From: Roseivirga thermotolerans
GTDB lineage: Bacteria > Bacteroidota > Bacteroidia > Cytophagales > Cyclobacteriaceae
Length of the DNA stretch: 64,000 nucleotides
NCBI RefSeq assembly: GCF_014653175.1
Contig: NZ_BNAG01000003.1
Span: 372,001 to 436,000 of the forward strand
Direction: 5' to 3'
Position 1 is the stretch's first letter; every line of letters begins with the position of its first letter. Made by a program: the position numbers and the translations under genes. Positions 1-64,000 of the stretch are shown piece by piece. The notes beneath the pieces were generated by a model. It did no database searches. It worked only from the letters and a program-made list of their open reading frames with translations, and was not told the origin of the DNA.

Positions 1-47
1 CGTCCGATTCTTCCAAAACCATTAATGGCTACTCTAATTTTAGACAT
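1..47 (-). CDS. gap: Glyceraldehyde-3-phosphate dehydrogenase, N-terminus (cut by window edge)
   Basis: Only the first 15 codons are inside the window. Read on the minus strand from the ATG at 47-45 they give MSKIRVAINGFGRIG, followed by the first two bases of an Arg codon. This is the classical start of the NAD-binding Rossmann domain of GAPDH, with the GxGxxG-type motif GFGRIG. The enzyme oxidises glyceraldehyde 3-phosphate to 1,3-bisphosphoglycerate in glycolysis in the cytoplasm. It is divergent from tRNA-Glu, and a perfect -7 type box lies 63 bp upstream on its strand. The remainder of the gene lies outside the window, so its integrity cannot be judged. Confidence 0.9.
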   Translation of the reverse strand, partial: MSKIRVAINGFGRIG

Positions 48-109
48 GTCCTTTTACGGTTTTATTTGTGATTGATGTGGCGCAAAACTAAGAAAGCCCT
101 ATGCCATTT

Positions 110-117
110 CAAATATA
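110..117 (-). promoter_or_regulatory. Candidate -7 box for gap
   Basis: The minus strand reads TATATTTG, an exact match to the Bacteroidota -7 element TAnnTTTG. It sits about 63 bp upstream of the gap start codon, which would give a 5' leader of roughly 55 nt. No TTTG lies at the standard 19-21 nt upstream distance, so the -33 half is missing or degenerate. Confidence 0.4.
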
Positions 118-153
118 AATCAATGTTGTCGTAAAGGGGTTCCATCGGAATCG

Positions 154-169
154 ATTGAAATATTTCAAT
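154..169. promoter_or_regulatory. 16-bp perfect palindrome, possible operator
   Basis: ATTGAAATATTTCAAT is a perfect 16-bp palindrome in the divergent gap/tRNA-Glu intergenic space, ending 9 bp before the -33 TTTG of the tRNA promoter. Its AT-rich composition raises the chance of random occurrence, but its length and position just upstream of a promoter fit a dimeric regulator site. No regulator gene is adjacent. Confidence 0.3.
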
Positions 170-178
170 GAAAATATT

Positions 179-209
179 TTTGGAAATAAAAAACCGAAAT
201 CTATATTTG
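179..209 (+). promoter_or_regulatory. Promoter of tRNA-Glu
   Basis: TTTG at 179-182 and TATATTTG at 202-209 are separated by exactly 19 nt. Both elements match the Bacteroidota housekeeping sigma consensus (TTTG / TAnnTTTG) without mismatch. The tRNA starts about 60 nt further on, so a short leader would be processed off. Confidence 0.8.
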
Positions 210-269
210 CACACCGAAAATCAAGGAGCTCTGAGGCAAATTGGTTTAAGGTTGTGAAAATCCTAACAC

Positions 270-341
270 GGTCCCTTCGTCTAGGGGTTAGGACGCCAGG
301 TTTTCATCCTGGAAACAGGGGTTCGATTCCCCTAGGGACTG
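270..341 (+). tRNA. tRNA-Glu (anticodon TTC)
   Basis: A 72-nt cloverleaf can be folded by eye. The acceptor arm GGTCCCT pairs with AGGGACT (a G-U pair at position 1). The D arm begins GTCT. The anticodon stem CCAGG/CCTGG encloses the loop TTTTCAT, giving anticodon TTC, which reads GAA/GAG. The T arm is AGGGG-TTCGATT-CCCCT. The discriminator is G and CCA is not encoded. Its own promoter lies upstream and an intrinsic terminator follows within 4 nt, so this is a single-gene transcription unit. Confidence 0.97.
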
Positions 342-344
342 CTG

Positions 345-373
345 AAAAGCCCGACATTTGTCGGGCTTTTTTT
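345..373 (+). terminator. Intrinsic terminator of tRNA-Glu
   Basis: AAAAGCCCGACA (345-356) pairs perfectly with TGTCGGGCTTTT (359-370), and the run of T continues to 373. The perfect 12-bp stem with U-tail directly after the tRNA is a classical rho-independent terminator. Confidence 0.93.
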
Positions 374-436
374 GTTATGCTCGTTTCAAAGATTAGGAAA
401 TCAGAAGGCTGTGTCCGTTCCTAATGAAAGGTGTTC

Positions 437-471
437 ATGAGTCGCCAAAGAAGCTTGGAGTGTCGACTCAT
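437..471. other. Two-tier hairpin between tRNA-Glu and the lipoprotein gene
   Basis: ATGAGTCG (437-444) is complementary to CGACTCAT (464-471). Inside it CCAA (445-448) can pair with TTGG (455-458). There is no strong T-run on either side. It may mark the 3' end of the minus-strand lipoprotein transcript, whose stop lies at 552, but this is only a possibility. Confidence 0.35.
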
Positions 472-551
472 TTCTACTCTTTCTATCAAAAAATGCCTAT
501 AAAAGGATAGTGTAAGGAGGAATCCTGATTGGGCTGGTTGGTTTAGAGAAC

Positions 552-1172
552 TTACTGATCGGACTCTATTCTTCCCAATAGCTCAAATTTGAGTACAATT
601 TCAAACCGCTCTCCGGAAGTCACCAGGTGAATGTTTTTACCTACGCCATCGAGCTTAATGTTAATTCTTCCTCTGGCCATGGTAGTGGTTATGAGAGCCA
701 AGCCGTTGGCATTGGTGTTGCCAGGGTTTTCAGGATCAAAAATGGGGATCTCTGCAAATACTTCGTTGTTGTCGTTGTCCAGGGTAATGGTGTTCTCAAC
801 ATCTACAATGGTAAAGTCGGTCAGACGTTCTGTGTAACCACCATCGGCAATAGCACTTAGGCTGGCTTCAAAGAGGCCAATGGAGTTGCCGCTTTCTATG
901 CCTCTAATGTCGTAGTAGAGACCAACCAGTTGAGGGGCAATAATGGCCTTGCCGGCCGGAGCGTCAAAATCGTTGGTAGAAACAGCTATAAACTCATTGA
1001 GGCTAAGCAGATCTGTTCGGGCAATGTCTTCGTTGGGAGGTAAATCAGACCAATCAATTTCAATGGTATGGGTTAACTCACCACTTACAAACTCGTAGTT
1101 CGGACCGTCTTCATCGGGAAAACATCCGGTAAACATTAGAACCACTACAATGAGTAAAGACAGCTTCTTCAT
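552..1172 (-). CDS. Predicted lipoprotein of unknown function
   Basis: A 206-residue protein. I chose the ATG at 1172, not the upstream in-frame ATG at 1241, because it gives a textbook type II signal: MKKLSLLIVVVLMFTGC, with the lipobox F-T-G-C at about residue 17, followed by an acidic FPDEDGP linker. The mature part is rich in beta-prone sequence and Asp/Asn, with no motif I recognise, so no function is assigned. It is probably anchored in the outer membrane facing the periplasm or surface. It stands alone, convergent with tRNA-Glu and separated from the next gene by about 850 bp. A TAnnTTTG box lies 19 bp upstream of this start, which supports the shorter gene model. Confidence 0.75.
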   Translation of the reverse strand: MKKLSLLIVVVLMFTGCFPDEDGPNYEFVSGELTHTIEIDWSDLPPNEDIARTDLLSLNEFIAVSTNDFDAPAGKAIIAPQLVGLYYDIRGIESGNSIGLFEASLSAIADGGYTERLTDFTIVDVENTITLDNDNNEVFAEIPIFDPENPGNTNANGLALITTTMARGRINIKLDGVGKNIHLVTSGERFEIVLKFELLGRIESDQ

Positions 1173-1190
1173 ATAATTATTAATCTCTTG

Positions 1191-1198
1191 CAAACTTA
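1191..1198 (-). promoter_or_regulatory. Candidate -7 box for the lipoprotein gene
   Basis: The minus strand reads TAAGTTTG, an exact TAnnTTTG match, 19 bp upstream of the ATG at 1172. There is no convincing TTTG at the -33 position. It also argues that the longer reading frame starting at 1241 is not used. Confidence 0.35.
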
Positions 1199-1989
1199 AA
1201 ACTTTTGGGGTTGTATATATTAGCTTTCCTGATTTTAACACATCTCTTTTCGAACAACCTTACCCGGCAACTTTCTCACCAATGGGCTTTGTTCCGGTAT
1301 TTACGCATATGAGCGTCAATGACCTAACGTTCGAACTTGAGCCACAGGAAAATGCAACCACATTATTTTGTAAAACTTTGTGCATGAAGTCTACTGAATG
1401 ACACCCTTACTTTTTAGCGGGTTGTAAACCAGCAAAATATGGGCATGTGCATTGATGTAAGAAATGCTCCAATAATCAAAAAAATGCATGTGAACGTTTC
1501 TTTCTTGGGCATATTCGTGTTTTGTTTCTCGCAAGTCGTGGCAGAAAGGCAAAGGCTTAACCCATGCAGTTCGGTTAATTCAAAGCCAATTCCAACCATT
1601 ATCCTGTTCAGGCAGTCGAGAAACATGTGCATAGAAACTGCTTTGAAGCCTTGGTCGCGCAAGGTTTCAGGGTGAAACGCGATTTTTTGGTAAGGAAGAT
1701 TAGGAGTATTTACCTCATAACAATGTGGGCGTATTTGGGCTTGGATTGAACCATAGTCCCTTAGCTTATTGTTGAAAAGCGTGTTCCGTTTTCAGGTTCT
1801 GGTATTTGCCGGAAATGCACTTCTCTTTCCATTAATTTATTCAAAGCATAACACTAAGGAAGCACGTAATATGGGCATAATGCCATCTTTGCGGGCAATT
1901 GGGCTTTGGCCCAGGCATGTGCCAAACTATTCTCGGAATATCTGTTAGGGCAGACGGTCCTAATGATTTTTCATACAATCATTTTTAAG

Positions 1990-2015
1990 AACCCCGGTAC
2001 GCAATCACCGGGGTT
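1990..2015 (-). terminator. Hairpin at the 3' end of the trehalase gene
   Basis: AACCCCGGT (1990-1998) pairs perfectly with ACCGGGGTT (2007-2015) around an 8-nt loop. It starts 4 nt after the trehalase stop codon. The T-tract on the minus side is weak (TTCTTAAAAAT), so termination efficiency is uncertain. On the plus strand the stem is followed by TGTTTATT. Confidence 0.7.
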
Positions 2016-2018
2016 TGT

Positions 2019-3542
2019 TTATTCCCTCAAAAGCTTTAGAAGCACTCCATTTGTCCAGCCAAAACCATCTTGTACCGGATACTCGCCTCCACCGCTAAGC
2101 AGGCTTGTGTCAACCACGTTGTACTTTTCCATAAGCTTGCCCGTATTTTTAAAAACCTTAATATTCAGGGCTGTCCAGCGATTTTTAATGGTTGTGGCCA
2201 AATGGTCGTGGCCGTAATTTCTAAGTCCCCAAATGGCCATCCACTGCAATGGAGCCCAGCCGTTGGGGGCATCCCATTGCTCGCCAGACTCAAAGTTTGT
2301 GGTAAGCAGCCCACCATCTTTCAGTAGTTCTTGTGCCAGGGTATTGGCTACACTTTCGGCCTGTTGGGCAGAAGCGAGCTGAAAAGCCAGTGGATAGACA
2401 GCCGCGGCTGTCAGGCTTGTGGTTTGAGCCTCATGGTGGTGGTTAAAATCAAAGAAGTAGCCTTCAGAAGCATTCCAACAATATTGCTGAATGGCCTTAG
2501 CCCTGCTTTCTGCTCTTTGGGCATAGTTGGTGCCCAACTTGCCTTCTCCTTGCAGTACATAGGCTTTGCTAATCATCTTTTCCAGATGGTAGAGCAGGCA
2601 ATTTAGGTCTACAGGTATCAGGTTGGTGGTATAAATGGTGGTGAGATCGTCAGGTACTTCGCACCATCGCGAACTAAAGTCCCAGCCGCTTTCACAGGCC
2701 GCCCGTATATTCAAAAGCGTTTGCTTACCCGCTTTCCCTTTTCGCTCAATTAATTCCACATCGTCTTGATACATTTCTGCTCTCGGACTGAAAATATTAT
2801 CATAGTGCCGATTCAGTACTTCTCCATTCGGCATGAGAACTACTCGTTTGTAATTGGCTTGCGTTTTGGACAGTTCTTGTTCACCCTCCATCCAAAATTT
2901 ATGTTCTTTTACCATGGCAGGTAAAAAATCTATAAGATACTTTTCTCCCTTTTCTTGTGCCAGCAGGCTTACCATAAGTGAAAAGAAGGGAGGTTGGGAG
3001 CGGCCTAGGTAGTATGTTCGGTTGCCATTGGGTATGAAGCCGAAATTTTCAATCATGTATGCAAAGTTTTTCACCATATGCTCCACCATGTCGGTTCGGC
3101 CACTTTCTACTAAACCCAGCATGGTAAAATAGCTATCCCAGTAATAGATTTCATTAAAGCGCCCGCCCGGAACTACGTAAGGATAGGGCAGAGGAATAAG
3201 CGTGGAAAAGTATTCCTCATTGTCGGGCTCACGGGCAAGAACAGACCATAAGCGTTCTATGTGATCTTCTACAGGCAGGGAGCTATCGCTTTGGTATTCT
3301 TTCCCTTGGCTTTGAGCACTCACAAAATAATTATTGAAGAAGGTTTTTAGGTCAAAATTGGGGTGGTTCTTTTCTTGCCTGTAGATGGCAAGTATATTGG
3401 CCGGATCTTCAATAGCATAGGCATCGGAAATCTCCTTGCCATCTGCCCACTGCCCGGAAGCATGCAAGTCAGTGAACAATTCTTTTAGGTCTTCCTCCAA
3501 AAAAATCAGTCGATTGGCCATAATCTTGTGGTTTTGAGCCAT
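2019..3542 (-). CDS. treF: Cytoplasmic trehalase, GH37
   Basis: A 507-residue alpha,alpha-trehalase that hydrolyses trehalose to two glucose molecules. Both family signatures are present: PGGRFNEIYYWDSYF at residues 125-139 and QWDAPNGW at 422-429. Other conserved blocks are RSQPPFF near 181, ESGWDFSSRW at 284-293 (D288 is the expected general acid), EKYN at 472-475 (E472 the expected base) and the glycine-rich GGGEYPVQDGFGWTNG near the C-terminus. There is no signal peptide, which points to the cytoplasmic TreF type, not the periplasmic TreA type. An alternative start is the Met at residue 8. It is monocistronic, followed by a hairpin, and divergent from the sigma-factor gene. Likely roles are recycling of trehalose as osmolyte or carbon source. 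Confidence 0.93.
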   Translation of the reverse strand: MAQNHKIMANRLIFLEEDLKELFTDLHASGQWADGKEISDAYAIEDPANILAIYRQEKNHPNFDLKTFFNNYFVSAQSQGKEYQSDSSLPVEDHIERLWSVLAREPDNEEYFSTLIPLPYPYVVPGGRFNEIYYWDSYFTMLGLVESGRTDMVEHMVKNFAYMIENFGFIPNGNRTYYLGRSQPPFFSLMVSLLAQEKGEKYLIDFLPAMVKEHKFWMEGEQELSKTQANYKRVVLMPNGEVLNRHYDNIFSPRAEMYQDDVELIERKGKAGKQTLLNIRAACESGWDFSSRWCEVPDDLTTIYTTNLIPVDLNCLLYHLEKMISKAYVLQGEGKLGTNYAQRAESRAKAIQQYCWNASEGYFFDFNHHHEAQTTSLTAAAVYPLAFQLASAQQAESVANTLAQELLKDGGLLTTNFESGEQWDAPNGWAPLQWMAIWGLRNYGHDHLATTIKNRWTALNIKVFKNTGKLMEKYNVVDTSLLSGGGEYPVQDGFGWTNGVLLKLLRE

Positions 3543-3713
3543 TCAAGTTACAAGGTTAACTTGTTCTTTTCCAAAGCGAGCCCTTGCGCATTTTACGATT
3601 TCTAAGCACGGAATGAGCTCTTTGCCAATGCATTGCAGCCTACACTTAAAAAAAAAATCTCAGGTTTGTAAGAATCGCCAGGTTAGAGGGTACTAATAGG
3701 TTGACAGGTTGAA

Positions 3714-4223
3714 ATGACAGAAGTACAGCAGAAACAGATTTTTGAATCTTGGTTGGAAACCCACAAGGGTATCTTATTTAAGGTGGTGCGGTCGTACTGC
3801 GAGCAGGAAGAGGACCGCGAAGATTTGTTTCAGGAGATTGCTGTCAATGTCTGGAAATCGGTTAGCAATTTCAGGAACGACTGCGCGGTCTCTACCTGGG
3901 TTTATAGAATAGCACTTAATCAGGCTTTAAAATGGAAGCTGAAGAAAAGCAGGGATCAAAATAAAGCAGATAATGGTGAGGTGGTTCGAATTCTACAGCC
4001 TGCAGAAGAAAAGCCAGACCAAAGACTAGAATGGCTATATGGGCAAATTCAACAGTTGGATGAGATAGATCGCTCCCTTTGTTTGCTTTTGCTCGATGGA
4101 TTCAGCTATAAAGAAATAGCTTCGATTGTTGGTATTTCTGAAAACTACGTGGGAGTGAAGATTAATCGAATAAAAAAGCACCTCACCGAACAGTCTAAAA
4201 AAATGTTGAACAATGGAATTTGA
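3714..4223 (+). CDS. ECF-type RNA polymerase sigma factor
   Basis: A 169-residue sigma-70 family protein of the extracytoplasmic-function type. Region 2 spans about residues 15-75, with the typical DLFQEI at 37-42 and the RNSV-type stretch SNFRNDCAVSTWVYRIALN for core binding and -10 recognition. Region 4 spans about 107-157, with the helix-turn-helix GFSYKEIASIVGISENYVGVKI. The linker lacks region 3, as expected for ECF factors. The gene overlaps the next one by 11 nt, so a sigma/anti-sigma pair made in fixed ratio is likely. The stimulus and regulon cannot be read from the sequence; the AT-rich upstream DNA shows no clear autoregulated repeat. Confidence 0.93.
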   Translation: MTEVQQKQIFESWLETHKGILFKVVRSYCEQEEDREDLFQEIAVNVWKSVSNFRNDCAVSTWVYRIALNQALKWKLKKSRDQNKADNGEVVRILQPAEEKPDQRLEWLYGQIQQLDEIDRSLCLLLLDGFSYKEIASIVGISENYVGVKINRIKKHLTEQSKKMLNNGI

Positions 4224-4803
4224 TGAAATGAAAAAAATATGGGATGAACAGAGTCAAAAGGCGTTGTATGCCTTAGACGAGGAAGCGCTTCACAATAGGG
4301 TGATACAGCGTAAAAATAAAGCTGCTGCAGTGGCCGGGAGAAGTGAACAACTAATGATGGGGTCGCTGGTGTTTTGCACGCTGGTTATTTTGGGTGCCAG
4401 TCTCATCAAGTCGGATTTTCAGCTATTCCCTAGTCTGTTGGCCGTAATTACAATGGTATTGGCCGGAGTAATATACCTTAGAAGACAGCAACGACTGAAC
4501 CATCAAAACACTTTCGATAAAAGCATATTGGGCGATATGAACGCGGCCATTGCCCATGCTGATTTTCAGGTCAGGCTATCGGCTATGGGTAAGTGGATTT
4601 ATTTGGTGGTGGCTTTGCTGAGTATTGCCTCTGTTGTCGATGAGTGGGCAGAGTGGTACAAGGGAGCCTTATTGCTTCTGTTTTTTGTGGCCGGGTACTT
4701 TGGTGCCCGTTGGGAGCATAAAACCTTTTACGTGTCGCAGAAGCAAAAGCTTGAGCACATGCGCGAAAAACTCATCAGTTTGAAAGATGGAGCATCAGTC
4801 TAA
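4213..4803 (+). CDS. Membrane protein, probable anti-sigma factor partner
   Basis: A 196-residue protein whose start overlaps the sigma-factor gene by 11 nt. An N-terminal charged cytoplasmic segment of about 45 residues (MEFDEMKKIWDEQSQKALY) is followed by two hydrophobic helices (about 47-65 and 72-90), a polar stretch, and two more helices (about 128-143 and 149-165) with a basic C-terminal tail. The family is not one I can name. The sigma-binding role is inferred from gene order and topology: a short soluble N-terminus facing the cytoplasm, next to an ECF sigma gene. It lacks the HxxxCxxC motif of zinc-binding anti-sigma domains, so it would be a different class. Confidence 0.8.
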   Translation: MEFDEMKKIWDEQSQKALYALDEEALHNRVIQRKNKAAAVAGRSEQLMMGSLVFCTLVILGASLIKSDFQLFPSLLAVITMVLAGVIYLRRQQRLNHQNTFDKSILGDMNAAIAHADFQVRLSAMGKWIYLVVALLSIASVVDEWAEWYKGALLLLFFVAGYFGARWEHKTFYVSQKQKLEHMREKLISLKDGASV

Positions 4804-4808
4804 TGATC

Positions 4809-5330
4809 TTAAATCAGCAGCCGTTTCATTAGTAAATCGCGCTGCAGGTCGCCTCCCAATTTAAAAGGGTGGCTGCCAAATACCTCAAAGCCATGGCGTT
4901 TGTAGAAGGCTATGGCTTTATTGTTTTCTTCCCAAACACCCAGCCAAATGGCCATCAGCCCTTTATTTTTGGCTTCTTGCATTGCAAAATTCAATAGTAA
5001 AGTGCCAAGGCCCTTGCCCTGAACATGTCTTTTTAGGTATATGCGCTCAACTTCCATGGCATTGTCCAAAACCTGGTCTGACTGAGCTTTTTTCGTATTG
5101 AGCTTAAGATAGCCCACCGGCTCATCTGTATTTTTTAAAAAGTAAAAGTAACTGTCCGGGGTTTCCAGTTCGTTGCGCAATTGGTTGGCATCGAATGCCT
5201 TTTGCAAATAACCGTCAAAATCGGCCTGATGGTTCTTATCGCCAAATGCATCGGTAAAAGTCTCTATAGAAATAGATCTGAGCTCCTCTAGCTGCTCGAT
5301 AGAAATCTTATCGATTCGATAGTTTTCCAT
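4809..5330 (-). CDS. GNAT-family N-acetyltransferase
   Basis: A 173-residue single-domain acetyltransferase. The acetyl-CoA pyrophosphate-binding motif A is VQGKGLGTLLL (residues 103-113), preceded by the beta-strand MEVERIYLKR, and motif B is NNKAIAFYKRHGFEVFG (about 136-152). This matches the RimI/SpeG-like group that acetylates small amines or peptide N-termini; the substrate cannot be predicted. It is convergent with the sigma/anti-sigma operon, separated by only 5 nt from its end. No signal peptide is present, so it is cytoplasmic. Confidence 0.92.
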   Translation of the reverse strand: MENYRIDKISIEQLEELRSISIETFTDAFGDKNHQADFDGYLQKAFDANQLRNELETPDSYFYFLKNTDEPVGYLKLNTKKAQSDQVLDNAMEVERIYLKRHVQGKGLGTLLLNFAMQEAKNKGLMAIWLGVWEENNKAIAFYKRHGFEVFGSHPFKLGGDLQRDLLMKRLLI

Positions 5331-5503
5331 AGACTTTGGGAATTTTAAAAATTACTTAACCGTCTAATATACAATTATAAGCTCTTGTGGAGGCTTACTT
5401 TTCGGGTCGCAAAAATATATTTTTTGAAAACGTGATCAATTCGGATTTGGCATTTGTGCCTAACCTGCTAATCATTTAAATTCCACCCATTCAAGTTTTG
5501 AGC

Positions 5504-8500
5504 ATGGAAACAAACATTCGCAAATTCAATAAAATACTGGTGGCCAATCGTGGCGAAATTGCTATACGCGTACTGAGAGCAGCTTCTGAAATGAAGATTC
5601 GTACGGTGGCCATTTACACATACGAAGACCGTTATTCCCTCCATCGATACAAGGCCGATGAGGCTTATCAGATTGGAGACGATGATGATCCGCTCAAACC
5701 TTATTTGAATATTGATGAGATCATTGCTCTGGCCAAAAGGGAAGGGGTAGATGCTATACATCCCGGTTATGGGTTTCTTTCAGAAAACGTACACTTTGTA
5801 AGAGCTTGTAAAGCAGCCGGAATCACATTTGTTGGCCCCGAGCCGGAAGTAATGCAACGCTTGGGCGACAAGGTGCAGGCTAAAATTGTGGCCCGCAATG
5901 CCCAGGTGCCGCTTATTGAAGACAGTCAGGAGCCGCTCACAAGCAGTGCCATTGCTCTTAAAGAAGCAAAGCGAATTGGCTTTCCTGTAATGGTAAAGGC
6001 CGCAGCCGGTGGGGGAGGCCGCGGTATGCGGGTGGTACGCTCGGAAGATGAATTGGAGCGCGCTTTCAATGAGGCTCGTGGAGAGGCTGGAAAAGCCTTT
6101 GGAGACGATACTATCTTCATTGAAAAATTTATTGATAGCCCCAAGCACATTGAGGTGCAAATCATGGGCGATAATTACGGTAACCTTGTACACCTGTATG
6201 AGCGCGATTGCTCAGTGCAGCGCAGGTACCAAAAGGTTGTAGAAGTGGCTCCTTCCATAGGGCTAAAAGATGAAACTCGTGAAAAACTCTATGAGTATGC
6301 GCTGAGAATTACCCGCGAAGTGAATTACAATAATGTGGGTACAGTAGAGTTTCTGGTCGATGCCGATGAGCAGATTTACTTTATTGAAGTAAACCCAAGA
6401 GTACAGGTTGAACATACGGTGACTGAAGAAATTACAGGCATTGATATTGTTCGCTCTCAAATAGAAATAGCCCAGGGTTATCCGCTCGACCACCCTCGGA
6501 TTTTCATCAAAAGCCAGGCCGATGTGCAGAAGAATGGTTTTGCCATTCAGTGCCGAATTACTACAGAAGACCCGGAAAACAATTTTAAGCCCGATTATGG
6601 CACCATTATAGCCTACCGGTCTCCGGGAGGGTTTGGTATTAGGCTAGATGCCGGTAACTGCTATGCCGGAGTAACCATATCGCCCTTTTTCGATTCGATG
6701 TTGGTGAAAATCACTGCTTCAGGACGCACGTTAAAAGGAGCTGCTCAAAGGCTGCAACGCGCACTTTCTGAGTTTAGAATACGAGGCGTAGTAACCAACA
6801 AAGGCTTTTTAGAGAATGTACTTAGTCATGAGACTTTCTTTACCGGAAAGGCCACAGTAAAGTTTATAGAAAATCATCCGGAGTTACTCCAGATGCCACG
6901 GTACATGAACCGGGCCACAAAGTTACTCAACTACCTGGGAGAGGTGGCCGTAAATGGCAATCCGAGCGTAAAGAAAATAGACCCTTCAGTAAAGTTGAGG
7001 GTACCGAAGGTTCCTGAGTTCGACCGTTTGGGAGCGTATCCTTCCGGCACCAGGCAAATTTTGGAAGAAAAGGGAGCCGAAGGATTGGCCAAGTGGATTA
7101 AAGAGCAGCCGCAAATCCTATTTACCGATACTACCTGGCGCGATGCCCATCAGTCGTTGTTGGCTACGCGAATGCGTTCGCTGGACATGCTCAAAGTGGC
7201 CGAAGGTTTTGCCAAAAATCAACCCAACGTATTTTCTTGGGAAATGTGGGGAGGGGCTACCTTCGATGTGAGTATGCGGTTCCTTTATGAAAACCCATGG
7301 GACCGGTTGAAGCGAATGCGTGCGGCAGCACCCAACATACTTATGCAAATGCTTATAAGAGGTTCCAACGGTGTAGGTTACAAAGCTTATCCGGATAACC
7401 TTATTGAGCGATTTATTGAGAAGTCGGCTGAGAATGGCATGGATATTTTCCGAATATTCGATTCTCTCAACTGGGTGGAGGCCATGAAGGTGAGCATTCG
7501 CACGGTTCGTGAGAGAACCAACTCAGTGGCAGAAGCTTGCATTTGCTATACGGGCGATGTGCTCGATAAGGAAAGCAAATACAACTTGCAGTATTATCTG
7601 GACATGGCTCGGGCACTGGAAGACGAAGGAGCCCATATTATAGCCATTAAAGATATGGCAGGTTTGCTAAAGCCCGAAGCAGCTACCGTATTGGTAAGTG
7701 CTCTTAAAGAAACGGTGAATTTACCCATTCACCTGCACACTCACGATACATCGTCCATGCAAGCCACCACATACTTTAAAGCCATAGAAGCTGGAGTAGA
7801 TATTGTGGATGTAGCCATTGCTTCCATGTCAGGCCTCACTTCTCAACCCAATTTTAACTCGCTGGCAGCGGCACTCAAGGGGCATCCCCGAGACCCTAAG
7901 ATTGATGTGCAAAACCTGAATAAGTATGCCAACTACTGGGAAGATGTGCGCGAATATTACTACCCCTTCGAAAGCGGTCTGAAGGCCGGCACAGCTGAGG
8001 TGTACGACCATGAGATACCGGGCGGGCAATACTCCAACCTAAGACCACAGGCTGCTGCTCTGGGCCTGGAGCATAAGTTTGAAGAGGTAAAGCGTAATTA
8101 TGCGGTGGTCAACAAAATGTTTGGAGATTTAGTAAAGGTGACCCCGTCTAGCAAGGTGGTTGGCGACATGGCCATATTTATGACTTCTAACAACTTGACA
8201 CCGGCCGATATACTGGAACGTGGCGAGACCCTCTCTTTTCCGGAGTCAGTCATTAGCTTGTTCAGGGGAGATCTGGGGCAAATGCCTGGAGGTTTTCCGC
8301 AAGAGCTTTCCAGAATTATTCTAAAAGGCGAAAAGCCATATACAGACCGGCCAAACGCACACCTGGAGCCCGTAGACTTTGATAAGGAGTTTAAAGCGTT
8401 TCAGCAAGAGTTCGACATTTACTGCGATGAGCTGGACTTTCTTTCGTACAAGTTATACCCCAAAGTTTTTAAGGATTTCTATCAGCATTGGCAAAACTAT

Positions 8501-8950
8501 GGAGCCGTTTGGCAACTACCTACCAAGGCATTTTTCTTTGGCTTAAAGCCTAATGAAGAGGTGTTTGTGGAGATTGGGAAAGGCAAGCATATCATCATTA
8601 AGATGCTTTATATTGCTGAGCCCGATGAAAACGGAATGCGCAAAGTGTACTTTGAGCTGAATGGCCAAACACGGGTGATCGATGTTCGGGATCAGAACCT
8701 TAAAGTTACTAAGGTTGCCAACCGCAAGGTAGATGGTGAACATCAAGTAGGAGCACCTCTGCAGGGTAGAATTGCTGAAGTAAAAGTGAATGTCGGTGAT
8801 ACTGTAAAAGAAAATCAGGCTCTTTTTGTAGTTGAAGCTATGAAAATGGAGACAACAGTCTCAGCTCCTGAAGCCGGAAAGGTAAAGGCCATTTATCTCA
8901 AAGGCGGAGATATGGTTGAACAGGACGACCTGGTGGTTGAATTGGAATAG
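5504..8950 (+). CDS. pyc: Pyruvate carboxylase
   Basis: A 1148-residue single-chain biotin enzyme that makes oxaloacetate from pyruvate, bicarbonate and ATP, replenishing the TCA cycle. Domains in order: biotin carboxylase (about 1-450, FNKILVANRGEIAIRVLRA at the start, ATP-grasp glycine loop AAGGGGRGMRVV, FIEVNPRVQVEHT), carboxyltransferase TIM barrel (from about 540, DTTWRDAHQSLLATRMR, with HLHTHDTS metal ligands), PYC tetramerisation region, and C-terminal biotinyl domain with VEAMKMET, where the biotinylated lysine is K1114. I start at the ATG at 5504; a TTG two codons upstream is also in frame but unnecessary. Length and order are normal for alpha4-type PYC. It is monocistronic, followed by a possible terminator and the tandem repeat array. 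Confidence 0.97.
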   Translation: METNIRKFNKILVANRGEIAIRVLRAASEMKIRTVAIYTYEDRYSLHRYKADEAYQIGDDDDPLKPYLNIDEIIALAKREGVDAIHPGYGFLSENVHFVRACKAAGITFVGPEPEVMQRLGDKVQAKIVARNAQVPLIEDSQEPLTSSAIALKEAKRIGFPVMVKAAAGGGGRGMRVVRSEDELERAFNEARGEAGKAFGDDTIFIEKFIDSPKHIEVQIMGDNYGNLVHLYERDCSVQRRYQKVVEVAPSIGLKDETREKLYEYALRITREVNYNNVGTVEFLVDADEQIYFIEVNPRVQVEHTVTEEITGIDIVRSQIEIAQGYPLDHPRIFIKSQADVQKNGFAIQCRITTEDPENNFKPDYGTIIAYRSPGGFGIRLDAGNCYAGVTISPFFDSMLVKITASGRTLKGAAQRLQRALSEFRIRGVVTNKGFLENVLSHETFFTGKATVKFIENHPELLQMPRYMNRATKLLNYLGEVAVNGNPSVKKIDPSVKLRVPKVPEFDRLGAYPSGTRQILEEKGAEGLAKWIKEQPQILFTDTTWRDAHQSLLATRMRSLDMLKVAEGFAKNQPNVFSWEMWGGATFDVSMRFLYENPWDRLKRMRAAAPNILMQMLIRGSNGVGYKAYPDNLIERFIEKSAENGMDIFRIFDSLNWVEAMKVSIRTVRERTNSVAEACICYTGDVLDKESKYNLQYYLDMARALEDEGAHIIAIKDMAGLLKPEAATVLVSALKETVNLPIHLHTHDTSSMQATTYFKAIEAGVDIVDVAIASMSGLTSQPNFNSLAAALKGHPRDPKIDVQNLNKYANYWEDVREYYYPFESGLKAGTAEVYDHEIPGGQYSNLRPQAAALGLEHKFEEVKRNYAVVNKMFGDLVKVTPSSKVVGDMAIFMTSNNLTPADILERGETLSFPESVISLFRGDLGQMPGGFPQELSRIILKGEKPYTDRPNAHLEPVDFDKEFKAFQQEFDIYCDELDFLSYKLYPKVFKDFYQHWQNYGAVWQLPTKAFFFGLKPNEEVFVEIGKGKHIIIKMLYIAEPDENGMRKVYFELNGQTRVIDVRDQNLKVTKVANRKVDGEHQVGAPLQGRIAEVKVNVGDTVKENQALFVVEAMKMETTVSAPEAGKVKAIYLKGGDMVEQDDLVVELE

Positions 8951-8960
8951 GTTTACGATT

Positions 8961-9026
8961 CCGGCAGTTGCCGATGATTGGGGAGAGTTGAAAAGGCTTT
9001 AGCTCTTTCGTTATCCCAACTGCCGG
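8961..9026 (+). terminator. Possible terminator of pyc (long-loop inverted repeat)
   Basis: CCGGCAGTTG (8961-8970) is perfectly complementary to CAACTGCCGG (9017-9026), with a 46-nt loop that can itself form a smaller AGAG/CTCT hairpin. It lies 10 nt after the pyc stop and is followed by ATTTTATCTCTC. The loop is long for an intrinsic terminator, so the call is tentative. Confidence 0.45.
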
Positions 9027-9047
9027 ATTTTATCTCTCACACCCCAA

Positions 9048-9729
9048 CTTCCGTCTTCCCAATTCCACCATTATGGAAAGATCTGCTAGGCTAGATCATG
9101 GGCAGATGCTTCGGCTTCGCTCAGCATGGAAACCAAAGTGTCCTCTTTTCACAGCTTTTCGCTTCCCGCTCCCGACTTCTGATTTCCGATTTCTGGTTTT
9201 TAATTTCTGTCTTCCTAGCTCCGAACTTCCGTCTTCCCAATTCCTCCATTATAGAAAGATCTGCTAGACTAGATCATCGGTAGATGCTTCGGCTTTGCTC
9301 AGCATGGAAACCAAAGTGTCCTCTTTTCACAGCTTTTCGCTTCCCGCTCCCGACTTCTGATTTCCGATTTCTGGTTTTTAATTTCTGTCTTCCTAGCTCC
9401 GAACTTCCGTCTTCCCAATTCCTCCATTATAGAAAGATCTGCTAGACTAGATCATGGGCAGATGCTTCGGCTTTGCTCAGCATGGAAACCAAAGTGTCCT
9501 CTTTTCACAGCTTTTCGCTTCCCGCTTCTGACTTCTGATTTCCGTCTTCCTAGCTCCGAACTTCCGTCTTCCCAATTCCTCCATTATAGAAAGATCTGCT
9601 AGACTAGATCATCGGTAGATGCTTCGGCTTCGCTCAGCATGGAAGCCAATGTGCCCGCTTTTCACAGCTTTTCGCTTCCCGCTTCCGACTTCTTATTTCC
9701 GATTTCTGGTTTTTGATTTCTGTCTTCCC
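9048..9729. repeat. Tandem repeat array, four copies of a 178-bp unit
   Basis: The same unit starts with CTTCCGTCTTCCCAATTCC at 9048, 9226, 9404 and 9561. Copies 1 and 2 are 178 bp, copy 3 is 157 bp (about 21 bp lost from its pyrimidine-rich part) and copy 4 is slightly truncated at 9729. Each unit has a half that is almost pure pyrimidine on the plus strand, made of short related words such as CTTCCG, ACTTCTG and GATTTCCG, and a mixed half containing AGATCTGCTAGACTAGATCAT and GCTTCGGCTTCGCTCAGCATGG. Copies differ by only a few substitutions. No gene is supported here; the short open frames over the units are chance. The array fills most of the 813-bp gap between pyc and the permease gene. 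Confidence 0.93.
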
Positions 9730-9763
9730 ACTAAAAGCAGTCGGTCCTCAAGAACATTAATGC

Positions 9764-12124
9764 TTACTCGCTCCTTAGTCCTTCCGTAGGGCTGGTGGTC
9801 ATAACTTTACGAACCTGGGAAGAGATAGTCAGGGCAACCATTAGAATTACTACAGCCAGAGCCAGAGAAAAGGGTAACCAGGTGATGGGTACGTGAACAG
9901 CATATACAGAATCGAAAAGCATGGTTAACAAGTAGTAGCTAATGGGAATGCCTAAAATCAGGGCAATTATCAGAAACACAGCAAACTGCTTGTTTATCAC
10001 ATAGACAAGGTTTTTGAGGCGTGCTCCCAGGGCTTTTCTAATACTGAATTCTCTTACTCTACTGGCAACATTGAGAGAAACCAGCCCATAGAGGCCCAGG
10101 CAGGAGAGCAGTATACAGATGGTGGCTACATACTGCATCAGGCGACTATGCCCTTCAATATTTCTAAAATACCAGTCGAGTGAACTGGCCTGGTAATATC
10201 CGTCAAAGGGCTTGTCCGGAAAAAGTTCGGCCCAGGTTTTTTCCAGGTCTTCATAAGCACTGGTCAGGGAACCTTCATTCACCTTCATGGAAAAATAACG
10301 ATACTGTTCTTCTTTGGCCAGCATAATAATCATGGGCTTTATGGGGTCATAAAAAGACCATTGATGAAAATCTTCAACTACTCCGGCCACCCGATAGGTA
10401 AGGCTATCTATTCTAAAGCTTTCACCCAAAGCCTTTTCCGGATTTAGCAAGCGCGCCATTTTCTGGTTCACCAATACATTCTGATAGTCGTTTTCGCGTT
10501 GAGCATCAAAGTTTCTTCCTTCCAAAAGTTTTAGTCCCAGCGTTTCTAAATAGTTGTGGTCTACGATTAGGCAGGGGATGTCGTACTTTTGATCAATCAC
10601 CTGGACTATCTTATTGGAAGTAGATCGGTTGAGGTGCCCCATTGAGGCAGAAACAGACTCTACTCTGGGGTTTTGCTGCAAGGCATTGGTGAGTTGTTTT
10701 ACTTGTGTGGCATCGCCCACAAAGGCCGAAATTACCCGGCTTTGATCATAGCCCCAATCCCGGTCTTTTTGGAATGCTGTGTTTTGAGTAAAGAGTATTC
10801 CACCCACTACGGCAATCAGGGCAAGAATGTATTGAAAGGTGAGGAAGATTTTGGTGAGTATATTTTTGCCACCAAACTTAAGGCTACCCCTGAAAATATT
10901 CACTGCGTTGAACCGCGAGATATAAAGGGCCGGATAGGCACCGGAGAGCAAACCTGTACTCACCACCAATACCAGCAGAAATATCCAAAGTTCGGGTTGG
11001 TTGGTGTGAAAATCGAGTCCCACATCGAACAGGCGATCGAACCCCGGAATGAGCAAGGTAATGGCCAAAATGAACCCAAAGACCAGAGCCAATAGTGTGA
11101 GTACTATGTTTTCTACTAAAAACTGAAAAACCAATGCCTTGCGTGTGCCACCCATTACCTTTCTAACCCCAATTTCTTTGAGCCTTTTTGTTGCGGAAAC
11201 AATGGCAATGTTTATGTAATTGAATACAGCCAAAACCAAAACAAAGGCACCAATTACCGATAAGACTATTCGAGCTACCGAATCACCCTCACCGGTCATC
11301 ACACTGCTCATGTCTTCTGCCTGAACAAACAAGTCGGTCCATGGAACAAAAGAGAAAGCAGTGGCGGGCCAGTCTTTTTGCACGGCATTCTGAGTTTTAA
11401 TATGCTGTTGAACCGAACGCTCTACCTGCGCCACGGACTGAGGGTCGCTTGTTCTTATGTATACAGCATCGAGAAATCGGCTCCAATCGCTTAGGCTGTA
11501 GTCTGGGTCTATTACTTCCAGCTGGTCAAAGTTGACTAATACTTCAAAATTCAGGCTGCTTCTTCTGGGAAACTCCTGAGCTACGCCTGCTACTTCAAAT
11601 GAAAACTTTCTTCCTTCAAAGTCAAAAGTCATCGACTTACCCAAGGCATTTTCTTCGCCAAAATATTTAACAGCAGCGTTATGGCTGAGAATGATTTGAT
11701 TAGGTGTTTCTAAAGCTTCTTTTTGGCCGTAAGCCAGAGGAAAAGTGAACAATTCCAGAAATTCCGGGTCTACAAATGAGAAAGATTGGTTGAATACGTT
11801 TGGCCCCGATTTAAGTATGCCGCTTCTTCTTTCAACACGAACCACCTGACTAATTTGAGGGAAATCGTTTTGAAGAATGGCCGCATAGGGAGCCGGAACA
11901 ATACCGTGATGCCCTACCTCTCCATTTCGGTTGAGATAGGAAGTAGCCAGGTATATTTCTTTTTTATTTTCATGAAACTGATCGATACTAAGATCCAGGT
12001 CTATGAAAGCATAGACCATGATGGCTACTCCGAGAGCTGTAGCCAGACCAAAAATATTGATGAATGAAGAAAGCGGGCTACGCTGTATAGCACGAAGTGT
12101 TGTTTTGAGATATGACCTGATCAT
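9764..12124 (-). CDS. ABC-type permease, MacB/FtsX family
   Basis: A 786-residue protein from the ATG at 12124, chosen because MIRSYLKTTLRAIQRSPLSS is the usual start of Bacteroidota permeases; the 14 upstream in-frame residues look untranslated. Architecture: first transmembrane helix near residues 20-45, a periplasmic MacB-type domain (about 50-260), three helices containing RLKEIGVRKVMGG, a fourth helix, a second periplasmic domain (about 440-650), then three helices containing REFSIRKALGARLKNL. The duplicated FtsX domain with eight helices is typical of this family, which moves lipoproteins, antimicrobials or peptides. It needs an ATPase encoded elsewhere; none is adjacent. Substrate unknown. 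It is divergent from the Pel-like operon. Confidence 0.9.
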   Translation of the reverse strand: MIRSYLKTTLRAIQRSPLSSFINIFGLATALGVAIMVYAFIDLDLSIDQFHENKKEIYLATSYLNRNGEVGHHGIVPAPYAAILQNDFPQISQVVRVERRSGILKSGPNVFNQSFSFVDPEFLELFTFPLAYGQKEALETPNQIILSHNAAVKYFGEENALGKSMTFDFEGRKFSFEVAGVAQEFPRRSSLNFEVLVNFDQLEVIDPDYSLSDWSRFLDAVYIRTSDPQSVAQVERSVQQHIKTQNAVQKDWPATAFSFVPWTDLFVQAEDMSSVMTGEGDSVARIVLSVIGAFVLVLAVFNYINIAIVSATKRLKEIGVRKVMGGTRKALVFQFLVENIVLTLLALVFGFILAITLLIPGFDRLFDVGLDFHTNQPELWIFLLVLVVSTGLLSGAYPALYISRFNAVNIFRGSLKFGGKNILTKIFLTFQYILALIAVVGGILFTQNTAFQKDRDWGYDQSRVISAFVGDATQVKQLTNALQQNPRVESVSASMGHLNRSTSNKIVQVIDQKYDIPCLIVDHNYLETLGLKLLEGRNFDAQRENDYQNVLVNQKMARLLNPEKALGESFRIDSLTYRVAGVVEDFHQWSFYDPIKPMIIMLAKEEQYRYFSMKVNEGSLTSAYEDLEKTWAELFPDKPFDGYYQASSLDWYFRNIEGHSRLMQYVATICILLSCLGLYGLVSLNVASRVREFSIRKALGARLKNLVYVINKQFAVFLIIALILGIPISYYLLTMLFDSVYAVHVPITWLPFSLALAVVILMVALTISSQVRKVMTTSPTEGLRSE

Positions 12125-12296
12125 GGAGCCTGAGTTTTTGATGGTATGAACGACAGATGCAACCATGCGCTTTAGGGTTGCACACTAGCCATCAGGCAAC
12201 TGGTCTACTATTTTGGTTACTCAACGGCTTTTAACGGCAATTGAACGTAAGCCGGGCAGCGTGCCAAAGCAATTGAGTACTTTTAGTCCAATAGGC

Positions 12297-12327
12297 TTTG
12301 CTGGAATTTTAATCATCGATATCTTTT
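12297..12327 (+). promoter_or_regulatory. Promoter of the Pel-like operon
   Basis: TTTG (12297-12300) is followed after exactly 19 nt by TATCTTTT (12320-12327), which matches TAnnTTTG except for the last base. This would start transcription near 12333, about 65 nt before the TTG start codon of the first gene. It is the only near-consensus pair I found in the intergenic space. Confidence 0.55.
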
Positions 12328-12329
12328 AT

Positions 12330-12354
12330 GAAATGTTCGAAATACCAACATTTC
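12330..12354. promoter_or_regulatory. Inverted repeat at the start of the Pel-like transcript
   Basis: GAAATGTT (12330-12337) and AACATTTC (12347-12354) are perfect 8-nt inverted arms with a 9-nt spacer. The repeat begins 2 bp after the proposed -7 box and so covers the likely start site. It could be an operator or a leader hairpin. Confidence 0.45.
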
Positions 12355-12396
12355 TTAATTTAAAAAATGATTAACTAGCGCACTTTTTAAGAAAAT

Positions 12397-13932
12397 TTGA
12401 AAAGAACAGAAGACGATAAGATCAATGTCCTTCTTATTTCTGAAGGAACCTATCCGTTTTACGGAGGAGGTATTTCTACATGGAGTCACATGTTGTGCGA
12501 TAGGGTTTCTAACGTCCACTTTAATTTATACTCCATCAATGCCGGCTACATACCTAAGCCCATTTTTGAGCTAAGTCCTTCAGTAAAAGAGGTAATACAG
12601 GTACCTCTTTGGGCTCCCGATGAGCCGCAGGATTATGTGAGCTATAAGCGAGACTACTATAAGGTAGTGAGCAAAAAAGAAGAGACCACCAGCGAAGTAG
12701 TGCAAGAGCGGTTTATTCCCATTTTTGAGAAGTTCTTGCAAATGGTGTATGAGGGGTCTACTGACATGAAAGTGCTGGATGTGGTGTTCTATGAATTGTG
12801 GCTTTACTTTCAAGACTACGACTACAAACGCACCATGCAAGACCAGGCCGTTTGGGAAGCTTTTAAGTATGAAGCCACGCGCAAGACAGAAGAAGATGGC
12901 AGTTATGTGGCCTCTTTGTTCGATATTACCGTTGGGCTGCGTTGGCTCTATCGTTTTCTCATTCCGTTTTCTATTCCTATCAAGAAAATGGATTTGTGCC
13001 ATATTACACTCTCGGGTTTTCCGCTCATTCCTGCACTGGTATTAAAATATAGATACGGTACACCGTTGATGATTACCGAACATGGGGTATACGTAAGGGA
13101 AAGATTGCTTTACATTAACCGGTCAGACTACAGTTACTTCATTAAGGATTTTCTGATCAGGCTTACAGAAACCATAACAAGGCTCTCCTACTATAAGGCC
13201 GATAAAATTCTATCGGTAAACAAGTTTAACATTACCTGGGAGCTCATGTATGGCGCCAGCGAAGATAAAATTGAAATTACTTACAACGGGGTAGACCATG
13301 AGAAATTTACTCCCCGCCAAAAACCTGAGCACTTAAGGGGGATACCTACCGTGGTGGCTGCCGCACGAATTTTTGAATTGAAGGATGTGCTCACCATGAT
13401 TCGCTCATGCGATGTGGTTCGGAAGAAGATACCCAATGTGAGATACCTGGTGTATGGCGATAAGAATGCGGTGCCGGAATATACCGAGCAATGCGAAAAC
13501 CTGATTAAGCAATTAAAGCTGGAGAACAACTTCTTCTTAATGGGGTATCATAGTGAGCCCCACCTCATATTCAGTGAGGGAGATATATCCATTCTCACCT
13601 CTATTTCAGAAGGGTTTCCTTTCACGGTAATTGAATCTATGAGCTGTGGGGTGCCGGTGGTGGCAACCGATGTGGGTGGAGTAGCCGAAGCAATAGATGA
13701 GGGTTCGGGCTTTGTGTGTAAACCCAGAGACCCTGAAGCCATTGGTAAAAGGGTAATTCAGTTGTTGGAAGATGAAGAACTTAGAAAGACCATGAGTGTA
13801 CACGCCCGAAAGCGGGTTATGGAAAACTTTACGCTCGATATTTTTATAGAATCTTATGAGCGTATTTATGAGGAGGTTTACCAGAAACAACAACCAAAGA
13901 AGCAGAAGATAAAGAAGGAGTTGAGCTTATGA
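12397..13932 (+). CDS. pelF: PelF-like cytoplasmic glycosyltransferase (GT4)
   Basis: A 511-residue glycosyltransferase. The N-terminal motif EGTYPFYGGGISTW (residues 16-29) is the hallmark of PelF, the UDP-sugar-dependent polymerase of Pel exopolysaccharide, and the charged insert after it fits the PelF N-terminal domain. The C-terminal half has the GT-B donor site EGFPFTVIESMSCGVPVVAT (about 403-422), with the EX7E pair. There is no signal peptide or membrane helix, as expected for a soluble enzyme recruited by PelG. The start codon is TTG: an in-frame stop lies 6 nt upstream (12388-12390) and the next ATG would delete the sugar-nucleotide loop. It is the first gene of a five-gene run, ending in an ATGA overlap with the next. 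Another GT4 role is possible, but the context favours PelF. Confidence 0.88.
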   Translation: MKRTEDDKINVLLISEGTYPFYGGGISTWSHMLCDRVSNVHFNLYSINAGYIPKPIFELSPSVKEVIQVPLWAPDEPQDYVSYKRDYYKVVSKKEETTSEVVQERFIPIFEKFLQMVYEGSTDMKVLDVVFYELWLYFQDYDYKRTMQDQAVWEAFKYEATRKTEEDGSYVASLFDITVGLRWLYRFLIPFSIPIKKMDLCHITLSGFPLIPALVLKYRYGTPLMITEHGVYVRERLLYINRSDYSYFIKDFLIRLTETITRLSYYKADKILSVNKFNITWELMYGASEDKIEITYNGVDHEKFTPRQKPEHLRGIPTVVAAARIFELKDVLTMIRSCDVVRKKIPNVRYLVYGDKNAVPEYTEQCENLIKQLKLENNFFLMGYHSEPHLIFSEGDISILTSISEGFPFTVIESMSCGVPVVATDVGGVAEAIDEGSGFVCKPRDPEAIGKRVIQLLEDEELRKTMSVHARKRVMENFTLDIFIESYERIYEEVYQKQQPKKQKIKKELSL

Positions 13933-15536
13933 CACATACGCAGAAAATAGAGCAATTGGGATATGATGTTTATGATAAACTGGGCAAGCCGGTCAATGTG
14001 AATGTGGTGCGTGCCATGCTAGAATCTATGAGCATTAGAGCCATAGATGCTAAGCAAGACTATGGCATAGACGACCTTCAGGAATTGGCTCAACTGGTTT
14101 ATGATCAGATAACCAATCCTCGTTTTCTGGAAGAAAACCCTAGCCAGCTGCCTGTAAATGAACAGTTCAGAGCAGACTTTACCTCTGCGACAGACTACCT
14201 GAAAATAAAAACCAGGTACTTCTTTTATTACTATCCGCTCGGTTTGTTTCATGGTGTTCCTGTGTTTTTGCAAATAGCTACCATCATCGTATTTGGGTAT
14301 TCTATGTGGACCTACGTAGGTTTTAACCAGTTGCAATCTACGGCTGTGGTGTTGGGAGTAATTTTCGGACTGATCGGCACAGGAGGTTTTGTGCAGGTAA
14401 TAGGTAGGCAGGTTTCTCACTATTGGTTTAGCAAAGACTTTCATATGGCGCGAAAGAGCACCATTATGGTTATTCGCGATGGGTTACTTTTTATGGGGGT
14501 GCTCTGCGTTTTGGCATTGGTGCTTAATTTCTTTGCCAATTTTTATCCGTATAAATTTTTGTGGTTGGTGTATGCCTATGCCTACTCCATTGGGTTGTTG
14601 TTATTGCTTTCGGCAGTGTTTCACCCCCTCAAAGAGCGGTGGTTCATTACGGTGGCATTTATTTTGGCAGCGGGGCTTTCTTTGGTACTACACCTGTACA
14701 CCAGCCTGGAAACCTATTATACACATTGGATAGGCATCTGGACGGCCATAGCCCTTATGGTACTTTACCTCAACTGGTTTTTTAAACGAAAAGTGAGTAG
14801 AACCAAAGTGTTCAACCGGGCCACCAGCAAAACGGCTGTAATGGTTTACCGCAACTATCGCTACTTCTTTTACGGGTTCGTTTTCTTCATTTTCATTTTT
14901 ACCGATCGTTTTTTGGCGTGGTCCACATCAGACGATGGAGCTTTGCCATACATTCTCTATTATGAAAAAGATTATGAAATAGGCATGGATATAGCCATTC
15001 TCATTTTCTTTCTTTTGGTGGGGGTGTTGGAGTTTGGTATTGCTTCGTTTAGCACAATCAGCGACCTGCTACAGAAACAGATTCCTTATAATCAGGCCAA
15101 GGTGTTTAACAGACGATCGCTCAAAATGTACTGGGAACATGTGCTCATATTGCTCATTGTGGGAGCGGTTATGACCTTTTTGCTTTACCTCATTATCTGG
15201 GAAAGGCTGGGCTATCAGCGGGCGTTCGATCAGGTATTGAATACGGTGAGTATTAAAGTAAGTATTATTGGAGGGCTGGGCTATATTCTTGTGGCTTGGG
15301 GCATGCTCAATTCACTTTATTTATTTACGCTCAACAAACCAACACAGCCGCTCAATGCGCTGCTTTTAGGGTTGTTGGTCAATGTATTGGTGGGGCTGGC
15401 GGCAAGCCGTCTTATCTCTTATGAATACAGTGTGGTAGGCATGTTTGCCGGTTCGGCCGTATATATGCTCATGACACTGCGCACAACGTTACAATTTTTC
15501 CGAAATCTCGACTATTACTACTATGCCGCGTATTAA
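13929..15536 (+). CDS. PelG-like polytopic membrane protein
   Basis: A 535-residue inner-membrane protein overlapping pelF by 4 nt (ATGA). An N-terminal soluble segment of about 100 residues (helical, DLQELAQLVYDQI) precedes about 12 transmembrane helices, the number in PelG of the MATE/PST-like flippase superfamily. The stretch FTDRFLAW, followed by a polar loop and MDIAILIFFLL, resembles in spacing the W-DKF-FW and D-IFLAYL region I recall from PelG. The protein ends in an aromatic tail LDYYYYAAY. PelG associates with PelF and moves the growing polymer through the inner membrane. The PelG call rests on topology and its place directly after pelF; the extra N-terminal domain is unusual, since Pseudomonas PelG (about 456 residues) starts almost directly with a helix. 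Confidence 0.75.
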   Translation: MTHTQKIEQLGYDVYDKLGKPVNVNVVRAMLESMSIRAIDAKQDYGIDDLQELAQLVYDQITNPRFLEENPSQLPVNEQFRADFTSATDYLKIKTRYFFYYYPLGLFHGVPVFLQIATIIVFGYSMWTYVGFNQLQSTAVVLGVIFGLIGTGGFVQVIGRQVSHYWFSKDFHMARKSTIMVIRDGLLFMGVLCVLALVLNFFANFYPYKFLWLVYAYAYSIGLLLLLSAVFHPLKERWFITVAFILAAGLSLVLHLYTSLETYYTHWIGIWTAIALMVLYLNWFFKRKVSRTKVFNRATSKTAVMVYRNYRYFFYGFVFFIFIFTDRFLAWSTSDDGALPYILYYEKDYEIGMDIAILIFFLLVGVLEFGIASFSTISDLLQKQIPYNQAKVFNRRSLKMYWEHVLILLIVGAVMTFLLYLIIWERLGYQRAFDQVLNTVSIKVSIIGGLGYILVAWGMLNSLYLFTLNKPTQPLNALLLGLLVNVLVGLAASRLISYEYSVVGMFAGSAVYMLMTLRTTLQFFRNLDYYYYAAY

Positions 15537-16329
15537 AAAAATGGCCTCATTTCTGGCTCTGTTTTCTTTTACGAGCCTCTTTTGCCAAGAGCCACCAAAA
15601 GCTTCAGTATTGGTGTGCTATGGCGATATCAATGCCGATAGAATCAGAAATTTTAAATATGTAATTCTGGAGTCGGAACAATACAACCCCTTTGATATAC
15701 GCCTAATGAAAGAAACCAACGAGCTGGTGTTGGGTTACATTAGTGTGGGAGAGGTAAGCACGGCCCGATATTACTTTCCGGAGCTAAAAGACCGAACCCT
15801 GGGCAAAAATAGCTTATGGGACAGCTATTATCTTGATTTGGCCGATCCGGTGACCCAAAATGCGCTTATGGGCCTGGTCGACCGGATAAAGCAAAAGGGT
15901 TTTGATGGCCTTTTTCTGGATACGGTTGATGCTTATGGCCCCTGGGGGCCACATCCGGAGAAAGTAGGGGCCTATGTGGAGTTTATTAGTCGTGTCAAAG
16001 AGAAATACCCCGATTTTCATTTAATGCAAAACTCAGGGGTTTCTATCACCCCCCGAACCAAAGACTTTATCAATTCGGTTGCTCTGGAATCGGTAATTAC
16101 CGACTATAACTTTGAAAAATCGGATTATCGTATGCGCAGGCTAAGCGAATACAATGAGCGTGTGGCCGGGCTTAAGAATGTAGAAGAAAAATATAACCTG
16201 CCCATTGTGCTTATTGAATATGCCAATACAAAGAGCATGTTCAATCGGGTGAGAAACCAGGCCACGGCATTGGGTTGGGATTATTTTATTGGAAACATAG
16301 GTTTAGAAGAATTGCCAAGGTTTAAATGA
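15523..16329 (+). CDS. Secreted GH114/PelA-type polysaccharide hydrolase
   Basis: A 268-residue protein with a signal peptide (MPRIKK, then a hydrophobic core to about residue 21), so exported to the periplasm. The mature part is one TIM-barrel domain: LVCYGDI near the start, LGYISVGEVSTARYYF, YYLDLADP, the diagnostic GFDGLFLDTVDAYGPW, LMQNSGVS, and IVLIEYANTK near the end. These belong to the TM1410/GH114 group (endo-alpha-1,4-polygalactosaminidase), to which the hydrolase domain of PelA (GH166) is related. In Pseudomonas this domain is fused to the PelA deacetylase; here it is a separate gene. It overlaps the previous gene by 14 nt and the next by 4 nt. Expected role: trimming or releasing GalNAc-rich polymer in the periplasm. 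Substrate is inferred. Confidence 0.8.
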   Translation: MPRIKKMASFLALFSFTSLFCQEPPKASVLVCYGDINADRIRNFKYVILESEQYNPFDIRLMKETNELVLGYISVGEVSTARYYFPELKDRTLGKNSLWDSYYLDLADPVTQNALMGLVDRIKQKGFDGLFLDTVDAYGPWGPHPEKVGAYVEFISRVKEKYPDFHLMQNSGVSITPRTKDFINSVALESVITDYNFEKSDYRMRRLSEYNERVAGLKNVEEKYNLPIVLIEYANTKSMFNRVRNQATALGWDYFIGNIGLEELPRFK

Positions 16330-18299
16330 ACATACCCTACATAGATACCATCTTTCTCGGCATAGTCAGGCTGCTGCTGTGGGTGTTCTTCCTGTATTTG
16401 CTCAAACGCTTGTTCATTAAAGACAAGCCATCGCAAAACCAGGTGAAGACCATGGGTAACTATTGGGCAGTTTTCGGAAGTGTGGTTTTGGTGCTTATCT
16501 ATGTGCTTGTGCAGGTAAACAGCTACGACCTGCTGACCATCATTGCCTTTATGATTTTCTTCTTTGGCTTTCGGCTGATTGGCGTAAAACAACTCAAGCT
16601 GAAAAATAACCTTTGGCTTAGGAGGCGAAAGGCCATACTTATCAATGTAATTGAGAACATTGAAGATAAGGAGCCGATTATTGATGTACGAAAGGCCAAA
16701 GCCAATAAACGCTTTTCGGTAAAGGCAGGCTTTTATTTTGCCACACTGGCTTGCTTTACGGCCATGATGGTTCGCTTCTACCTGATGCAGTTTGATAACT
16801 ATCAGCTTTCGGCCGCCTGGTTTCAGGAGCTCAAAATTCTGGACGGACTCAGTGATCAGCGTTGGTTCAACAACGAGATGGTTATGACAGGCCAGTATGC
16901 TTTAATGAGCTTCTATGGCCTTATTACCGGTATAAGTGCCGAAATGGCTCTTGAGTCCTTTGGTCTTTTCCAAATATTCATTTTATGCTTCGTTATTTTT
17001 TGGTTTATCGATGCCATGACCAACAGCTTGGTTACCATTCCGCTTTTAGGTACCCTGGCTTTTGCTCTATTCTTTAACCTGGTACCCATCAACCTCACAC
17101 AAATAACCCACAGCAAGTCCACCTTTATGGCCATGACTTTCTTTTTGCCGGCCTTAATATTTATTCGGAAACCCTGGGTGCTTTATAAGAATAAACGAAG
17201 TAATTATTTCTGGCAAATGCTGGTTATTTTCTGTGCCATTGCGCTTATAGACCTGTTTACATTACTTATTCTTTTGCCTCCCTACTTCATGGTGGTAATA
17301 CCATTTATTCGAAGAGGATACTGGAAATTCTTTATGCAATCTTTTTGGGCTTATTTGGGGGCCTACGTCTTCATACTAGGCTCTTTTGCCCTTTCGGCTT
17401 ATAATAATGATACGGATTTCTTTCTTTTTCTTCGATCCAATCTTCTTTCAGTTAGTTCTACCACCACTACCGGTAACATGATATTGTCTTACGATACCCT
17501 CATCTGGATATTCCAGGGCATATCCTTAGTGGGGGGTGTGGTCATGTTCTTTCTCTATCGCGACCATGAACGCAAGTGGGCCAGCCCGCTCGCCTTCATT
17601 ATTTATGTAAATGTAATGATACTCTACAGCACCATGGGTTTTGAGTATTTCGATAGAGACCTGTTCAATGAAATATTGCCGGTGTTGGTAGCATGCGCTC
17701 TCAGCCTTGTTTTCTACATCATTTACTACTATTTCAACACTCGCTTAACTCGTGTAGAAATCCCTGACAAGGTTTCGGTGCCACTGATTTTTGCCTTGTT
17801 TTTAGTAACAGCCTATTACAGCCAGCCTGAGCTGGTGAACCGTACCTCTAAAACCAACTCACTGAGTAAAACCATACTAGAGGCCTATCAGAATATTAAG
17901 GCCAGTTTTATACCCTACGGGTATGCCGTGGTAAATGCAAGCAATATGCTGCCCATGAGTAGAGACTCTCATATATTCATTGGCTACGATGATTTTCTCA
18001 ATGCTTACCCCGAGCGAGACTCTGTTTATTTTGAGTACAAAGACGACAAGGAATTTCTGCGGCTCAACACAGAGTACATTTTGCCGAATAGCGTGCTCGT
18101 TTTTATTTATCATAATGTATCGGATGAGTTTAGGCGTAAGGTGCGCATTGAAGAGGAGGTACAAGACGATGTAGTGCGATTGGTCAATGACCTAAGATTA
18201 CGAGGAAGACCTATACGTCTCTTCTATGAAAAGGATAATTTAAGGGTCTATGAAATTGTGAATAAACCCAAAGAAGCAAGAATTAAAGAGTTGTTGTGA
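16326..18299 (+). CDS. Large polytopic membrane protein of the Pel-like operon
   Basis: A 657-residue inner-membrane protein with roughly 12-13 hydrophobic helices between residues 8 and 490 and a soluble C-terminal domain of about 150 residues (from about 505 to the end). That domain holds repeated aromatic and acidic motifs such as FIGYDDFLNAYPERDS. I do not recognise the family. It overlaps the upstream hydrolase gene (ATGA) and the downstream exporter gene (GTGA), so it is made with them. By position it could replace PelD and PelE, the inner-membrane partners of PelF/PelG, but there is no visible GAF or GGDEF domain and no RxxD-type c-di-GMP site that I can support. A membrane-bound GT-C glycosyltransferase is an alternative, given the many helices and an early periplasmic loop. 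Confidence 0.8.
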   Translation: MNIPYIDTIFLGIVRLLLWVFFLYLLKRLFIKDKPSQNQVKTMGNYWAVFGSVVLVLIYVLVQVNSYDLLTIIAFMIFFFGFRLIGVKQLKLKNNLWLRRRKAILINVIENIEDKEPIIDVRKAKANKRFSVKAGFYFATLACFTAMMVRFYLMQFDNYQLSAAWFQELKILDGLSDQRWFNNEMVMTGQYALMSFYGLITGISAEMALESFGLFQIFILCFVIFWFIDAMTNSLVTIPLLGTLAFALFFNLVPINLTQITHSKSTFMAMTFFLPALIFIRKPWVLYKNKRSNYFWQMLVIFCAIALIDLFTLLILLPPYFMVVIPFIRRGYWKFFMQSFWAYLGAYVFILGSFALSAYNNDTDFFLFLRSNLLSVSSTTTTGNMILSYDTLIWIFQGISLVGGVVMFFLYRDHERKWASPLAFIIYVNVMILYSTMGFEYFDRDLFNEILPVLVACALSLVFYIIYYYFNTRLTRVEIPDKVSVPLIFALFLVTAYYSQPELVNRTSKTNSLSKTILEAYQNIKASFIPYGYAVVNASNMLPMSRDSHIFIGYDDFLNAYPERDSVYFEYKDDKEFLRLNTEYILPNSVLVFIYHNVSDEFRRKVRIEEEVQDDVVRLVNDLRLRGRPIRLFYEKDNLRVYEIVNKPKEARIKELL

Positions 18300-21200
18300 G
18301 TAAGAAGGCTTTCACCGGTTGTGTAGTTAAATGGCTTTTACTAGTACTTGTAGTGCTTGTTCAGGCTTGTTCTGACGATGAAAAGAACGAGCCCAGAAAG
18401 AAAGTACAGGTAGTGGATAATCAGCCCATTGTGCTGTACCTGATTGACTCTACCCATGAGATGAGCCGGCCCTATGCCAAAGAACTGGCCAAAGTTTTCG
18501 ATTACAATAAAATACCCTACGCCACTCAGGAGCTACCTGATTATGCAGACGACCCCTACATAGATCCTTCCGTTAGGGTGGTTTATATAAATACCACTCA
18601 AAACCTGGATGATCTGGGCAGAGAAATATTGGTGGAGTTTGTGGCCATGGGGGGTACATTGGTGTTTCCAAGCCTCAATGAAGACCCCAATGGTGGTTTC
18701 CTTTCGGGTATAGATGTGGGAGCCGACTTTATGTATGATCTGGAGTCGCAAGGGATTCACTTTGTAAAGAACATGGTGCCCGGTATGGAAGGAAAGTCTA
18801 TTTATCCTCAGAAGAAAAATATTGGGCTCAAGCGCGAAAGTTTTAAAGACTCCATCAATGTGCTAGCCACTGCCGCTACGGATCCTACCCAGCCGCTCAT
18901 TTTTGAACATTATATAGGTGCCGGCAGAGTGGTGCATTTCAATACCAATATGGTTTTTGAAAAGCCCGACAGGGGTCTGCTCTTTGCTCCGGCACTAAAA
19001 GGCCTGCAGGGAGTGCCATATCCTATTGTGAGTGTAGGAGCTATTTTCATAGACGATTTCCCCAGCCCACTCTACGACTATAAGGCCGAGCCAATAGCCA
19101 GCGAATTGGATATTACCCAGGCCGAGTATGTAATGGATGTATGGTGGCCCGATATGCTCAAAGTAGCCGAACAGTTCAATATCGATTATTCGGCCTATCC
19201 CTGTTTTAACTACGACCGAATAAAACAACCGCCATTTATTTTCAGAGAATGGGATATGCACCGTTCCATACGCGATGGCAAAGAGGTTATTAGTGCTAAC
19301 TGGATGACTAAACAGGTGATCAAACACAAGTTTGAAATGGCCTTTCATGGCTATAACCACGAGTCGTTGGTAGATACCATTTGGAGAAACCCGGAATATA
19401 TGGAAGGGGCACTTATTGCGGCCCGGAAAAAATGGAGAGTGAACGGCTTTGGCCCCTTTCCGGTAACCTATGTGCCACCTTCGAACGATATCGATAGCAT
19501 TGGACTGGTTCACCTGGCCAATGCTATGCCCGAAATTGAGTTTATGTGTTCTATTTACGAGGGCGATTTCTACGAAGGAGGCGAAAGAGAATACGATGTA
19601 GACCCTCTTGAGCCGAGACTGTTCGATTTTCCGAGGGTTTCCAGCGGCTATGTGTTTAGCGATTTTAAAACCTACAGTTGGCAATCGCTATACCTTTTTA
19701 CCGGCATCTGGTCGCATTTCATTCACCCTGATGATATTTACCAACTCCCCGTTGAGAGCAATACCAGTGCAGGAGATTATGCATACAGAAATGCCGAGCG
19801 ATTGGGGTGGTATACCTCCAGCAACAACCGAAAGGGGATGCTCACACGTTGGGTAGAGTACCTGGAAGAGGTAACGGAGACTCACCCCTCTATGCGCTTT
19901 TTAGATGTGGCAACCGGTGCTACCATTACCCGCGATTGGCGCAACAGCAAGTATGAGTATATACCCAATGGAGATACCTATAACGTAAAAAAGGTCAGTG
20001 CTAACAAATGGAAGAAGAAGCACTTTTTTTGGAATGTATTCGTAGAAAAGACCAATCAACAACTGCTTCAGGAAGAACTACAACGCAAAGGTCTCAATTA
20101 CACCAAAACGCCCGTTATGGGAGGATATCTGCTTACGGTAGAAACGCCTGAAGCCGCCATTGCCTTTAGCGAAGGACTGCGATTTAAGAATACTCGTCAG
20201 TACTCCTTAGATGAAATATTTTCTGACATTAAAGATCAGTTCAAGGGCTACGAAGAAAAAAGAAAAACCATTGTGCAGGAGGTAGACGAAGGGGAGTATG
20301 TGGAGGAAATTGAGCTTCCGGTTACCGTAGAAGACTCGGTGCAATATTTCGTGGAAAACGAAAATCTGGATGCCGCCACCAACATCTTGTTGCGTCAGCT
20401 CAGGGAGAGTACTCAACCCGATACGGCTATTTTTAGCCAGTATGCACTGTATTTGGCTTATAACGAAAAGCCTCAGGAGGTATGGGGCTTTCTGGAAAAT
20501 ACCTACAAAGAGTCGCCCAAAACAGCTATGGTTTACCTCAATCATTACCTGGCTACAGAAGCCTACCCCAACGAAGAGCTCAACGAACTATGGCTGAGAA
20601 GAAAGATTGAGCGCGCCCCTACCAATATGGAGCTCATAAAAGAATACATGCAGTATTTCTATACCGACCAATACAAAGAGCAGGTAAAAGAAATGCTGGT
20701 AAATGCTCAAGAGGGCAATAGTGCGGAAGAGGCCTATGCTCTTTATGTACGTTATCTGATTGACTGGGAACCCGAAGAGCTGCATAGAGAACTGGTGAAC
20801 AAAAGCCCCGAGAGATACCCAAAACTCTTGCCCATGGCCACTTCTATAGCCTATGCATTTTCAGACAATGGCATGTTGCAAGATGCCCTTTTGTGGGCCG
20901 AATACAGCAATGAGATAAGCATGCTTACCCAATTGCAGTGGTGGGCCGACCTGGAAGCCTTTAATAAGATGGAGACGGTATACCTCCGATACATTAAGAA
21001 CAACCCCAATGATGAAGAGGTGAAGAGCTTTGTGGCCAACACATGGTTTGATATTGGGGAGTTCGAAAGAGCCGGTTTAGTGGCTAAATCCATGAACAAC
21101 CCGTTGAAAAAAGACAGCTTAAGAGAGCGCATAAACCCCGAAGCACAATACTTTGAGAGCGATGTTCAAAAATTCATGATTCTCAATACGCCCGGTGTAT

Positions 21201-22174
21201 TCTACCCCGATACATTGCAAAACTTACTTATGCGTCTGAGGTATAACGAACATGCTTCAGTAGAATATACGACCGACTTTGTGGAGGATAACTTCAATCA
21301 GTCGGTGTGGAACAATATGGTTACCCTCCATATGAAAACACGCAAGCTCAACCAGCACAGCCTTTCGGTTACCTATAGTGATGTTTCAGACCTGGTCATT
21401 AATACATTCGATGCCAACAACGTGGCGCATCAATTGTATGGTTTGCGATACCGCTACCAAACCAGAGAGAATACAGATAAGCCCATTTTCTATGCCTTGG
21501 CCGGTTTAGAGAAAGACGATTTGTCTAACACCTTCTTTTCACTGGGGGCAGGAATATCACAGGCCAACGAAAAGTCTTTTAAGTCCATTGGCTACACCTT
21601 TAGCCCGGTAAAAACGGGTCCGGCCATAAGTAGAGAAATTTATTGGGGCGAACTGGTTGGCTACTATGAAAGAGGCTACAATAAGGCCTGGCAAACCTCT
21701 CTGTCGCCCGTGCTTTCTCACTACACTACCGGAGTCTACGAAGGAGCCGTTACCGGACGCCTTTTCTATAATATTAAGCCCCTTAACAAGTCTCGGTTTT
21801 CACCATTTGCTGAGGCATTTGGTTCGGTATCTAATGGCATGCAAGAAGGTGGTAACCCCTTCTGGGTAGTAGAGCGAAGGTTCTATGGAGGAGGAGGTTT
21901 GGCCTGGAATTACGGTAGAGACCAAACCAGAAAGCCATACATGCGTGTGGAGGCAGGAGCCTTTTACGATACCTATACCGGAAACTTCCTTAGAATTACC
22001 GGCAATTTCGCCTTCCCTATAAAGAAATATACTTTCGTTACCGGGCAGTTTGAGTTTTACAACCAGGCCCTTTATTACTCCAATGGCTTTCAGTTAGGTA
22101 TAAGGCACTTCTTTAGAAGAAGAAAACCATATTACGTGAAGCCAAGGGAATATGACGACTGGTACGATGAGTAA
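18296..22174 (+). CDS. PelA-like deacetylase fused to a PelB-like helical-repeat/beta-barrel exporter (lipoprotein)
   Basis: A 1292-residue protein starting with GTG in a GTGA overlap. A lipoprotein signal ends at C25 (LVQAC), followed by SDDEKNE. Residues about 40-235 form a Rossmann-like domain (PIVLYLIDSTHEMSRPYA). Residues about 245-520 carry a CE4-like deacetylase: FIDDFPSP with D253/D254, FHGYNHESL with H351 and H355, YVPPSND at 392-398, and HFIHPDD at 474-480, in the same order as the PelA deacetylase. A helical region of TPR-like spacing spans about 680-960. From about 985 the sequence is amphipathic beta-strands ending in GFQLGIRHFF, a probable outer-membrane barrel as in PelB. PelA and PelB are separate proteins in Pseudomonas; the fusion would tie deacetylation to export. 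The domain calls are by eye. Confidence 0.85.
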   Translation: MSKKAFTGCVVKWLLLVLVVLVQACSDDEKNEPRKKVQVVDNQPIVLYLIDSTHEMSRPYAKELAKVFDYNKIPYATQELPDYADDPYIDPSVRVVYINTTQNLDDLGREILVEFVAMGGTLVFPSLNEDPNGGFLSGIDVGADFMYDLESQGIHFVKNMVPGMEGKSIYPQKKNIGLKRESFKDSINVLATAATDPTQPLIFEHYIGAGRVVHFNTNMVFEKPDRGLLFAPALKGLQGVPYPIVSVGAIFIDDFPSPLYDYKAEPIASELDITQAEYVMDVWWPDMLKVAEQFNIDYSAYPCFNYDRIKQPPFIFREWDMHRSIRDGKEVISANWMTKQVIKHKFEMAFHGYNHESLVDTIWRNPEYMEGALIAARKKWRVNGFGPFPVTYVPPSNDIDSIGLVHLANAMPEIEFMCSIYEGDFYEGGEREYDVDPLEPRLFDFPRVSSGYVFSDFKTYSWQSLYLFTGIWSHFIHPDDIYQLPVESNTSAGDYAYRNAERLGWYTSSNNRKGMLTRWVEYLEEVTETHPSMRFLDVATGATITRDWRNSKYEYIPNGDTYNVKKVSANKWKKKHFFWNVFVEKTNQQLLQEELQRKGLNYTKTPVMGGYLLTVETPEAAIAFSEGLRFKNTRQYSLDEIFSDIKDQFKGYEEKRKTIVQEVDEGEYVEEIELPVTVEDSVQYFVENENLDAATNILLRQLRESTQPDTAIFSQYALYLAYNEKPQEVWGFLENTYKESPKTAMVYLNHYLATEAYPNEELNELWLRRKIERAPTNMELIKEYMQYFYTDQYKEQVKEMLVNAQEGNSAEEAYALYVRYLIDWEPEELHRELVNKSPERYPKLLPMATSIAYAFSDNGMLQDALLWAEYSNEISMLTQLQWWADLEAFNKMETVYLRYIKNNPNDEEVKSFVANTWFDIGEFERAGLVAKSMNNPLKKDSLRERINPEAQYFESDVQKFMILNTPGVFYPDTLQNLLMRLRYNEHASVEYTTDFVEDNFNQSVWNNMVTLHMKTRKLNQHSLSVTYSDVSDLVINTFDANNVAHQLYGLRYRYQTRENTDKPIFYALAGLEKDDLSNTFFSLGAGISQANEKSFKSIGYTFSPVKTGPAISREIYWGELVGYYERGYNKAWQTSLSPVLSHYTTGVYEGAVTGRLFYNIKPLNKSRFSPFAEAFGSVSNGMQEGGNPFWVVERRFYGGGGLAWNYGRDQTRKPYMRVEAGAFYDTYTGNFLRITGNFAFPIKKYTFVTGQFEFYNQALYYSNGFQLGIRHFFRRRKPYYVKPREYDDWYDE

Positions 22175-22226
22175 TAAAGCCCTTTCCATACCCCTTGGCC
22201 CGTTTAAGCGCTAAGACAGAGATAAA

Positions 22227-22574
22227 TCACTCGGTTTTTTTGGTAGCCTCAAACTTTCGGTTGCCTCCTTCAAAAGTTAGTGAAATCACTACGCCTTCTT
22301 TGTTTCGAGTGAAAGAAATACGGAGCCCCTTCGTGTTCTTCAATTCATATTTGTCTCCTGCCACTTCAACCATTTCTGTTAGAGGCTGAGATTTGTCTGA
22401 GGGTTGAGCCATGAGTACATTTTCGTTATTTAAACTCACCGTAATGTCAAAGCCCCGGTCAGTACTGGAGATATATTGTCCCACATAATCTTTTGCCGCC
22501 TTGTCCTGAGCCAAAAGCGTGGAGACTGAAAAAAGAATAAATGCCATAAATAGTGTTCGAATGGAGTTTTTCAT
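22227..22574 (-). CDS. Small secreted DUF3471-like protein
   Basis: A 115-residue protein from the ATG at 22574. The long upstream extension of the frame, to 22826, overlaps the neighbouring gene and has no protein character, so I reject it. MKNSIRTLFMAFILFSVSTLLAQ is a clear Sec signal peptide with cleavage near AQ. The mature 90 residues form one small beta domain (YVGQYISSTDRGFDITVSL, then ISFTRNKEGVVISLTFEG) like the DUF3471 domain often found at the C-terminus of beta-lactamase-family proteins, here stand-alone. Function unknown. It converges on the Pel-like operon, 52 bp away. Confidence 0.7.
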   Translation of the reverse strand: MKNSIRTLFMAFILFSVSTLLAQDKAAKDYVGQYISSTDRGFDITVSLNNENVLMAQPSDKSQPLTEMVEVAGDKYELKNTKGLRISFTRNKEGVVISLTFEGGNRKFEATKKTE

Positions 22575-22672
22575 AAGACCTTTTGGAACCTTAGATGTGT
22601 TTAGCTTCGGCAAGGTTACATACCTGAGACAGACCAGTGCACTATCCGCCAGGCTTACTATTCGCATTTGCT

Positions 22673-23038
22673 TCAATAAGGCAAAAACAGCAAATAAAGT
22701 CCCGTTAGTAAGTTGACGCCAATACAAACCCACCCGATGATTGTTTTTAGCTTTTTGTTGAAAGCTAGCAACAGAACAAACAAGAAGAATGTGAGGCCTC
22801 CAATAAAAGGAGGTGCAAAAAGCCACAACAGCCCACCAAGTCCGGAGTTTTCGGGTAGACTGGCACTTGAAGAGAGGGCAAAGGATGTAATGACCGAAAG
22901 TAGAATTCTCATTAGAAACTTCTCTGTTTTGTCATCCATAAATTTCTCCGCCTCAGCAGGAGCCTTTCTGTCTTGAATGACCATGGCAATAATCAGTACC
23001 ACAAAGGAGAGCGCAACGGCTGCTATAAATATCAACAT
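22673..23038 (-). CDS. Small integral membrane protein
   Basis: A 121-residue protein from the ATG at 23038, chosen because MLIFIAAVALSFVVLIIAMV is directly hydrophobic; the upstream 16 residues of the frame are unlikely to be translated. Four hydrophobic segments are visible (about 2-20, 43-58, 66-88 and 99-119), with a charged loop QDRKAPAEAEKFMDDKTEK after the first. No motif identifies a family. It lies 98 bp upstream of the DUF3471-like gene on the same strand, and the two may be co-transcribed. Confidence 0.65.
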   Translation of the reverse strand: MLIFIAAVALSFVVLIIAMVIQDRKAPAEAEKFMDDKTEKFLMRILLSVITSFALSSSASLPENSGLGGLLWLFAPPFIGGLTFFLFVLLLAFNKKLKTIIGWVCIGVNLLTGLYLLFLPY

Positions 23039-23170
23039 TGTATTACCAAGTTCTAAAAAAGAAATGAGGTAAGGGTGTATGCACAATAAAAACTAATATT
23101 CTAGTTATTTATTCAGTGAGGCTTTTTTGCCTATCTTATTAACAGTAATCATCCTCCTAAACGTAGTCCA

Positions 23171-26100
23171 ATGCACATTAAAAAAATAATGAGCTCACTG
23201 CTCTTGTTTCTCCTAATTCTGGTTGTTTTTAATGCTTGTCAGAAAAATAAAAAAACTTCGTCTGACTATGACCGGATAGCCGATCAGCAATACAGTCAGG
23301 TAATAACCGCCTATACTTCAGGAAAAATATCGAGCCGATCGGTCATTACCCTTCAGTTAGCCGAAGATATATCTCCCGATCGCCAACAAAAACTGGCTCT
23401 TTCCTTTACTCCCTCACTCAAAGGAGAGCTTCGTTGGATAACCCCTCGGGTAGTTGAGTTCAAACCATCTTCGCCTTTGCCAAACGGTAAGTCGTATGTA
23501 GGCAGACTATCACTGGAGGGGCTTGGTTTGGCCAAGGCAGAAGGATTGAAGCCTTTCGAATTTCAGTTTGCTGTTATTGAGCAGGATTATGATCTAAACA
23601 TTATCGGTCTGGTGAGCGATGAGGATGAACCCATGAGGCAGCAAATTATTCAAGGAGAGTTTACTACAGCCGATGTGGTTGACACTCTTAACCTGCAAAA
23701 GGCAGTAACTTTTGAACAAGAAGGAAATACTTTGCCGGTGCATTGGCAGTTCGACCGAACCATAGGCAAGAAGCACAGCTTCTATGTAACCTCTGTTCAG
23801 CGCAAAGAGCAAAGTTCAACGGTGCGATTTAAAGTAGATGGGTCGGTCATTGGAGCGAGGAGAGATCGTGAAGAAAACCTTGAGGTGCCTTCGCTCAATG
23901 ATTTTTCGGTGATAAGTACACGCATGGAAAAAGGAGAAGACTCGCATATAGTCCTTCACTTTTCAGACCCGCTCAACGAAAGACAAGATCTTACAGGCCT
24001 CATAACTCTTGAGGACGACCCAAATCCCAAATTTGTGGTTTCAGGCAATTCAGTAAAGGTTTATCCTTCAACCGACTTGAATGGCGATAAGCTTGTGCAG
24101 GTATATGCGGGCATACGCAATCGGCTCGATTTCAAGATGGCCAAAGGGTACCAGCAGGCAGTAAACTTTAGCCAATTAAAACCGCAGATACGGCTAACCC
24201 GCCAGGGCTCTATTTTACCGGGAACCCAGGGGCTGATTCTTCCTTTCGATGCCGTAAACCTAAGAGCAGTAGAGGTTACCGTCATAAAAATCAATGAGTC
24301 AAATGTGCTTCAGTTCTTGCAGGTGAATAATCTGGATGGTGATGAGCAATTGAGAAGAGTGGGTAAACCCATTGTACATCAGGTGATAATGCTCGATGAG
24401 TCTGGAGTCACCGACTTTAGTCGATGGAATCGGTTTACACTCGATTTAGCCGAATATATGACTCCTGAAAAAGGAGGGATCTATCAGGTGCGCCTGAACA
24501 TCAGAAAAGAATTTTCACTTTACAATTGCGGCCAAACTATAGAAGACCTAAACCTGGAAGGAAAAATACCCGAAGATAACTGGGCGACATACTCGGCCGA
24601 AAGAGGAGGAGAGTATGATAGCTACTATACCTACAGTTATGGAATGAATTATGACTGGCGGGAACGTGACAATCCTTGTCACGATACTTATTACGCCTCC
24701 AATGCCAGAATGGTGAAAACTAATTTACTGGCATCAGACCTCGGCCTTATGGCCAAGTTGGGAAACGACCGGAAACTTTCTGTGTTTGTTACCGACCTTA
24801 AAACCACTCAGCCCCTAACTGGTGTAGAACTGAAGGTATACGACTATCAACAAGAATTATTAGAAGTATTGCGTACCGATGAGAAGGGCCGGGCAGCACT
24901 CCAAACCCAGCGAAAGCCGTTTTTGTTGGAGGCTGTTCGCGGTTTAGACAAAGGATACCTGAAATTGACTGACGGAACATCTCTTTCAGTGAGCAACTTC
25001 GATGTTGGAGGAGCACGGGTAGAAAGAGGGATTCAAGGATTTCTTTATGGCGAACGAGGCGTTTGGCGGCCCGGAGATCCCATTTACCTCAACTTTATTC
25101 TAGAAGATAAGACCCATCAACTTCCTGAAGACCATCCGGTAGTGCTTGAGTTTATAGATCCCTCCGGACAGGTAAAAGACCGAAAGGTTAGCAATCGTTC
25201 AGTAAATGGCTTTTATCACTTTCCGTTACAAACCAATGAAGATGACCCAACAGGCAATTGGCTGGCCAGGGTTCAGGTGGGTGGCTCCACTTTTACCAAG
25301 CGGGTTAAAGTAGAAACCATTAAACCTAACCGACTAAAAATCAACTTCGATCTGGGCAAAGAAAAATTAACAGTGACCGATAGGCAGGTGAACGCCCGCC
25401 TACATGTTAATTGGCTTACGGGAGCTACCGCCAAAAACCTAAAAGCCGAATTCGACCTTTTTCTTAACCCTGTGGCTACCGTATTTGAAAAATATCCAAA
25501 CTATATGTTCGATGACCAGGCCAGAGAATACTACCCCGAAACGCAGCGTATTTTTGAAGGCCTTATTGACACAGAAGGTAAAGCACAGGTGCCCATTGGC
25601 TTGGTTAGCCAGCCCAATGCTCCGGGCATGCTCATGGCTACTTTTAGTGGTAAAGTCTATGAGCCGGGTGGAGATTTCAGTATCGATCAGTTTTCTGTTC
25701 CATACTATCCCTACACGCACTTTGTAGGAATAAAAAAGCCGGAAGGTGACTATAGAGGCAGGTTGGTTACTCAGAGAGACCACACGCTGGAAATAGTTTC
25801 AGTAGATGCGGATGGTCGGCCCGTAGACCGTTCGGAGCTCATTTTTGAGGTCTTTCGCTTACAATGGCGCTGGTGGTGGGATCGCTCGGGCGATAATCTG
25901 GCTTACTATGTAAGTCGCAACGAAGATAATCCATACAAGCGCCAATTGATAAGTACCAAAAATGGTAAGGCTCAGGTTCATTTAAATATACCGAACGATG
26001 AGTGGGGCAGATACTACATTAGAGTGAGAGACCCGAAATCGGGTCACTCAGCCGGTTCGGTCACTTACTTCGATTGGCCGGGGTGGGCCGATAGTAATCA

Positions 26101-28726
26101 GCGACCGGGAGGGGCTTCGCTACTCAATTTCTCTACCGATAAACAAGAGTATAAAGTTGGGGAAAAGGTGACGGTCCGAATTCCGGCTAGTAATACAGGC
26201 CGGGCTTTAGTGAGCATAGAAAACGGCAGTCGTGTAATAGATGCCCATTGGCTTGAAACCAAAAGCGGAGCCAATGAATTCAGCTTTGAGGTAACCCCGG
26301 ATATGGCTCCAAATGTATACGTCAATGCCACGCTATTGCAGCCGCATGCGCAGACTCAAAATGATTTACCCATGCGCTTATACGGTATAGTACCCATTCA
26401 GGTAACCAACGAACAAACGGTGCTGAATCCGCAGATCACCTTGCCCGATGTACTCAAACCTGAGGAGTCTTTTGAGGTAAATGTGAAAGAAGCAAACGGA
26501 AAGCCCATGACATACACCATTGCGGTGGTAGACGAGGGATTGCTCGATATTACGCGCTTTCAAACCCCAAACCCCTGGCATACCTTCTATGCGCGTCAGG
26601 CTCTGGGTGTAAAGAGCTGGGACGTTTATGATCACGTAATTGGGGCCTACAGTGGAGACCTTTCTCGTATGTTAGCTCTTGGAGGCGATGGTTCCGGAAT
26701 GAGGCCGGAAAATTCCAAAGCCAATCGCTTTAAACCTGTGGTTAAACACCTGGGCCCCTTTCGGTTGGAAAAAGGAAAAACAGCTACCCACCGCATAGAC
26801 ATGCCCAACTATGTGGGTTCTGTGCGTACCATGGTTGTGGCAGGAGGCAACGGGGCCTATGGCCACACAGAAAAGGCCACGCCTGTGCGCAAGCCACTCA
26901 TGGTGTTAGGTACCTTGCCCCGTGTTTTGGGGCCGGGCGAACAATTGCAACTTCCTGTGAGTGTCTTTGCTCTGGAAGATTTTGTGAAGCAGGCAGAGGT
27001 TGAGCTAAAAGTGAGTGGCCCACTGCTGCTCAAAGAAGGAGCCAGCAAAACAGTTAGATTTTCCGGCCTGGGCGATGAGTTAGTCAATTTTGCCCTTGAG
27101 GTAAAGCCGGAACTTGGAGTTGGCAGAATAGAAATACTTGCAAAGTCGGGTAAAGAAACGGCCAGACATTCAATAGAAATTCAGGTGCGTAATCCTAACC
27201 CCATGAGCACCAATCTCTATCAGGCGGCATTGCAACCCGGAGAGAGCTGGGAGCAGAGTTTTACAGCCATTGGCATTCAAGGTACGAACCGTACAACACT
27301 TGAGCTTTCTGTTATTCCGCCTATAAACCTGGAGAAAAGACTGGGATATTTGATTAGCTATCCCCATGGGTGCATTGAACAAACCACCTCAGCGGTGTTT
27401 CCTCAACTCTTTTTAAACGATGTGATGGAGCTAGAACCGCATAGGCAAAATGAAGTTCGAAAAAATGTGATCGATGCTATTGAGAAAATAGGCCGTTTTC
27501 AGACAGCCGATGGAGGCTTTGCCTATTGGCCGGGCAACAGCGATAACAATGATTGGGGAACCAATTATGCCGGACACTTTTTACTGGAAGCCAAAGACAA
27601 AGGATATAGCATTCCTTCGACTCTGCTTACCAACTGGAAGGCCTATCAAAGTCAGCAAGCCAGGCGTTGGAGTCGCTACGGAAGATATAATGACGATGCT
27701 GTACAAGCCTATAGGCTTTATACCCTTGCTAAAGCTCAGGCACCGGAGCTTGGAGCCATGAACAGACTGAGAGAAGATGAAGGGCTGAGCCTGGAAGCCA
27801 AATGGAGATTGGCGGCTGCTTATGCCCTGGCCGGTAAGCCACAAGTAGCCCAGGAAATGGTGAGCAAGTTGCCAAAAGTTGCTTCCAAACGCTCTGACTA
27901 TTACTTCTATGGTTCGCTACTACGCGATAATGCAATGATTCTGGAGGCCATGGGACTAATGGGTATGCAGCAGGAGGGTATGGACTTGCTGCGCTCTGTG
28001 GCTTCCGAACTGGCCGAAGACCAATGGCTAAGTACTCAAACGACCGCTTTTAGTTTGTTGGCTATTATAAAGTTCGTAGGCATAAATAACAATGCCTTTG
28101 GCAGGAGTCTGCAAGCCGAGTATCAGGTCAATTCCGGCAGCAATCAGCGCATTGCTACCAGTAAACCCATCAGGCAAATTGTTCTTTCGGCCAATGAGCA
28201 GAGTGGAAGGTTGAAGCTTAGTAATACCGGAGAATCTATGCTGTTTGTCCACCTCATACAGCAAGGACAGCCGCTTGTGGGAGAAGAAAAAGATGGTAGC
28301 TCGGGCCTTCGCTTAGAAGTAAATTATTTCGACCGAGGAAATAACCCCATTGATCCGTCTCAAATGGAACAGGGAACGGATTTTTATGCTGAAGTAAAAG
28401 TATCTAATCCGGGCAGCCGTGGCATATACAGAGATATTGCCTTAAGCCAGGTGTTCCCATCCGGCTGGGAAATACTCAACGATAGACTGAACGAAATACC
28501 CGGAACTTCTCAGGGAGGAAACTACACCTACCGAGACATACGAGACGACCGGGTGTATACTTACTTCGACCTAAGACCCAATGAATCAAAAACCTTTAGG
28601 GTAAACCTAAACGCCACTTATACCGGTAAGTTTTACCTGCCGTCTGTCAATGCAGAGACCATGTATGATCATACTATTTATGGGAGAAAAGCCGGACGAT
28701 GGGTAGAAGTAAAGCGGGTGAATTAG
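23171..28726 (+). CDS. Bacterial alpha-2-macroglobulin lipoprotein
   Basis: An 1851-residue periplasmic lipoprotein; the lipobox Cys is C23 (VFNAC). It has the layout of bacterial A2M: MG-type beta domains over the first ~1200 residues, a bait region, the ANA-type block of the alpha-2-macroglobulin family near 1180-1280 (RTMVVAGGNGAYG), and a thioester domain with YPHGCIEQTTS, in which C1401 and Q1404 form the internal thioester. A helical toroid with NDDAVQAYRLYTLAKA follows, then a final receptor-like beta domain. The protein is thought to trap proteases that reach the periplasm. It lies 27 nt upstream of pbpC in the same reading frame, the same pairing as yfhM-pbpC in Escherichia coli, where trapping of attackers is coupled to wall repair. 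Length is slightly above the E. coli protein (about 1650). Confidence 0.93.
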   Translation: MHIKKIMSSLLLFLLILVVFNACQKNKKTSSDYDRIADQQYSQVITAYTSGKISSRSVITLQLAEDISPDRQQKLALSFTPSLKGELRWITPRVVEFKPSSPLPNGKSYVGRLSLEGLGLAKAEGLKPFEFQFAVIEQDYDLNIIGLVSDEDEPMRQQIIQGEFTTADVVDTLNLQKAVTFEQEGNTLPVHWQFDRTIGKKHSFYVTSVQRKEQSSTVRFKVDGSVIGARRDREENLEVPSLNDFSVISTRMEKGEDSHIVLHFSDPLNERQDLTGLITLEDDPNPKFVVSGNSVKVYPSTDLNGDKLVQVYAGIRNRLDFKMAKGYQQAVNFSQLKPQIRLTRQGSILPGTQGLILPFDAVNLRAVEVTVIKINESNVLQFLQVNNLDGDEQLRRVGKPIVHQVIMLDESGVTDFSRWNRFTLDLAEYMTPEKGGIYQVRLNIRKEFSLYNCGQTIEDLNLEGKIPEDNWATYSAERGGEYDSYYTYSYGMNYDWRERDNPCHDTYYASNARMVKTNLLASDLGLMAKLGNDRKLSVFVTDLKTTQPLTGVELKVYDYQQELLEVLRTDEKGRAALQTQRKPFLLEAVRGLDKGYLKLTDGTSLSVSNFDVGGARVERGIQGFLYGERGVWRPGDPIYLNFILEDKTHQLPEDHPVVLEFIDPSGQVKDRKVSNRSVNGFYHFPLQTNEDDPTGNWLARVQVGGSTFTKRVKVETIKPNRLKINFDLGKEKLTVTDRQVNARLHVNWLTGATAKNLKAEFDLFLNPVATVFEKYPNYMFDDQAREYYPETQRIFEGLIDTEGKAQVPIGLVSQPNAPGMLMATFSGKVYEPGGDFSIDQFSVPYYPYTHFVGIKKPEGDYRGRLVTQRDHTLEIVSVDADGRPVDRSELIFEVFRLQWRWWWDRSGDNLAYYVSRNEDNPYKRQLISTKNGKAQVHLNIPNDEWGRYYIRVRDPKSGHSAGSVTYFDWPGWADSNQRPGGASLLNFSTDKQEYKVGEKVTVRIPASNTGRALVSIENGSRVIDAHWLETKSGANEFSFEVTPDMAPNVYVNATLLQPHAQTQNDLPMRLYGIVPIQVTNEQTVLNPQITLPDVLKPEESFEVNVKEANGKPMTYTIAVVDEGLLDITRFQTPNPWHTFYARQALGVKSWDVYDHVIGAYSGDLSRMLALGGDGSGMRPENSKANRFKPVVKHLGPFRLEKGKTATHRIDMPNYVGSVRTMVVAGGNGAYGHTEKATPVRKPLMVLGTLPRVLGPGEQLQLPVSVFALEDFVKQAEVELKVSGPLLLKEGASKTVRFSGLGDELVNFALEVKPELGVGRIEILAKSGKETARHSIEIQVRNPNPMSTNLYQAALQPGESWEQSFTAIGIQGTNRTTLELSVIPPINLEKRLGYLISYPHGCIEQTTSAVFPQLFLNDVMELEPHRQNEVRKNVIDAIEKIGRFQTADGGFAYWPGNSDNNDWGTNYAGHFLLEAKDKGYSIPSTLLTNWKAYQSQQARRWSRYGRYNDDAVQAYRLYTLAKAQAPELGAMNRLREDEGLSLEAKWRLAAAYALAGKPQVAQEMVSKLPKVASKRSDYYFYGSLLRDNAMILEAMGLMGMQQEGMDLLRSVASELAEDQWLSTQTTAFSLLAIIKFVGINNNAFGRSLQAEYQVNSGSNQRIATSKPIRQIVLSANEQSGRLKLSNTGESMLFVHLIQQGQPLVGEEKDGSSGLRLEVNYFDRGNNPIDPSQMEQGTDFYAEVKVSNPGSRGIYRDIALSQVFPSGWEILNDRLNEIPGTSQGGNYTYRDIRDDRVYTYFDLRPNESKTFRVNLNATYTGKFYLPSVNAETMYDHTIYGRKAGRWVEVKRVN

Positions 28727-28753
28727 CCATCAGGCACTGAACATATTCGGCAG

Positions 28754-31147
28754 TTGAAAACCAGATTAACATTGAAAAGGCTCAGGAAGCATAAGAAGTT
28801 GCTGTTTGTAGTAGGTCTTCTTTTAGGAATGATCTACTACTTCTCTTTGCCTGAGCAACTGTTTGACGACCCCTATGCCACTGTTGTAAACGACAGAAAT
28901 GGAGCCTTACTTTCTGCGAGAATTGCTCATGATGGACAGTGGCGCTTTCCTCCGCTGGATTCACTGCCTCAGAAGTACATTACTGCACTCCTTACCTTCG
29001 AAGATCAGCGGTTTTACCAACACCCAGGCGTAGACTTGCTAGCCATGGGGCGGGCCATTCAACAAAATATTACTTCCGGCCGGGTGGTGAGTGGAGGCAG
29101 CACCCTCACCATGCAAATTGTGAGGCTACACCGTAAAGGGAAAAAACGAACCGTATGGGAGAAGATGCTGGAAATGATATTGGCCACACGGTTAGAGTTC
29201 CGCTACAGCAAGCATGAACTTTTAAAACTCTATGCTGCACATGCGCCATTTGGGGGTAATACAGTAGGGTTAAATGCGGCAGCCTGGCGTTATTTTGAAC
29301 GCAGCCCCCAAACCCTTTCATGGGCAGAGGCGGCTTTGCTTGCGGTGTTGCCCAATCAACCTGCCATGCTTTACCCCGGCAAAAGTATCAGACCGCTCAA
29401 GGCCAAGCGAGATCGATTGCTTGAACGATTATACCAATTAGGTCACCTATCGGCTACCGATCTTTCGCTTGCTTTGGCCGAACCTGTGCCGGAAAAGCCG
29501 GAAGAGCTTCCACAATGGTCGGCTCATTTTACAGACTTTTTGGTAAAGCGGGGGTACTCGGGCAGGCAGATAAAGTCAGGTATAGACATGCATGTGCAAA
29601 AGAGTGTGGTGGGTGTACTCAAGGCGCATCACCAATTGCTAAAAACCGATGGCATAAACAATGCGGCTGCTTTGGTACTCGATGTTCGCCAAAACAAGGT
29701 ATTGGCCTATGCCGGTAATGTGGAAGGTGCAGGTAGGGAGCATCAGGAGTTTGTAGATGTTATTCAGGCCCCTCGAAGTACAGGGAGTTTGTTAAAACCA
29801 TTGCTCTACGCCAGTTTGCTAAGTGAAGGGCAAATTCTTCCTAAAACCCTGGTGCCCGATGTCCCCGTATTTTATGGTGACTTTGCTCCCCAGAACTTCA
29901 CCAAAACCTACGATGGTGCTGTTCATGCCGATATGGCCATCGCACGATCCCTCAATGTGCCGGCAGTAGAAATGCTTAAAACATACGGTTATCCCAAATT
30001 TTATCAGAAACTGAAGGATTTGGGCATGACCACACTCACTCAGCCGGCAGGGCACTACGGTCTCTCACTTATTCTTGGCGGCTCGGAAGGCACACTTTGG
30101 GACTTAGCAAATATTTATGCCGGCATGGCCCGAACGCTAAGCCATTTCAACACTCTTGGCTATGCCTCCAATCATCAGGCCTTTGCAGGCTTAGAAGCTT
30201 CACCAGCTGGTAATAACAGAGCAACTTCAGGCTCAGACAAAATAAGAACAGAAAGCCCTCATCTATCGGCCGCCTCCATTTGGTTCACCTTTCAGGCCAT
30301 GTTAGAAGTTTACAGGCCGGCAGAAGATGCAGCATGGAAAATGTATTCCAGTTCTCACAAAATTGCCTGGAAAACGGGAACCAGCTTTGGGTATCGCGAT
30401 GGGTGGGCCATTGGCATTACCCCTGAATATGTAGTGGCCGTGTGGGTGGGTAATGCCGATGGCGAAGGCCGACCCGGGCTTACGGGCATTAAAGCTGCTG
30501 CTCCTATTATGTTCGATATTTTCGATAGACTGCCCGAAACCACCTGGTTTCGAATGCCAGTGGCCGAGATGACTCTCGCAGCCATAGACCGGCCAAGCGG
30601 ACATCTGGCTTCGCCATATTCGGCTCAGGTAGATACGGTGTGGATTCCAAAGGTAGGTTTGCGCACCTCCGCTTCGCCATACAATCGGCTCGTTCATCTC
30701 AACAAGGCACAGAGCCATCAGGTAAATGCGGGTTGTGTTCCTACCGACCAGTTAATTACAAAACCCTGGTTTGTTTTGCCTCCCAAACAGGCCTTTTATT
30801 TCAAAATGAAGAATCCTACCTATGCCGATTTGCCTCCTTTTTGGCCCGGTTGCGGCACAAACCTGACTGCACTAAAGTCTATGGAAATGATATATCCTGA
30901 GCAAAATGCATCGCTCTATTTGCCGGTTGAACAAGATGGTGAGGTTGGTAAAGTCATATTTGAGGCTACCCATCAAAGTCGGTTGGCCAGAGTACACTGG
31001 CACCTCAATGGCACATACTTAGGGTCCACACAGTCGGAGCACGTAATGGCCTTGCAGCCGGAGAACGGCAGACACAGGTTAGTATTGGTCGATGATTCTG
31101 GCAACGAGATTATAAGAACTTTTGAAGTGCTAAGAAAAGGAGAGTAG
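28754..31147 (+). CDS. pbpC: Penicillin-binding protein 1C
   Basis: A 797-residue bifunctional peptidoglycan synthase. One membrane anchor is visible (about residues 16-30). The GT51 glycosyltransferase domain has EDQRFYQHPGVD (E83), GGSTLTMQIVRL and the downstream KHELLKLYAAHAPFGGN. The transpeptidase domain has S345-L-L-K348, S399-L-N401 and K540-T-G542. A C-terminal BiPBP_C domain follows, as in PBP1C. The start is TTG: reading back in frame, the first stop is the TAG that ends the alpha-2-macroglobulin gene, there is no ATG in the 27-nt gap, and the only other possible start is ATT. With the upstream A2M gene it forms a known functional pair. Confidence 0.94.
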   Translation: MKTRLTLKRLRKHKKLLFVVGLLLGMIYYFSLPEQLFDDPYATVVNDRNGALLSARIAHDGQWRFPPLDSLPQKYITALLTFEDQRFYQHPGVDLLAMGRAIQQNITSGRVVSGGSTLTMQIVRLHRKGKKRTVWEKMLEMILATRLEFRYSKHELLKLYAAHAPFGGNTVGLNAAAWRYFERSPQTLSWAEAALLAVLPNQPAMLYPGKSIRPLKAKRDRLLERLYQLGHLSATDLSLALAEPVPEKPEELPQWSAHFTDFLVKRGYSGRQIKSGIDMHVQKSVVGVLKAHHQLLKTDGINNAAALVLDVRQNKVLAYAGNVEGAGREHQEFVDVIQAPRSTGSLLKPLLYASLLSEGQILPKTLVPDVPVFYGDFAPQNFTKTYDGAVHADMAIARSLNVPAVEMLKTYGYPKFYQKLKDLGMTTLTQPAGHYGLSLILGGSEGTLWDLANIYAGMARTLSHFNTLGYASNHQAFAGLEASPAGNNRATSGSDKIRTESPHLSAASIWFTFQAMLEVYRPAEDAAWKMYSSSHKIAWKTGTSFGYRDGWAIGITPEYVVAVWVGNADGEGRPGLTGIKAAAPIMFDIFDRLPETTWFRMPVAEMTLAAIDRPSGHLASPYSAQVDTVWIPKVGLRTSASPYNRLVHLNKAQSHQVNAGCVPTDQLITKPWFVLPPKQAFYFKMKNPTYADLPPFWPGCGTNLTALKSMEMIYPEQNASLYLPVEQDGEVGKVIFEATHQSRLARVHWHLNGTYLGSTQSEHVMALQPENGRHRLVLVDDSGNEIIRTFEVLRKGE

Positions 31148-31366
31148 GATTGAGAACCTCTCTTTTAATGCTGTAACCTCGTATATCATTACATTCTAAT
31201 TAGGGGTACTTCTTTAGATTACAAAGATGTAAACAGACTACTCGAGCAAAAAGCTGTGCTACCACAAATGGCAAAATATGAAAACATGCCTCTTAAGTAA
31301 GTAACCCTAGTTTTAATTTTCTTTTAATAGGAACATTAGCATATTTAGATACAATAAACTATTCAC

Positions 31367-31903
31367 TTGGAAAATCAAGATACCACGCTCGACCAAGCAG
31401 TCCACGTCTGCTCAAATTGCCAAAATACCATAGATGATACTGCTACCTATTGTTCGCATTGTAGTTATCCGCAAAACGGAACAGAGGAAGAAAAGGCTAA
31501 ATTTCAGAGGCGCATCGATGCCAAAAAGAGGCTTTTGAATGTAGTTGAAAAGGAGGTGAAGAAATCGAAAAACACACTGATAGCGCTAGGAGTGCTCAAT
31601 ATTTTGGCCGGTCTAATACTAGGTTATTTTGCTGATGATATGGCAACTCTCATTGCTTCTTCGGTTTTGGCCATGGTTTACTTTGGTTTGGCCATTTGGA
31701 GCGATAAAGAACCTTTTGGTGCCGGCCTCACGGGTTTGATCGTTTACGGTACAATTGTACTCCTTCAGGCTGTGTTGGAAGGTGCAATTTTTAGAGGGAT
31801 CGTCTGGAAGATACTCATCATTAGTCTTCTCATTCGCGGGTTAAAGTCGGGGCTTGAAGTGAAGAAGGTGAAGGCTGAATTAAAAGAGTTGGGCATTTCA
31901 TGA
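31367..31903 (+). CDS. Zinc-ribbon membrane protein
   Basis: A 178-residue protein with an N-terminal zinc ribbon, CSNCQNTIDDTATYCSHC (about residues 15-32, two CxxC pairs), a basic coiled region (KFQRRIDAKKRLLNVVEKEVKKSKN), three or four hydrophobic helices (about 71-165) and a basic helical tail KVKKVKAELKEL-type. The start is TTG at 31367, because an in-frame TAA lies at 31355-31357 and no ATG precedes the ribbon. The family is not recognised. It overlaps the next gene by 4 nt (ATGA); that gene also begins with a double-CxxC ribbon, so the two proteins probably act together. Confidence 0.8.
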   Translation: MENQDTTLDQAVHVCSNCQNTIDDTATYCSHCSYPQNGTEEEKAKFQRRIDAKKRLLNVVEKEVKKSKNTLIALGVLNILAGLILGYFADDMATLIASSVLAMVYFGLAIWSDKEPFGAGLTGLIVYGTIVLLQAVLEGAIFRGIVWKILIISLLIRGLKSGLEVKKVKAELKELGIS

Positions 31904-32667
31904 CAAACGGAGCTCCGATAGGTCCTTTGCTTACATGCCAGCATTGTGGGGCAGAGCATTTTAACGATTTTCGCTTTTGTGGCCACTGTGGTCAGAAAAA
32001 AGAAATAGAAGACAGTCAAAGAAGCCCATTAGAATCCAAAGAGCTTCGAATCATTATCTGGTATGTTTCCAGCTTGCTGCTAATACTCGTGGTCTATCAG
32101 ACTACTTCTATTCTCGACCAATGGCAGGAGGATTTTGAGTTTGTAGAAATTCTCCTTATTGCACAAACATTATTGTTTGCATACCTGAGTGGAAAGAAAG
32201 CATTGAAGCTAGGGTTTAAACCCATTGACCCCGGGGTGATTGGACTGGTTCTTATCTGTGCGGTCCCCGCTGCGGTATTGGTTCACTATTTTGCCGATTT
32301 TATTAACTTCAATTTGCTGGGTATTGAGTGGGATTTCCCTCAATATACCATTTATGGATTTGCTTATGCCTTTTTATTTGTGGCTGTTGTGCCTGCTATT
32401 TTTGAGGAAATGGCTTTTAGGGGCTTCTTCTTTACCCATATGAAGGCTATGGCAGGTACTCAGGCGGCACTGGTGGTAACCAGCATAGTTTTTGGAATTT
32501 CCCACCTTTCCGTCATAAGTCTTTTGTGGTTAATACCTTTGGGCTATGTATTTGGATGGTTAAGACAAAGGTATGGCACAATAGTATATGGCATGTTGGC
32601 TCACTTTACTTATAACCTCACCATAGTTGTGCTCGAATACATGCAATACAATCTGGAGTCTTTTTAG
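31900..32667 (+). CDS. Zinc-ribbon CPBP-family intramembrane metalloprotease
   Basis: A 255-residue protein with an N-terminal zinc ribbon (CQHCGAEHFNDFRFCGHCGQ, about residues 13-32) and then six to eight membrane helices. The CPBP/Abi catalytic motifs are present: EEMAFRGFFF, with the EE pair and R, and FGISHLS about 30 residues further, with the metal-binding His. The third motif is HFTYNL near the C-terminus. The family includes CAAX prenyl endopeptidases and bacterial Abi proteins involved in bacteriocin self-immunity or protein processing. It is translationally coupled to the zinc-ribbon protein before it and convergent with ruvC, 22 nt away. The substrate cannot be inferred. Confidence 0.87.
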   Translation: MTNGAPIGPLLTCQHCGAEHFNDFRFCGHCGQKKEIEDSQRSPLESKELRIIIWYVSSLLLILVVYQTTSILDQWQEDFEFVEILLIAQTLLFAYLSGKKALKLGFKPIDPGVIGLVLICAVPAAVLVHYFADFINFNLLGIEWDFPQYTIYGFAYAFLFVAVVPAIFEEMAFRGFFFTHMKAMAGTQAALVVTSIVFGISHLSVISLLWLIPLGYVFGWLRQRYGTIVYGMLAHFTYNLTIVVLEYMQYNLESF

Positions 32668-32689
32668 TCCATCCACTTGATGGTGCGTC

Positions 32690-33247
32690 TTACTTCACCC
32701 GTCCCGGGTTTTCGCTAATAAAGCTCTTCCAGCTGGCCGAACGGGTTTGGGCCTGACCATTCTGGAAATGATGACAAACTGCCACGGCAAGTGCATCTGT
32801 GGCATCGAGCATTTTGGGTAGCTCCTTTATGTTTAGTAAGGTCTGCAGCATAGCTGCTACTTGCTCTTTAGAGGCATTGCCATTGCCCGTGACCGATTGT
32901 TTAACCTTTTTTGGGGCATATTCGGTAATGGGTATTTCCCGCGCCAGAGCAGCCGACATAGCCACACCCTGCGCCCGTCCGAGCTTGAGCATAGATTGCA
33001 CGTTCTTGCCGTAAAAAGGGGCTTCCAGTGCCACTTCATCGGGGTGAAACTCTTCGATAATAGAGGTGACTCTCTCAAAAATCTTCTTGAGTTTGAGTTC
33101 GTGGCCAACGTATTTCTTCAGGTGGATGACGCCAAATTGGAGTAACGAAAGCTTTTTGCCTTCTACCTTTAATACGCCATAACCCATCACGCTTGTGCCC
33201 GGATCTATTCCTAAAACAATTTTCTCCTGAACGGCCTTGTCTTTCAC
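32690..33247 (-). CDS. ruvC: Holliday junction resolvase RuvC
   Basis: A 185-residue endonuclease that cuts four-way DNA junctions with RuvAB. The four catalytic acids are in place: D15 in [10 protein letters not shown]75 in [10 protein letters not shown], and D148 and D151 in [15 protein letters not shown]. The loop [10 protein letters not shown] and the [19 protein letters not shown] segment that contacts DNA are also intact. The start is GTG at 33247, just upstream of the conserved core; no ATG lies before it. It is divergent from the GT2 gene, with 68 bp between the two starts. Confidence 0.96.
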
Positions 33248-33315
33248 AAGGGCAATATACGGAATCGGTTTTTTCCGAAGGTTTTTAATTTGTGGCAGAT
33301 TAGCAATCTTGCAGC

Positions 33316-34419
33316 ATGCTGGCCATAGGGCTTATTCTTACCACCTACATTTTACTCGTTTTACTTGCTCTGAAAAACTGGAGCAAGGTAGATGCGAAAT
33401 ATAGTGGAGGTTCAAAGCCTCCGGCAACAAGTCTTATTGTTCCCTTCAGGAATGAAGTGGCCAACCTGCCCCATTTGGTCAAGTGTTTGGAGCAGCAGAG
33501 TCATCCCGATTTCGAGGTCATTTTTGTAAACGATCACTCCACCGATGCAGGAGCAGAGTGGCTCAATAATTACTGTGCTGCTGAAAACAGTGTGTTTCGC
33601 TTGATTCACCTCCATGAACAAACCGGTAAGAAGGCAGCTATTGAGAAGGGCGTTGAGGCGGCTAAAAATGAGATTGTGGTGACTACCGATGCAGACTGCT
33701 CAATGTCTTCTAATTGGTTAAAGACCGTGGCAGCTCCATTTGGGCTAGGGCAGGTGCAAATGGTTTTGGGTCCTGTAATGCTAACCGGTGAGTGCTTATG
33801 GCAAAAAATGCAGTCCATAGAATTCAGCGCCCTGATTGGTGCCACTAAAGTGATGACCGATTACGGGAAACCATCCATGGCCAATGGTGCCAATTTGGCT
33901 TACAGGAAGGCTGCTTTCAATGAAGTTGGAGGCTTTGATAATATAAATACCACTCCCTCGGGTGATGATGAGCTGTTGCTACAAAAGGTACAGATGAAGC
34001 ATCCCAAAGGCGTAGTGTTTTGTGCTTTGCCGGAGGTGCTGGTTACTACCGCTGCTGCTCCCAATTGGCAGGTTTTTCGGGAACAACGTTTACGTTGGGC
34101 TAGCAAGTGGAAGGAGAACAAACGAAAAAACACCATAGTGGCGGCTCTGGGTATTGTTCTGGTTCAGTGTGCTACACTTAGTATTCCTATTTTGCCGGTG
34201 CTAACCAACTCCACCAGTAGTTGGTTGTGGGGAGTGCTTCTGGCCAAGCTTCTGGCAGAATTTCTGTTTATACGAAAAGTACGTAAAGCATACGCCTTCA
34301 AAACTCCATTCCCTTATTTTCTCCTTTGCTTTATTGTATATCCCTTCTATGCCATTTATTTTGGACTTGCCGCTAACTTTAGGAAATTTGAGTGGAAGGG
34401 AAGAACTTATTCACCCTGA
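33316..34419 (+). CDS. Membrane-anchored family 2 glycosyltransferase
   Basis: A 367-residue GT2 enzyme. One N-terminal helix (residues 1-20) is followed by the GT-A domain: [16 protein letters not shown] (about 72-78), [13 protein letters not shown] (DxD about 121), [10 protein letters not shown] (acceptor-base region) and [11 protein letters not shown] (QxxRW), then three C-terminal membrane helices. This is the arrangement of processive or single-addition membrane glycosyltransferases such as those making surface polysaccharide or glycolipids. It is the first gene of a tight seven-gene run; the following gene starts 3 nt after its stop. A second, related GT2 lies four genes downstream. Product unknown. 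Confidence 0.9.
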
Positions 34420-34422
34420 ACT

Positions 34423-34683
34423 ATGACAATGACCGATGCTGAATTTGATGTGATGGATGAGCTTTATTTCGTTCAGCCATATACATATTTGCTGGAAGAA
34501 CTCACTCTTAAAGAGGAGGAATTAAAAGCTACTTTGCAAAGCCTACTCGAAAAAGGCTATATCAAGTGTTTTTTTAATATGAATGATGAGGTTTTCGAAG
34601 AACAGCTGAACTTTGAAAAAGAATATAAAATCTACTATTATCTGGCCACAAAAACGGGGCTTTTGGCTCACAATGGTCGCTAA
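34423..34683 (+). CDS. Small conserved-looking protein, possible winged-helix fold
   Basis: An 86-residue acidic protein between the GT2 and PP2C genes, 3 nt from each. It has a helix-rich pattern (DAEFDVMDELYFVQPYTYLL, then LTLKEEELKATLQSLLEKGYIKCFF) like a winged-helix domain in which the last helix and a beta wing follow; the sequence then turns to aromatic strands. It lacks a clear basic recognition helix, so DNA binding is doubtful and protein binding is as likely. ATG at 34423 or 34429 could start it. Its place in the operon suggests a link to the PP2C phosphatase. Confidence 0.75.
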   Translation: MTMTDAEFDVMDELYFVQPYTYLLEELTLKEEELKATLQSLLEKGYIKCFFNMNDEVFEEQLNFEKEYKIYYYLATKTGLLAHNGR

Positions 34684-34686
34684 TTT

Positions 34687-35913
34687 ATGAAGCAAGACTC
34701 TTTACAAACCAAGTTTTACCAGAAAGAACTGGAGGTTAATGCCCTGTTGGAAATTACGCAGGCTGTAAACAACAACCTGCCCGAAGAAGATCTATACAAA
34801 ATTTATGAGTTTACCCTGCGGGCCAACCTTCAAATGGAAAAACTTTGTCTGTTTGTAATGGAAGAAGATTGGGAGTGTAAAGTGCAGTTTGGAACCACCA
34901 AAGATTTCACTAAAATCCCCTTGGGAGAGGCTTGCCTTCAGGTGAGAAAACCCACGTTTATTGAAAGTGTGTCTTTAGAACAGCCTTGTTTCGATGAGTT
35001 TGAAATCATTATCCCTGTTCTGCACAAAGACAGGCTGTTGGCTTTTGTGTTTATAAAGTCTAAAGGAGAAGGAGTTAATGTAGATACCACCTTTATTCAG
35101 GCGTTGAGTAATATTATGCTTGTGGCCATTGAGAATAAGCGGTTGGCCAGAAAGCAACTGGAACAGCAGGCCTTTCAGCGCGATATGGAAATTGCCAAAA
35201 ATGTGCAGAATTATCTCTTTCCGAAAGACCTTCCGGCCACCGATAAAATTCACATTGAGGCATACTATCAGCCTTGTAGAACAGTTGGGGGCGATTATTA
35301 CGACTACATTACCCTCGAACATGAAAATCAGTTTGTGGTATGTATAGCCGATGTTTCCGGTAAGGGTATTCCTGCAGCCATACTCATGAGTAATTTTCAG
35401 GCAGTGCTACGTACCATTTCGCGCACAGCCGAAAATCCCATAGATGTGGTAAAAGAGTTAAACTATCAGCTCTGTGTAAATGCCAATCGAGAGAACTTCA
35501 TTACTTTCTTTTTGGCGGTTTACGATTATGAAAAGAAAAACCTCCGTTACATAAATGCAGGTCACAATCCGCCACTGCTCATGAACGGGCAGCCCAAAAT
35601 AGAGCGTCTTACCACAGGAACAACGGTTTTAGGAGCCTTTGAGCCACTGCCTTTTATAGATATGGGCTGCGTTGAAAACTTGGAACACTTCTCGCTGTTT
35701 CTTTTTACCGATGGTGTCACTGAAACTTTTAATGAAAATGAAGAGGAGTTTGGCAATGAAAGGCTGGAATCGTTTCTCATAGAAAACTACGACACTCCGC
35801 TGGAAGAACTGCACAAGAAGCTTTTAACCGAGCTCAATACGTTCAATGCCGGCAAGACCTTTTCAGACGATCTTACCTTTCTATCTTGTAAGGTGAACAA
35901 TGCTTCCGTTTAG
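34687..35913 (+). CDS. RsbU/SpoIIE-type PP2C serine phosphatase with GAF-like sensor domain
   Basis: A 408-residue cytoplasmic protein. Residues about 10-150 look like a GAF domain (LEVNALLEITQAVNNN at the start). A coiled helix (RLARKQLEQQAFQRDMEIAKNVQ) leads to the PP2C/SpoIIE domain (about 175-400) with GGDYYDY, VADVSGKGIPAAILMSNF, YINAGHNPPLL, LFTDGVTETFN and FSDDLTFL. The Asp residues for two metal ions are present. Such phosphatases dephosphorylate anti-sigma antagonists or partner proteins in response to signals. No anti-anti-sigma (STAS) gene is adjacent; the targets may be encoded elsewhere. Its end overlaps the deacetylase gene by 14 nt. Confidence 0.92.
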   Translation: MKQDSLQTKFYQKELEVNALLEITQAVNNNLPEEDLYKIYEFTLRANLQMEKLCLFVMEEDWECKVQFGTTKDFTKIPLGEACLQVRKPTFIESVSLEQPCFDEFEIIIPVLHKDRLLAFVFIKSKGEGVNVDTTFIQALSNIMLVAIENKRLARKQLEQQAFQRDMEIAKNVQNYLFPKDLPATDKIHIEAYYQPCRTVGGDYYDYITLEHENQFVVCIADVSGKGIPAAILMSNFQAVLRTISRTAENPIDVVKELNYQLCVNANRENFITFFLAVYDYEKKNLRYINAGHNPPLLMNGQPKIERLTTGTTVLGAFEPLPFIDMGCVENLEHFSLFLFTDGVTETFNENEEEFGNERLESFLIENYDTPLEELHKKLLTELNTFNAGKTFSDDLTFLSCKVNNASV

Positions 35914-36523
35914 AACACCCTTTCTTGCGCCCTATGCCTTCCCCAACTTATTGTGGAGGGTAAACACGTTGGAAAAACACATATATCTAACCTTTGACGA
36001 TGGTCCCATTCCCGGCCTTACGGAGTGGGTTTTGGAACAGTTAAAAACTCATGAGGCCAACGCTACCTTTTTTTGTGTGGGAGAAAATATTGCCAGGCAT
36101 AGCAGTATTTTCCGGCAAATTATAAGTGAGGGTCACACGGTGGGCAACCATACCCAGCACCATCTGAACGGTAAGAATACCCCCAAAGGTGCCTATTTGG
36201 CCGATGTACAGGCCTGTGATGCAACCATGCAGCAACTGCAAGTATCATCTAAATGGTTTAGGCCACCCTACGGCAGACTCACGCGGGCTCAGCGCAAACC
36301 TTTGCTTAAAGAAAAAAAAGTGGTGATGTGGGATGTGCTTACGCAAGACTATGATCAATCCCTCAGTGCCGAAACAATTCTTACGAAGTCAATTCAGGCT
36401 ACACGAAAGGGATCTGTTGTGGTTTTTCATGACAACCTGAAGGCAGAGAAAAACCTCAAAAAGGTGCTGCCCAAGTACATCGATTACTTTAAGCAGGCCG
36501 GATATCAATTCAAAGCGCTATGA
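35900..36523 (+). CDS. Polysaccharide deacetylase (CE4, NodB domain)
   Basis: A 207-residue NodB-homology protein. Motif 1 is YLTFDDGPIPGLTEWVL (catalytic base and metal Asp, about 32-40), motif 2 is HTVGNHTQHH (metal-binding His pair), motif 3 is FRPPYGRLT, and later motifs include VMWDVLTQDYD and VVFHDN. All metal ligands (D, H, H) are present, so it should be active on N-acetylated sugars such as GlcNAc in peptidoglycan or surface polysaccharide. No clear signal peptide is seen; the first 30 residues (MLPFRTPFLAPYAFPNLLW) are only weakly hydrophobic, so location is uncertain. It is nested between the PP2C gene and a GT2 gene, with overlaps on both sides. Confidence 0.92.
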   Translation: MLPFRTPFLAPYAFPNLLWRVNTLEKHIYLTFDDGPIPGLTEWVLEQLKTHEANATFFCVGENIARHSSIFRQIISEGHTVGNHTQHHLNGKNTPKGAYLADVQACDATMQQLQVSSKWFRPPYGRLTRAQRKPLLKEKKVVMWDVLTQDYDQSLSAETILTKSIQATRKGSVVVFHDNLKAEKNLKKVLPKYIDYFKQAGYQFKAL

Positions 36524-37611
36524 CGATGCTCATAGTTGCGATTACATTGGTATATCTGGTGCTCATACTTACTGAGTTGGTACTGACTTTACTTTTTAGT
36601 ACTCGATTTAAGAATGTCTCTCAGCAGCCCAACGAGTGGCCTCATGTGTCGGTGCTCATATGTGCCAGAAATGAAGAGCTGAATCTCGATCGTTGTTTGG
36701 AGTCTCTTATTCGCCAAGACTATCCCCGTGAGCACATGCAACTCCTGATAGGGAATGATAATTCCGAAGATGGCACAGCAGAGAAAATAGCCGGTTATAC
36801 AAGTAGTTATTCTTTTATTAAAGAGATCGAAATTACTCATGAAAAAGATGGGCTTATAGCCAAGGCCAATGTGCTCAATCAGCTCATTGATGCTACCGAT
36901 GATGAGTATATTGTAATTCTTGATGCAGATATGAAAGCCCGACCGGGGTGGCTAAGGAGCATGGTTTCGGCCTTGGGACACAGTCCATTAGTAAGCGGTT
37001 ATACCCGTATAGATCCGCATAGCTTCCGTGCACAAATTCAGGCTTTCGATTGGCAGATAGTGCTACACAGCATGAAGGCTATGGCCGATACTTTTCGACC
37101 TATATCCATACTTGGCAATAACATGGGCTTTAGACGATCGGCCTACGATCAGGTTGGAGGATTCAGAGCACTTGGCCCAACCGATGTGGAAGATTTAGGG
37201 TTGTTGCAGCGCTTTCAGAAAGCAGGGCTTTCTACTCTACAACTCATCGATGGACAGGGCAGTGCCTACACACTGCCCCAGGCCACATGGACAGAGATAA
37301 TTGTGCAGCGGTGCCGGTGGATGAACGGGGTCTTTACTCATCATTGGCTGCTGGCCATACCGGCTTTTTTTGCCCGCTTATGGCTTCCTGTGGCTTTGTT
37401 AATGTTCTTCTTCCATCCAGAGGTGGCACTCTTTATAGTTCTTTATGCCTATGGAGCCTCGCTGGTCAAGTATATACAAGTGAGCCATCGTTCGGCAGGA
37501 GCGTTTAAACTATTGCTTGGTGAACCTTTTTTTATAAGTCTTTTAGATACTTTTGCGTTGCTGAGAATTCTCATTTTCGGTAAAGTAAGTTGGAAAGGAA
37601 GAAAGTTCTGA
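36520..37611 (+). CDS. Membrane-anchored family 2 glycosyltransferase (second copy)
   Basis: A 363-residue GT2 enzyme with the layout of the one at 33316: N-terminal helix (about 3-25), VSVLICARNEE, GNDNSEDGTAEK, ILDADMKARPGW (DxD), GPTDVEDLGLLQRF, QRCRWMNG (QxxRW-like), then three C-terminal helices. It starts in an ATGA overlap with the deacetylase and ends 1 nt before tatD. The pairing of GT2 and CE4 genes is like that in chitin- or PNAG-type polymer synthesis (for example IcaA/IcaB or NodC/NodB), so it may add GlcNAc residues that the deacetylase acts on. That role is inferred from context only. Confidence 0.9.
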   Translation: MTMLIVAITLVYLVLILTELVLTLLFSTRFKNVSQQPNEWPHVSVLICARNEELNLDRCLESLIRQDYPREHMQLLIGNDNSEDGTAEKIAGYTSSYSFIKEIEITHEKDGLIAKANVLNQLIDATDDEYIVILDADMKARPGWLRSMVSALGHSPLVSGYTRIDPHSFRAQIQAFDWQIVLHSMKAMADTFRPISILGNNMGFRRSAYDQVGGFRALGPTDVEDLGLLQRFQKAGLSTLQLIDGQGSAYTLPQATWTEIIVQRCRWMNGVFTHHWLLAIPAFFARLWLPVALLMFFFHPEVALFIVLYAYGASLVKYIQVSHRSAGAFKLLLGEPFFISLLDTFALLRILIFGKVSWKGRKF

Positions 37612-37612
37612 A

Positions 37613-38380
37613 ATGATAGAAACTCACGCCCATATATACGCAGAGCAGTTTAAAGAAGATATTAGTGAGGTGTTAGAAAGGGCACAAGAAGTTGGTGTTC
37701 AAAAAATTATAATGCCCAACATAGACCACACCTCTATAGATGCCATGTTGGAATTGGAGCATCGCAACCCAAGCCTTTGTATAGCCACAATGGGATTGCA
37801 CCCCTGTTCGGTGAATAAGCATTTTGAGAAAGAACTCTATGTGGTAGAAGAATGGATCAATAAGCGACCCTTTGTAGCGATTGGAGAAATTGGAACCGAT
37901 CTTTACTGGGATAAAACGTTTAAAGATCAGCAAATAGAGGCGTTCAAAATACAGGCCGATTGGGCTAAAAAACTTAAAAAACCCATTATAATCCATTGCC
38001 GCGAATCTCTCGATTTGACCATCGATCTGGTGGAATCAATGAAAGACCAAGAATTTACTGGTGTGTTTCATTGTTTCAACGGCACGGTTGAACAAGCACA
38101 ACGCATTGTAGATATGGGTTTTTACCTTGGGTTGGGAGGGGTTTCAACCTTTAAAAATGCAGGCATGGATAAAGTAGTGCCGGAGCTGGATGCCCAAAGA
38201 ATTGTTTTAGAAACCGATAGTCCATATTTGGCTCCGGTACCTTATAGGGGCAAGCGCAACGAGCCGTCATACCTCAATGTAATTGCCCAAAAACTGGCCG
38301 ATTACCGTCAAGTGTCCCTAACCGACCTGATAGAACAAACTACAGCCAACGCCCGAAAACTTTTCCAAGTCCATGATTAA
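37613..38380 (+). CDS. tatD: TatD-family metal-dependent hydrolase/DNase
   Basis: A 255-residue TIM-barrel hydrolase. METHAHIYAE-type HxH metal ligands lie at residues 5-7, followed by GLHPCSV, AIGEIGTDLYWD (Glu ligand), IIHCRES (His), FHCFNGT (His) and ETDSPYLAPVPYRGKRNEP (Asp). All are in the usual order for TatD 3'-5' exonuclease/DNase or related D-tyrosyl and amidohydrolase activities. Length is normal. It is one base after the GT2 gene and overlaps ansA by 8 nt. A housekeeping role in DNA or RNA repair is likely, unrelated to the carbohydrate genes upstream. Confidence 0.93.
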   Translation: MIETHAHIYAEQFKEDISEVLERAQEVGVQKIIMPNIDHTSIDAMLELEHRNPSLCIATMGLHPCSVNKHFEKELYVVEEWINKRPFVAIGEIGTDLYWDKTFKDQQIEAFKIQADWAKKLKKPIIIHCRESLDLTIDLVESMKDQEFTGVFHCFNGTVEQAQRIVDMGFYLGLGGVSTFKNAGMDKVVPELDAQRIVLETDSPYLAPVPYRGKRNEPSYLNVIAQKLADYRQVSLTDLIEQTTANARKLFQVHD

Positions 38381-39434
38381 AGTAAAAAACATAGAGCACT
38401 TTGAGTTTACTCAAAAGCCTAAGGCACACATACTCCTTATATATACCGGGGGCACCTTGGGAATGGACTTGAACGAAGAAGGAGCTCTGGTACCTTGTGG
38501 TTTTGAGCAGATACTGAATAGAGTACCTGTAATTAAGGAATTGCAGGTTAATATATCGGTAGTGAGTTTTAGCGAACCAATCGACTCATCCAATGTGCAG
38601 GTAGAACATTGGCAACTTTTGGCCGGACTGGTTTATGAACACTACGACCACTTCGATGCTTTTCTGATTTTGCATGGCACAGACACCATGGCCTATACTG
38701 CTTCAGCTATGAGCTTTATGCTCGAAGGCGTTAACAAGCCCGTGATATTCACAGGAGCCCAGTTGCCCATTGCTTCTCCGCGTTCCGATGCTACTGAAAA
38801 TTTGGTGACCTCTTTGGAAATAGCAGCCGATAAAAAAGATGGCAAGCCAATCATTACCGAAGTGTGTATCTTTTTTAATCATGTGCTTTTGCGCGGTAAT
38901 CGGTCTAAAAAAGTAGAAAGTCAGCATTTCGATGCGTTCGAGTCCGAAAACTATCCCATTCTGGCGGAGGCAGGTATTTCCATCGATTATCAGTGGTCTT
39001 ACCTTAAACCTTATGCAAAAGACTTTATACAATACCAATCGGAAATGGATACCCACATAGCCGTACTCAAATTGTTTCCCGGACTCAACGAATCTACCGT
39101 TGCACACACCGTTTTAGCCGAATCTGTAAAAGGTATCATTTTAGAAAGTTATGGCTCCGGTAATGTGCCGCAAGAACCGTGGTTTCTGGACTTGCTCAGA
39201 GAAAGTGTAAAGCAAGGCAAAATTATTCTCAACGTATCGCAGTGTAATGGTGGCCGGGTGATGCACGGTAAGTATGAGACTAGCAGTGAGTTAGATAAGA
39301 TAGGTGTAGTGAGCGGTCATGATCTTACCTTTGAAGCGGCCACTACCAAAATGATGTACGTGTTGGCAAGATACCCGAATACCAGAGATGCAAAAAAATG
39401 CCTAAGAACTCCAATTAGGGGCGAAATGAACTGA
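38373..39434 (+). CDS. ansA: Type I L-asparaginase
   Basis: A 353-residue cytoplasmic asparaginase, hydrolysing asparagine to aspartate and ammonia. The first catalytic motif IYTGGTLGM lies near residue 24 and the second HGTDTMAYTASAM near 102; each supplies a nucleophilic Thr. The C-terminal block VSQCNGGRVMHGKYETSSEL is typical. There is no signal peptide, consistent with the low-affinity type I enzyme and not the periplasmic type II. It overlaps tatD by 8 nt and closes the seven-gene operon; tRNA-Ser follows. Confidence 0.94.
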   Translation: MIKVKNIEHFEFTQKPKAHILLIYTGGTLGMDLNEEGALVPCGFEQILNRVPVIKELQVNISVVSFSEPIDSSNVQVEHWQLLAGLVYEHYDHFDAFLILHGTDTMAYTASAMSFMLEGVNKPVIFTGAQLPIASPRSDATENLVTSLEIAADKKDGKPIITEVCIFFNHVLLRGNRSKKVESQHFDAFESENYPILAEAGISIDYQWSYLKPYAKDFIQYQSEMDTHIAVLKLFPGLNESTVAHTVLAESVKGIILESYGSGNVPQEPWFLDLLRESVKQGKIILNVSQCNGGRVMHGKYETSSELDKIGVVSGHDLTFEAATTKMMYVLARYPNTRDAKKCLRTPIRGEMN

Positions 39435-39464
39435 TTTTTTGTGCCTTACAAAAACAGAATAGCG

Positions 39465-39496
39465 CTTGCATCATGAGATAATTATTGATTTATTTG
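39465..39496 (+). promoter_or_regulatory. Candidate promoter of tRNA-Ser
   Basis: CTTG (39465-39468) and TTTATTTG (39489-39496) are spaced by 20 nt. Each element has one mismatch to TTTG / TAnnTTTG. The tRNA begins 28 nt downstream. Confidence 0.4.
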
Positions 39497-39523
39497 TTGC
39501 CCTGCGAGAAGCGCAAAGATTAG

Positions 39524-39611
39524 GGAGAGGTGTCCGAGTGGTTGAAGGAGCACGCCTGGAAAGTGTGTATACCCCTAAAGGGTATCGAGGGTTCGAATCC
39601 CTCTCTCTCCG
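39524..39611 (+). tRNA. tRNA-Ser (anticodon GGA)
   Basis: An 88-nt class II tRNA. The acceptor GGAGAGG pairs with TCTCTCC (one G-U pair). The anticodon stem CACGC/GTGTG encloses the loop CTGGAAA, giving anticodon GGA, which reads TCC/TCT. A long variable arm TATACCCCTAAAGGGTATC is present. The T arm is GAGGG-TTCGAAT-CCCTC. The discriminator is G, as expected for Ser, and CCA is not encoded. It stands between ansA and exbB, with no clear terminator after it. Confidence 0.96.
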
Positions 39612-39766
39612 CAACTCAAAGTGTTAAGTGTTGGATTAGGGGCCTCGCACGACTATGGTTGAGTATCCTACTTTCTATCAACTAAAACTTTAAGTATAAA
39701 TTTCTTTTAATCATAATAATTAATAATTTAGAAACCGTTTTAACCTTTATTAATCAAAACTAGACT

Positions 39767-40561
39767 ATGAAAAAGTTATTCTCTTTACTGATGATCCTGG
39801 GTGTCTTTGCCTTCGGATTTAACGCAGTTGCACAAGACGATACGACAGGTACCGACTCTACTGCAGTTGAGGACACTTACCCAGAATCTCCAGATTATTC
39901 TGCTGAGACTGAAACGGAAGAAGCTCAGTCCTTCGATCAGATCATCAAAGAAAAATTTATTGAAGGTGACCCAGCGTTCATGGTTTACCCTCTAATCTGT
40001 TTGATCCTGGGATTGGCTATCGCCATCGAAAGAATTATCAGCTTGAACCTTTCTACAACGAATACAGCAAAACTTCTGAGCAAAGTGGAAGACGCTTTGG
40101 AATCAGGCGGAGTTGAAGCTGCTAAAGAGGTAACTAAAAACACCAGAGGTCCTGTGGCTTCTATCTTTACCCAAGGTTTGATGAGAATGTCTGAAGGCAT
40201 TGAAATGGTTGAAAAATCAGTGATTGCCTACGGTTCTGTAGAAATGGGTCGTTTGGAAAGAGGACTTGTTTGGATCTCACTTTTCATCTCACTAGCCCCA
40301 ATGTTGGGTTTCATGGGTACTGTAATTGGTATGATCGATGCCTTCGATGCTATTCAAGCAGCTGGAGATATCTCTCCTTCTTTGGTTGCCGGTGGTATTA
40401 AAGTGGCCCTTTTAACAACAGTTGCTGGTTTGATCGTTGCGATTATCCTTCAGTTGTTCTACAACTACTGTATATCTAAAATCGATTCAATCGTAAACTC
40501 TATGGAAGATGCTTCAATCTCATTGGTAGACCTATTGGTGAAGCACAACCTTTCAAAATAA
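39767..40561 (+). CDS. exbB: MotA/TolQ/ExbB proton channel protein
   Basis: A 264-residue inner-membrane protein. Residues 1-23 resemble a signal sequence (MKKLFSLLMILGVFAFGFNA), common in Bacteroidota ExbB. An acidic periplasmic spacer follows, then a helix near 76-92, a long cytoplasmic domain, and two further helices (about 165-190 and 208-230) with ISLAPMLGFMGTVIGMIDAFDAI, the conserved TolQ/ExbB core. With ExbD it uses the proton gradient to drive TonB-dependent outer-membrane transport (SusC-type importers in this phylum). First gene of a four-gene operon ending at 42078. Confidence 0.93.
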   Translation: MKKLFSLLMILGVFAFGFNAVAQDDTTGTDSTAVEDTYPESPDYSAETETEEAQSFDQIIKEKFIEGDPAFMVYPLICLILGLAIAIERIISLNLSTTNTAKLLSKVEDALESGGVEAAKEVTKNTRGPVASIFTQGLMRMSEGIEMVEKSVIAYGSVEMGRLERGLVWISLFISLAPMLGFMGTVIGMIDAFDAIQAAGDISPSLVAGGIKVALLTTVAGLIVAIILQLFYNYCISKIDSIVNSMEDASISLVDLLVKHNLSK

Positions 40562-40585
40562 TTTCCATCTTAAAAGACATTAAAT

Positions 40586-40948
40586 ATGGATCAGGAACAG
40601 TGGATTGATATAGGGCTATATGCGGCTTACATCCTTATTGGAGTAGCTATTGTAGCAGCTATAGTAATGAACCTGATCAATGCCTTTGGAAACCCTAAGT
40701 CATTGATCAAAGGTGGAATTGGAGCTTTAGTTTTAGTAGCTATTTTCTTCATCGGCTACAGCATGGCTCCGGCCGAGTTTGGTGCTTCTACAGCAAGTGT
40801 TATGGAGGCAGCCAAAATGGATCCAACCAGTGAAAGCGCTGTAACAACCTACAAACTTGTGGGTGGTGCTATGACCACAACCTTAGTTTTAGTAACTATA
40901 GCTGTTGTGGGCTTGATTTACTCATCAATTGCAAGAATAGTAAGATAA
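40586..40948 (+). CDS. Small membrane protein of the Exb operon
   Basis: A 120-residue protein with three hydrophobic helices (about 11-32, 43-60 and 93-115) and a short polar loop between the second and third. It has no motif I can name. It lies 24 nt after exbB and 4 nt before the first exbD. An accessory gene in this position is common in Bacteroidota Exb operons, which suggests a part in the ExbBD complex. Function unproven. Confidence 0.85.
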   Translation: MDQEQWIDIGLYAAYILIGVAIVAAIVMNLINAFGNPKSLIKGGIGALVLVAIFFIGYSMAPAEFGASTASVMEAAKMDPTSESAVTTYKLVGGAMTTTLVLVTIAVVGLIYSSIARIVR

Positions 40949-40952
40949 TTTT

Positions 40953-41615
40953 ATGGCTAGAAGTAAAAACAAAGGAAGTCAGGAAGTGAATGCAGGCTCA
41001 ATGGCAGACATTGCGTTCCTTCTTTTGATCTTCTTCCTTGTAACTACGCAAATTGCCACAAACAAAGGTCTTACCCTATTGCTTCCTCCGAAAAACGAAG
41101 ACGATGAGCCAATCGAGATCAAGCAAAACCAAAAGAACGTTTTCAAAATTCAGGTAAACTCTGCCGACCGTTTGTTGGTAGAAGATGAGCCTTTGGAAGA
41201 CGTTGCGCTGATCGAAGATATGGTTTATGATTTCGTATTAAACTTCGGTAACCCAAGCAATACCAAAAAGGGTAACGACAAAATGAGTGATGTAGATGTT
41301 TACAATACCTTGCCGGCTTCTATGAAATCGTACATTTCTAGAAATTTGGGAAGCAAAGAATCATCAGATGGACCGACTTCGGCCATCGTATCTCTCAAGG
41401 CAGACCGTGGTAGTAGCTACGAGATATTTATTGAGATATTGGATGCCCTTAATGCTGCTTACAATAGAATTTATGGTGAGCGAGTAGGGCTGACAGCGGA
41501 AGAATTCAGAAAGCTGAATCGAAACAACCCAAAAGAGCAAGAACTGTATGACAGAGCGCGATTGGGGATTCCTAAGGCTATTTCGATAGCAGAACCAACA
41601 ACACAAGGAGGGTAA
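40953..41615 (+). CDS. exbD: ExbD/TolR family protein 1
   Basis: A 220-residue protein with a single N-terminal helix preceded by NAGSMADIAFLLLIFFLVTT, the conserved ExbD membrane segment with the proton-carrying Asp in MADIAF, and a large periplasmic domain. Compared with E. coli ExbD (141 residues) it carries an additional insertion of about 60 residues (GNDKMSDVDVYNTLPASMKS) and a C-terminal extension. It is the first of two unlike ExbD genes, 1 nt from the second. Two-ExbD operons are typical for this phylum and may form a heterodimer. Confidence 0.93.
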   Translation: MARSKNKGSQEVNAGSMADIAFLLLIFFLVTTQIATNKGLTLLLPPKNEDDEPIEIKQNQKNVFKIQVNSADRLLVEDEPLEDVALIEDMVYDFVLNFGNPSNTKKGNDKMSDVDVYNTLPASMKSYISRNLGSKESSDGPTSAIVSLKADRGSSYEIFIEILDALNAAYNRIYGERVGLTAEEFRKLNRNNPKEQELYDRARLGIPKAISIAEPTTQGG

Positions 41616-41616
41616 T

Positions 41617-42078
41617 ATGTCAAAGTTTAAGAAAAAGAGTACATCGAGTCAGGATATACCTACCGCAGCTTTGCCGGATATTATTTTCATGCTCCTGTTT
41701 TTCTTCATGGTAACAACTGTGTTGAGAGAAACAGAAATTAAAGTAGAGCAGAGAATTCCACGTGCAGAGCAGTTGGTAAAGCTCGAGAAGAAAAAACTGG
41801 TGACTTACCTTTATGTTGGTAAGCCTAAGGATAAGTCTTTAGGAACTGAGCCGCTTATTCAGGCCAATGATGCCTTTATTGGCATTGAAAACATTGTGCA
41901 GTGGATCAACGAGGAGAAATCTAAGTTGGCAGAGAATGAGCGTGACCAGATTACCGTTTCAATGAAAGTTGACAATGAAACCAAAATGGGGATCATTGTA
42001 GATATTCAAACGGAGCTGAGAGAGGCTAATGCTCGTAAGATCATGTACGCCACTCCGCAGAAGACTGAAGACAATTAA
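41617..42078 (+). CDS. exbD: ExbD/TolR family protein 2
   Basis: A 153-residue protein of normal ExbD length. The N-terminal membrane helix includes IPTAALPDIIFMLLFFFMVTT, with the key Asp in LPDIIF, followed by a periplasmic domain that ends in VDIQTELREANARKIMYAT. It partners the longer ExbD directly upstream. A strong terminator lies 22 nt after its stop, closing the operon. Confidence 0.93.
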   Translation: MSKFKKKSTSSQDIPTAALPDIIFMLLFFFMVTTVLRETEIKVEQRIPRAEQLVKLEKKKLVTYLYVGKPKDKSLGTEPLIQANDAFIGIENIVQWINEEKSKLAENERDQITVSMKVDNETKMGIIVDIQTELREANARKIMYATPQKTEDN

Positions 42079-42100
42079 GCGAATAACTACCGAATCATAT

Positions 42101-42130
42101 AAAAAGAGACTGCTCATGCAGTCTCTTTTT
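42101..42130 (+). terminator. Terminator of the exb operon
   Basis: AAAAAGAGACTGC (42101-42113) pairs perfectly with GCAGTCTCTTTTT (42118-42130) around a 4-nt loop. The A-run/T-run symmetry makes it active in both directions in principle; the genes on both sides run plus. Confidence 0.95.
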
Positions 42131-42216
42131 GTTTATGGTATTCATTGCCTTTTATAGAAGAGTCTTTCTTCCTTATCTTACCAAGCGGTTTCTAAACCGA
42201 ATTTCAAACCTTAGCC

Positions 42217-43512
42217 ATGGCCACCGGAATTGAACTGAACGATAAGAGAACAACCAATGGATGGTGTATGTATGACTGGGCCAATTCGGTCTACTCACTT
42301 ACCATAACCACAGCAGTTTTTCCTATTTACTATGAGGCCGTAACCACACAGCCCGATGGCACCGCAATGGTCGATTTCTATGGCTGGAGTTTGCCCAACA
42401 CGGTACTTTATTCATATGCTCTGAGTGTTTCTTTTTTACTCACAGCTATGCTTATCCCGTTGCTTTCGGGTATTGCCGATTACTCCGGTCGGAAAAGGAG
42501 TTTTCTGAGGTTTTTTGCCTACTTCGGAGCATTGTGTTGCGCGGGTATGTACTTCTTTACCGGTCAAAATGTAGAGTTTGGTATTCTCATGGCCGTATTG
42601 GCCAGTGTAGGTTACTCCGCCAGTTTAGTATTTTACGATGCTTTTTTACCCGAGATTGCTACTCCCAATCGATTCGATGAATTAAGTGCCAAAGGCTACT
42701 CCATGGGTTATGTAGGTAGCGTTATTCTTCTAATTCTTAACCTTGCTATAATCGAATCGCCTGCTACCTTCGGAATCCCGGAAGGCGACCTCCCGGCTCG
42801 GCTTTCCTTCCTGTCGGTAGGCCTTTGGTGGATGGGTTTTGCTACCTATTCTCTCAACCGCCTTCCCGCCAACCCTTACCACAAGCGGCCTGAGGGGCAC
42901 TGGTTGCTCAATGGCTATAAAGAACTTCGGCTGGTTTATAGCCGGATTAGAAAATTGAGTCAAATGAAGCAGTTTGTTTTGGGCTTTTTCTTTTACAATG
43001 CAGGAGTACAGGCAGTTATGTATCTGGCCTCTTTGTTTGGAGCAAAAGAGCTGAATATGGAAACACGCGACCTAATTATGACCGTTCTCATCATTCAGTT
43101 GGTGGCCATAGGAGGCGCTTATGCCTTCGCCTATCTTTCAAAAAGAAAAGGCAATATATACTCGCTGTCAGTGATGATAGTCATATGGATTGCTGTATGC
43201 ATACTCGCCTTCTTTGTGAGTACCAACTATCAGTTTTTTGGGTTGGCTTTTCTCGTTGGTGTCATTATGGGAGGCATTCAGGCGCTGTCCAGAGCTACCT
43301 TTTCTAAACTCATTCCTGAAGATACCACAGATCACGCTTCCTTCTTTAGTTTTTACGATGTCACCTTCAATGTATCCATAGTATTTGGCACCATTGCCTA
43401 TGGCACAGTAGAGTGGTTTACAGGTTCTATGCGATATAGTGCGCTGGTACTCAGTGTGTTCTTTGTTATAGGACTTCTGCTTATTAGAAGAGTAAGAAGT
43501 AACTGGGCTTAA
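42217..43512 (+). CDS. MFS transporter, UMF1 (Atg22-like) family
   Basis: A 431-residue transporter with about 12 helices. The start RTTNGWCMYDWANSVYSL is the typical opening of the UMF1 family, named after the yeast vacuole effluxer Atg22, followed by GIADYSGRKRSFL in the loop after helix 2-3 and the C-terminal LSRATFSKLIPE loop. Substrate is unknown; bacterial members are thought to export amino acids or peptides. It stands alone, 139 bp after the exb operon, with no terminator recognised downstream. Confidence 0.93.
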   Translation: MATGIELNDKRTTNGWCMYDWANSVYSLTITTAVFPIYYEAVTTQPDGTAMVDFYGWSLPNTVLYSYALSVSFLLTAMLIPLLSGIADYSGRKRSFLRFFAYFGALCCAGMYFFTGQNVEFGILMAVLASVGYSASLVFYDAFLPEIATPNRFDELSAKGYSMGYVGSVILLILNLAIIESPATFGIPEGDLPARLSFLSVGLWWMGFATYSLNRLPANPYHKRPEGHWLLNGYKELRLVYSRIRKLSQMKQFVLGFFFYNAGVQAVMYLASLFGAKELNMETRDLIMTVLIIQLVAIGGAYAFAYLSKRKGNIYSLSVMIVIWIAVCILAFFVSTNYQFFGLAFLVGVIMGGIQALSRATFSKLIPEDTTDHASFFSFYDVTFNVSIVFGTIAYGTVEWFTGSMRYSALVLSVFFVIGLLLIRRVRSNWA

Positions 43513-43554
43513 TTTTATCCATTTTAATTGTTCAAGGTTAGGAACCTCGTTTTC

Positions 43555-43566
43555 GCAAACGTTTGC
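43555..43566. promoter_or_regulatory. LacI-family operator
   Basis: GCAAACGTTTGC is a perfect 12-bp palindrome with the central CG typical of LacI/GalR/CcpA-type operators. It lies about 94 bp upstream of the start of the lipoprotein gene preceding the amylase, where it could control the pair. No LacI-type regulator gene is in the window, so the regulator would act from elsewhere. Confidence 0.7.
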
Positions 43567-43659
43567 AACGCGGAAATGTCTCAGATCATTTACAAAGCGG
43601 TTTTTTTATCCTTATTCTTGGTTAAGAAACTTCTTTAATCAACCTAATCTTAAACGATA

Positions 43660-44388
43660 ATGAAAAATTTAATTCGAGCCATAATGGCCCTGGCTGTGAC
43701 CAGTTTGACACTCACTTCTTGTGGAGATGATGAAGACGATGCGGTAGCAATTGCGATTAGTGCACCAGCCGAAATTACCCTCGGAGCAGGCTTTCAGCAG
43801 ACCCTTGCTATCGATGCTACCGGTAGTGGTCTTGCTTCAGCTACGGTAACAATATCTAAAGAGGGAACCAATGTACTTACTGATGAACTGACCCTTTCAG
43901 GAGATGAGGCCGACCTGGACTTTTCCTTTACCATTAATGAGACAGGCGATTATACCGCTGTGGTTACTGTAACAGACGGTAGTGGGGCTACTCAAAGTGC
44001 CAACATAGCTTTAACCATTGCCTGCATGCCTACACCAGACCATGTGGTGGCGTCAAAGATTTCGTTTGTGGCCGAAGTACCTTCCTTTACCACCGGTTCT
44101 GTAGGAGTTGTAGGTCAGTTTACAGATTGGGGAAATAACCCGGATGTCAGCCTGACTAAAGTGGGAGAATCGGATTGCTACTGTGGTACCGTAGAAACCA
44201 CTATTGCTGATGGTGGATTTAAATTGAGGCTTGATGGTACCTGGGATAAAGTTGAAAAAACATCAGATTGTCAGGAAATTTTGAACGGTGAAAACCGTAC
44301 AACTACGGCTGTTGCCGGAGATACCGTGGCTGTAGTAGTAGCCGAGTGGAGAAACAGCGACCAATTCGGAGGAGGCTGCGGAAACTAA
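43660..44388 (+). CDS. Lipoprotein with Ig-like and possible carbohydrate-binding domains
   Basis: A 242-residue lipoprotein: MKNLIRAIMALAVTSLTLTSC, lipobox at about C21, then DDEDD, an acidic surface-export-like signal. Residues about 30-125 form an Ig-like beta domain with repeated TVT/TVTDGSG strands. Residues about 130-240 carry GVVGQFTDWGNNPDVSLT and FKLRLDGTWDK, which resemble the starch-binding CBM domains of SusE/SusF-type proteins (a W-x-D/N strand pattern). It precedes the amylase with 93 bp between, and the LacI-type operator lies upstream, so a role in binding starch-like glycans at the cell surface is likely. The binding domain call is a guess from pattern and context. Confidence 0.75.
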   Translation: MKNLIRAIMALAVTSLTLTSCGDDEDDAVAIAISAPAEITLGAGFQQTLAIDATGSGLASATVTISKEGTNVLTDELTLSGDEADLDFSFTINETGDYTAVVTVTDGSGATQSANIALTIACMPTPDHVVASKISFVAEVPSFTTGSVGVVGQFTDWGNNPDVSLTKVGESDCYCGTVETTIADGGFKLRLDGTWDKVEKTSDCQEILNGENRTTTAVAGDTVAVVVAEWRNSDQFGGGCGN

Positions 44389-44481
44389 TATCCGGTTTCA
44401 TACAATCCGCTTGGGGAGACTGTCTACCCTCATCTATGGTCAATTGCAGTCTTCCCTTGCAACTCAACAAAGTTACCCTTC

Positions 44482-47400
44482 ATGCGAAATTTCTTTTCAG
44501 CACTTCTTCTTCTTCTTCTTTTGCAGTCTGTTGCTACTGCGCAAATTGTGCGGATAGAACCGGCCAGTGCCACAGCCGATGATCAGATTAAAATAATTTA
44601 TGATGCCACTCAGGGAACCGGAGGTTTGGTGGGGGCATCAAAAGTATATATGCATGGTGGAGTAATAACCAGCTCGCCAACGGCTACAACCTGGGACGAA
44701 AACTACGTAAAGGGTAACTGGGGCAAAGACGATGGAATTGGTCTGATGACTAAGGTACAAGGTCAGAACGATTTATGGGAAATAACCCTTGATGCTCCTG
44801 CCAGAGCTTACTACGGAGTACCATCTACCACTACTGTTTTTCGTTTGGCCATGGTTTTCCGAAATGCCGATGGCTCGGCAGAAGGCAAAGGAACACCAGG
44901 AAGCTTTGAGGGAGGACAGGTAGCTTCTAATGGCGATATATTTATAGATATTGCAGTTGATAATTTTGTAACTATAAAGCAGCCTGCTACTACTACCCAC
45001 TTTATAAAATCGGGTGAGCACATAACCATTAGTGCCGAAGCTTCTTCAACCGTGAGTCAAATGACAATAGCCATTGATCAAGGGCAGGGTTTCGAAAATA
45101 AAGCCAATGTAAACACGGGGACTACCATTAGCTACAATTTTAGCCCTTCAGAAAGCTTTAGAGGAACCCTTCGGGTAACGGCCACCATCAACGGAGAGCA
45201 AGTACAAGACGAACAACCGTTCAATGTAAACATTACCGATGCCACCACTGTGGCCGAACTTCCGCAGGGAGTACAGAAAGGAATTAACTATGATGATGAG
45301 GATCATAGCCGGGTAACCCTCGTTCTGGAAGCTCCTGGCAAAGACTTTGTCTACGTGGTAGGTGATATGAGCAACTGGGAGGTTCAGCCTGAGTACCTGA
45401 TGAATAAAACACCCGATGGAGAGCTATTTTGGCTTACACTGACCAACCTGACGGCAGGAAAAGAATATGTATTTCAATACTGGGTAGAAGGAGCCATTAA
45501 AGTGGGAGATCCTTATGCCGATAAAGTGGCCGACCCCTGGAACGATCAATACATACCCTTATCGGTAAACAATCAGATACCAGACTACAACCTGACCGAA
45601 AACGCCATTGCCACCACCTTTCAAACAGGTCAGGCACTCTACCAATGGCCGGCAACCGAGCAAAACTGGGAAAGACCGGACGCCAAAGACCTGGTGGTGT
45701 ATGAACTTTTGGTGCGCGATTTTGTGGGCAGCAGAAGCTACAAAGATCTCATAGATACGTTGGACTATATTCAAAATCTGGGCGTAAATGCTATTGAGCT
45801 AATGCCGGTTATGGAGTTTGAAGGCAATGAATCATGGGGGTATAATCCTATGTACTTTTTTGCTCCCGACAAATACTATGGTACCAAAAACGACTTAAAG
45901 GATTTTATAGCAGCCTGCCATCAGCGTGGATTAGCGGTTATTCTGGATATGGTGCTCAACCATGCTTTTGGACTTAACCCAATGGTGCGTATGTATTGGG
46001 ACGGCTCTAAACCTTCGGCAGAAAGTCCCTGGTTCAATACCGAGGCAACCCACCCATTTAATGTCGGGTACGACTTCAACCATGAGAGCCCTTATACTCA
46101 GGCTTTTGTTGATTCAGTGAATGCCTACTGGCTGAGGGAATATCATTTTGATGGTTATCGTTTCGATTTATCTAAGGGCTTCACCCAGACCAAAAATACC
46201 GATGTAGGTGCTTGGTCTGCCTATGATCAGTCCAGGGTAAACCTGCTCAAGCGCATGGCCAATAAGCTGTGGCAGGTAGACGAAAAAGCCTATGTAATAC
46301 TGGAACATTTTGCGGCTTCCAACGAGGAAGATGAACTGGCAGAGGCCGGTATGCTCCTTTGGCGAAATATGGGCTACAACTACTGGACGGCTTTGGGAGG
46401 AGAAGCTAACTCTTCTTTCGATGGGGCTACTGCCGAAACACATGTGAGCTATATGGAAAGCCACGATGAGCAACGCCAATTGTGGGAAGTGTATGAAAAC
46501 GGACTTGCCCACGGTGTTTATAACACACGCGATACCACCATTGCTTTGGAACGATTAAAAATGAATGCTGCCTTTCTCTACACTCTGCCCGGCCCTAAAA
46601 TGCTGTGGCAATTTGGAGAGCTTGGCTACGATATAGATATTAACTTCAACGGAAGAGTGGGCAACAAACCTTTGCCATGGGGGCAAGACGGCCTGCAATA
46701 CTATAATGATCAGCTGAGGAAGCATGTATACAATGCCTTTTCTGCCATTTTGAATCTTAGGAAACAAATCAATGCCCAAGATAACGTTTCCTATACCTAT
46801 GATTTTTCAGGGAATGAAAGGTTCATACATGCTGACTCAGACGATCTTGATGTGTTGATTGTAGGGAATTATGGTTTGGAGGCATCATCAATTAACCCAT
46901 CCATAGCCACAGGCAGCTCTTGGTACAACTATTTTTCTGGTGAGACCATACCGGCCGGAGCTTTTGAAAAAGACATAAACCTCGCACCCGGTGAATTTCG
47001 AATATATACCTCAAATAAAATTTCAGATGGATTTCATCAGGTGGTTGAGGCCTATGAGTTACCGGTTACTATTAGCCCGGCCAGCTTCTTTGTTGAAGAT
47101 GAGATAACCATTACGTTCGATGCCACCAAAGCTCATCCGGCAGGTACTGAGGGTCTGGTGGGAGCCGAAAAGGTATATATGCATGCCGGTATAGTGTTTG
47201 AAGATTTCAATGCTACAACACTGGAAAACGAAGTGGGCAACCATACCGATGATGGTGTAGGTTTAATGACTCGTGTGGATGGAGAAAATGACATGTGGCA
47301 AATAACCCTTACCCCGAAAGACTATTTCTCTATTACATCGGGAGAGGCGGTTAAATTAGGCATGTATTTCCAAAATGCCGATAACTCTAAACTTGGTAAA

Positions 47401-48129
47401 GGCTTTAGAGGCCAAACTATATTTTTTGCAATAGAAGTTGATGGGGAGTTAATTACCATTACTCCACAGCAGTTTGATCAGGATACGGAAATAACACTAA
47501 CCTATGATGCTCGCTTTGGCAACCGCGGATTGCTTAACGCGCAGCAGGTATATATGCATTCGGGCGTTATTACAAGCTCGGCCAATGGAACTTCATGGGA
47601 TGAACAACACGTGGTGGGTAACTGGGGAGCAGATGATGGAGTTGGTGAAATGACACGCTCCACAACCAATAATAATCAGTGGCAAATTACCCTTACGCCC
47701 AGTAACTATTACGGTTTGGGACAAACTAAGCTTGCCTATCGCCTGGCCTTCGTTTTCAGGAATGCCGATGGTAGTAGAAAAGGCACTGGTACTGCAGGCG
47801 ACTTTGAACACGGAGTGGTATTAGAAAACGGAGACATACTTTACGATGTTCCGGTATTGAAACAGATCACGGGCTTGGAGGAGGAACTGCCCGGCTTCCG
47901 GTATTATCCTAACCCCGCCAGCGGTATCATTCATTTCGATGGAGAAATCCCGGGCCAGATCAAAGGTATTGAGCTGCACACTCTAAAAGGAGAAGTGGTT
48001 GTTCATCAGTCTGTTGCAAACAACAGTCTCAGTCCATTAGATATTTCCGAACTTCCAAATGGCCTTTACCTGCTTAGGATAATTACCGAACAAAAAGGAT
48101 ATACGCTCAAGGTATTGGTAAGTCGTTGA
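44482..48129 (+). CDS. Multidomain GH13 alpha-amylase secreted by the type IX system
   Basis: A 1215-residue enzyme with an N-terminal Sec signal (to about residue 20). Domain order: starch-binding-like module 1 (about 20-155), an Ig-like linker, a CBM48-type domain (about 285-350), GH13 catalytic domain (about 400-840), module 2 (about 860-990), module 3 (about 992-1125) and a T9SS C-terminal sorting domain (about 1135-1215, with YPNPASG and a final LKVLVSR). Catalytic residues: nucleophile D562 in DGYRFDLSKG, acid/base E608 in ILEHFA, and D662 in ESHDEQR; region I is ILDMVLNHAF. Modules 1-3 share YDA, VYMH(S/G)GV and LAF(V)FRNADGS blocks. The tail sends it to the surface or medium. It is co-regulated with the lipoprotein upstream. 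Confidence 0.95.
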   Translation: MRNFFSALLLLLLLQSVATAQIVRIEPASATADDQIKIIYDATQGTGGLVGASKVYMHGGVITSSPTATTWDENYVKGNWGKDDGIGLMTKVQGQNDLWEITLDAPARAYYGVPSTTTVFRLAMVFRNADGSAEGKGTPGSFEGGQVASNGDIFIDIAVDNFVTIKQPATTTHFIKSGEHITISAEASSTVSQMTIAIDQGQGFENKANVNTGTTISYNFSPSESFRGTLRVTATINGEQVQDEQPFNVNITDATTVAELPQGVQKGINYDDEDHSRVTLVLEAPGKDFVYVVGDMSNWEVQPEYLMNKTPDGELFWLTLTNLTAGKEYVFQYWVEGAIKVGDPYADKVADPWNDQYIPLSVNNQIPDYNLTENAIATTFQTGQALYQWPATEQNWERPDAKDLVVYELLVRDFVGSRSYKDLIDTLDYIQNLGVNAIELMPVMEFEGNESWGYNPMYFFAPDKYYGTKNDLKDFIAACHQRGLAVILDMVLNHAFGLNPMVRMYWDGSKPSAESPWFNTEATHPFNVGYDFNHESPYTQAFVDSVNAYWLREYHFDGYRFDLSKGFTQTKNTDVGAWSAYDQSRVNLLKRMANKLWQVDEKAYVILEHFAASNEEDELAEAGMLLWRNMGYNYWTALGGEANSSFDGATAETHVSYMESHDEQRQLWEVYENGLAHGVYNTRDTTIALERLKMNAAFLYTLPGPKMLWQFGELGYDIDINFNGRVGNKPLPWGQDGLQYYNDQLRKHVYNAFSAILNLRKQINAQDNVSYTYDFSGNERFIHADSDDLDVLIVGNYGLEASSINPSIATGSSWYNYFSGETIPAGAFEKDINLAPGEFRIYTSNKISDGFHQVVEAYELPVTISPASFFVEDEITITFDATKAHPAGTEGLVGAEKVYMHAGIVFEDFNATTLENEVGNHTDDGVGLMTRVDGENDMWQITLTPKDYFSITSGEAVKLGMYFQNADNSKLGKGFRGQTIFFAIEVDGELITITPQQFDQDTEITLTYDARFGNRGLLNAQQVYMHSGVITSSANGTSWDEQHVVGNWGADDGVGEMTRSTTNNNQWQITLTPSNYYGLGQTKLAYRLAFVFRNADGSRKGTGTAGDFEHGVVLENGDILYDVPVLKQITGLEEELPGFRYYPNPASGIIHFDGEIPGQIKGIELHTLKGEVVVHQSVANNSLSPLDISELPNGLYLLRIITEQKGYTLKVLVSR

Positions 48130-48139
48130 AAGCATAAGG

Positions 48140-48174
48140 CGGTGCAGGCCAATGGCCCGCACCGAATTTTTTTT
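48140..48174 (+). terminator. Terminator of the amylase gene
   Basis: CGGTGC-A-GGCC (48140-48150) and GGCC-C-GCACCG (48154-48164) pair with a single A/C mismatch around an AAT loop and are followed by AATTTTTTTT. It lies 10 nt after the stop codon. Confidence 0.93.
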
Positions 48175-48229
48175 ATAGGGTTACTTACTTATGTCGCAAG
48201 AAGTGCATTTCTGAACCTTACCTCCATTT

Positions 48230-48265
48230 GTGTCTTCACAAATGGTTGTAACGCTGTGAGGACAC
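48230..48265. other. Inverted repeat in the amylase/amn intergenic space
   Basis: GTGTCTTCACA (48230-48240) and TGTGAGGACAC (48255-48265) are inverted repeats with one G-U pair and a 14-nt spacer. The convergent location suggests a hairpin at the 3' end of the minus-strand amn transcript, although there is no T-run. Confidence 0.4.
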
Positions 48266-48323
48266 AGCTTATGGCTGGTATACTGGGGCTAACAAATGCG
48301 ATCTAAATGAGTAACCCTATTTT

Positions 48324-49097
48324 TTATTCAAAGCGCATGTGCTTCACAGAGTCACCCGAATCTCTCAATTCGCGCAACGCGTCAATACCAATTTCCAGGT
48401 GAGCGTTCACATAATCAGCACTAACCTTCTTGTCGCTTTCTTCGGTTTTTACACCCTCAGGAATCATAGGGTTATCCGACACAAGCAGTAGGGCACCTCG
48501 CGGAATTTCATTCACAAAACCTACGGTAAACAAGGTGGCCGTTTCCATATCTATGGCCATAGCCCTGATTTTCCGCAGGTATTTCTTAAAGGCCTTGTCG
48601 TGCTCCCACACCCTTCGGTTGGTGGTGTAGCAAGTGCCTGTCCAATAGTCCATGGCGTGCTTCTTAATCATGGAAGATACTGCCCGCTGCAAACGGAAGG
48701 AGGGAAGAGCAGGTATTTCCACCGGCATATATTCATTGCTGGTTCCTTCGCCACGAATAGCGGCAATAGGCAAAATAAGATCGCCCAGTTGGGTTTTCTT
48801 TTTCAACCCCCCACATTTACCAAGAAATAGAACGGCACGTGGGTGAATGCTGGAAAGCAGGTCCATAATAGTGGCAGCCATTGCACTCCCCATACCAAAA
48901 TTGATTATGGTTATGTTCTCGGCTGTAGCACTTTGCATGGGTTTTCCTTCTCCCATTACTTCCACGCCAAACTTATCTGCAAACATTTCTACATACGAAA
49001 TGAAATTGGTAAGTAGAATGTATTCTCCAAAATCCTCCAGAGCCACACCTGTGTAGCGGGGTAGCCAGTTTTCAACTATTTCTTGCTTGTTTTTCAT
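48324..49097 (-). CDS. amn: AMP nucleosidase
   Basis: A 257-residue enzyme from the ATG at 49097; the upstream 11 residues of the frame overlap the divergent gene and are not needed. It has the nucleoside phosphorylase fold: INFGMGSAMAATIMDLL (phosphate loop), FLGKCGGLKKKTQLGDLILPIAAIRGEGTS-type block, and MAIDMETATLFTVGF near residue 190, where the Met-Glu pair contacts ribose, then LLVSDNPM. AMP nucleosidase cleaves AMP to adenine and ribose 5-phosphate and regulates the adenylate pool. The length fits the short bacterial form. Divergent from the HsdR_N gene, with 32 bp between starts. Confidence 0.88.
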   Translation of the reverse strand: MKNKQEIVENWLPRYTGVALEDFGEYILLTNFISYVEMFADKFGVEVMGEGKPMQSATAENITIINFGMGSAMAATIMDLLSSIHPRAVLFLGKCGGLKKKTQLGDLILPIAAIRGEGTSNEYMPVEIPALPSFRLQRAVSSMIKKHAMDYWTGTCYTTNRRVWEHDKAFKKYLRKIRAMAIDMETATLFTVGFVNEIPRGALLLVSDNPMIPEGVKTEESDKKVSADYVNAHLEIGIDALRELRDSGDSVKHMRFE

Positions 49098-49129
49098 AGA
49101 ATAATGTTTGGTGTAATTAGATTTGCCCA

Positions 49130-49588
49130 ATGTTGCAACTCAACCTGCCGACATACGCCTATCGGCTTGAGAATAGAGGCGGCAAGTTATTTATTTTCGA
49201 TCCCATTCGAAAGAAGTTCGTTCAATTGACTCCTGAAGAATGGGTTAGGCAGCACATGCTCAACCATCTTATGGTCAATTTGGGTTATCCTGCGGCCCGT
49301 ACTCGCGTGGAGTCGGGCTTAAAATATAATGAACTGCAAAAACGCAGCGATATTCTCATTTATGACCAGAAGCTCAAACCATTGGTACTGGTAGAATGTA
49401 AAGCACCTTCTGTGGCTTTGGGACAAAACGTGGTGGAGCAAATTGCCGCGTACAACAAGGTGTGTCAATCCAGGCTGGTAATTATTAGTAACGGTATACA
49501 AACCTATGCTGGTTTATGCACAGGCGCCAATGAGCCAACCCAAATGTTGAGTACCATACCTGACTACCAACAGTTGAAAGTGATGTAG
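49130..49588 (+). CDS. Stand-alone HsdR_N-type (PD-(D/E)XK) protein
   Basis: A 152-residue protein matching the N-terminal nuclease domain of type I restriction enzyme R subunits, but free-standing. Landmarks: QHMLNHLMVNLGYP (about 41-54), RSDILIYD with D74, and LVLVECKAPS with E89 and K91, which give the D...ExK catalytic set, then QNVVEQIAAYN. No helicase or specificity domain follows. Such single-domain proteins are common in Bacteroidota next to DNA polymerase III subunit genes; their function is unknown. It is divergent from amn and followed by alkB after 19 nt. Confidence 0.88.
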   Translation: MLQLNLPTYAYRLENRGGKLFIFDPIRKKFVQLTPEEWVRQHMLNHLMVNLGYPAARTRVESGLKYNELQKRSDILIYDQKLKPLVLVECKAPSVALGQNVVEQIAAYNKVCQSRLVIISNGIQTYAGLCTGANEPTQMLSTIPDYQQLKVM

Positions 49589-49607
49589 GGAAATTGTATT
49601 TTTCTAC

Positions 49608-50702
49608 ATGAGTTGGATCAAGAAGATTGGTTTTCTTACGGCTTTTATCATTCCCTCGCTCACTGTGCTGGGCTTTTATTCCGGGGGTTATTGGAACTGG
49701 TTGACGGTTGCCTTTGTGTTTGTGCTCATTCCTTTGGCCGATCATCTGATAGGAGAAGACCCTGAAAATTTAAGTGAGAATGAAAGTTTGCTTCTGGCCG
49801 AACAGTTCTATTATCGATTTATCACTTACGTATGGACTTTTTTTCAGGTAGCCTTTGTCTTATGGGCATGTTGGATGGTTGCCTCACATTCCCTCGACCT
49901 TATGGAGTGGATTGGCTTTACCCTTAGCTGTGCCCTGGTAACCGGGGGCATAGGCATTACTGTAGCTCATGAGTTAGGCCACAAGAAGTCGGGCTGGGAG
50001 CGGTTTTGTTCCAAACTACTACTAATGACGGTATGCTATATGCATTTTTATATTGAGCATAACCGTGGACATCATGTCTATGTGGCCACACCTAGAGACC
50101 CGGCTACGAGTCGTAAAAATGAGCCTTTTTATCGTTTTTGGATACGCTCGGTTTTCGGTAGTTATTTTAGTGCCTGGAAACTGGAAAAGGAAAGGTTGAG
50201 CCGCAGAAAGCAAGGGTTTTTGAGCCTTAGGAATAATATGCTCTGGTTTACTGTTCTACCCCTTATTTTTTGCGCCCTGATTGTGCTGGCCGCAACCTGG
50301 TATTTGCAGGAAATGGCCTGGCCGGTGGTGGTGTTCTTCTTTGGTCAAAGTATTTTGGCATTCACACTCCTGGAGCTGGTAAATTACATTGAGCATTATG
50401 GAATAGTGCGAAAAGAGCTTGCCCCCGGGCGATATGAAAAGGTGAACCCAATGCATTCCTGGAATTCTAACCATCGGTTGAGCAATTTTTTTCTTTTTCA
50501 ATTACAACGGCATTCCGATCACCATGCCTATGCCATTAAGCGCTATCAGGTATTGAAGCACTACGATGAATCGCCCCAGTTGCCTTCAGGTTATCCGGCC
50601 ATGATTTTACTGGCGGCCTGTCCTCCATTATGGTTTCGGTGGATGAATCCAAAGCTAAAGGCCTGGGAGGAAGAAGTATACAACGCTAAAGGCAGTGGAT
50701 GA
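49608..50702 (+). CDS. alkB: Alkane 1-monooxygenase (AlkB-type)
   Basis: A 364-residue integral-membrane di-iron hydroxylase. Six helices are visible, and the full set of AlkB histidine motifs is present: HELGHKK (121-127), HNRGHH (151-156), NYIEHYG (259-265) and LQRHSDHHAY (299-308). The NYIEHYG motif separates true alkane hydroxylases from other fatty-acid-desaturase-type enzymes. It converts medium-chain n-alkanes to 1-alkanols with rubredoxin as electron donor. No rubredoxin or rubredoxin reductase gene is nearby. Length is a little short of Pseudomonas AlkB (401). Confidence 0.92.
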   Translation: MSWIKKIGFLTAFIIPSLTVLGFYSGGYWNWLTVAFVFVLIPLADHLIGEDPENLSENESLLLAEQFYYRFITYVWTFFQVAFVLWACWMVASHSLDLMEWIGFTLSCALVTGGIGITVAHELGHKKSGWERFCSKLLLMTVCYMHFYIEHNRGHHVYVATPRDPATSRKNEPFYRFWIRSVFGSYFSAWKLEKERLSRRKQGFLSLRNNMLWFTVLPLIFCALIVLAATWYLQEMAWPVVVFFFGQSILAFTLLELVNYIEHYGIVRKELAPGRYEKVNPMHSWNSNHRLSNFFLFQLQRHSDHHAYAIKRYQVLKHYDESPQLPSGYPAMILLAACPPLWFRWMNPKLKAWEEEVYNAKGSG

Positions 50703-50745
50703 AGCCCACTGGGTGATTGATGGCTCATGAACTGTCAGGGATAGG

Positions 50746-51840
50746 TTAGGGACGCAAGAGGGTTCGGAACCCCAGGTGAGGCATTCCGGTATCCGGTGCC
50801 GCAGGCATTTTGGCCGATACTCTGTAGCTGGAGCAATAGCTGTCGTTACATAAAAATGAACCGCCTTTGATCACATGTTTAATTGCATACGGAGCTGCCG
50901 GATCATAACTTCTTTCAGGGCCTTGCGGGTTACTAATAGTTCCTTTTAATGCCAGTTGCTGATAATAGTTGGCATCGTAAAAGTCGCTGCACCATTCCCA
51001 TACGTTACCTGCCATATCGAACAGACCGTATCCATTGGCCGCAAAGACCCCGACAGGACTGGTGTGCTCAAATCCATCGTCTACCGTGTTATTTATAGGA
51101 AAATTGCCCTGCCAGTAGTTGGCCATAGGCTTGTTCTCAGGGATTAATTCATTACCCCAGGGGTAAATATGGCCTTCCTTTCCGCCCCGGGCAGCAAACT
51201 CCCACTCTGCTTCTGTAGGTAGCTCTTTACCTGCCCATTGGCAGTAGGCAAGCGCATCGTAGTAGGCAATGTGAACTACCGGATGGTTCATACGGTCTTC
51301 AATGCTGCTTCCCGGGCCCTCCGGCTGGCGCCAGTTTACATGGTTTTTCCATTGCCACCATTGAGCATAGTTATGCATGTCTTCTACTTGCGGGGGACTG
51401 TAGAATACCAATGAGCCCGGGGCTAACAGGCTGTCAGGCGGTTTTGGAGTGTCGGGAGGCAGCTCTTTTTTCATGGTTTCCCAGTCCAGTGCCCGTTCGG
51501 CTAAGGTCTTGTATCCGGTGGCTTGGGTAAAGGCCAAAAATTCTGCATTGGTGACCTCGTACTTATCCATCCAGAAACCTCCTACTTGTACTCTATGTGG
51601 TGGTTTTTCATGGGCCATTGCCATATTATGCTCTGCTCCCATGGTAAAAGTTCCCCCTTTTATCCACACCATATGGGTGGTATCTGTATAGCCTCTATAG
51701 GGTATTTGTGCTATTTCCGTTGCGTAAGGTTCGGGTATATAGGCGCGCACTGAAGACGCAGATTGCTCTGTTGTGGGTTTGGGCTGACAGCTTACTATGA
51801 GCCAAAAGCAGGAACAGATTGAAAGCACAAATTGCCGCAT
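50746..51840 (-). CDS. Formylglycine-generating enzyme family lipoprotein
   Basis: A 364-residue protein with a lipoprotein signal (MRQFVLSICSCFWLIVSC, then QPKPTTEQ). The FGE domain spans about 55-362: WIKGGTFTMGAE, MDKYEVTNAEFLAF, HPVVHIAYYDALAYCQWAGKELPTEAEWE, GNVWEWCSDFYD and GGSFLCNDSYCSSYR. C331 and C336 correspond to the catalytic Cys pair of human SUMF1 (C336/C341), and the following block PDTGMPHLGFR matches too. Retention of both Cys argues for real formylglycine synthesis, not a pseudoenzyme. Its probable client is the Cys-type sulfatase at 55803. It is convergent with alkB, 43 bp away. Confidence 0.88.
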   Translation of the reverse strand: MRQFVLSICSCFWLIVSCQPKPTTEQSASSVRAYIPEPYATEIAQIPYRGYTDTTHMVWIKGGTFTMGAEHNMAMAHEKPPHRVQVGGFWMDKYEVTNAEFLAFTQATGYKTLAERALDWETMKKELPPDTPKPPDSLLAPGSLVFYSPPQVEDMHNYAQWWQWKNHVNWRQPEGPGSSIEDRMNHPVVHIAYYDALAYCQWAGKELPTEAEWEFAARGGKEGHIYPWGNELIPENKPMANYWQGNFPINNTVDDGFEHTSPVGVFAANGYGLFDMAGNVWEWCSDFYDANYYQQLALKGTISNPQGPERSYDPAAPYAIKHVIKGGSFLCNDSYCSSYRVSAKMPAAPDTGMPHLGFRTLLRP

Positions 51841-51925
51841 ATTCGATGCCTTATTTAGTCAGAGGGCAATTTAGGCATTAACAGGCTTTTTAATAGATTA
51901 TAGGCCGACCAATTGAGAATGAAAA

Positions 51926-52525
51926 TTAGCGGTAGTTTGGGATATTTAAGCCCAGAAAAATGTCGCGTCTTGCCCAAAAGAAACCATTCTCTTCTTTGAG
52001 ATTAACAATACCATTTCCGCCTCTGTTTTTCCTGTCTTTGCGAATACTTTGGCTCAAGAGTTCGTCATCTTCAAACATTATATCGTCAATGTAATATTCT
52101 CTTTTGCCGGGCTCTTTTATGGTAAGGTGTACATGGGCTGGAGCTGTTCGGCCGGGATAGCTTCCGGGCCTGAAGGTATAGAAGGTATATTGGCCGTTTT
52201 TATCGGTTATAGCCCATCCTCTTATGTAGCCATGTCTTCGGCCCCAACCTGTTTCATTGCCCCGGGTGGGGTATATTCCTTCACTATTGGTGTGGTAAGC
52301 ATAAATAATAACGCCTTCGGCAGGGGTATGGCCGTCTTTTTGAAATACGGTTCCCCGAATAATCATTTGAGGAGCCCCTTCTTTAAACCCCGGTAGAGTA
52401 TCGGTAGATGTCAACGTTTTGTTGCCGTACTCTAATAATGCCTCGCAACCTTCGCAGGGGCCTCCGAGTATCTGTGCCTGAGAGTAGAGAGGCCACAGAA
52501 GTAAGCCAATGAACAAGTTTCTCAT
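51926..52525 (-). CDS. Secreted intradiol dioxygenase-like protein
   Basis: A 199-residue protein from the ATG at 52525; the upstream 28 residues of the frame lack protein character. The signal peptide is MRNLFIGLLLWPLYSQAQ. The fold resembles the catalytic domain of protocatechuate 3,4-dioxygenase: PQMIIRGTVFQKDGHTPAEGV, RHGYIRGW and YTFYTFRPGSYPGR, ending in APAHVHLTI. A Tyr in RHGYIRG, a Tyr in SYPGR and the two His in AHVHL correspond to the Fe(III) ligands. It should thus bind iron and may oxidise aromatic compounds outside the cytoplasm, which is unusual. No other aromatic-degradation gene is nearby. Confidence 0.82.
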   Translation of the reverse strand: MRNLFIGLLLWPLYSQAQILGGPCEGCEALLEYGNKTLTSTDTLPGFKEGAPQMIIRGTVFQKDGHTPAEGVIIYAYHTNSEGIYPTRGNETGWGRRHGYIRGWAITDKNGQYTFYTFRPGSYPGRTAPAHVHLTIKEPGKREYYIDDIMFEDDELLSQSIRKDRKNRGGNGIVNLKEENGFFWARRDIFLGLNIPNYR

Positions 52526-53132
52526 AGCTGGGTGAACGATAACTACCTTGGTCAGTTGGTTCTTTTCGATCAACAACCGGGTTCGCAGGACATATAGAAG
52601 CTTATTCAAGTACTACCCGTTCTTGGTGTTGTTAGCGGTGAGGAGCTAGTTGGTTGTTTAGTCTACATGTCGAATAGTATTAGGGCTTTAATCCGTAAGA
52701 TGGATATAAGAGTATATTGGATTGATTGCTTCCATTTTCTTTTTAACGTCAGAAAATATGCGGCACGTTGGTTCTGACAAAAACCATAGTCCATTTTATC
52801 TCTCAGATAAGAAAGGAATACCCTTTTGATTTATATTTTTTTCTCTTTCTCCTTCTTCTTCTCGAAGAGCTTGGTCTCATGTGATATAGAATGAACCCTA
52901 GAGCAATACCAATGAATAAACCTTACAGATTGGTAGTCGGTGGTCATGCAAAGGATTTTATCTAAAGTAATGCATAGTAATGATGTTTTATCTTTAAATA
53001 CTTCTTTTTGACCCGATACCGATGGGCAAGGGCTTTATTTGGGTTGAATTTATTGATAAAAGAAATTCTGGTCTTAGTCTGGAAAATATTGGGTGGTTTT
53101 TATCACAAAACCTTCTTGGTACCCAACAGATC
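52526..53132. other. 607-bp stretch without a supported gene
   Basis: No open frame here shows a signal peptide, motif or promoter. The sequence is AT-rich, with a pyrimidine run near 52841-52865 (CTCTTTCTCCTTCTTCTTCT). It separates the dioxygenase gene from the GH43-like gene. No RNA or repeat was identified. Confidence 0.5.
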
Positions 53133-54965
53133 CTATTGAGTAAATAGTATTTCGCTTCTTTCCGAAATTCCGTTTTCATCAAAAGCTTCCACCTGGTAGT
53201 AGTAGCCGGTGTCTGTATTGAGAGCTCTAAGTTCATAGCTATTCGTTCCATAGATCATGGCAGAAAGGTTCAGTTTGTCTTCGGCTATACCCCAATAAAT
53301 GACATAGCCTGTGGCACCCTCAACGGTATCCCAGCTCAAGTCTGCATTTCTCCGGTCTTTTTGTCGGCTCACCTTAAAATTGGCAGGGGTTTCGGGTAGG
53401 TCCTCTTTGCCGTTGCCAAATACCCTGAACTCGGAGATGGAGAGGTACTCATTGGTGCAGTATACATGGTTGTAGCGCACATAGCGGGCTTCAATAGCTT
53501 GGGGTAACTCAATGTATCCGTGGGGCATGTCGCGCATGTTTTCAGAGTAGTCTGCAATGGTCTGCCACTTGTTGCCATCAATAGAGGCCTCTATTGTAAA
53601 TTGCTGTCTCAGCGTATCCGGACGCCCGAATATTTTACTGTTAAAGTCCTGAAAGTTGATCTGGATAGCTTTTACATCCATGGTTTTCTCTAAATCTACT
53701 TCCACAAAAATGGAATCGTTGTTGGCCTCCGATACCCAATAGGAGCGAATTTCTTCATCGTTTATTTTACGGATATCGAACTCCCTAATTTGCCCGAGCA
53801 TATAGCCCGACTCGCTTTCATCTACCACGTTGATTTCCTGACTCACCAGGCCTGAGTTTGTGCGTACCGGCTTGTTGTAGCTAAGGAGCATCCACCCGGT
53901 AAATCGGTTTTTGTGATCTTCCACGGGTGTGCCGGGCAAATAGTGAGGATAGTCTCCATAGGCAGTATTCACGTACATTTGACCGTTTTCTTCGAATCCG
54001 GCAGGGTACATCCCTATTCTTCGCTCAAACTTATAGTTTACTGAAATGGCCATTGTAGCGTAGTGCCAGTAATTGCCATTATTATCGCGTACGGTGCTGC
54101 CATGCCCCGAGCCTTTCAGAAATCCTCCGGGTTTGTAAGAAATTGGGTTGTAAGGAGCATATTCAAACGGCCCCAAAGGGCTTTTGCTGGTATACACCCC
54201 ATCGGCATACACGTTCCACTGAGTTCCCGGAGCACCATATTCCAGGTAGTAGGTGTCTCCATGCTTTACCATCCAGGGACCCTCTATAAATGGCTGGATG
54301 TCCGATTTATGATCTTGCCCAAAACGTTCCCACCCATGTTTTTCGGGCTGAAGATAAAGTAAATCAGTCTGTTCTCCTTTGGGAATGTAGTAGTTGTCCG
54401 GGTCTAGCTCTACCCCCCTGATAGGGAATTTGTTAGACGACTCCTCGTAGAGGTATACTCGGCCATCATCGTCAGTAAATAGCATTGGGTCCTGCACGCC
54501 ATTGGGCGTATTAATCACGGCAAAGTTGGTTTTCCAATCGCCCAATTCCGGGTTGTCTGTTTCGATGACCGCGCCCCTACCCGAAGGGTCGCCTAATACC
54601 AGAATTTTTCCGTCTCTTACAGTGGCAGCAGGAGCATTACTGCCGTTGAAATACCAACTCTGGGGTCTGATAAACCGCCAATTGCTCATGTCTTCAGAGG
54701 CCCAATAGCCGTGAGAACGGGTAACAAACATGTAGTAGGTGCCCTTAAAGTTCACAATGGCCGGGTCGGCACCCGAGCGATAGGAAACGTTGTTGTTGGC
54801 TCTGTAATGCGACATGTAGGTGTAATCGATGTCTAGTGGGTTGCAATATGTTTTGTAGTTCTTTTGCTCCTGAGCCGTAGCAAATGACACTTTTGGCTGA
54901 TGCTGTTCTGGGCCTGAGCAGGCGAGAAGGAGCAGAAGTGGGAAGAACAGGTTAATGCTTTTCAT
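53133..54965 (-). CDS. GH43-like glycosidase with discoidin and fibronectin domains
   Basis: A 610-residue lipoprotein; lipobox C16 (LLLLAC). The beta-propeller region has three acids in GH43 positions: D67 in SGADPAI, D159 in GVQDPML, and E228 in FIEGPWM. Residues about 40-365 form the propeller, about 370-515 include an F5/8 type C (CBM32-like) domain (FTIEASIDGNKWQTIADYS, RYVRYNHVYC, ISEFRVFGNG), and about 520-610 a fibronectin type III domain (TPANFKVSRQKDRRNADLSW). GH43 cleaves arabino- or xylo-oligosaccharides or related linkages; the exact substrate is unknown. Last gene of the minus-strand degradation cluster; 81 bp after the TSUP gene. Confidence 0.9.
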   Translation of the reverse strand: MKSINLFFPLLLLLACSGPEQHQPKVSFATAQEQKNYKTYCNPLDIDYTYMSHYRANNNVSYRSGADPAIVNFKGTYYMFVTRSHGYWASEDMSNWRFIRPQSWYFNGSNAPAATVRDGKILVLGDPSGRGAVIETDNPELGDWKTNFAVINTPNGVQDPMLFTDDDGRVYLYEESSNKFPIRGVELDPDNYYIPKGEQTDLLYLQPEKHGWERFGQDHKSDIQPFIEGPWMVKHGDTYYLEYGAPGTQWNVYADGVYTSKSPLGPFEYAPYNPISYKPGGFLKGSGHGSTVRDNNGNYWHYATMAISVNYKFERRIGMYPAGFEENGQMYVNTAYGDYPHYLPGTPVEDHKNRFTGWMLLSYNKPVRTNSGLVSQEINVVDESESGYMLGQIREFDIRKINDEEIRSYWVSEANNDSIFVEVDLEKTMDVKAIQINFQDFNSKIFGRPDTLRQQFTIEASIDGNKWQTIADYSENMRDMPHGYIELPQAIEARYVRYNHVYCTNEYLSISEFRVFGNGKEDLPETPANFKVSRQKDRRNADLSWDTVEGATGYVIYWGIAEDKLNLSAMIYGTNSYELRALNTDTGYYYQVEAFDENGISERSEILFTQ

Positions 54966-55046
54966 AGAAATATATGTATTGATCCTTATAGGGTTGTGAT
55001 TAGGGTTGAAATGATTATTCTGACACGTTTGTTGCGGTCGATATAC

Positions 55047-55799
55047 TCAATAAAACCATACCTTGATGAGCGTAGCCACAATCATTAAAACCGAAATAAC
55101 TTTGGCCCACAAGTGGGCTTTAGTGTTTACTCTTATAAACCGGGCCACACCATAGGCACCTATTACCTGACCTATGGCCAGCAACAGGGCTGGCTTCCAG
55201 AGAATGTGGTTGGTAAAGGCAAAATACAGTGTAGTGGGAATGGTATAAATGAGTACGATAAGCAGTTTGTACGTATTGGCCTCCTGATAGGGCATACGGT
55301 ATACTCCGGAAAGTATAACCAGAATGAGAATCCCCACGCCTATCTGTATAAAACCACCGTACAGACCACCGAGAAATAGCAAAATTGCAGCCCAGCCCGA
55401 ACTACCGGAAAATGATAGTTTCGATCTTCTGGTTAGTGAGCCGGGTAAAAGAAACGAAATCAGCAAGGCTACCATTACTATCGTAGCCATTAGGTTGAAG
55501 GATGCGTTGGACACCTGAGTTGCGCACCAGGCACCCGCCATAGCTCCGGCTACGGTAGAGAGAATTGGAGTGAGTTTAAACTTACCATGCTGTGAAGAAA
55601 TAGTCTTTCGAAGCACCAACACGCCCGTTAGGTTTTGAAAGAAAACCCCGGGGCGTGTAGTGGTATTGGCCATTACCAACGGAATACCCGTGAGGGTCAT
55701 TACTCCCATGCTGAACAGTGTGCCACTACCGGAAATGGTGTTCACTATTCCCGCCAATATGCCTCCGGCTATAAGTAATATTTCGTTGGTCCAATTCAC
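55047..55799 (-). CDS. TauE/SafE (TSUP) anion exporter
   Basis: A 250-residue membrane protein with about eight helices. The repeated TSUP glycine-rich motifs are seen (GGILAGIVNTISGSGTL near the start; LGGLYGGFIQIGVGILIL near 140). The family exports sulfite, sulfate or sulfoacetate, or imports related anions. It lies 3 nt after the sulfatase stop codon, so it is co-transcribed with it. Export of sulfate released by sulfatase action is an attractive role, but it is inferred. Confidence 0.9.
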   Translation of the reverse strand: MNWTNEILLIAGGILAGIVNTISGSGTLFSMGVMTLTGIPLVMANTTTRPGVFFQNLTGVLVLRKTISSQHGKFKLTPILSTVAGAMAGAWCATQVSNASFNLMATIVMVALLISFLLPGSLTRRSKLSFSGSSGWAAILLFLGGLYGGFIQIGVGILILVILSGVYRMPYQEANTYKLLIVLIYTIPTTLYFAFTNHILWKPALLLAIGQVIGAYGVARFIRVNTKAHLWAKVISVLMIVATLIKVWFY

Positions 55800-55802
55800 T
55801 CT

Positions 55803-57317
55803 TTAAAAGGTGCCCCTGTACAAATGGTCGAACCGCGCTCCCGTGCCATCAGTCTTTAGTGGAATTTGCATTCCGCCTGTTTCTTCAAGCCAGTTAAAAA
55901 GGTCGGTGCGAAGTTGTTTGGCAATGTCGCGATACGCTTCGTTCCTGATTAGATTATTCATCTCCCAAGGGTCGTTCTCCAGATCATAAAGCTCGTTAAT
56001 GTCCCACAAACCATAGTAGCGTATAAACTTATATTTGTCTGTTCTTACCGCATGTACTGTAGGAGTTTGCGGAAATGGCCGCTCCCAGAAGTACTCATAA
56101 TAAATGCGTTTTCTCCAGTTATCGGGATTCTCCCCTTTAAGAATAGGTAAAAAGCTCTCTCCATCCATATTGGTGGGTTTTTCTAAACCGGCCATGGCTA
56201 ATATGGTGGGGCCAATGTCTATGTTCTGAATCATTTGCTTCACCTTATTCTGCTTAATTACATCTTTTCCGCCATAAATGAGCAGCGGCACCCGAATGGA
56301 TTCTTCATAGGCATGTCGCTTGTCAATAAGGCCGTGCTCACCAAACGAAAAGCCATTATCGCCCATATAGAATACAATGGTATTGTCAATCTGTCCGCTC
56401 TTCTCCAGTTGGTCAAGCACGGCTGCAATGCTTTCATCTACCGAAAGTAGCGTTTCGGTATAAAGCTGGTAAAACTCATCGAAACCAATCTGACCATGAT
56501 ACATATAGTCTACACCATGCCAGCTGTTGCGTTGTTTTTTTACCCAATCGGGTACATCGGCATAGTTGTAGTCTTTGTTCTTTTCAGGAAACATGGTAGG
56601 CGGATAACTCGGTTTGGCATTGGCATATACTCCCTGGTGTCGTTTGGCCGGTTTAAAGTCGGCATGTACGCCTTTGTGTGATAAATAGAGGAAAAAGGGC
56701 TTTTGGCCGTCTCTTTCGCTTAGCCATTTAACAGCCTCTTCGGTAAGTAAATCGGTAATGTATGTGCTGTCGCTAAAGGTTTTTTCAACCCCATTGATGT
56801 TAATGAGTGGGTTGTAATAATTGCCCTGACCTTTAAGGCTAAACCAATGATCAAAGCCCTTTCGAGGGTCTGCATGGTGTTCACCCATATGCCATTTGCC
56901 CATAAAGGCTGTTTCGTAACCGGCTGCCTGAAGGTATTGGGGGAAGAACTTTATACTATCAGCAATAAGCGACTGATTGTCTACCACCTGGTGGTGGTGC
57001 GATAGTTGCCCCGTGAGAATGGAAGCCCGGCTGGGCGAACATAGCGAGGTGGTAACGAATGCATTTTCAATATGGGCCCCTTCGCGTGCCATTTTGTCCA
57101 TTGCAGGAGTTTCTAAGAAAGGTACTTTACCAGTAAAACCCATGAAGTCGTAGCGATGGTCATCGCTAAGAATAAAAACTACATTCATGGGTTCTGTCCC
57201 TTCAATGTGCTTTAAAATCAAGTCGTTTTTTTGTTCGCCCCTTGGGGCAGAGCAAGCCAATGCTACCAGATGCACCAGCGCCAGCAGACTTAAAAGTTTG
57301 GTTGTGGAATTAGTCAT
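55803..57317 (-). CDS. Cys-type sulfatase lipoprotein (family S1)
   Basis: A 504-residue alkaline-phosphatase-superfamily sulfatase with a lipoprotein signal (LVHLVALACSAPRG). The signature C93-S-P-S-R97 (in TTSLCSPSRASILTGQ) is the substrate for formylglycine formation; the other metal ligands lie in FILSDDHRYDFMG and YMGDNGFSFGEHG, with YETAFMGKWHMGEHH between. All essential residues are present, so it should be active after maturation by an FGE; one is encoded at 50746. It removes sulfate esters from glycans such as algal polysaccharides. The exact substrate subfamily is not decided here. Confidence 0.92.
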   Translation of the reverse strand: MTNSTTKLLSLLALVHLVALACSAPRGEQKNDLILKHIEGTEPMNVVFILSDDHRYDFMGFTGKVPFLETPAMDKMAREGAHIENAFVTTSLCSPSRASILTGQLSHHHQVVDNQSLIADSIKFFPQYLQAAGYETAFMGKWHMGEHHADPRKGFDHWFSLKGQGNYYNPLININGVEKTFSDSTYITDLLTEEAVKWLSERDGQKPFFLYLSHKGVHADFKPAKRHQGVYANAKPSYPPTMFPEKNKDYNYADVPDWVKKQRNSWHGVDYMYHGQIGFDEFYQLYTETLLSVDESIAAVLDQLEKSGQIDNTIVFYMGDNGFSFGEHGLIDKRHAYEESIRVPLLIYGGKDVIKQNKVKQMIQNIDIGPTILAMAGLEKPTNMDGESFLPILKGENPDNWRKRIYYEYFWERPFPQTPTVHAVRTDKYKFIRYYGLWDINELYDLENDPWEMNNLIRNEAYRDIAKQLRTDLFNWLEETGGMQIPLKTDGTGARFDHLYRGTF

Positions 57318-57537
57318 GGTCTTAGTTTTTGATTGTACAATGGCATAGGTGAGGTCGATGGTTGCCCAGCGTGCAGGGTTCCCACCGACCTACCCATAAG
57401 ATGCCGTCCGCATTGAATTTCCAGTTTTCACTCACGGCTGTATTTTTTCTGCCTTGCCCATTGACAGAAATTCCGGTGAATGATTCCAAGGGGGCTGAAA
57501 CGATGATTGCACTTCTGGAAAAGGACGGCATTTTTCT

Positions 57538-59799
57538 TTACTTAAGCTTAAAGTCGGCCTCAAGTCCTGTGGAAGAGTTGGGGCCAATAAATACTTTGAA
57601 ATCCCCCGGTTCGGCTTCAAAGCGCATATCTAAAGTATAGAATGCCAGGTCTTTAGCGCTAAGGTTAAACGACACGCGCTTCGATTCTCCGGGTTTAAGT
57701 TTAATTTTCTCGAATCCTTTGAGCTCTTTTACCGGGCGGGTTACGCTGCCCACCATGTCTCGCACATAGAGCTGTACTACCTCTTGGCCCTCATAGGTTC
57801 CCGTGTTGGTTACCGTGGCCGAAACGGTAAGGGAGCTATCGAACGATAGCTCAGAGCTGCTCAAGCTAATGTTGCTGTACTCAAAGGTGGTGTAGCTCAG
57901 TCCGTAGCCGAAAGGATAGAGCGGCTCGTTAGAAACATCCAGGTATTTACTGGTGTATTTGTTGTCGGCACTAAAAGGGCGGCCTGTATTCTTCATGTTA
58001 TAGTATATGGGAATCTGACCCACGTTTTTAGGAAAAGTTATGGTGAGTTTGCCGGCCGGATTATGGTCTCCGAAAAGCGTTTCAGCAATGGCTTTTCCAG
58101 ACATTGTGCCCAGATGCCAGGCGTTCATAACAGCAGGAATGTGTTCGTCAATCCAATTGATGGTGAGTGGCCTGCCAGCCATTACCACTGCGACTATGGG
58201 TTTACCAAGCGCATGTATAGCTTCTATAAGCTCTTGTTGCGGTCCTGGCAGTCCTATTTCCGATCGGCTGGCTGCTTCTCCGCTTTGGGTATAGTCTTCA
58301 CCTATGGCCATTATAACTACATCCGATTTTCTGGCTGCTGCCAGAGCTTCAGCAAAACCCGACCGGTTGTCTCCACTAAAGCCGGCACCACGTGCATAGT
58401 TGATTTTTACTCCGGGAGCAATTTGCGCTATGCCTTCTTTTAGAGTAATCACTTTAGAGGCATCGCCAGCTACATGCCAGGTGCCTAGCATATCTTTGCG
58501 GTTATCGGCCAATGGACCAATAAGCGCTACTGAGCCAAGTTTTTTAGAAAGTGGCAAAAGATTACTTTGGCCTTTGCTTGCCGGTTGGTTTTTGAGCAGA
58601 ACAATAGACTCTTTTGCGGCCAATAACGCATGATTCATTAATTCTTGAGAATATAGCGTTTGTTGCTCCCTGTCTTTGTTTAGGTATCGGTAGGGGTCTT
58701 CAAACAATCCCAGTTTGTACTTCATTTCCAACACCTGTCTTACATACTCATTCAGTGTAGACTCTTCAATCTTTCCTTCGGCAATCAGTTCCGGAATGTA
58801 ACGGCTGTAAAGCCCTCCCTGCATATCCATTTGTACGCCTGCTTTAAAGGCCAGCTCTGCGGCCTCTTTCTCGTTGGCTACTACTCCATGAGGCACCATT
58901 TCATTGATAGATGTGTAGTCGGTTACCACAAAGCCATCAAAACCCCATTCATTGCGCAATATTTCTGTCATCAGGTAGCGGTTGCCAGAAGCAGGCACTC
59001 CATCCAATTCGTTAAAGCTGGTCATTACTGTGGCGGCACCGGCCTCCAGAGCGGCTTTGTAGGGAGGTAAATAGTTCTGCCTCAATTCCCGGTCAGACAT
59101 ATCCACTGTATGATAGTCGCGCCCTGCCTGGGAAGCTCCATAGGCGGCAAAGTGCTTTACGCAGGCCAAAATGGTGGTAGGGTCGGCAAGGTTTTTACCC
59201 TGTATGCCCCTAACCTTGGCAGCACCAATGAGTGCACCTAGGAAGGGGTCTTCGCCACTACCTTCTGCAATGCGGCCCCAACGAGGGTCGCGCGCAATAT
59301 CAACCATGGGGTTGAAGGTCCAGTTGACTCCGGCAGAGGCGGCTTCTTTGGCGGCCAGGTGAGCCGATTTTTCAATAATATCAAGGTCCCAACTAGAAGC
59401 CTCGGCCAGAGGAATTGGGAAGGTGGTTTTATAACCATGAATTACATCCAAGCCAAAGAGTAGAGGAATACCCAGCCGTGTTTCTTCAACGGCTATGCGC
59501 TGCAGTTCACGGGCGTAGTCTACGGTATGGGCATTAAAGAGATTACCGGCTCTGCCAGCCCTCAATTCGTCCATGTAGTCATCGCGCAATACAGGTCCTG
59601 TTACATCCCAGCCACTGGTGTAGAGGGTGAGTTGTCCGGCTTTTTCTTCGATGGTCATTTCTTGAATGAGCGAATCGATGAACCGGCTCATAGGGTCTGA
59701 GCTGCCCGATGGGTTTTCGCAGCCATTTAGGGCCATGAACCCCATGATGCTTACCAGGAGTATAAGAGGTGTGCTTTTATGGATGTTGAATGAATGCAT
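57538..59799 (-). CDS. GH3 beta-glucosidase lipoprotein (BglX-like)
   Basis: A 753-residue enzyme with a lipoprotein signal ending NGC (residue about 27). The N-terminal TIM barrel has GPLLFGLDVIHG-type LFGLDVIHGYKTTFPIPLA, CVKHFAAYGASQAGRDYH and GFDGFVVTDYTS with the nucleophile D294. The C-terminal alpha/beta sandwich and FN3-like domain follow (AIGEDYTQSGEAASRSEI, then YPFGYGLSYTTFEYSN). It releases glucose from beta-linked oligosaccharides. Adjacent genes encode an esterase and two GH144-like enzymes, matching the Bacteroides thetaiotaomicron pair BT_3566/BT_3567 (GH144 + GH3), so beta-1,2-glucooligosaccharides are the likely substrate. Confidence 0.93.
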   Translation of the reverse strand: MHSFNIHKSTPLILLVSIMGFMALNGCENPSGSSDPMSRFIDSLIQEMTIEEKAGQLTLYTSGWDVTGPVLRDDYMDELRAGRAGNLFNAHTVDYARELQRIAVEETRLGIPLLFGLDVIHGYKTTFPIPLAEASSWDLDIIEKSAHLAAKEAASAGVNWTFNPMVDIARDPRWGRIAEGSGEDPFLGALIGAAKVRGIQGKNLADPTTILACVKHFAAYGASQAGRDYHTVDMSDRELRQNYLPPYKAALEAGAATVMTSFNELDGVPASGNRYLMTEILRNEWGFDGFVVTDYTSINEMVPHGVVANEKEAAELAFKAGVQMDMQGGLYSRYIPELIAEGKIEESTLNEYVRQVLEMKYKLGLFEDPYRYLNKDREQQTLYSQELMNHALLAAKESIVLLKNQPASKGQSNLLPLSKKLGSVALIGPLADNRKDMLGTWHVAGDASKVITLKEGIAQIAPGVKINYARGAGFSGDNRSGFAEALAAARKSDVVIMAIGEDYTQSGEAASRSEIGLPGPQQELIEAIHALGKPIVAVVMAGRPLTINWIDEHIPAVMNAWHLGTMSGKAIAETLFGDHNPAGKLTITFPKNVGQIPIYYNMKNTGRPFSADNKYTSKYLDVSNEPLYPFGYGLSYTTFEYSNISLSSSELSFDSSLTVSATVTNTGTYEGQEVVQLYVRDMVGSVTRPVKELKGFEKIKLKPGESKRVSFNLSAKDLAFYTLDMRFEAEPGDFKVFIGPNSSTGLEADFKLK

Positions 59800-59811
59800 T
59801 GCGGGTATAGG

Positions 59812-60600
59812 TTACTTGGAATGAGAAAATAGCCAGGGCAATAGTTCAGGTTCGGCAAATGCAGGATCCCAGCTGTTGTGGTTGGCATTGGGGTAAAGGG
59901 TGAGTTTTACCCGACCGCCCTTTTCTTCAATAGCACTGGCCATTTCTTTAGAAAAATGAGGAGGCACTACATCGTCTTTCAGGCCATGGAATATCCAGAA
60001 GGGTACTTTTTTGGCGTACTTTCTGGCACTTTTTGGGTGGTCGCCACCACAAATGGGTGCGGCAGCCGCAAACGTTTTGGGTCTGCGGCTCACAAGCTCA
60101 AATGTGCCCATTCCTCCCATGGAAAGGCCCATTACATACATTCTGTCTTTATCTATATGAGCAACCCGACTAAGCGAATCGACCAATGAAAGAAGGCCTT
60201 TCATGGCCAATGTATGTTCTGTTTTGGTGGTGAAATAGGTAAACTGACGTTTTCCATTCTCATCGAGTGGTCTGTGTACATTGGCCCAGTAGTCTTCCGG
60301 TGGGCATTGAGGAAAAACGACAATGGCCGGAAACTTTTCCCGATTGGAAGGGTCGAGAAACAGTTTGCTGCCATGCACCAACTGTTTCTCATTGTTGGTA
60401 CCACGTTCACCAGCGCCATGAAGAAAAAGTACCAGTGGATATTCCTTTGTGGAATCGAACCCTTCCGGATAAAGTACTCTATAGTTGAGCGAACCTTCTT
60501 CATAGGTGTGTTTTGCCGCTCTAAAGTCTTCCTTTGTTTGGGCCAGGCTAATGTTTAATACCCCGGCCAAAGTACAGATGAGCAGTAGCTTAATCTTCAT
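59812..60600 (-). CDS. Secreted alpha/beta-hydrolase (carboxylesterase-like)
   Basis: A 262-residue enzyme with a signal peptide (MKIKLLLICTLAGVLNISLAQ). The fold is clear: LVLFLHGAGERGTNN (oxyanion loop), YVMGLSMGGMGTFELVSRRP with nucleophile S160, VPFWIFHGLKDDVVPP (acid region) and NANHNSWD with the catalytic His. It belongs to the phospholipase/carboxylesterase-PHB depolymerase-like group found in polysaccharide-utilisation loci, where members remove acyl groups from glycans. It overlaps the GH144 gene upstream by 11 nt and lies 12 nt before the GH3 gene, in the same operon. Confidence 0.88.
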   Translation of the reverse strand: MKIKLLLICTLAGVLNISLAQTKEDFRAAKHTYEEGSLNYRVLYPEGFDSTKEYPLVLFLHGAGERGTNNEKQLVHGSKLFLDPSNREKFPAIVVFPQCPPEDYWANVHRPLDENGKRQFTYFTTKTEHTLAMKGLLSLVDSLSRVAHIDKDRMYVMGLSMGGMGTFELVSRRPKTFAAAAPICGGDHPKSARKYAKKVPFWIFHGLKDDVVPPHFSKEMASAIEEKGGRVKLTLYPNANHNSWDPAFAEPELLPWLFSHSK

Positions 60601-61945
60601 AGTAGAAACCTAGTTTTTTAAGTCCTTGCTGTATTTCCGGAGCCGACATAAACAGATCCCAGATTAGCCCGCTGCGGTAGTTTTCGATCATTACTGGAAT
60701 TGGGCCCTGATCGATGGCCAGGTAGCGTGGGAGGTACCAATTTTCGTGGAAGCTAAAAGCATCGTAAGGACCAAATTCGCCTACAAGGGAATCGGCTTCG
60801 GTATAGAGTTTTTTGAGCATGGCCATGCTTTCTTCCGGAGTGTATGGGAAAGAAGAAAGGGCAGCAGTTGGCGAAATTACCCCAAGATCGCGGTCAGGTC
60901 TATGGCCGGCATAGCCTCTCATGGAGTAGCTGGAGGTAAAGCCCCACATGTCAGGCCCGTATCCTTTGAATTCATTGGGATTGGCTACTGCATGTTTGTG
61001 ATGAATGAGGGCATGGTTGCGGTTGAGCTTCCAGTAGTCTCCATACTTGTCTTTCAGGCCTTTTGGGTTAAGGCCGAGGTAAGAGTAGTGTGCCCAAAAG
61101 AGCGGACCCACGGGTGAGTCGTTGGTTTCGTAGTGGTTAAGTACAGTTTCGAGCCCATAGTAGGTAGTATCGTTGGCAATGGCACCATTCATGGCCCAAC
61201 CTTCATGATACACAGCAGGGTCTACCGAATGGGTTGGCGATGAAGCTGCCAGCACATACATAATGAGGCACTCATTGTAACCTCTAACATCAAAGTTCAT
61301 TTCCCACTCATAGTTGGGCGACCAGTGCCAGTAGAGTACATTTTCGCCTTTGGTGTGCCAGTCGAACTCAATGTTTTCCCAAAGGGTATTCATGCGTTCG
61401 GCCAGCTGTTTTTCTCGCTTATCGTTTTTGTCCAGGTATTGTCTCACGGTAAGCAGGCCGGCTGCCAGAAAAGAGGTTTCTACCAGGTCGCCCCCATCGT
61501 CTTTTTTGCTAAAGGCCGAAACCTTACCGGTTTTGCCATCCCACCAGTGAGGGAATACTCCATGGAACGAATCGGCTTTTTCCAGAAAGTCTACGATCTT
61601 CTCAAAGCGCTCAATACCTTCTTCCCGGGTAATAAAGCCTCTTTCTATACCCACAATTAGTGCCATGAGCCCAAAACCTGAGCCGCCCGATGTAATAATG
61701 TCTTTGTCGTGACTGGGATAAATATCGTCCATGTGATATCGCTCGCGGGCCATGCCGCTGTTGGGCTCGGCACCATTCCAGAAATACTGAAAGGTTTGAT
61801 ATTGCACCAGGTTGAGCAAAGAGTCTTCTTCGCTTTGGGTTTTTATAGAGTCGGCCTGCTGGCTGCCTTTGGATTGACTGCAAGCCCATAAAAAGGCGCC
61901 CAGAGCCAGGGCCATCAAACATTGAAGTATTGTTCTTTTGTTCAT
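60590..61945 (-). CDS. GH144-like (glucoamylase-family) lipoprotein
   Basis: A 451-residue lipoprotein; lipobox C22 (AFLWAC). The catalytic alpha/alpha-barrel shows family blocks: QYFWNGAEPNSGMARE, GGSGFGLMALIVGIERGF, VFPHWWDG, DDGGDLVETSFL (149-160), YWHWSPNYEWE, ILVLAASSPTH-like MYVLAASSPTHS and GVISPTAALSSFPYTPEES. This is the PF10091/GH144 family, whose characterised member from Chitinophaga is an endo-beta-1,2-glucanase that releases sophorose. It is one of two paralogues in tandem, 29 nt apart; this one lacks the Ig-like N-terminus of its neighbour. Confidence 0.9.
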   Translation of the reverse strand: MNKRTILQCLMALALGAFLWACSQSKGSQQADSIKTQSEEDSLLNLVQYQTFQYFWNGAEPNSGMARERYHMDDIYPSHDKDIITSGGSGFGLMALIVGIERGFITREEGIERFEKIVDFLEKADSFHGVFPHWWDGKTGKVSAFSKKDDGGDLVETSFLAAGLLTVRQYLDKNDKREKQLAERMNTLWENIEFDWHTKGENVLYWHWSPNYEWEMNFDVRGYNECLIMYVLAASSPTHSVDPAVYHEGWAMNGAIANDTTYYGLETVLNHYETNDSPVGPLFWAHYSYLGLNPKGLKDKYGDYWKLNRNHALIHHKHAVANPNEFKGYGPDMWGFTSSYSMRGYAGHRPDRDLGVISPTAALSSFPYTPEESMAMLKKLYTEADSLVGEFGPYDAFSFHENWYLPRYLAIDQGPIPVMIENYRSGLIWDLFMSAPEIQQGLKKLGFYYED

Positions 61946-61974
61946 CTTAGTTTAGGGTTATTCTAGGGTTTGGT

Positions 61975-63927
61975 TCAGTAGCTTGTAAATCCGAGTTTCT
62001 TTAGTCCGTTAGTTATTTCACTGCTTTTCATAAATAGGTTCCACAGCAAGCCTGTCCTGTGATTTTCTATCATCAGTACAATAGGCCCCTGGTCAATGGC
62101 CAGATATGAGCTGGCAACCCAGCTTTCAGTCAGGTTAAAGGCATCGTAGAAGCCATATTCTCCCCAAAGCATATCGCCCATAATGTAGTAGAAGTGTTTA
62201 AGTGCCTTCATGGATTCATCGGGTGTATAGGGGAAAGACGAAAGGGCGGCTGTGGGGGTAATTACCCCCAGGTCGTTGGTGGGAGAGTGGGCAGAGTAGC
62301 CCTGATGGTTGTCGCTGGCGGTAAGTCCCCAGGCGTTTTCATTATAGCCAACAAAGTTTTTGGGGTTGGCAACAGCGTATGCATAATTTATCTTGCTGTG
62401 GGCTACGTTTTGATCCCAATAGTTGGCGTATTGATCTTCGAGCTGCCGCGGATCCAAGCCAAGGAAAGAGTAGTGGCTAAAGAATAGTGGCCCTCCATAG
62501 GAGTAGCCTAGTGGCAAGGTGGTCCCAAAGTATTCTTCACCATTAGCCATATTGCCATTTCTGGCCCAACCCTCATGGTATACATTGGCTGAAATAGGGT
62601 GGGTGGGAGAAGAAGCGGCCAGTACATAGACTATTAGCGATTCGTTCCAGCCCTGAATTTTCAGGTTCTTTTCCCAGCCTACATTGGGCGACCAATGCCA
62701 GTACAATACGTTCTGGCCGCCTCTGGTGTACCAATCCCATTCTACCTCTTCCCAAAGTTCTGTAATGGTATCTATAATGGCTTTTTCCTGAGTATTGGAG
62801 CCGTTGAGGTATTCTCTAACGGTGAGGAGCCCCTGAATCATAAAAGCCGTTTCTACAAGGTCGCCTCCATCGTCTGTAGCACTAAAAGGAATAGTCTTAC
62901 CGGTATTGCCGTTCATCCAGTGAGGCCATACCCCATGAAAACGATCGGCATTTTTTAAGAAGTTCACAATGGTCTGGAGCCTGTCTATTCCTTGTTGCCG
63001 GCTAATAAAACCGCGTTCTATGCCTACCAGTATGGCCATAACACCAAAGCCCGAACCTCCAATGGTTACAGTATTGCCACTGCTGTTGCGCTCTCTGGCC
63101 AATCCGCTGGTAGGATGAGCAAAATCCCAGAAGTATTTAAAGGTTTGCTCCTGAACCTTGGTGAGTAATTCGCTTTCAGAGATTTGCGGAAATTTATTGG
63201 CCGGGTTTAATTGTGTGTAGAACTCCAGGGAGTACCCTTCAAAGTCTCTGCCTTCGCTGCTCTTTAATTCTTCTGAGAGGGTGATTTTATATTTTTTAAT
63301 GTAGTCTAGGGCTGTGGTTGGGGTAACGGAAACCACTCTGTTTTCATCAGAACTGCTTATGCTCACGGAGCGTCCTGTTAGCCTAAATGCTTTCTGAAAA
63401 CTTTGAAGGCTTACCCCGGTGCTAAAATTGAAGGTAATAGTGGGTTGCACACCAATGTCTTGTACTCTGGGGTTGTTGCCTACCGTTTCTCCATCTATTT
63501 CAATGGAGATTAGGCTGAGGGCTCCTGCCAGTGTTTTGAATTGAATAGTGGTGGGAGTTGTGCTTGCTCCCGCGGTGCTTTTTAGGTTTTGGTTGATGGA
63601 TATGGTGTATAGGGTGTTGTCTTTAAGTGTACCGTTAACGAGTAGTAGGGCTGATTTGCCTTGGGATGAAAGGGAGATGGTTTTTGAAACTTCGTTGTCG
63701 TTTTCACTCAATAGTATTCCTGATTGAGTAGTAGACTCATCGAGGGCAGCAGAAAATACCAAAGATATAGTTCGGTCTACAGGAACTCCTTCTGTAACAC
63801 TACCAGTGCTCAGTTCAAGGTCACCGGCAAAGGCATTTTTGAGCACAAGGGGTTCTGCGCCAGGCTCATCTTTGCTACAGGCTAGCATGCTTAAAAACAC
63901 TAAAGACAGAAGGTAGTGGAGCTTCAT
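61975..63927 (-). CDS. GH144-like lipoprotein with N-terminal Ig-like domains
   Basis: A 650-residue lipoprotein; lipobox C17 (SMLAC), then SKDEPG. Two Ig-like (Big_5-type) beta domains cover about 28-130 and 135-240, with SLVFSAALDESTT and ITFNFSTGV. The C-terminal 400 residues repeat the GH144-like blocks of the neighbour: KYFWDFAHPTSGLARE, GGSGFGVMAILVGIERGF, VWPHWMNG, DDGGDLVETAF, YWHWSPNVGWE and GVITPTAALSSFPYTPDES. The extra domains probably hold the enzyme away from the membrane. It is the first gene of the minus-strand operon in this window; a hairpin precedes it, so genes beyond 64000 may be in the same locus. Confidence 0.9.
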   Translation of the reverse strand: MKLHYLLSLVFLSMLACSKDEPGAEPLVLKNAFAGDLELSTGSVTEGVPVDRTISLVFSAALDESTTQSGILLSENDNEVSKTISLSSQGKSALLLVNGTLKDNTLYTISINQNLKSTAGASTTPTTIQFKTLAGALSLISIEIDGETVGNNPRVQDIGVQPTITFNFSTGVSLQSFQKAFRLTGRSVSISSSDENRVVSVTPTTALDYIKKYKITLSEELKSSEGRDFEGYSLEFYTQLNPANKFPQISESELLTKVQEQTFKYFWDFAHPTSGLARERNSSGNTVTIGGSGFGVMAILVGIERGFISRQQGIDRLQTIVNFLKNADRFHGVWPHWMNGNTGKTIPFSATDDGGDLVETAFMIQGLLTVREYLNGSNTQEKAIIDTITELWEEVEWDWYTRGGQNVLYWHWSPNVGWEKNLKIQGWNESLIVYVLAASSPTHPISANVYHEGWARNGNMANGEEYFGTTLPLGYSYGGPLFFSHYSFLGLDPRQLEDQYANYWDQNVAHSKINYAYAVANPKNFVGYNENAWGLTASDNHQGYSAHSPTNDLGVITPTAALSSFPYTPDESMKALKHFYYIMGDMLWGEYGFYDAFNLTESWVASSYLAIDQGPIVLMIENHRTGLLWNLFMKSSEITNGLKKLGFTSY

Positions 63928-63946
63928 TATTAACTGGTTTAGATGA

Positions 63947-63981
63947 AATTGGGGATTTCAGCCAGGCTGAATTCCCCAATT
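63947..63981. other. Hairpin upstream of the GH144 gene
   Basis: AATTGGGGATTTCAGCC (63947-63963) and GGCTGAATTCCCCAATT (63965-63981) pair along about 17 bp with one T/T-type mismatch and a 1-base centre. It lies 20 bp before the GH144 start on the minus strand. It could terminate or attenuate transcription from the gene beyond the right edge, leaving only part of the mRNA to continue into this operon. Confidence 0.6.
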
Positions 63982-64000
63982 CATAGTAATTATTCGATTG

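Follow-up and report, generated by a model that had tools for sequence, protein, structure and literature searches.

Five genes on the forward strand of a Roseivirga thermotolerans contig probably form a Pel-type synthase-dependent exopolysaccharide operon remodelled for the Bacteroidota envelope, with a deacetylase-exporter fusion and a GT-C-fold protein among its core components. The genes, named F, G, H, X and DB in their order, occupy positions 12397-22174 of the window, by which we mean the whole stretch of 64,000 nucleotides that was analyzed. A preliminary description made from the letters alone had proposed a Pel-type set for synthesis, processing and export in a new architecture, and this interpretation is supported by family, residue and fold tests. 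The evidence comprises homology, retained catalytic residues, predicted folds, a gene order kept across relatives and a genome without GGDEF domains; from it, we infer the substrate, the direction of transport, the activity of X and the function of all parts as one machine. A search of open-access full text, preprints aside, found no description of this operon.

Pel is a model matrix polymer known from Proteobacteria and Gram-positive bacteria. The operon would represent a third Pel architecture, carried by many Flavobacteriaceae, Roseivirga and Balneolaceae, and we know of no matrix polymer of the Pel class that has been worked out in these groups. Its GT-C-fold protein predicts a modified polymer, and the fusion provides a testable case for the coupling of deacetylation to export, which is called unclear for Gram-negative Pel systems in the accessible text of the PelADA paper (PMC13254593). 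Also, DUF2194, a family little named in the open-access literature, thereby gains a function and a structure via the work on PelADA; the name DUF2194 does not occur in that accessible text (PMC13254593).

Operon layout, synthase, transporter and hydrolase

The five-gene arrangement observed in the preliminary description was confirmed, with all open reading frames at the positions given there and overlaps of 4 nt (F/G), 14 nt (G/H), 4 nt (H/X) and 4 nt (X/DB). In all 67 measurable named loci without an inserted HD-domain gene, H starts inside G, and in 49 of these the overlap is exactly 14 nt; where it exceeds 14 nt, the value is set by the upstream start chosen in ORF calling.

The first gene, F (12397-13932, + strand, 511 aa, TTG start), encodes a PelF-type cytoplasmic GT4 glycosyltransferase. 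The PelF signature EGTYPFYGGGISTW reported earlier is present in the protein, and the PelF assignment was substantiated by a profile HMM search, in which F exceeded the curated cut-off of the NCBIfam model NF038011 (167.2 bits, cut-off 100) with residues 11-491 covering the whole profile. It is the sole PelF match above cut-off in the genome, and further matches were obtained to DUF3492 (1.1e-47) and Glycos_transf_1 (4.4e-34). Identity to plasmid-borne PelF matches was 25-33%, with the best value (33%) for Deinococcus sp. QL22.

G (13929-15536, + strand, 535 aa) is a divergent PelG, i.e. a polytopic inner-membrane protein, and is located directly after PelF in intact loci. The PelG claim held at the level of the family, since 31 of 69 members matched PF16933 (PelG) at E ≤ 0.01 (best 4.7e-11) and 38 missed this value, but not for the window protein taken alone, which stayed below the Pfam cut-off (25.4 bits, cut-off 29; 8.1e-6, residues 111-532). 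The family alignment comprised 68 named proteins and the window protein, with locus L122 left out. Judging by the Pfam family, G should have a MATE/PST-like fold; hydropathy analysis, a crude check, gave 11 to 17 segments depending on the threshold, a range that speaks neither for nor against the 12 helices claimed before. Comparison by hhalign with three plasmid-borne PelGs yielded probabilities of 4.5 and 7.1%, the latter with an E-value of 0.005, a weak result from too few known sequences, and a profile search of the PDB with PelG found no relative. Upstream of the PF16933 match, G has an N-terminal extension (approximately residues 1-100; 13929-14228, + strand), which is presumably cytoplasmic. 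This segment resembles the start of the protein in the PelG position of Deinococcus/Thermus (hhalign E 3.6e-5, probability 71%, two-sequence profile), a similarity that may be taken as a lead only.

H (15523-16329, + strand, 268 aa) is a stand-alone PelA-type (GH166/GH114) hydrolase with an export-signal-like stretch at the N-terminus. The GH114-type hydrolase recognized in the preliminary description was recovered with a score well over the cut-off for Glyco_hydro_114 (60.3 bits, cut-off 27), and PelA was the nearest relative among solved structures (5tcb, 8.5e-16), ahead of TM_1410 (2.4e-6). All 91 family members carry D133 and E189, the latter being aligned to the catalytic E218 of PelA, which is described as the catalytic base in the accessible part of the source (PMC9894940).

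No separate small lipoprotein gene for PelC is found among the five overlapping genes, which are all accounted for otherwise. PelD had no match among the five proteins in Pfam and NCBIfam, and neither had PelE, for which a very divergent copy elsewhere in the genome is possible. These results agree with the earlier view that the cluster is devoid of PelC, PelD and a recognizable c-di-GMP receptor. Control of the operon by c-di-GMP is unlikely, since no GGDEF domain was detected in the genome with a profile that was positive in 8 of 14 control genomes; a PelD_GGDEF model likewise found no match in this genome, but none in any control either. GGDEF was absent from 15 of the 18 carrier genomes tested, including that of the window, and present in three; its absence from most of them means that the synthase must have another control. 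Elsewhere in the genome there is a gene for a GalE-type UDP-hexose 4-epimerase; such enzymes are common and therefore no pointer to Pel. An apparent degradation locus lies elsewhere in the window.

The deacetylase-exporter fusion and the GT-C-fold protein

The last gene, DB (18296-22174, + strand, 1292 aa, GTG start), encodes a predicted lipoprotein. The lipobox LVQAC was read directly from its N-terminus, and 73 of 76 relatives show a hydrophobic run ending in cysteine (a loose pattern). The preliminary description had proposed deacetylase, helical-repeat and barrel parts for this protein, and all three appeared in the predicted structure (pLDDT 88.4), whereas the relative placement of the domains is not given by the model because of a pTM of 0.49. 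The PelADA-type part (residues 34-565; 18395-19990, + strand) corresponds to DUF2194 and contains CBM114, the CE26 deacetylase and a beta-sandwich. DB matched DUF2194 (PF09960) with 202.1 bits (cut-off 30.4; 1.7e-59) and Bacillus cereus PelADA (9zau) with a phmmer E-value of 4.3e-36. The residues D253, D254, H351, H355, R447, H477 and D480 are each present in 70 of 70 aligned proteins (58 of 75 named relatives after dereplication, 11 of 22 sampled ones and the window protein; L122 left out). The CE26 part can thus be assigned as a putative deacetylase homologous to PelADA with its catalytic residues kept.

The second part of DB consists of a TPR-like alpha-helical superhelix (residues 638-985; 20207-21250, + strand) with paired helices in the model and a 16-strand outer-membrane beta-barrel (residues 988-1272; 21257-22111, + strand) found by the model and fold search. 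TPR families were matched by 3 of 20 DB family members (best 2.3e-23), the window protein being without a match. The fold search with the model returned polysaccharide deacetylases, 4y25, BcsC and PelBC among the matches. For the barrel, VIA gave Z-scores of 23.8 to 4y25, which we take to be PgaA, 23.3 to BcsC (6tzk) and 23.3 to chain M of PelBC (9h80), presumably PelB; the next-best barrels had 15.7 and below. Like DB, these exporters place a barrel of 16 strands after a helical repeat (Z 22.6-23.8), and the predicted fold suggests that DB is an exporter of the PgaA/BcsC/PelB type. To our knowledge, a deacetylase is not part of the polypeptide in any of the three, unlike in DB. PelA and Agd3 were absent from the best 50 VIA and best 50 Foldseek matches, which is no argument against kinship.

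The fourth protein, X (16326-18299, + strand, 657 aa), had been left as a polytopic protein of unknown kind and could now be modelled with moderate confidence (pLDDT 67.8, pTM 0.67) as a GT-C fold, which spans residues 124-648, the soluble domain being C-terminal. The eight best Foldseek matches were GT-C proteins without exception (lowest E-value 1.6e-3, above the 0.001 level), and the 43 leading VIA rows were GT-C or GT-C-like (Z 10.2-20.2, the top match having 20.2). The fold is common to X and GT-C glycosyltransferases such as STT3/PglB, ArnT, DPY19 and AftA, whereas identity in structural alignments is only 7-14% and no Pfam or NCBIfam family was matched by X over cut-off. In the alignment of 63 relatives (51 of 73 named, 11 sampled and the window protein; L122 left out), D443 is invariant, and E113, located in a conserved stretch between helices, is present in 62. 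D157 is kept in 51, namely in 51 of 51 relatives without an HD gene, window protein included. The 12 proteins with N, H or S at this position are exactly those from loci with an HD gene, where X is still part of the operon. D157 is a candidate catalytic residue, and if the helix order of the model is read rightly, D157 and D443 would be on the periplasmic side, in line with GT-C enzymes, for which a catalytic acid is expected in the first periplasmic loop. The loss of D157 in these 12 relatives indicates that enzymatic activity of X is not obligatory in their clade.

Proposed mechanism and alternative explanations

In the proposed mechanism, PelF would polymerize UDP-GalNAc in the cytoplasm and PelG would carry the product through the inner membrane. 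On the periplasmic side, X would meet the chain and probably add a sugar from a polyprenyl-phosphate donor, while H would trim or clear it. In the lipid-anchored DB, the CE26 domain would deacetylate the chain, the helical repeat would pass it on and the barrel of the same protein would release it; a c-di-GMP switch would not be needed. If DB deacetylates and exports, the tasks of Pseudomonas aeruginosa PelA, PelB and PelC would be united in one polypeptide supplemented by a free hydrolase. The polymer would be partially deacetylated alpha-1,4-GalNAc, which may be decorated by X. In its full form, the proposal describes a c-di-GMP-free Pel machine that is core to many Bacteroidota, with a GT-C enzyme using a lipid donor to decorate the nascent polymer in the periplasm, one lipoprotein for deacetylation and export, and, as product, a branched or side-chain-bearing Pel unlike that known from other bacteria; this we put forward tentatively, as a possibility rather than a probability.

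Not far below an even chance is the explanation that X adds no sugar and that its GT-C fold is degenerate and serves a structural or regulatory role; X might then stand in for PelE/PelD as a hub for PelF and PelG, and the product would be plain, partially deacetylated Pel. The retention of X in operons in which D157 is exchanged (12/63) fits this explanation, as do the lack of PelD and PelE matches among the five proteins and the conserved inter-helix stretch with E113 (62/63). It is opposed by the constancy of D157 in the loci without an HD gene (51/51) and of D443 (63/63), both periplasmic under the above reading of the helix order. A second alternative is a different, non-GalNAc product made by a PelF-like GT4 with another donor, together with a GH114 hydrolase and a CE acting on another substrate. 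GT4, GH114 and CE4-like folds span many substrates, F is only 25-33% identical to plasmid-borne PelF matches, and PelG is divergent. A 2020 survey, as far as accessible, holds that divergent pel loci may make another polymer (PMC7112194). We consider such a product unlikely; the three carbohydrate-active proteins are, independently of each other, nearest to Pel enzymes acting on alpha-1,4-GalNAc polymers.

A locus for polysaccharide degradation or scavenging with DB as uptake porin would account for the GH and CE genes, and Bacteroidota are rich in degradation loci. This explanation is highly improbable and was rejected in view of the exporter-type barrel together with PelF and PelG: the latter two build and export, the barrel of DB matches the exporters 4y25, BcsC and PelBC (Z 23-24) rather than other barrels (≤15.7), and SusC and SusD were unmatched among the five proteins.

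Related pel loci, gene order and distribution

With pelABCDEFG of P. aeruginosa, the Roseivirga operon shares PelF, PelG, a PelA-type hydrolase, a deacetylase and a PelB-like repeat with a 16-strand barrel. In P. aeruginosa, the hydrolase is not a separate protein as H is, and the deacetylase belongs to CE21, whereas here it is of the PelADA type (DUF2194/CE26) and fused to the exporter. Further differences are the predicted lipoprotein nature of DB, the absence of PelC, PelD and PelE genes from the operon, the extra GT-C-fold protein, and a genome without GGDEF. The pelDEADAFG system of B. cereus has PelF, PelG and the PelADA deacetylase in common with the operon and, according to the accessible parts of the sources, differs by PelD, PelE, c-di-GMP control and the lack of an outer membrane (PMC7112168, PMC13254593). 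These parts also describe deacetylation of alpha-1,4-GalNAc by PelADA (PMC7112168, PMC13254593), which stands alone on a single transmembrane helix in B. cereus; here its counterpart is preceded by a lipobox and joined to the repeat and the barrel in one polypeptide.

In the diderm Fusobacteriota (Cetobacterium and Fusobacterium), PelF and DUF2194 belong to the same gene run and are separated by a single gene, and a GH166/114-type hydrolase is encoded nearby; in Cetobacterium, PelG follows PelF by annotation. Unlike in DB, DUF2194 is unfused there (609-621 aa), X was not found by profile, and the Cetobacterium cluster includes a GAF protein and hypothetical proteins. The pelF clusters of Deinococcus/Thermus contain the protein in PelG position with the similar N-terminal segment and hydrolases annotated as endo alpha-1,4 polygalactosaminidase, with no PelD annotated in the stretches viewed. 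Their deacetylase is Agd3-like (PF25115/PF25116, 696-716 aa, without a barrel match) and not DUF2194.

Of 80 named loci (best 80 of 143 relatives), 64 show the complete order F-G-H-X-DB, mostly in Flavobacteriaceae and Roseivirga, and three further loci of this set have an HD-domain gene (Y) inserted between G and H. The arrangement is therefore not due to chance, and an assembly artefact or chance order was ruled out by this conservation across many named genomes. Among the matches listed, Roseivirga pacifica is the closest named relative (56% identity). Exceptions from the order occurred in 13 of these best 80 loci: ten are cut by contig ends, one contains only DB and a short X stub (F, G and H absent by tblastn), in L122 the reading frames of F and X are broken, and in one more that of DB. 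A locus titled Limnohabitans, which is not a Bacteroidota, is among the 64 with the complete order and presumably represents a wrongly binned contig.

In a sample of the phylum, all five genes were present in 21 of 22 loci, the remaining one being without H. One locus with a DUF2194 score of 30.8 bits (cut-off 30.4), near which a GT4 was the only one of the operon genes, had been dropped from the sample, and 13 further genomes of 296 had partial DUF2194 matches below cut-off. Strong matches to X (E ≤ 2.5e-51) were detected in 19 of 247 sampled genomes, all of them among the 23 genomes with a fused DB. Gene Y lies between G and H in 19 of the 22 sampled loci; two of its proteins were scanned against Pfam. 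HDIG is conserved in 19 of 19 Y proteins together with HHE (HQE in three), while GYP is not kept, and no GGDEF was found in the 12 tested genomes of the family considered with Y. For these two reasons, a role with another ligand or as a sensor is likelier for Y than that of a c-di-GMP phosphodiesterase.

Operon layout and the putative synthase, export and hydrolase genes

Five genes on the plus strand of the window (12397-22174), with successive overlaps of 4, 14, 4 and 4 nt, form an operon: a PelF-type GT4 gene (F, starting at 12397), a divergent pelG (G, 13929), a stand-alone PelA-type hydrolase gene (H, 15523), a gene for a polytopic GT-C-fold protein (X, 16326) and one for a deacetylase-exporter fusion (DB, 18296). 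This operon is a real, conserved Pel-type system with a new architecture, and it is probably functional. The neighboring genes do not enlarge the five-gene set. The upstream neighbor, in opposite orientation, is presumably a MacB-like permease gene; downstream follow two small ORFs on the minus strand (22227-22826 and 22673-23086) and then what we take to be an alpha-2-macroglobulin-like gene. Elsewhere in the window, a look-alike of a polysaccharide utilization locus was noticed (53133-63927, minus strand), with sulfatase, GH43, glucoamylase-like and neighboring genes.

F scored 167.2 bits against NCBIfam PelF (cut-off 100) and is the sole match above this cut-off in the 4.2 Mb genome. G matched PF16933 (PelG) at 8.1e-6, which is under the Pfam cut-off, covering profile positions 34-452. 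When 69 G relatives, including that of the window, were scanned one by one, PelG was matched by 31 at E<=0.01 (best 4.7e-11), and two other families were each matched by one member only; a first, smaller set had given PelG in 8 of 19 at E<=0.1. The G profile could be aligned collinearly, though weakly, to three plasmid-borne PelGs (E 0.005, probability 7%). By homology, F would polymerize the chain and G would export it across the inner membrane.

The best solved relative of H was PelA (8.5e-16), with TM_1410 behind (2.4e-6). E189 of H aligns with a position that differs between the PelA entries 5tcb and 5tsy, and by our own alignment it would correspond to E218, which the available text of PMC9894940 gives as the catalytic base of PelA. 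Both E189 and D133 are kept throughout the H family (91/91). A second, weaker hydrolase relative of 319-388 aa adjoins PelF in loci of Maribacter, Salegentibacter and Cellulophaga (L099, L104, L117, L124 and others, at about 2000-3200).

The predicted deacetylase-exporter fusion and GT-C-fold protein

The N-terminus of DB carries a lipobox-like LVQAC, and a loose pattern found a hydrophobic run ending in Cys in 73 of 76 DB relatives. Residues 34-565 match DUF2194 (1.7e-59) and B. cereus PelADA (PDB 9zau, 4.3e-36). According to the available text of PMC13254593, catalytic, metal or activating residues of PelADA include D262, D263, H350, H354, R458, H488 and D491. With our own reading of the 9zau chain numbering offset, these align with D253, D254, H351, H355, R447, H477 and D480 of DB, each conserved in 70 of 70 family members. 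In a model of residues 246-1292 based on 70 sequences, a CE domain and a beta-sandwich are accompanied by paired helices spanning ~350 residues and by 16 beta strands; with a pLDDT of 88.4 and a pTM of 0.49, the individual domains can be trusted, but not how they are placed relative to each other. The CE domain groups with polysaccharide deacetylases (Z 18.9), and the barrel resembles those of 4y25 (presumably PgaA), BcsC and PelBC (Z 23.8, 23.3 and 23.3), other barrels reaching at most 15.7 (Foldseek, VIA). TPR families were matched by 3 of 20 family members (best 2.3e-23) and PgaA_barrel weakly by one (0.0064); the window DB matched neither. Homology and the fully conserved active site suggest that DB deacetylates the chain, and the predicted fold points to export through the outer membrane, where lipid and barrel may anchor the protein and the chain may travel along the helical repeat.

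X had no family match in Pfam or NCBIfam, and a GT-C fold was guessed ahead of the fold-search result. For its AlphaFold2 model (19 sequences; pLDDT 67.8, pTM 0.67), Foldseek returned zero rows at E 0.001; the top 8 were all GT-C enzymes (DPY19, ArnT, AftD, ALG12, archaeal OST; best E 1.6e-3), followed by yeast ALG3 at rank 11 and otherwise unrelated proteins of low probability. In a second fold search (VIA), the top match was to a yeast OST chain, interpreted as STT3 (Z 20.2), and extended into the C-terminal soluble domain; the 43 leading rows were GT-C or GT-C-like down to Z 10.2, and the next value was 7.2. D443, D565, R628 and N646 are invariant in 63 aligned X relatives. Position 157, which in our reading of the model appears to lie just past the first core helix, holds Asp in 51 of the 63, the other 12 having N, H or S there. 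All of these 12, and no others, come from loci encoding the HD-domain protein Y between G and H, and Asp157 is kept in 51/51 lacking Y (alignment A8); its loss may reflect one ancestral change. We see roughly even chances that X glycosylates the chain, adding sugar to the polymer. Judged by their sequences, three operon proteins independently point to alpha-1,4-GalNAc enzymes, and the polymer sugar may be GalNAc. The operon quite likely serves to produce and export an amino-sugar polymer of Pel-like type.

Distribution among Bacteroidota

In an even phylum sample of 296 Bacteroidota genomes, DUF2194 had some match in 37 and a match over the cut-off in 24; one of the latter (G196) was marginal and without the operon. 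Outside the window, 21 of 22 sampled loci have all five genes, G being short and H split over two frames in L058. In the last locus (L039), H was not found; F, G and DB are present, as is X, which only profile comparison recognized (probability 99.7%, E 2.9e-26). An X profile search of 247 genomes gave 19 matches at E<=2.5e-51 and one marginal (3.8e-4); all 19 genomes with strong matches are among the 23 with a fused DB.

Among named records, 143 DB relatives were confirmed and the best 80 used. Of these, 64 keep F-G-H-X-DB intact and 3 have F-G-Y-H-X-DB intact; the other 13 are incomplete loci, of which 10 run into a contig end and 3 are degenerate. Carriers include Roseivirga, Flavobacterium, Maribacter, Salegentibacter, Mesonia, Cellulophaga, Aquimarina, Nonlabens and, with Y, Fodinibius. 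Among these best 80, Roseivirga species are the closest named relatives, R. pacifica having all five genes in this order (DB identity 56%). The operon of Flavobacterium davisii looks degenerate, with interrupted F and X frames and a single 786-aa frame for G and H. In Aureibaculum luteum, DB is accompanied only by a short X stub, F, G and H not being found in the stretch examined; A. flavum has all five genes. A complete operon also lies on a contig titled Limnohabitans, a betaproteobacterial name (L131), which was probably wrongly binned, the alternative being transfer.

Comparison with known Pel systems and regulation

The operon would function much as Pel of P. aeruginosa does, and its deacetylase is of the B. 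cereus type, but it falls outside both systems as defined: it has no PelC, PelD or PelE genes, its deacetylase is fused instead of separate, and it adds a GT-C-fold protein. The main text of two 2020 pel operon surveys (PMC7112168, PMC7112194), as available, has no word beginning with Bacteroid-, and no account of the fused DB or the operon was seen in searches of open-access journal full text. In related clusters from other phyla, genes for PelF and endo alpha-1,4 polygalactosaminidase have already been labeled by automatic annotation, so the operon parts may carry database names without description as a system. Deinococcus sp. QL22 and Thermus brockianus have pelF clusters that encode a deacetylase resembling Agd3 together with endo alpha-1,4 polygalactosaminidases; the protein at their PelG position has no Pfam match and is similar to the window G in its N-terminal segment.

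No GGDEF domain was found in the window genome (99.99% complete). Of the 23 carrier genomes, 18 were tested, among them that of the window; 15 have no GGDEF domain and the other three have 1, 6 and 6. A c-di-GMP receptor would lack its ligand in most of these carriers, unless the nucleotide came from elsewhere. A c-di-GMP-free Pel class combining periplasmic GT-C decoration with a single deacetylating-exporting lipoprotein is, as a joint reading, only tentatively proposed. Y (518-547 aa) occurs between G and H in 19 of 22 sampled loci (L041:4415-6037, and the equivalent position in 18 others among L042-L060) and 3 of the best 80 named loci (L121, L132, L142), with Balneolaceae among the named carriers, and most tested genomes with Y lack GGDEF. 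Two scanned Y proteins contain HD domains; in all 19 sampled ones HDIG is kept, HHE is kept (HQE in three) and GYP is not. Y may be a nucleotide sensor replacing PelD. Immediately upstream of PelF, the 19 sampled Y loci (L041-L045, L047-L060) have an extra GT4-like glycosyltransferase gene (310-398 aa within the stretch). In the L039 variant (3012-8919), the genes between PelG and DB encode X and components typical of partner-switching control, namely SpoIIE phosphatase, GAF-HD and STAS proteins. A phosphatase gene of the same SpoIIE domain type lies in the window at 34687-35913.
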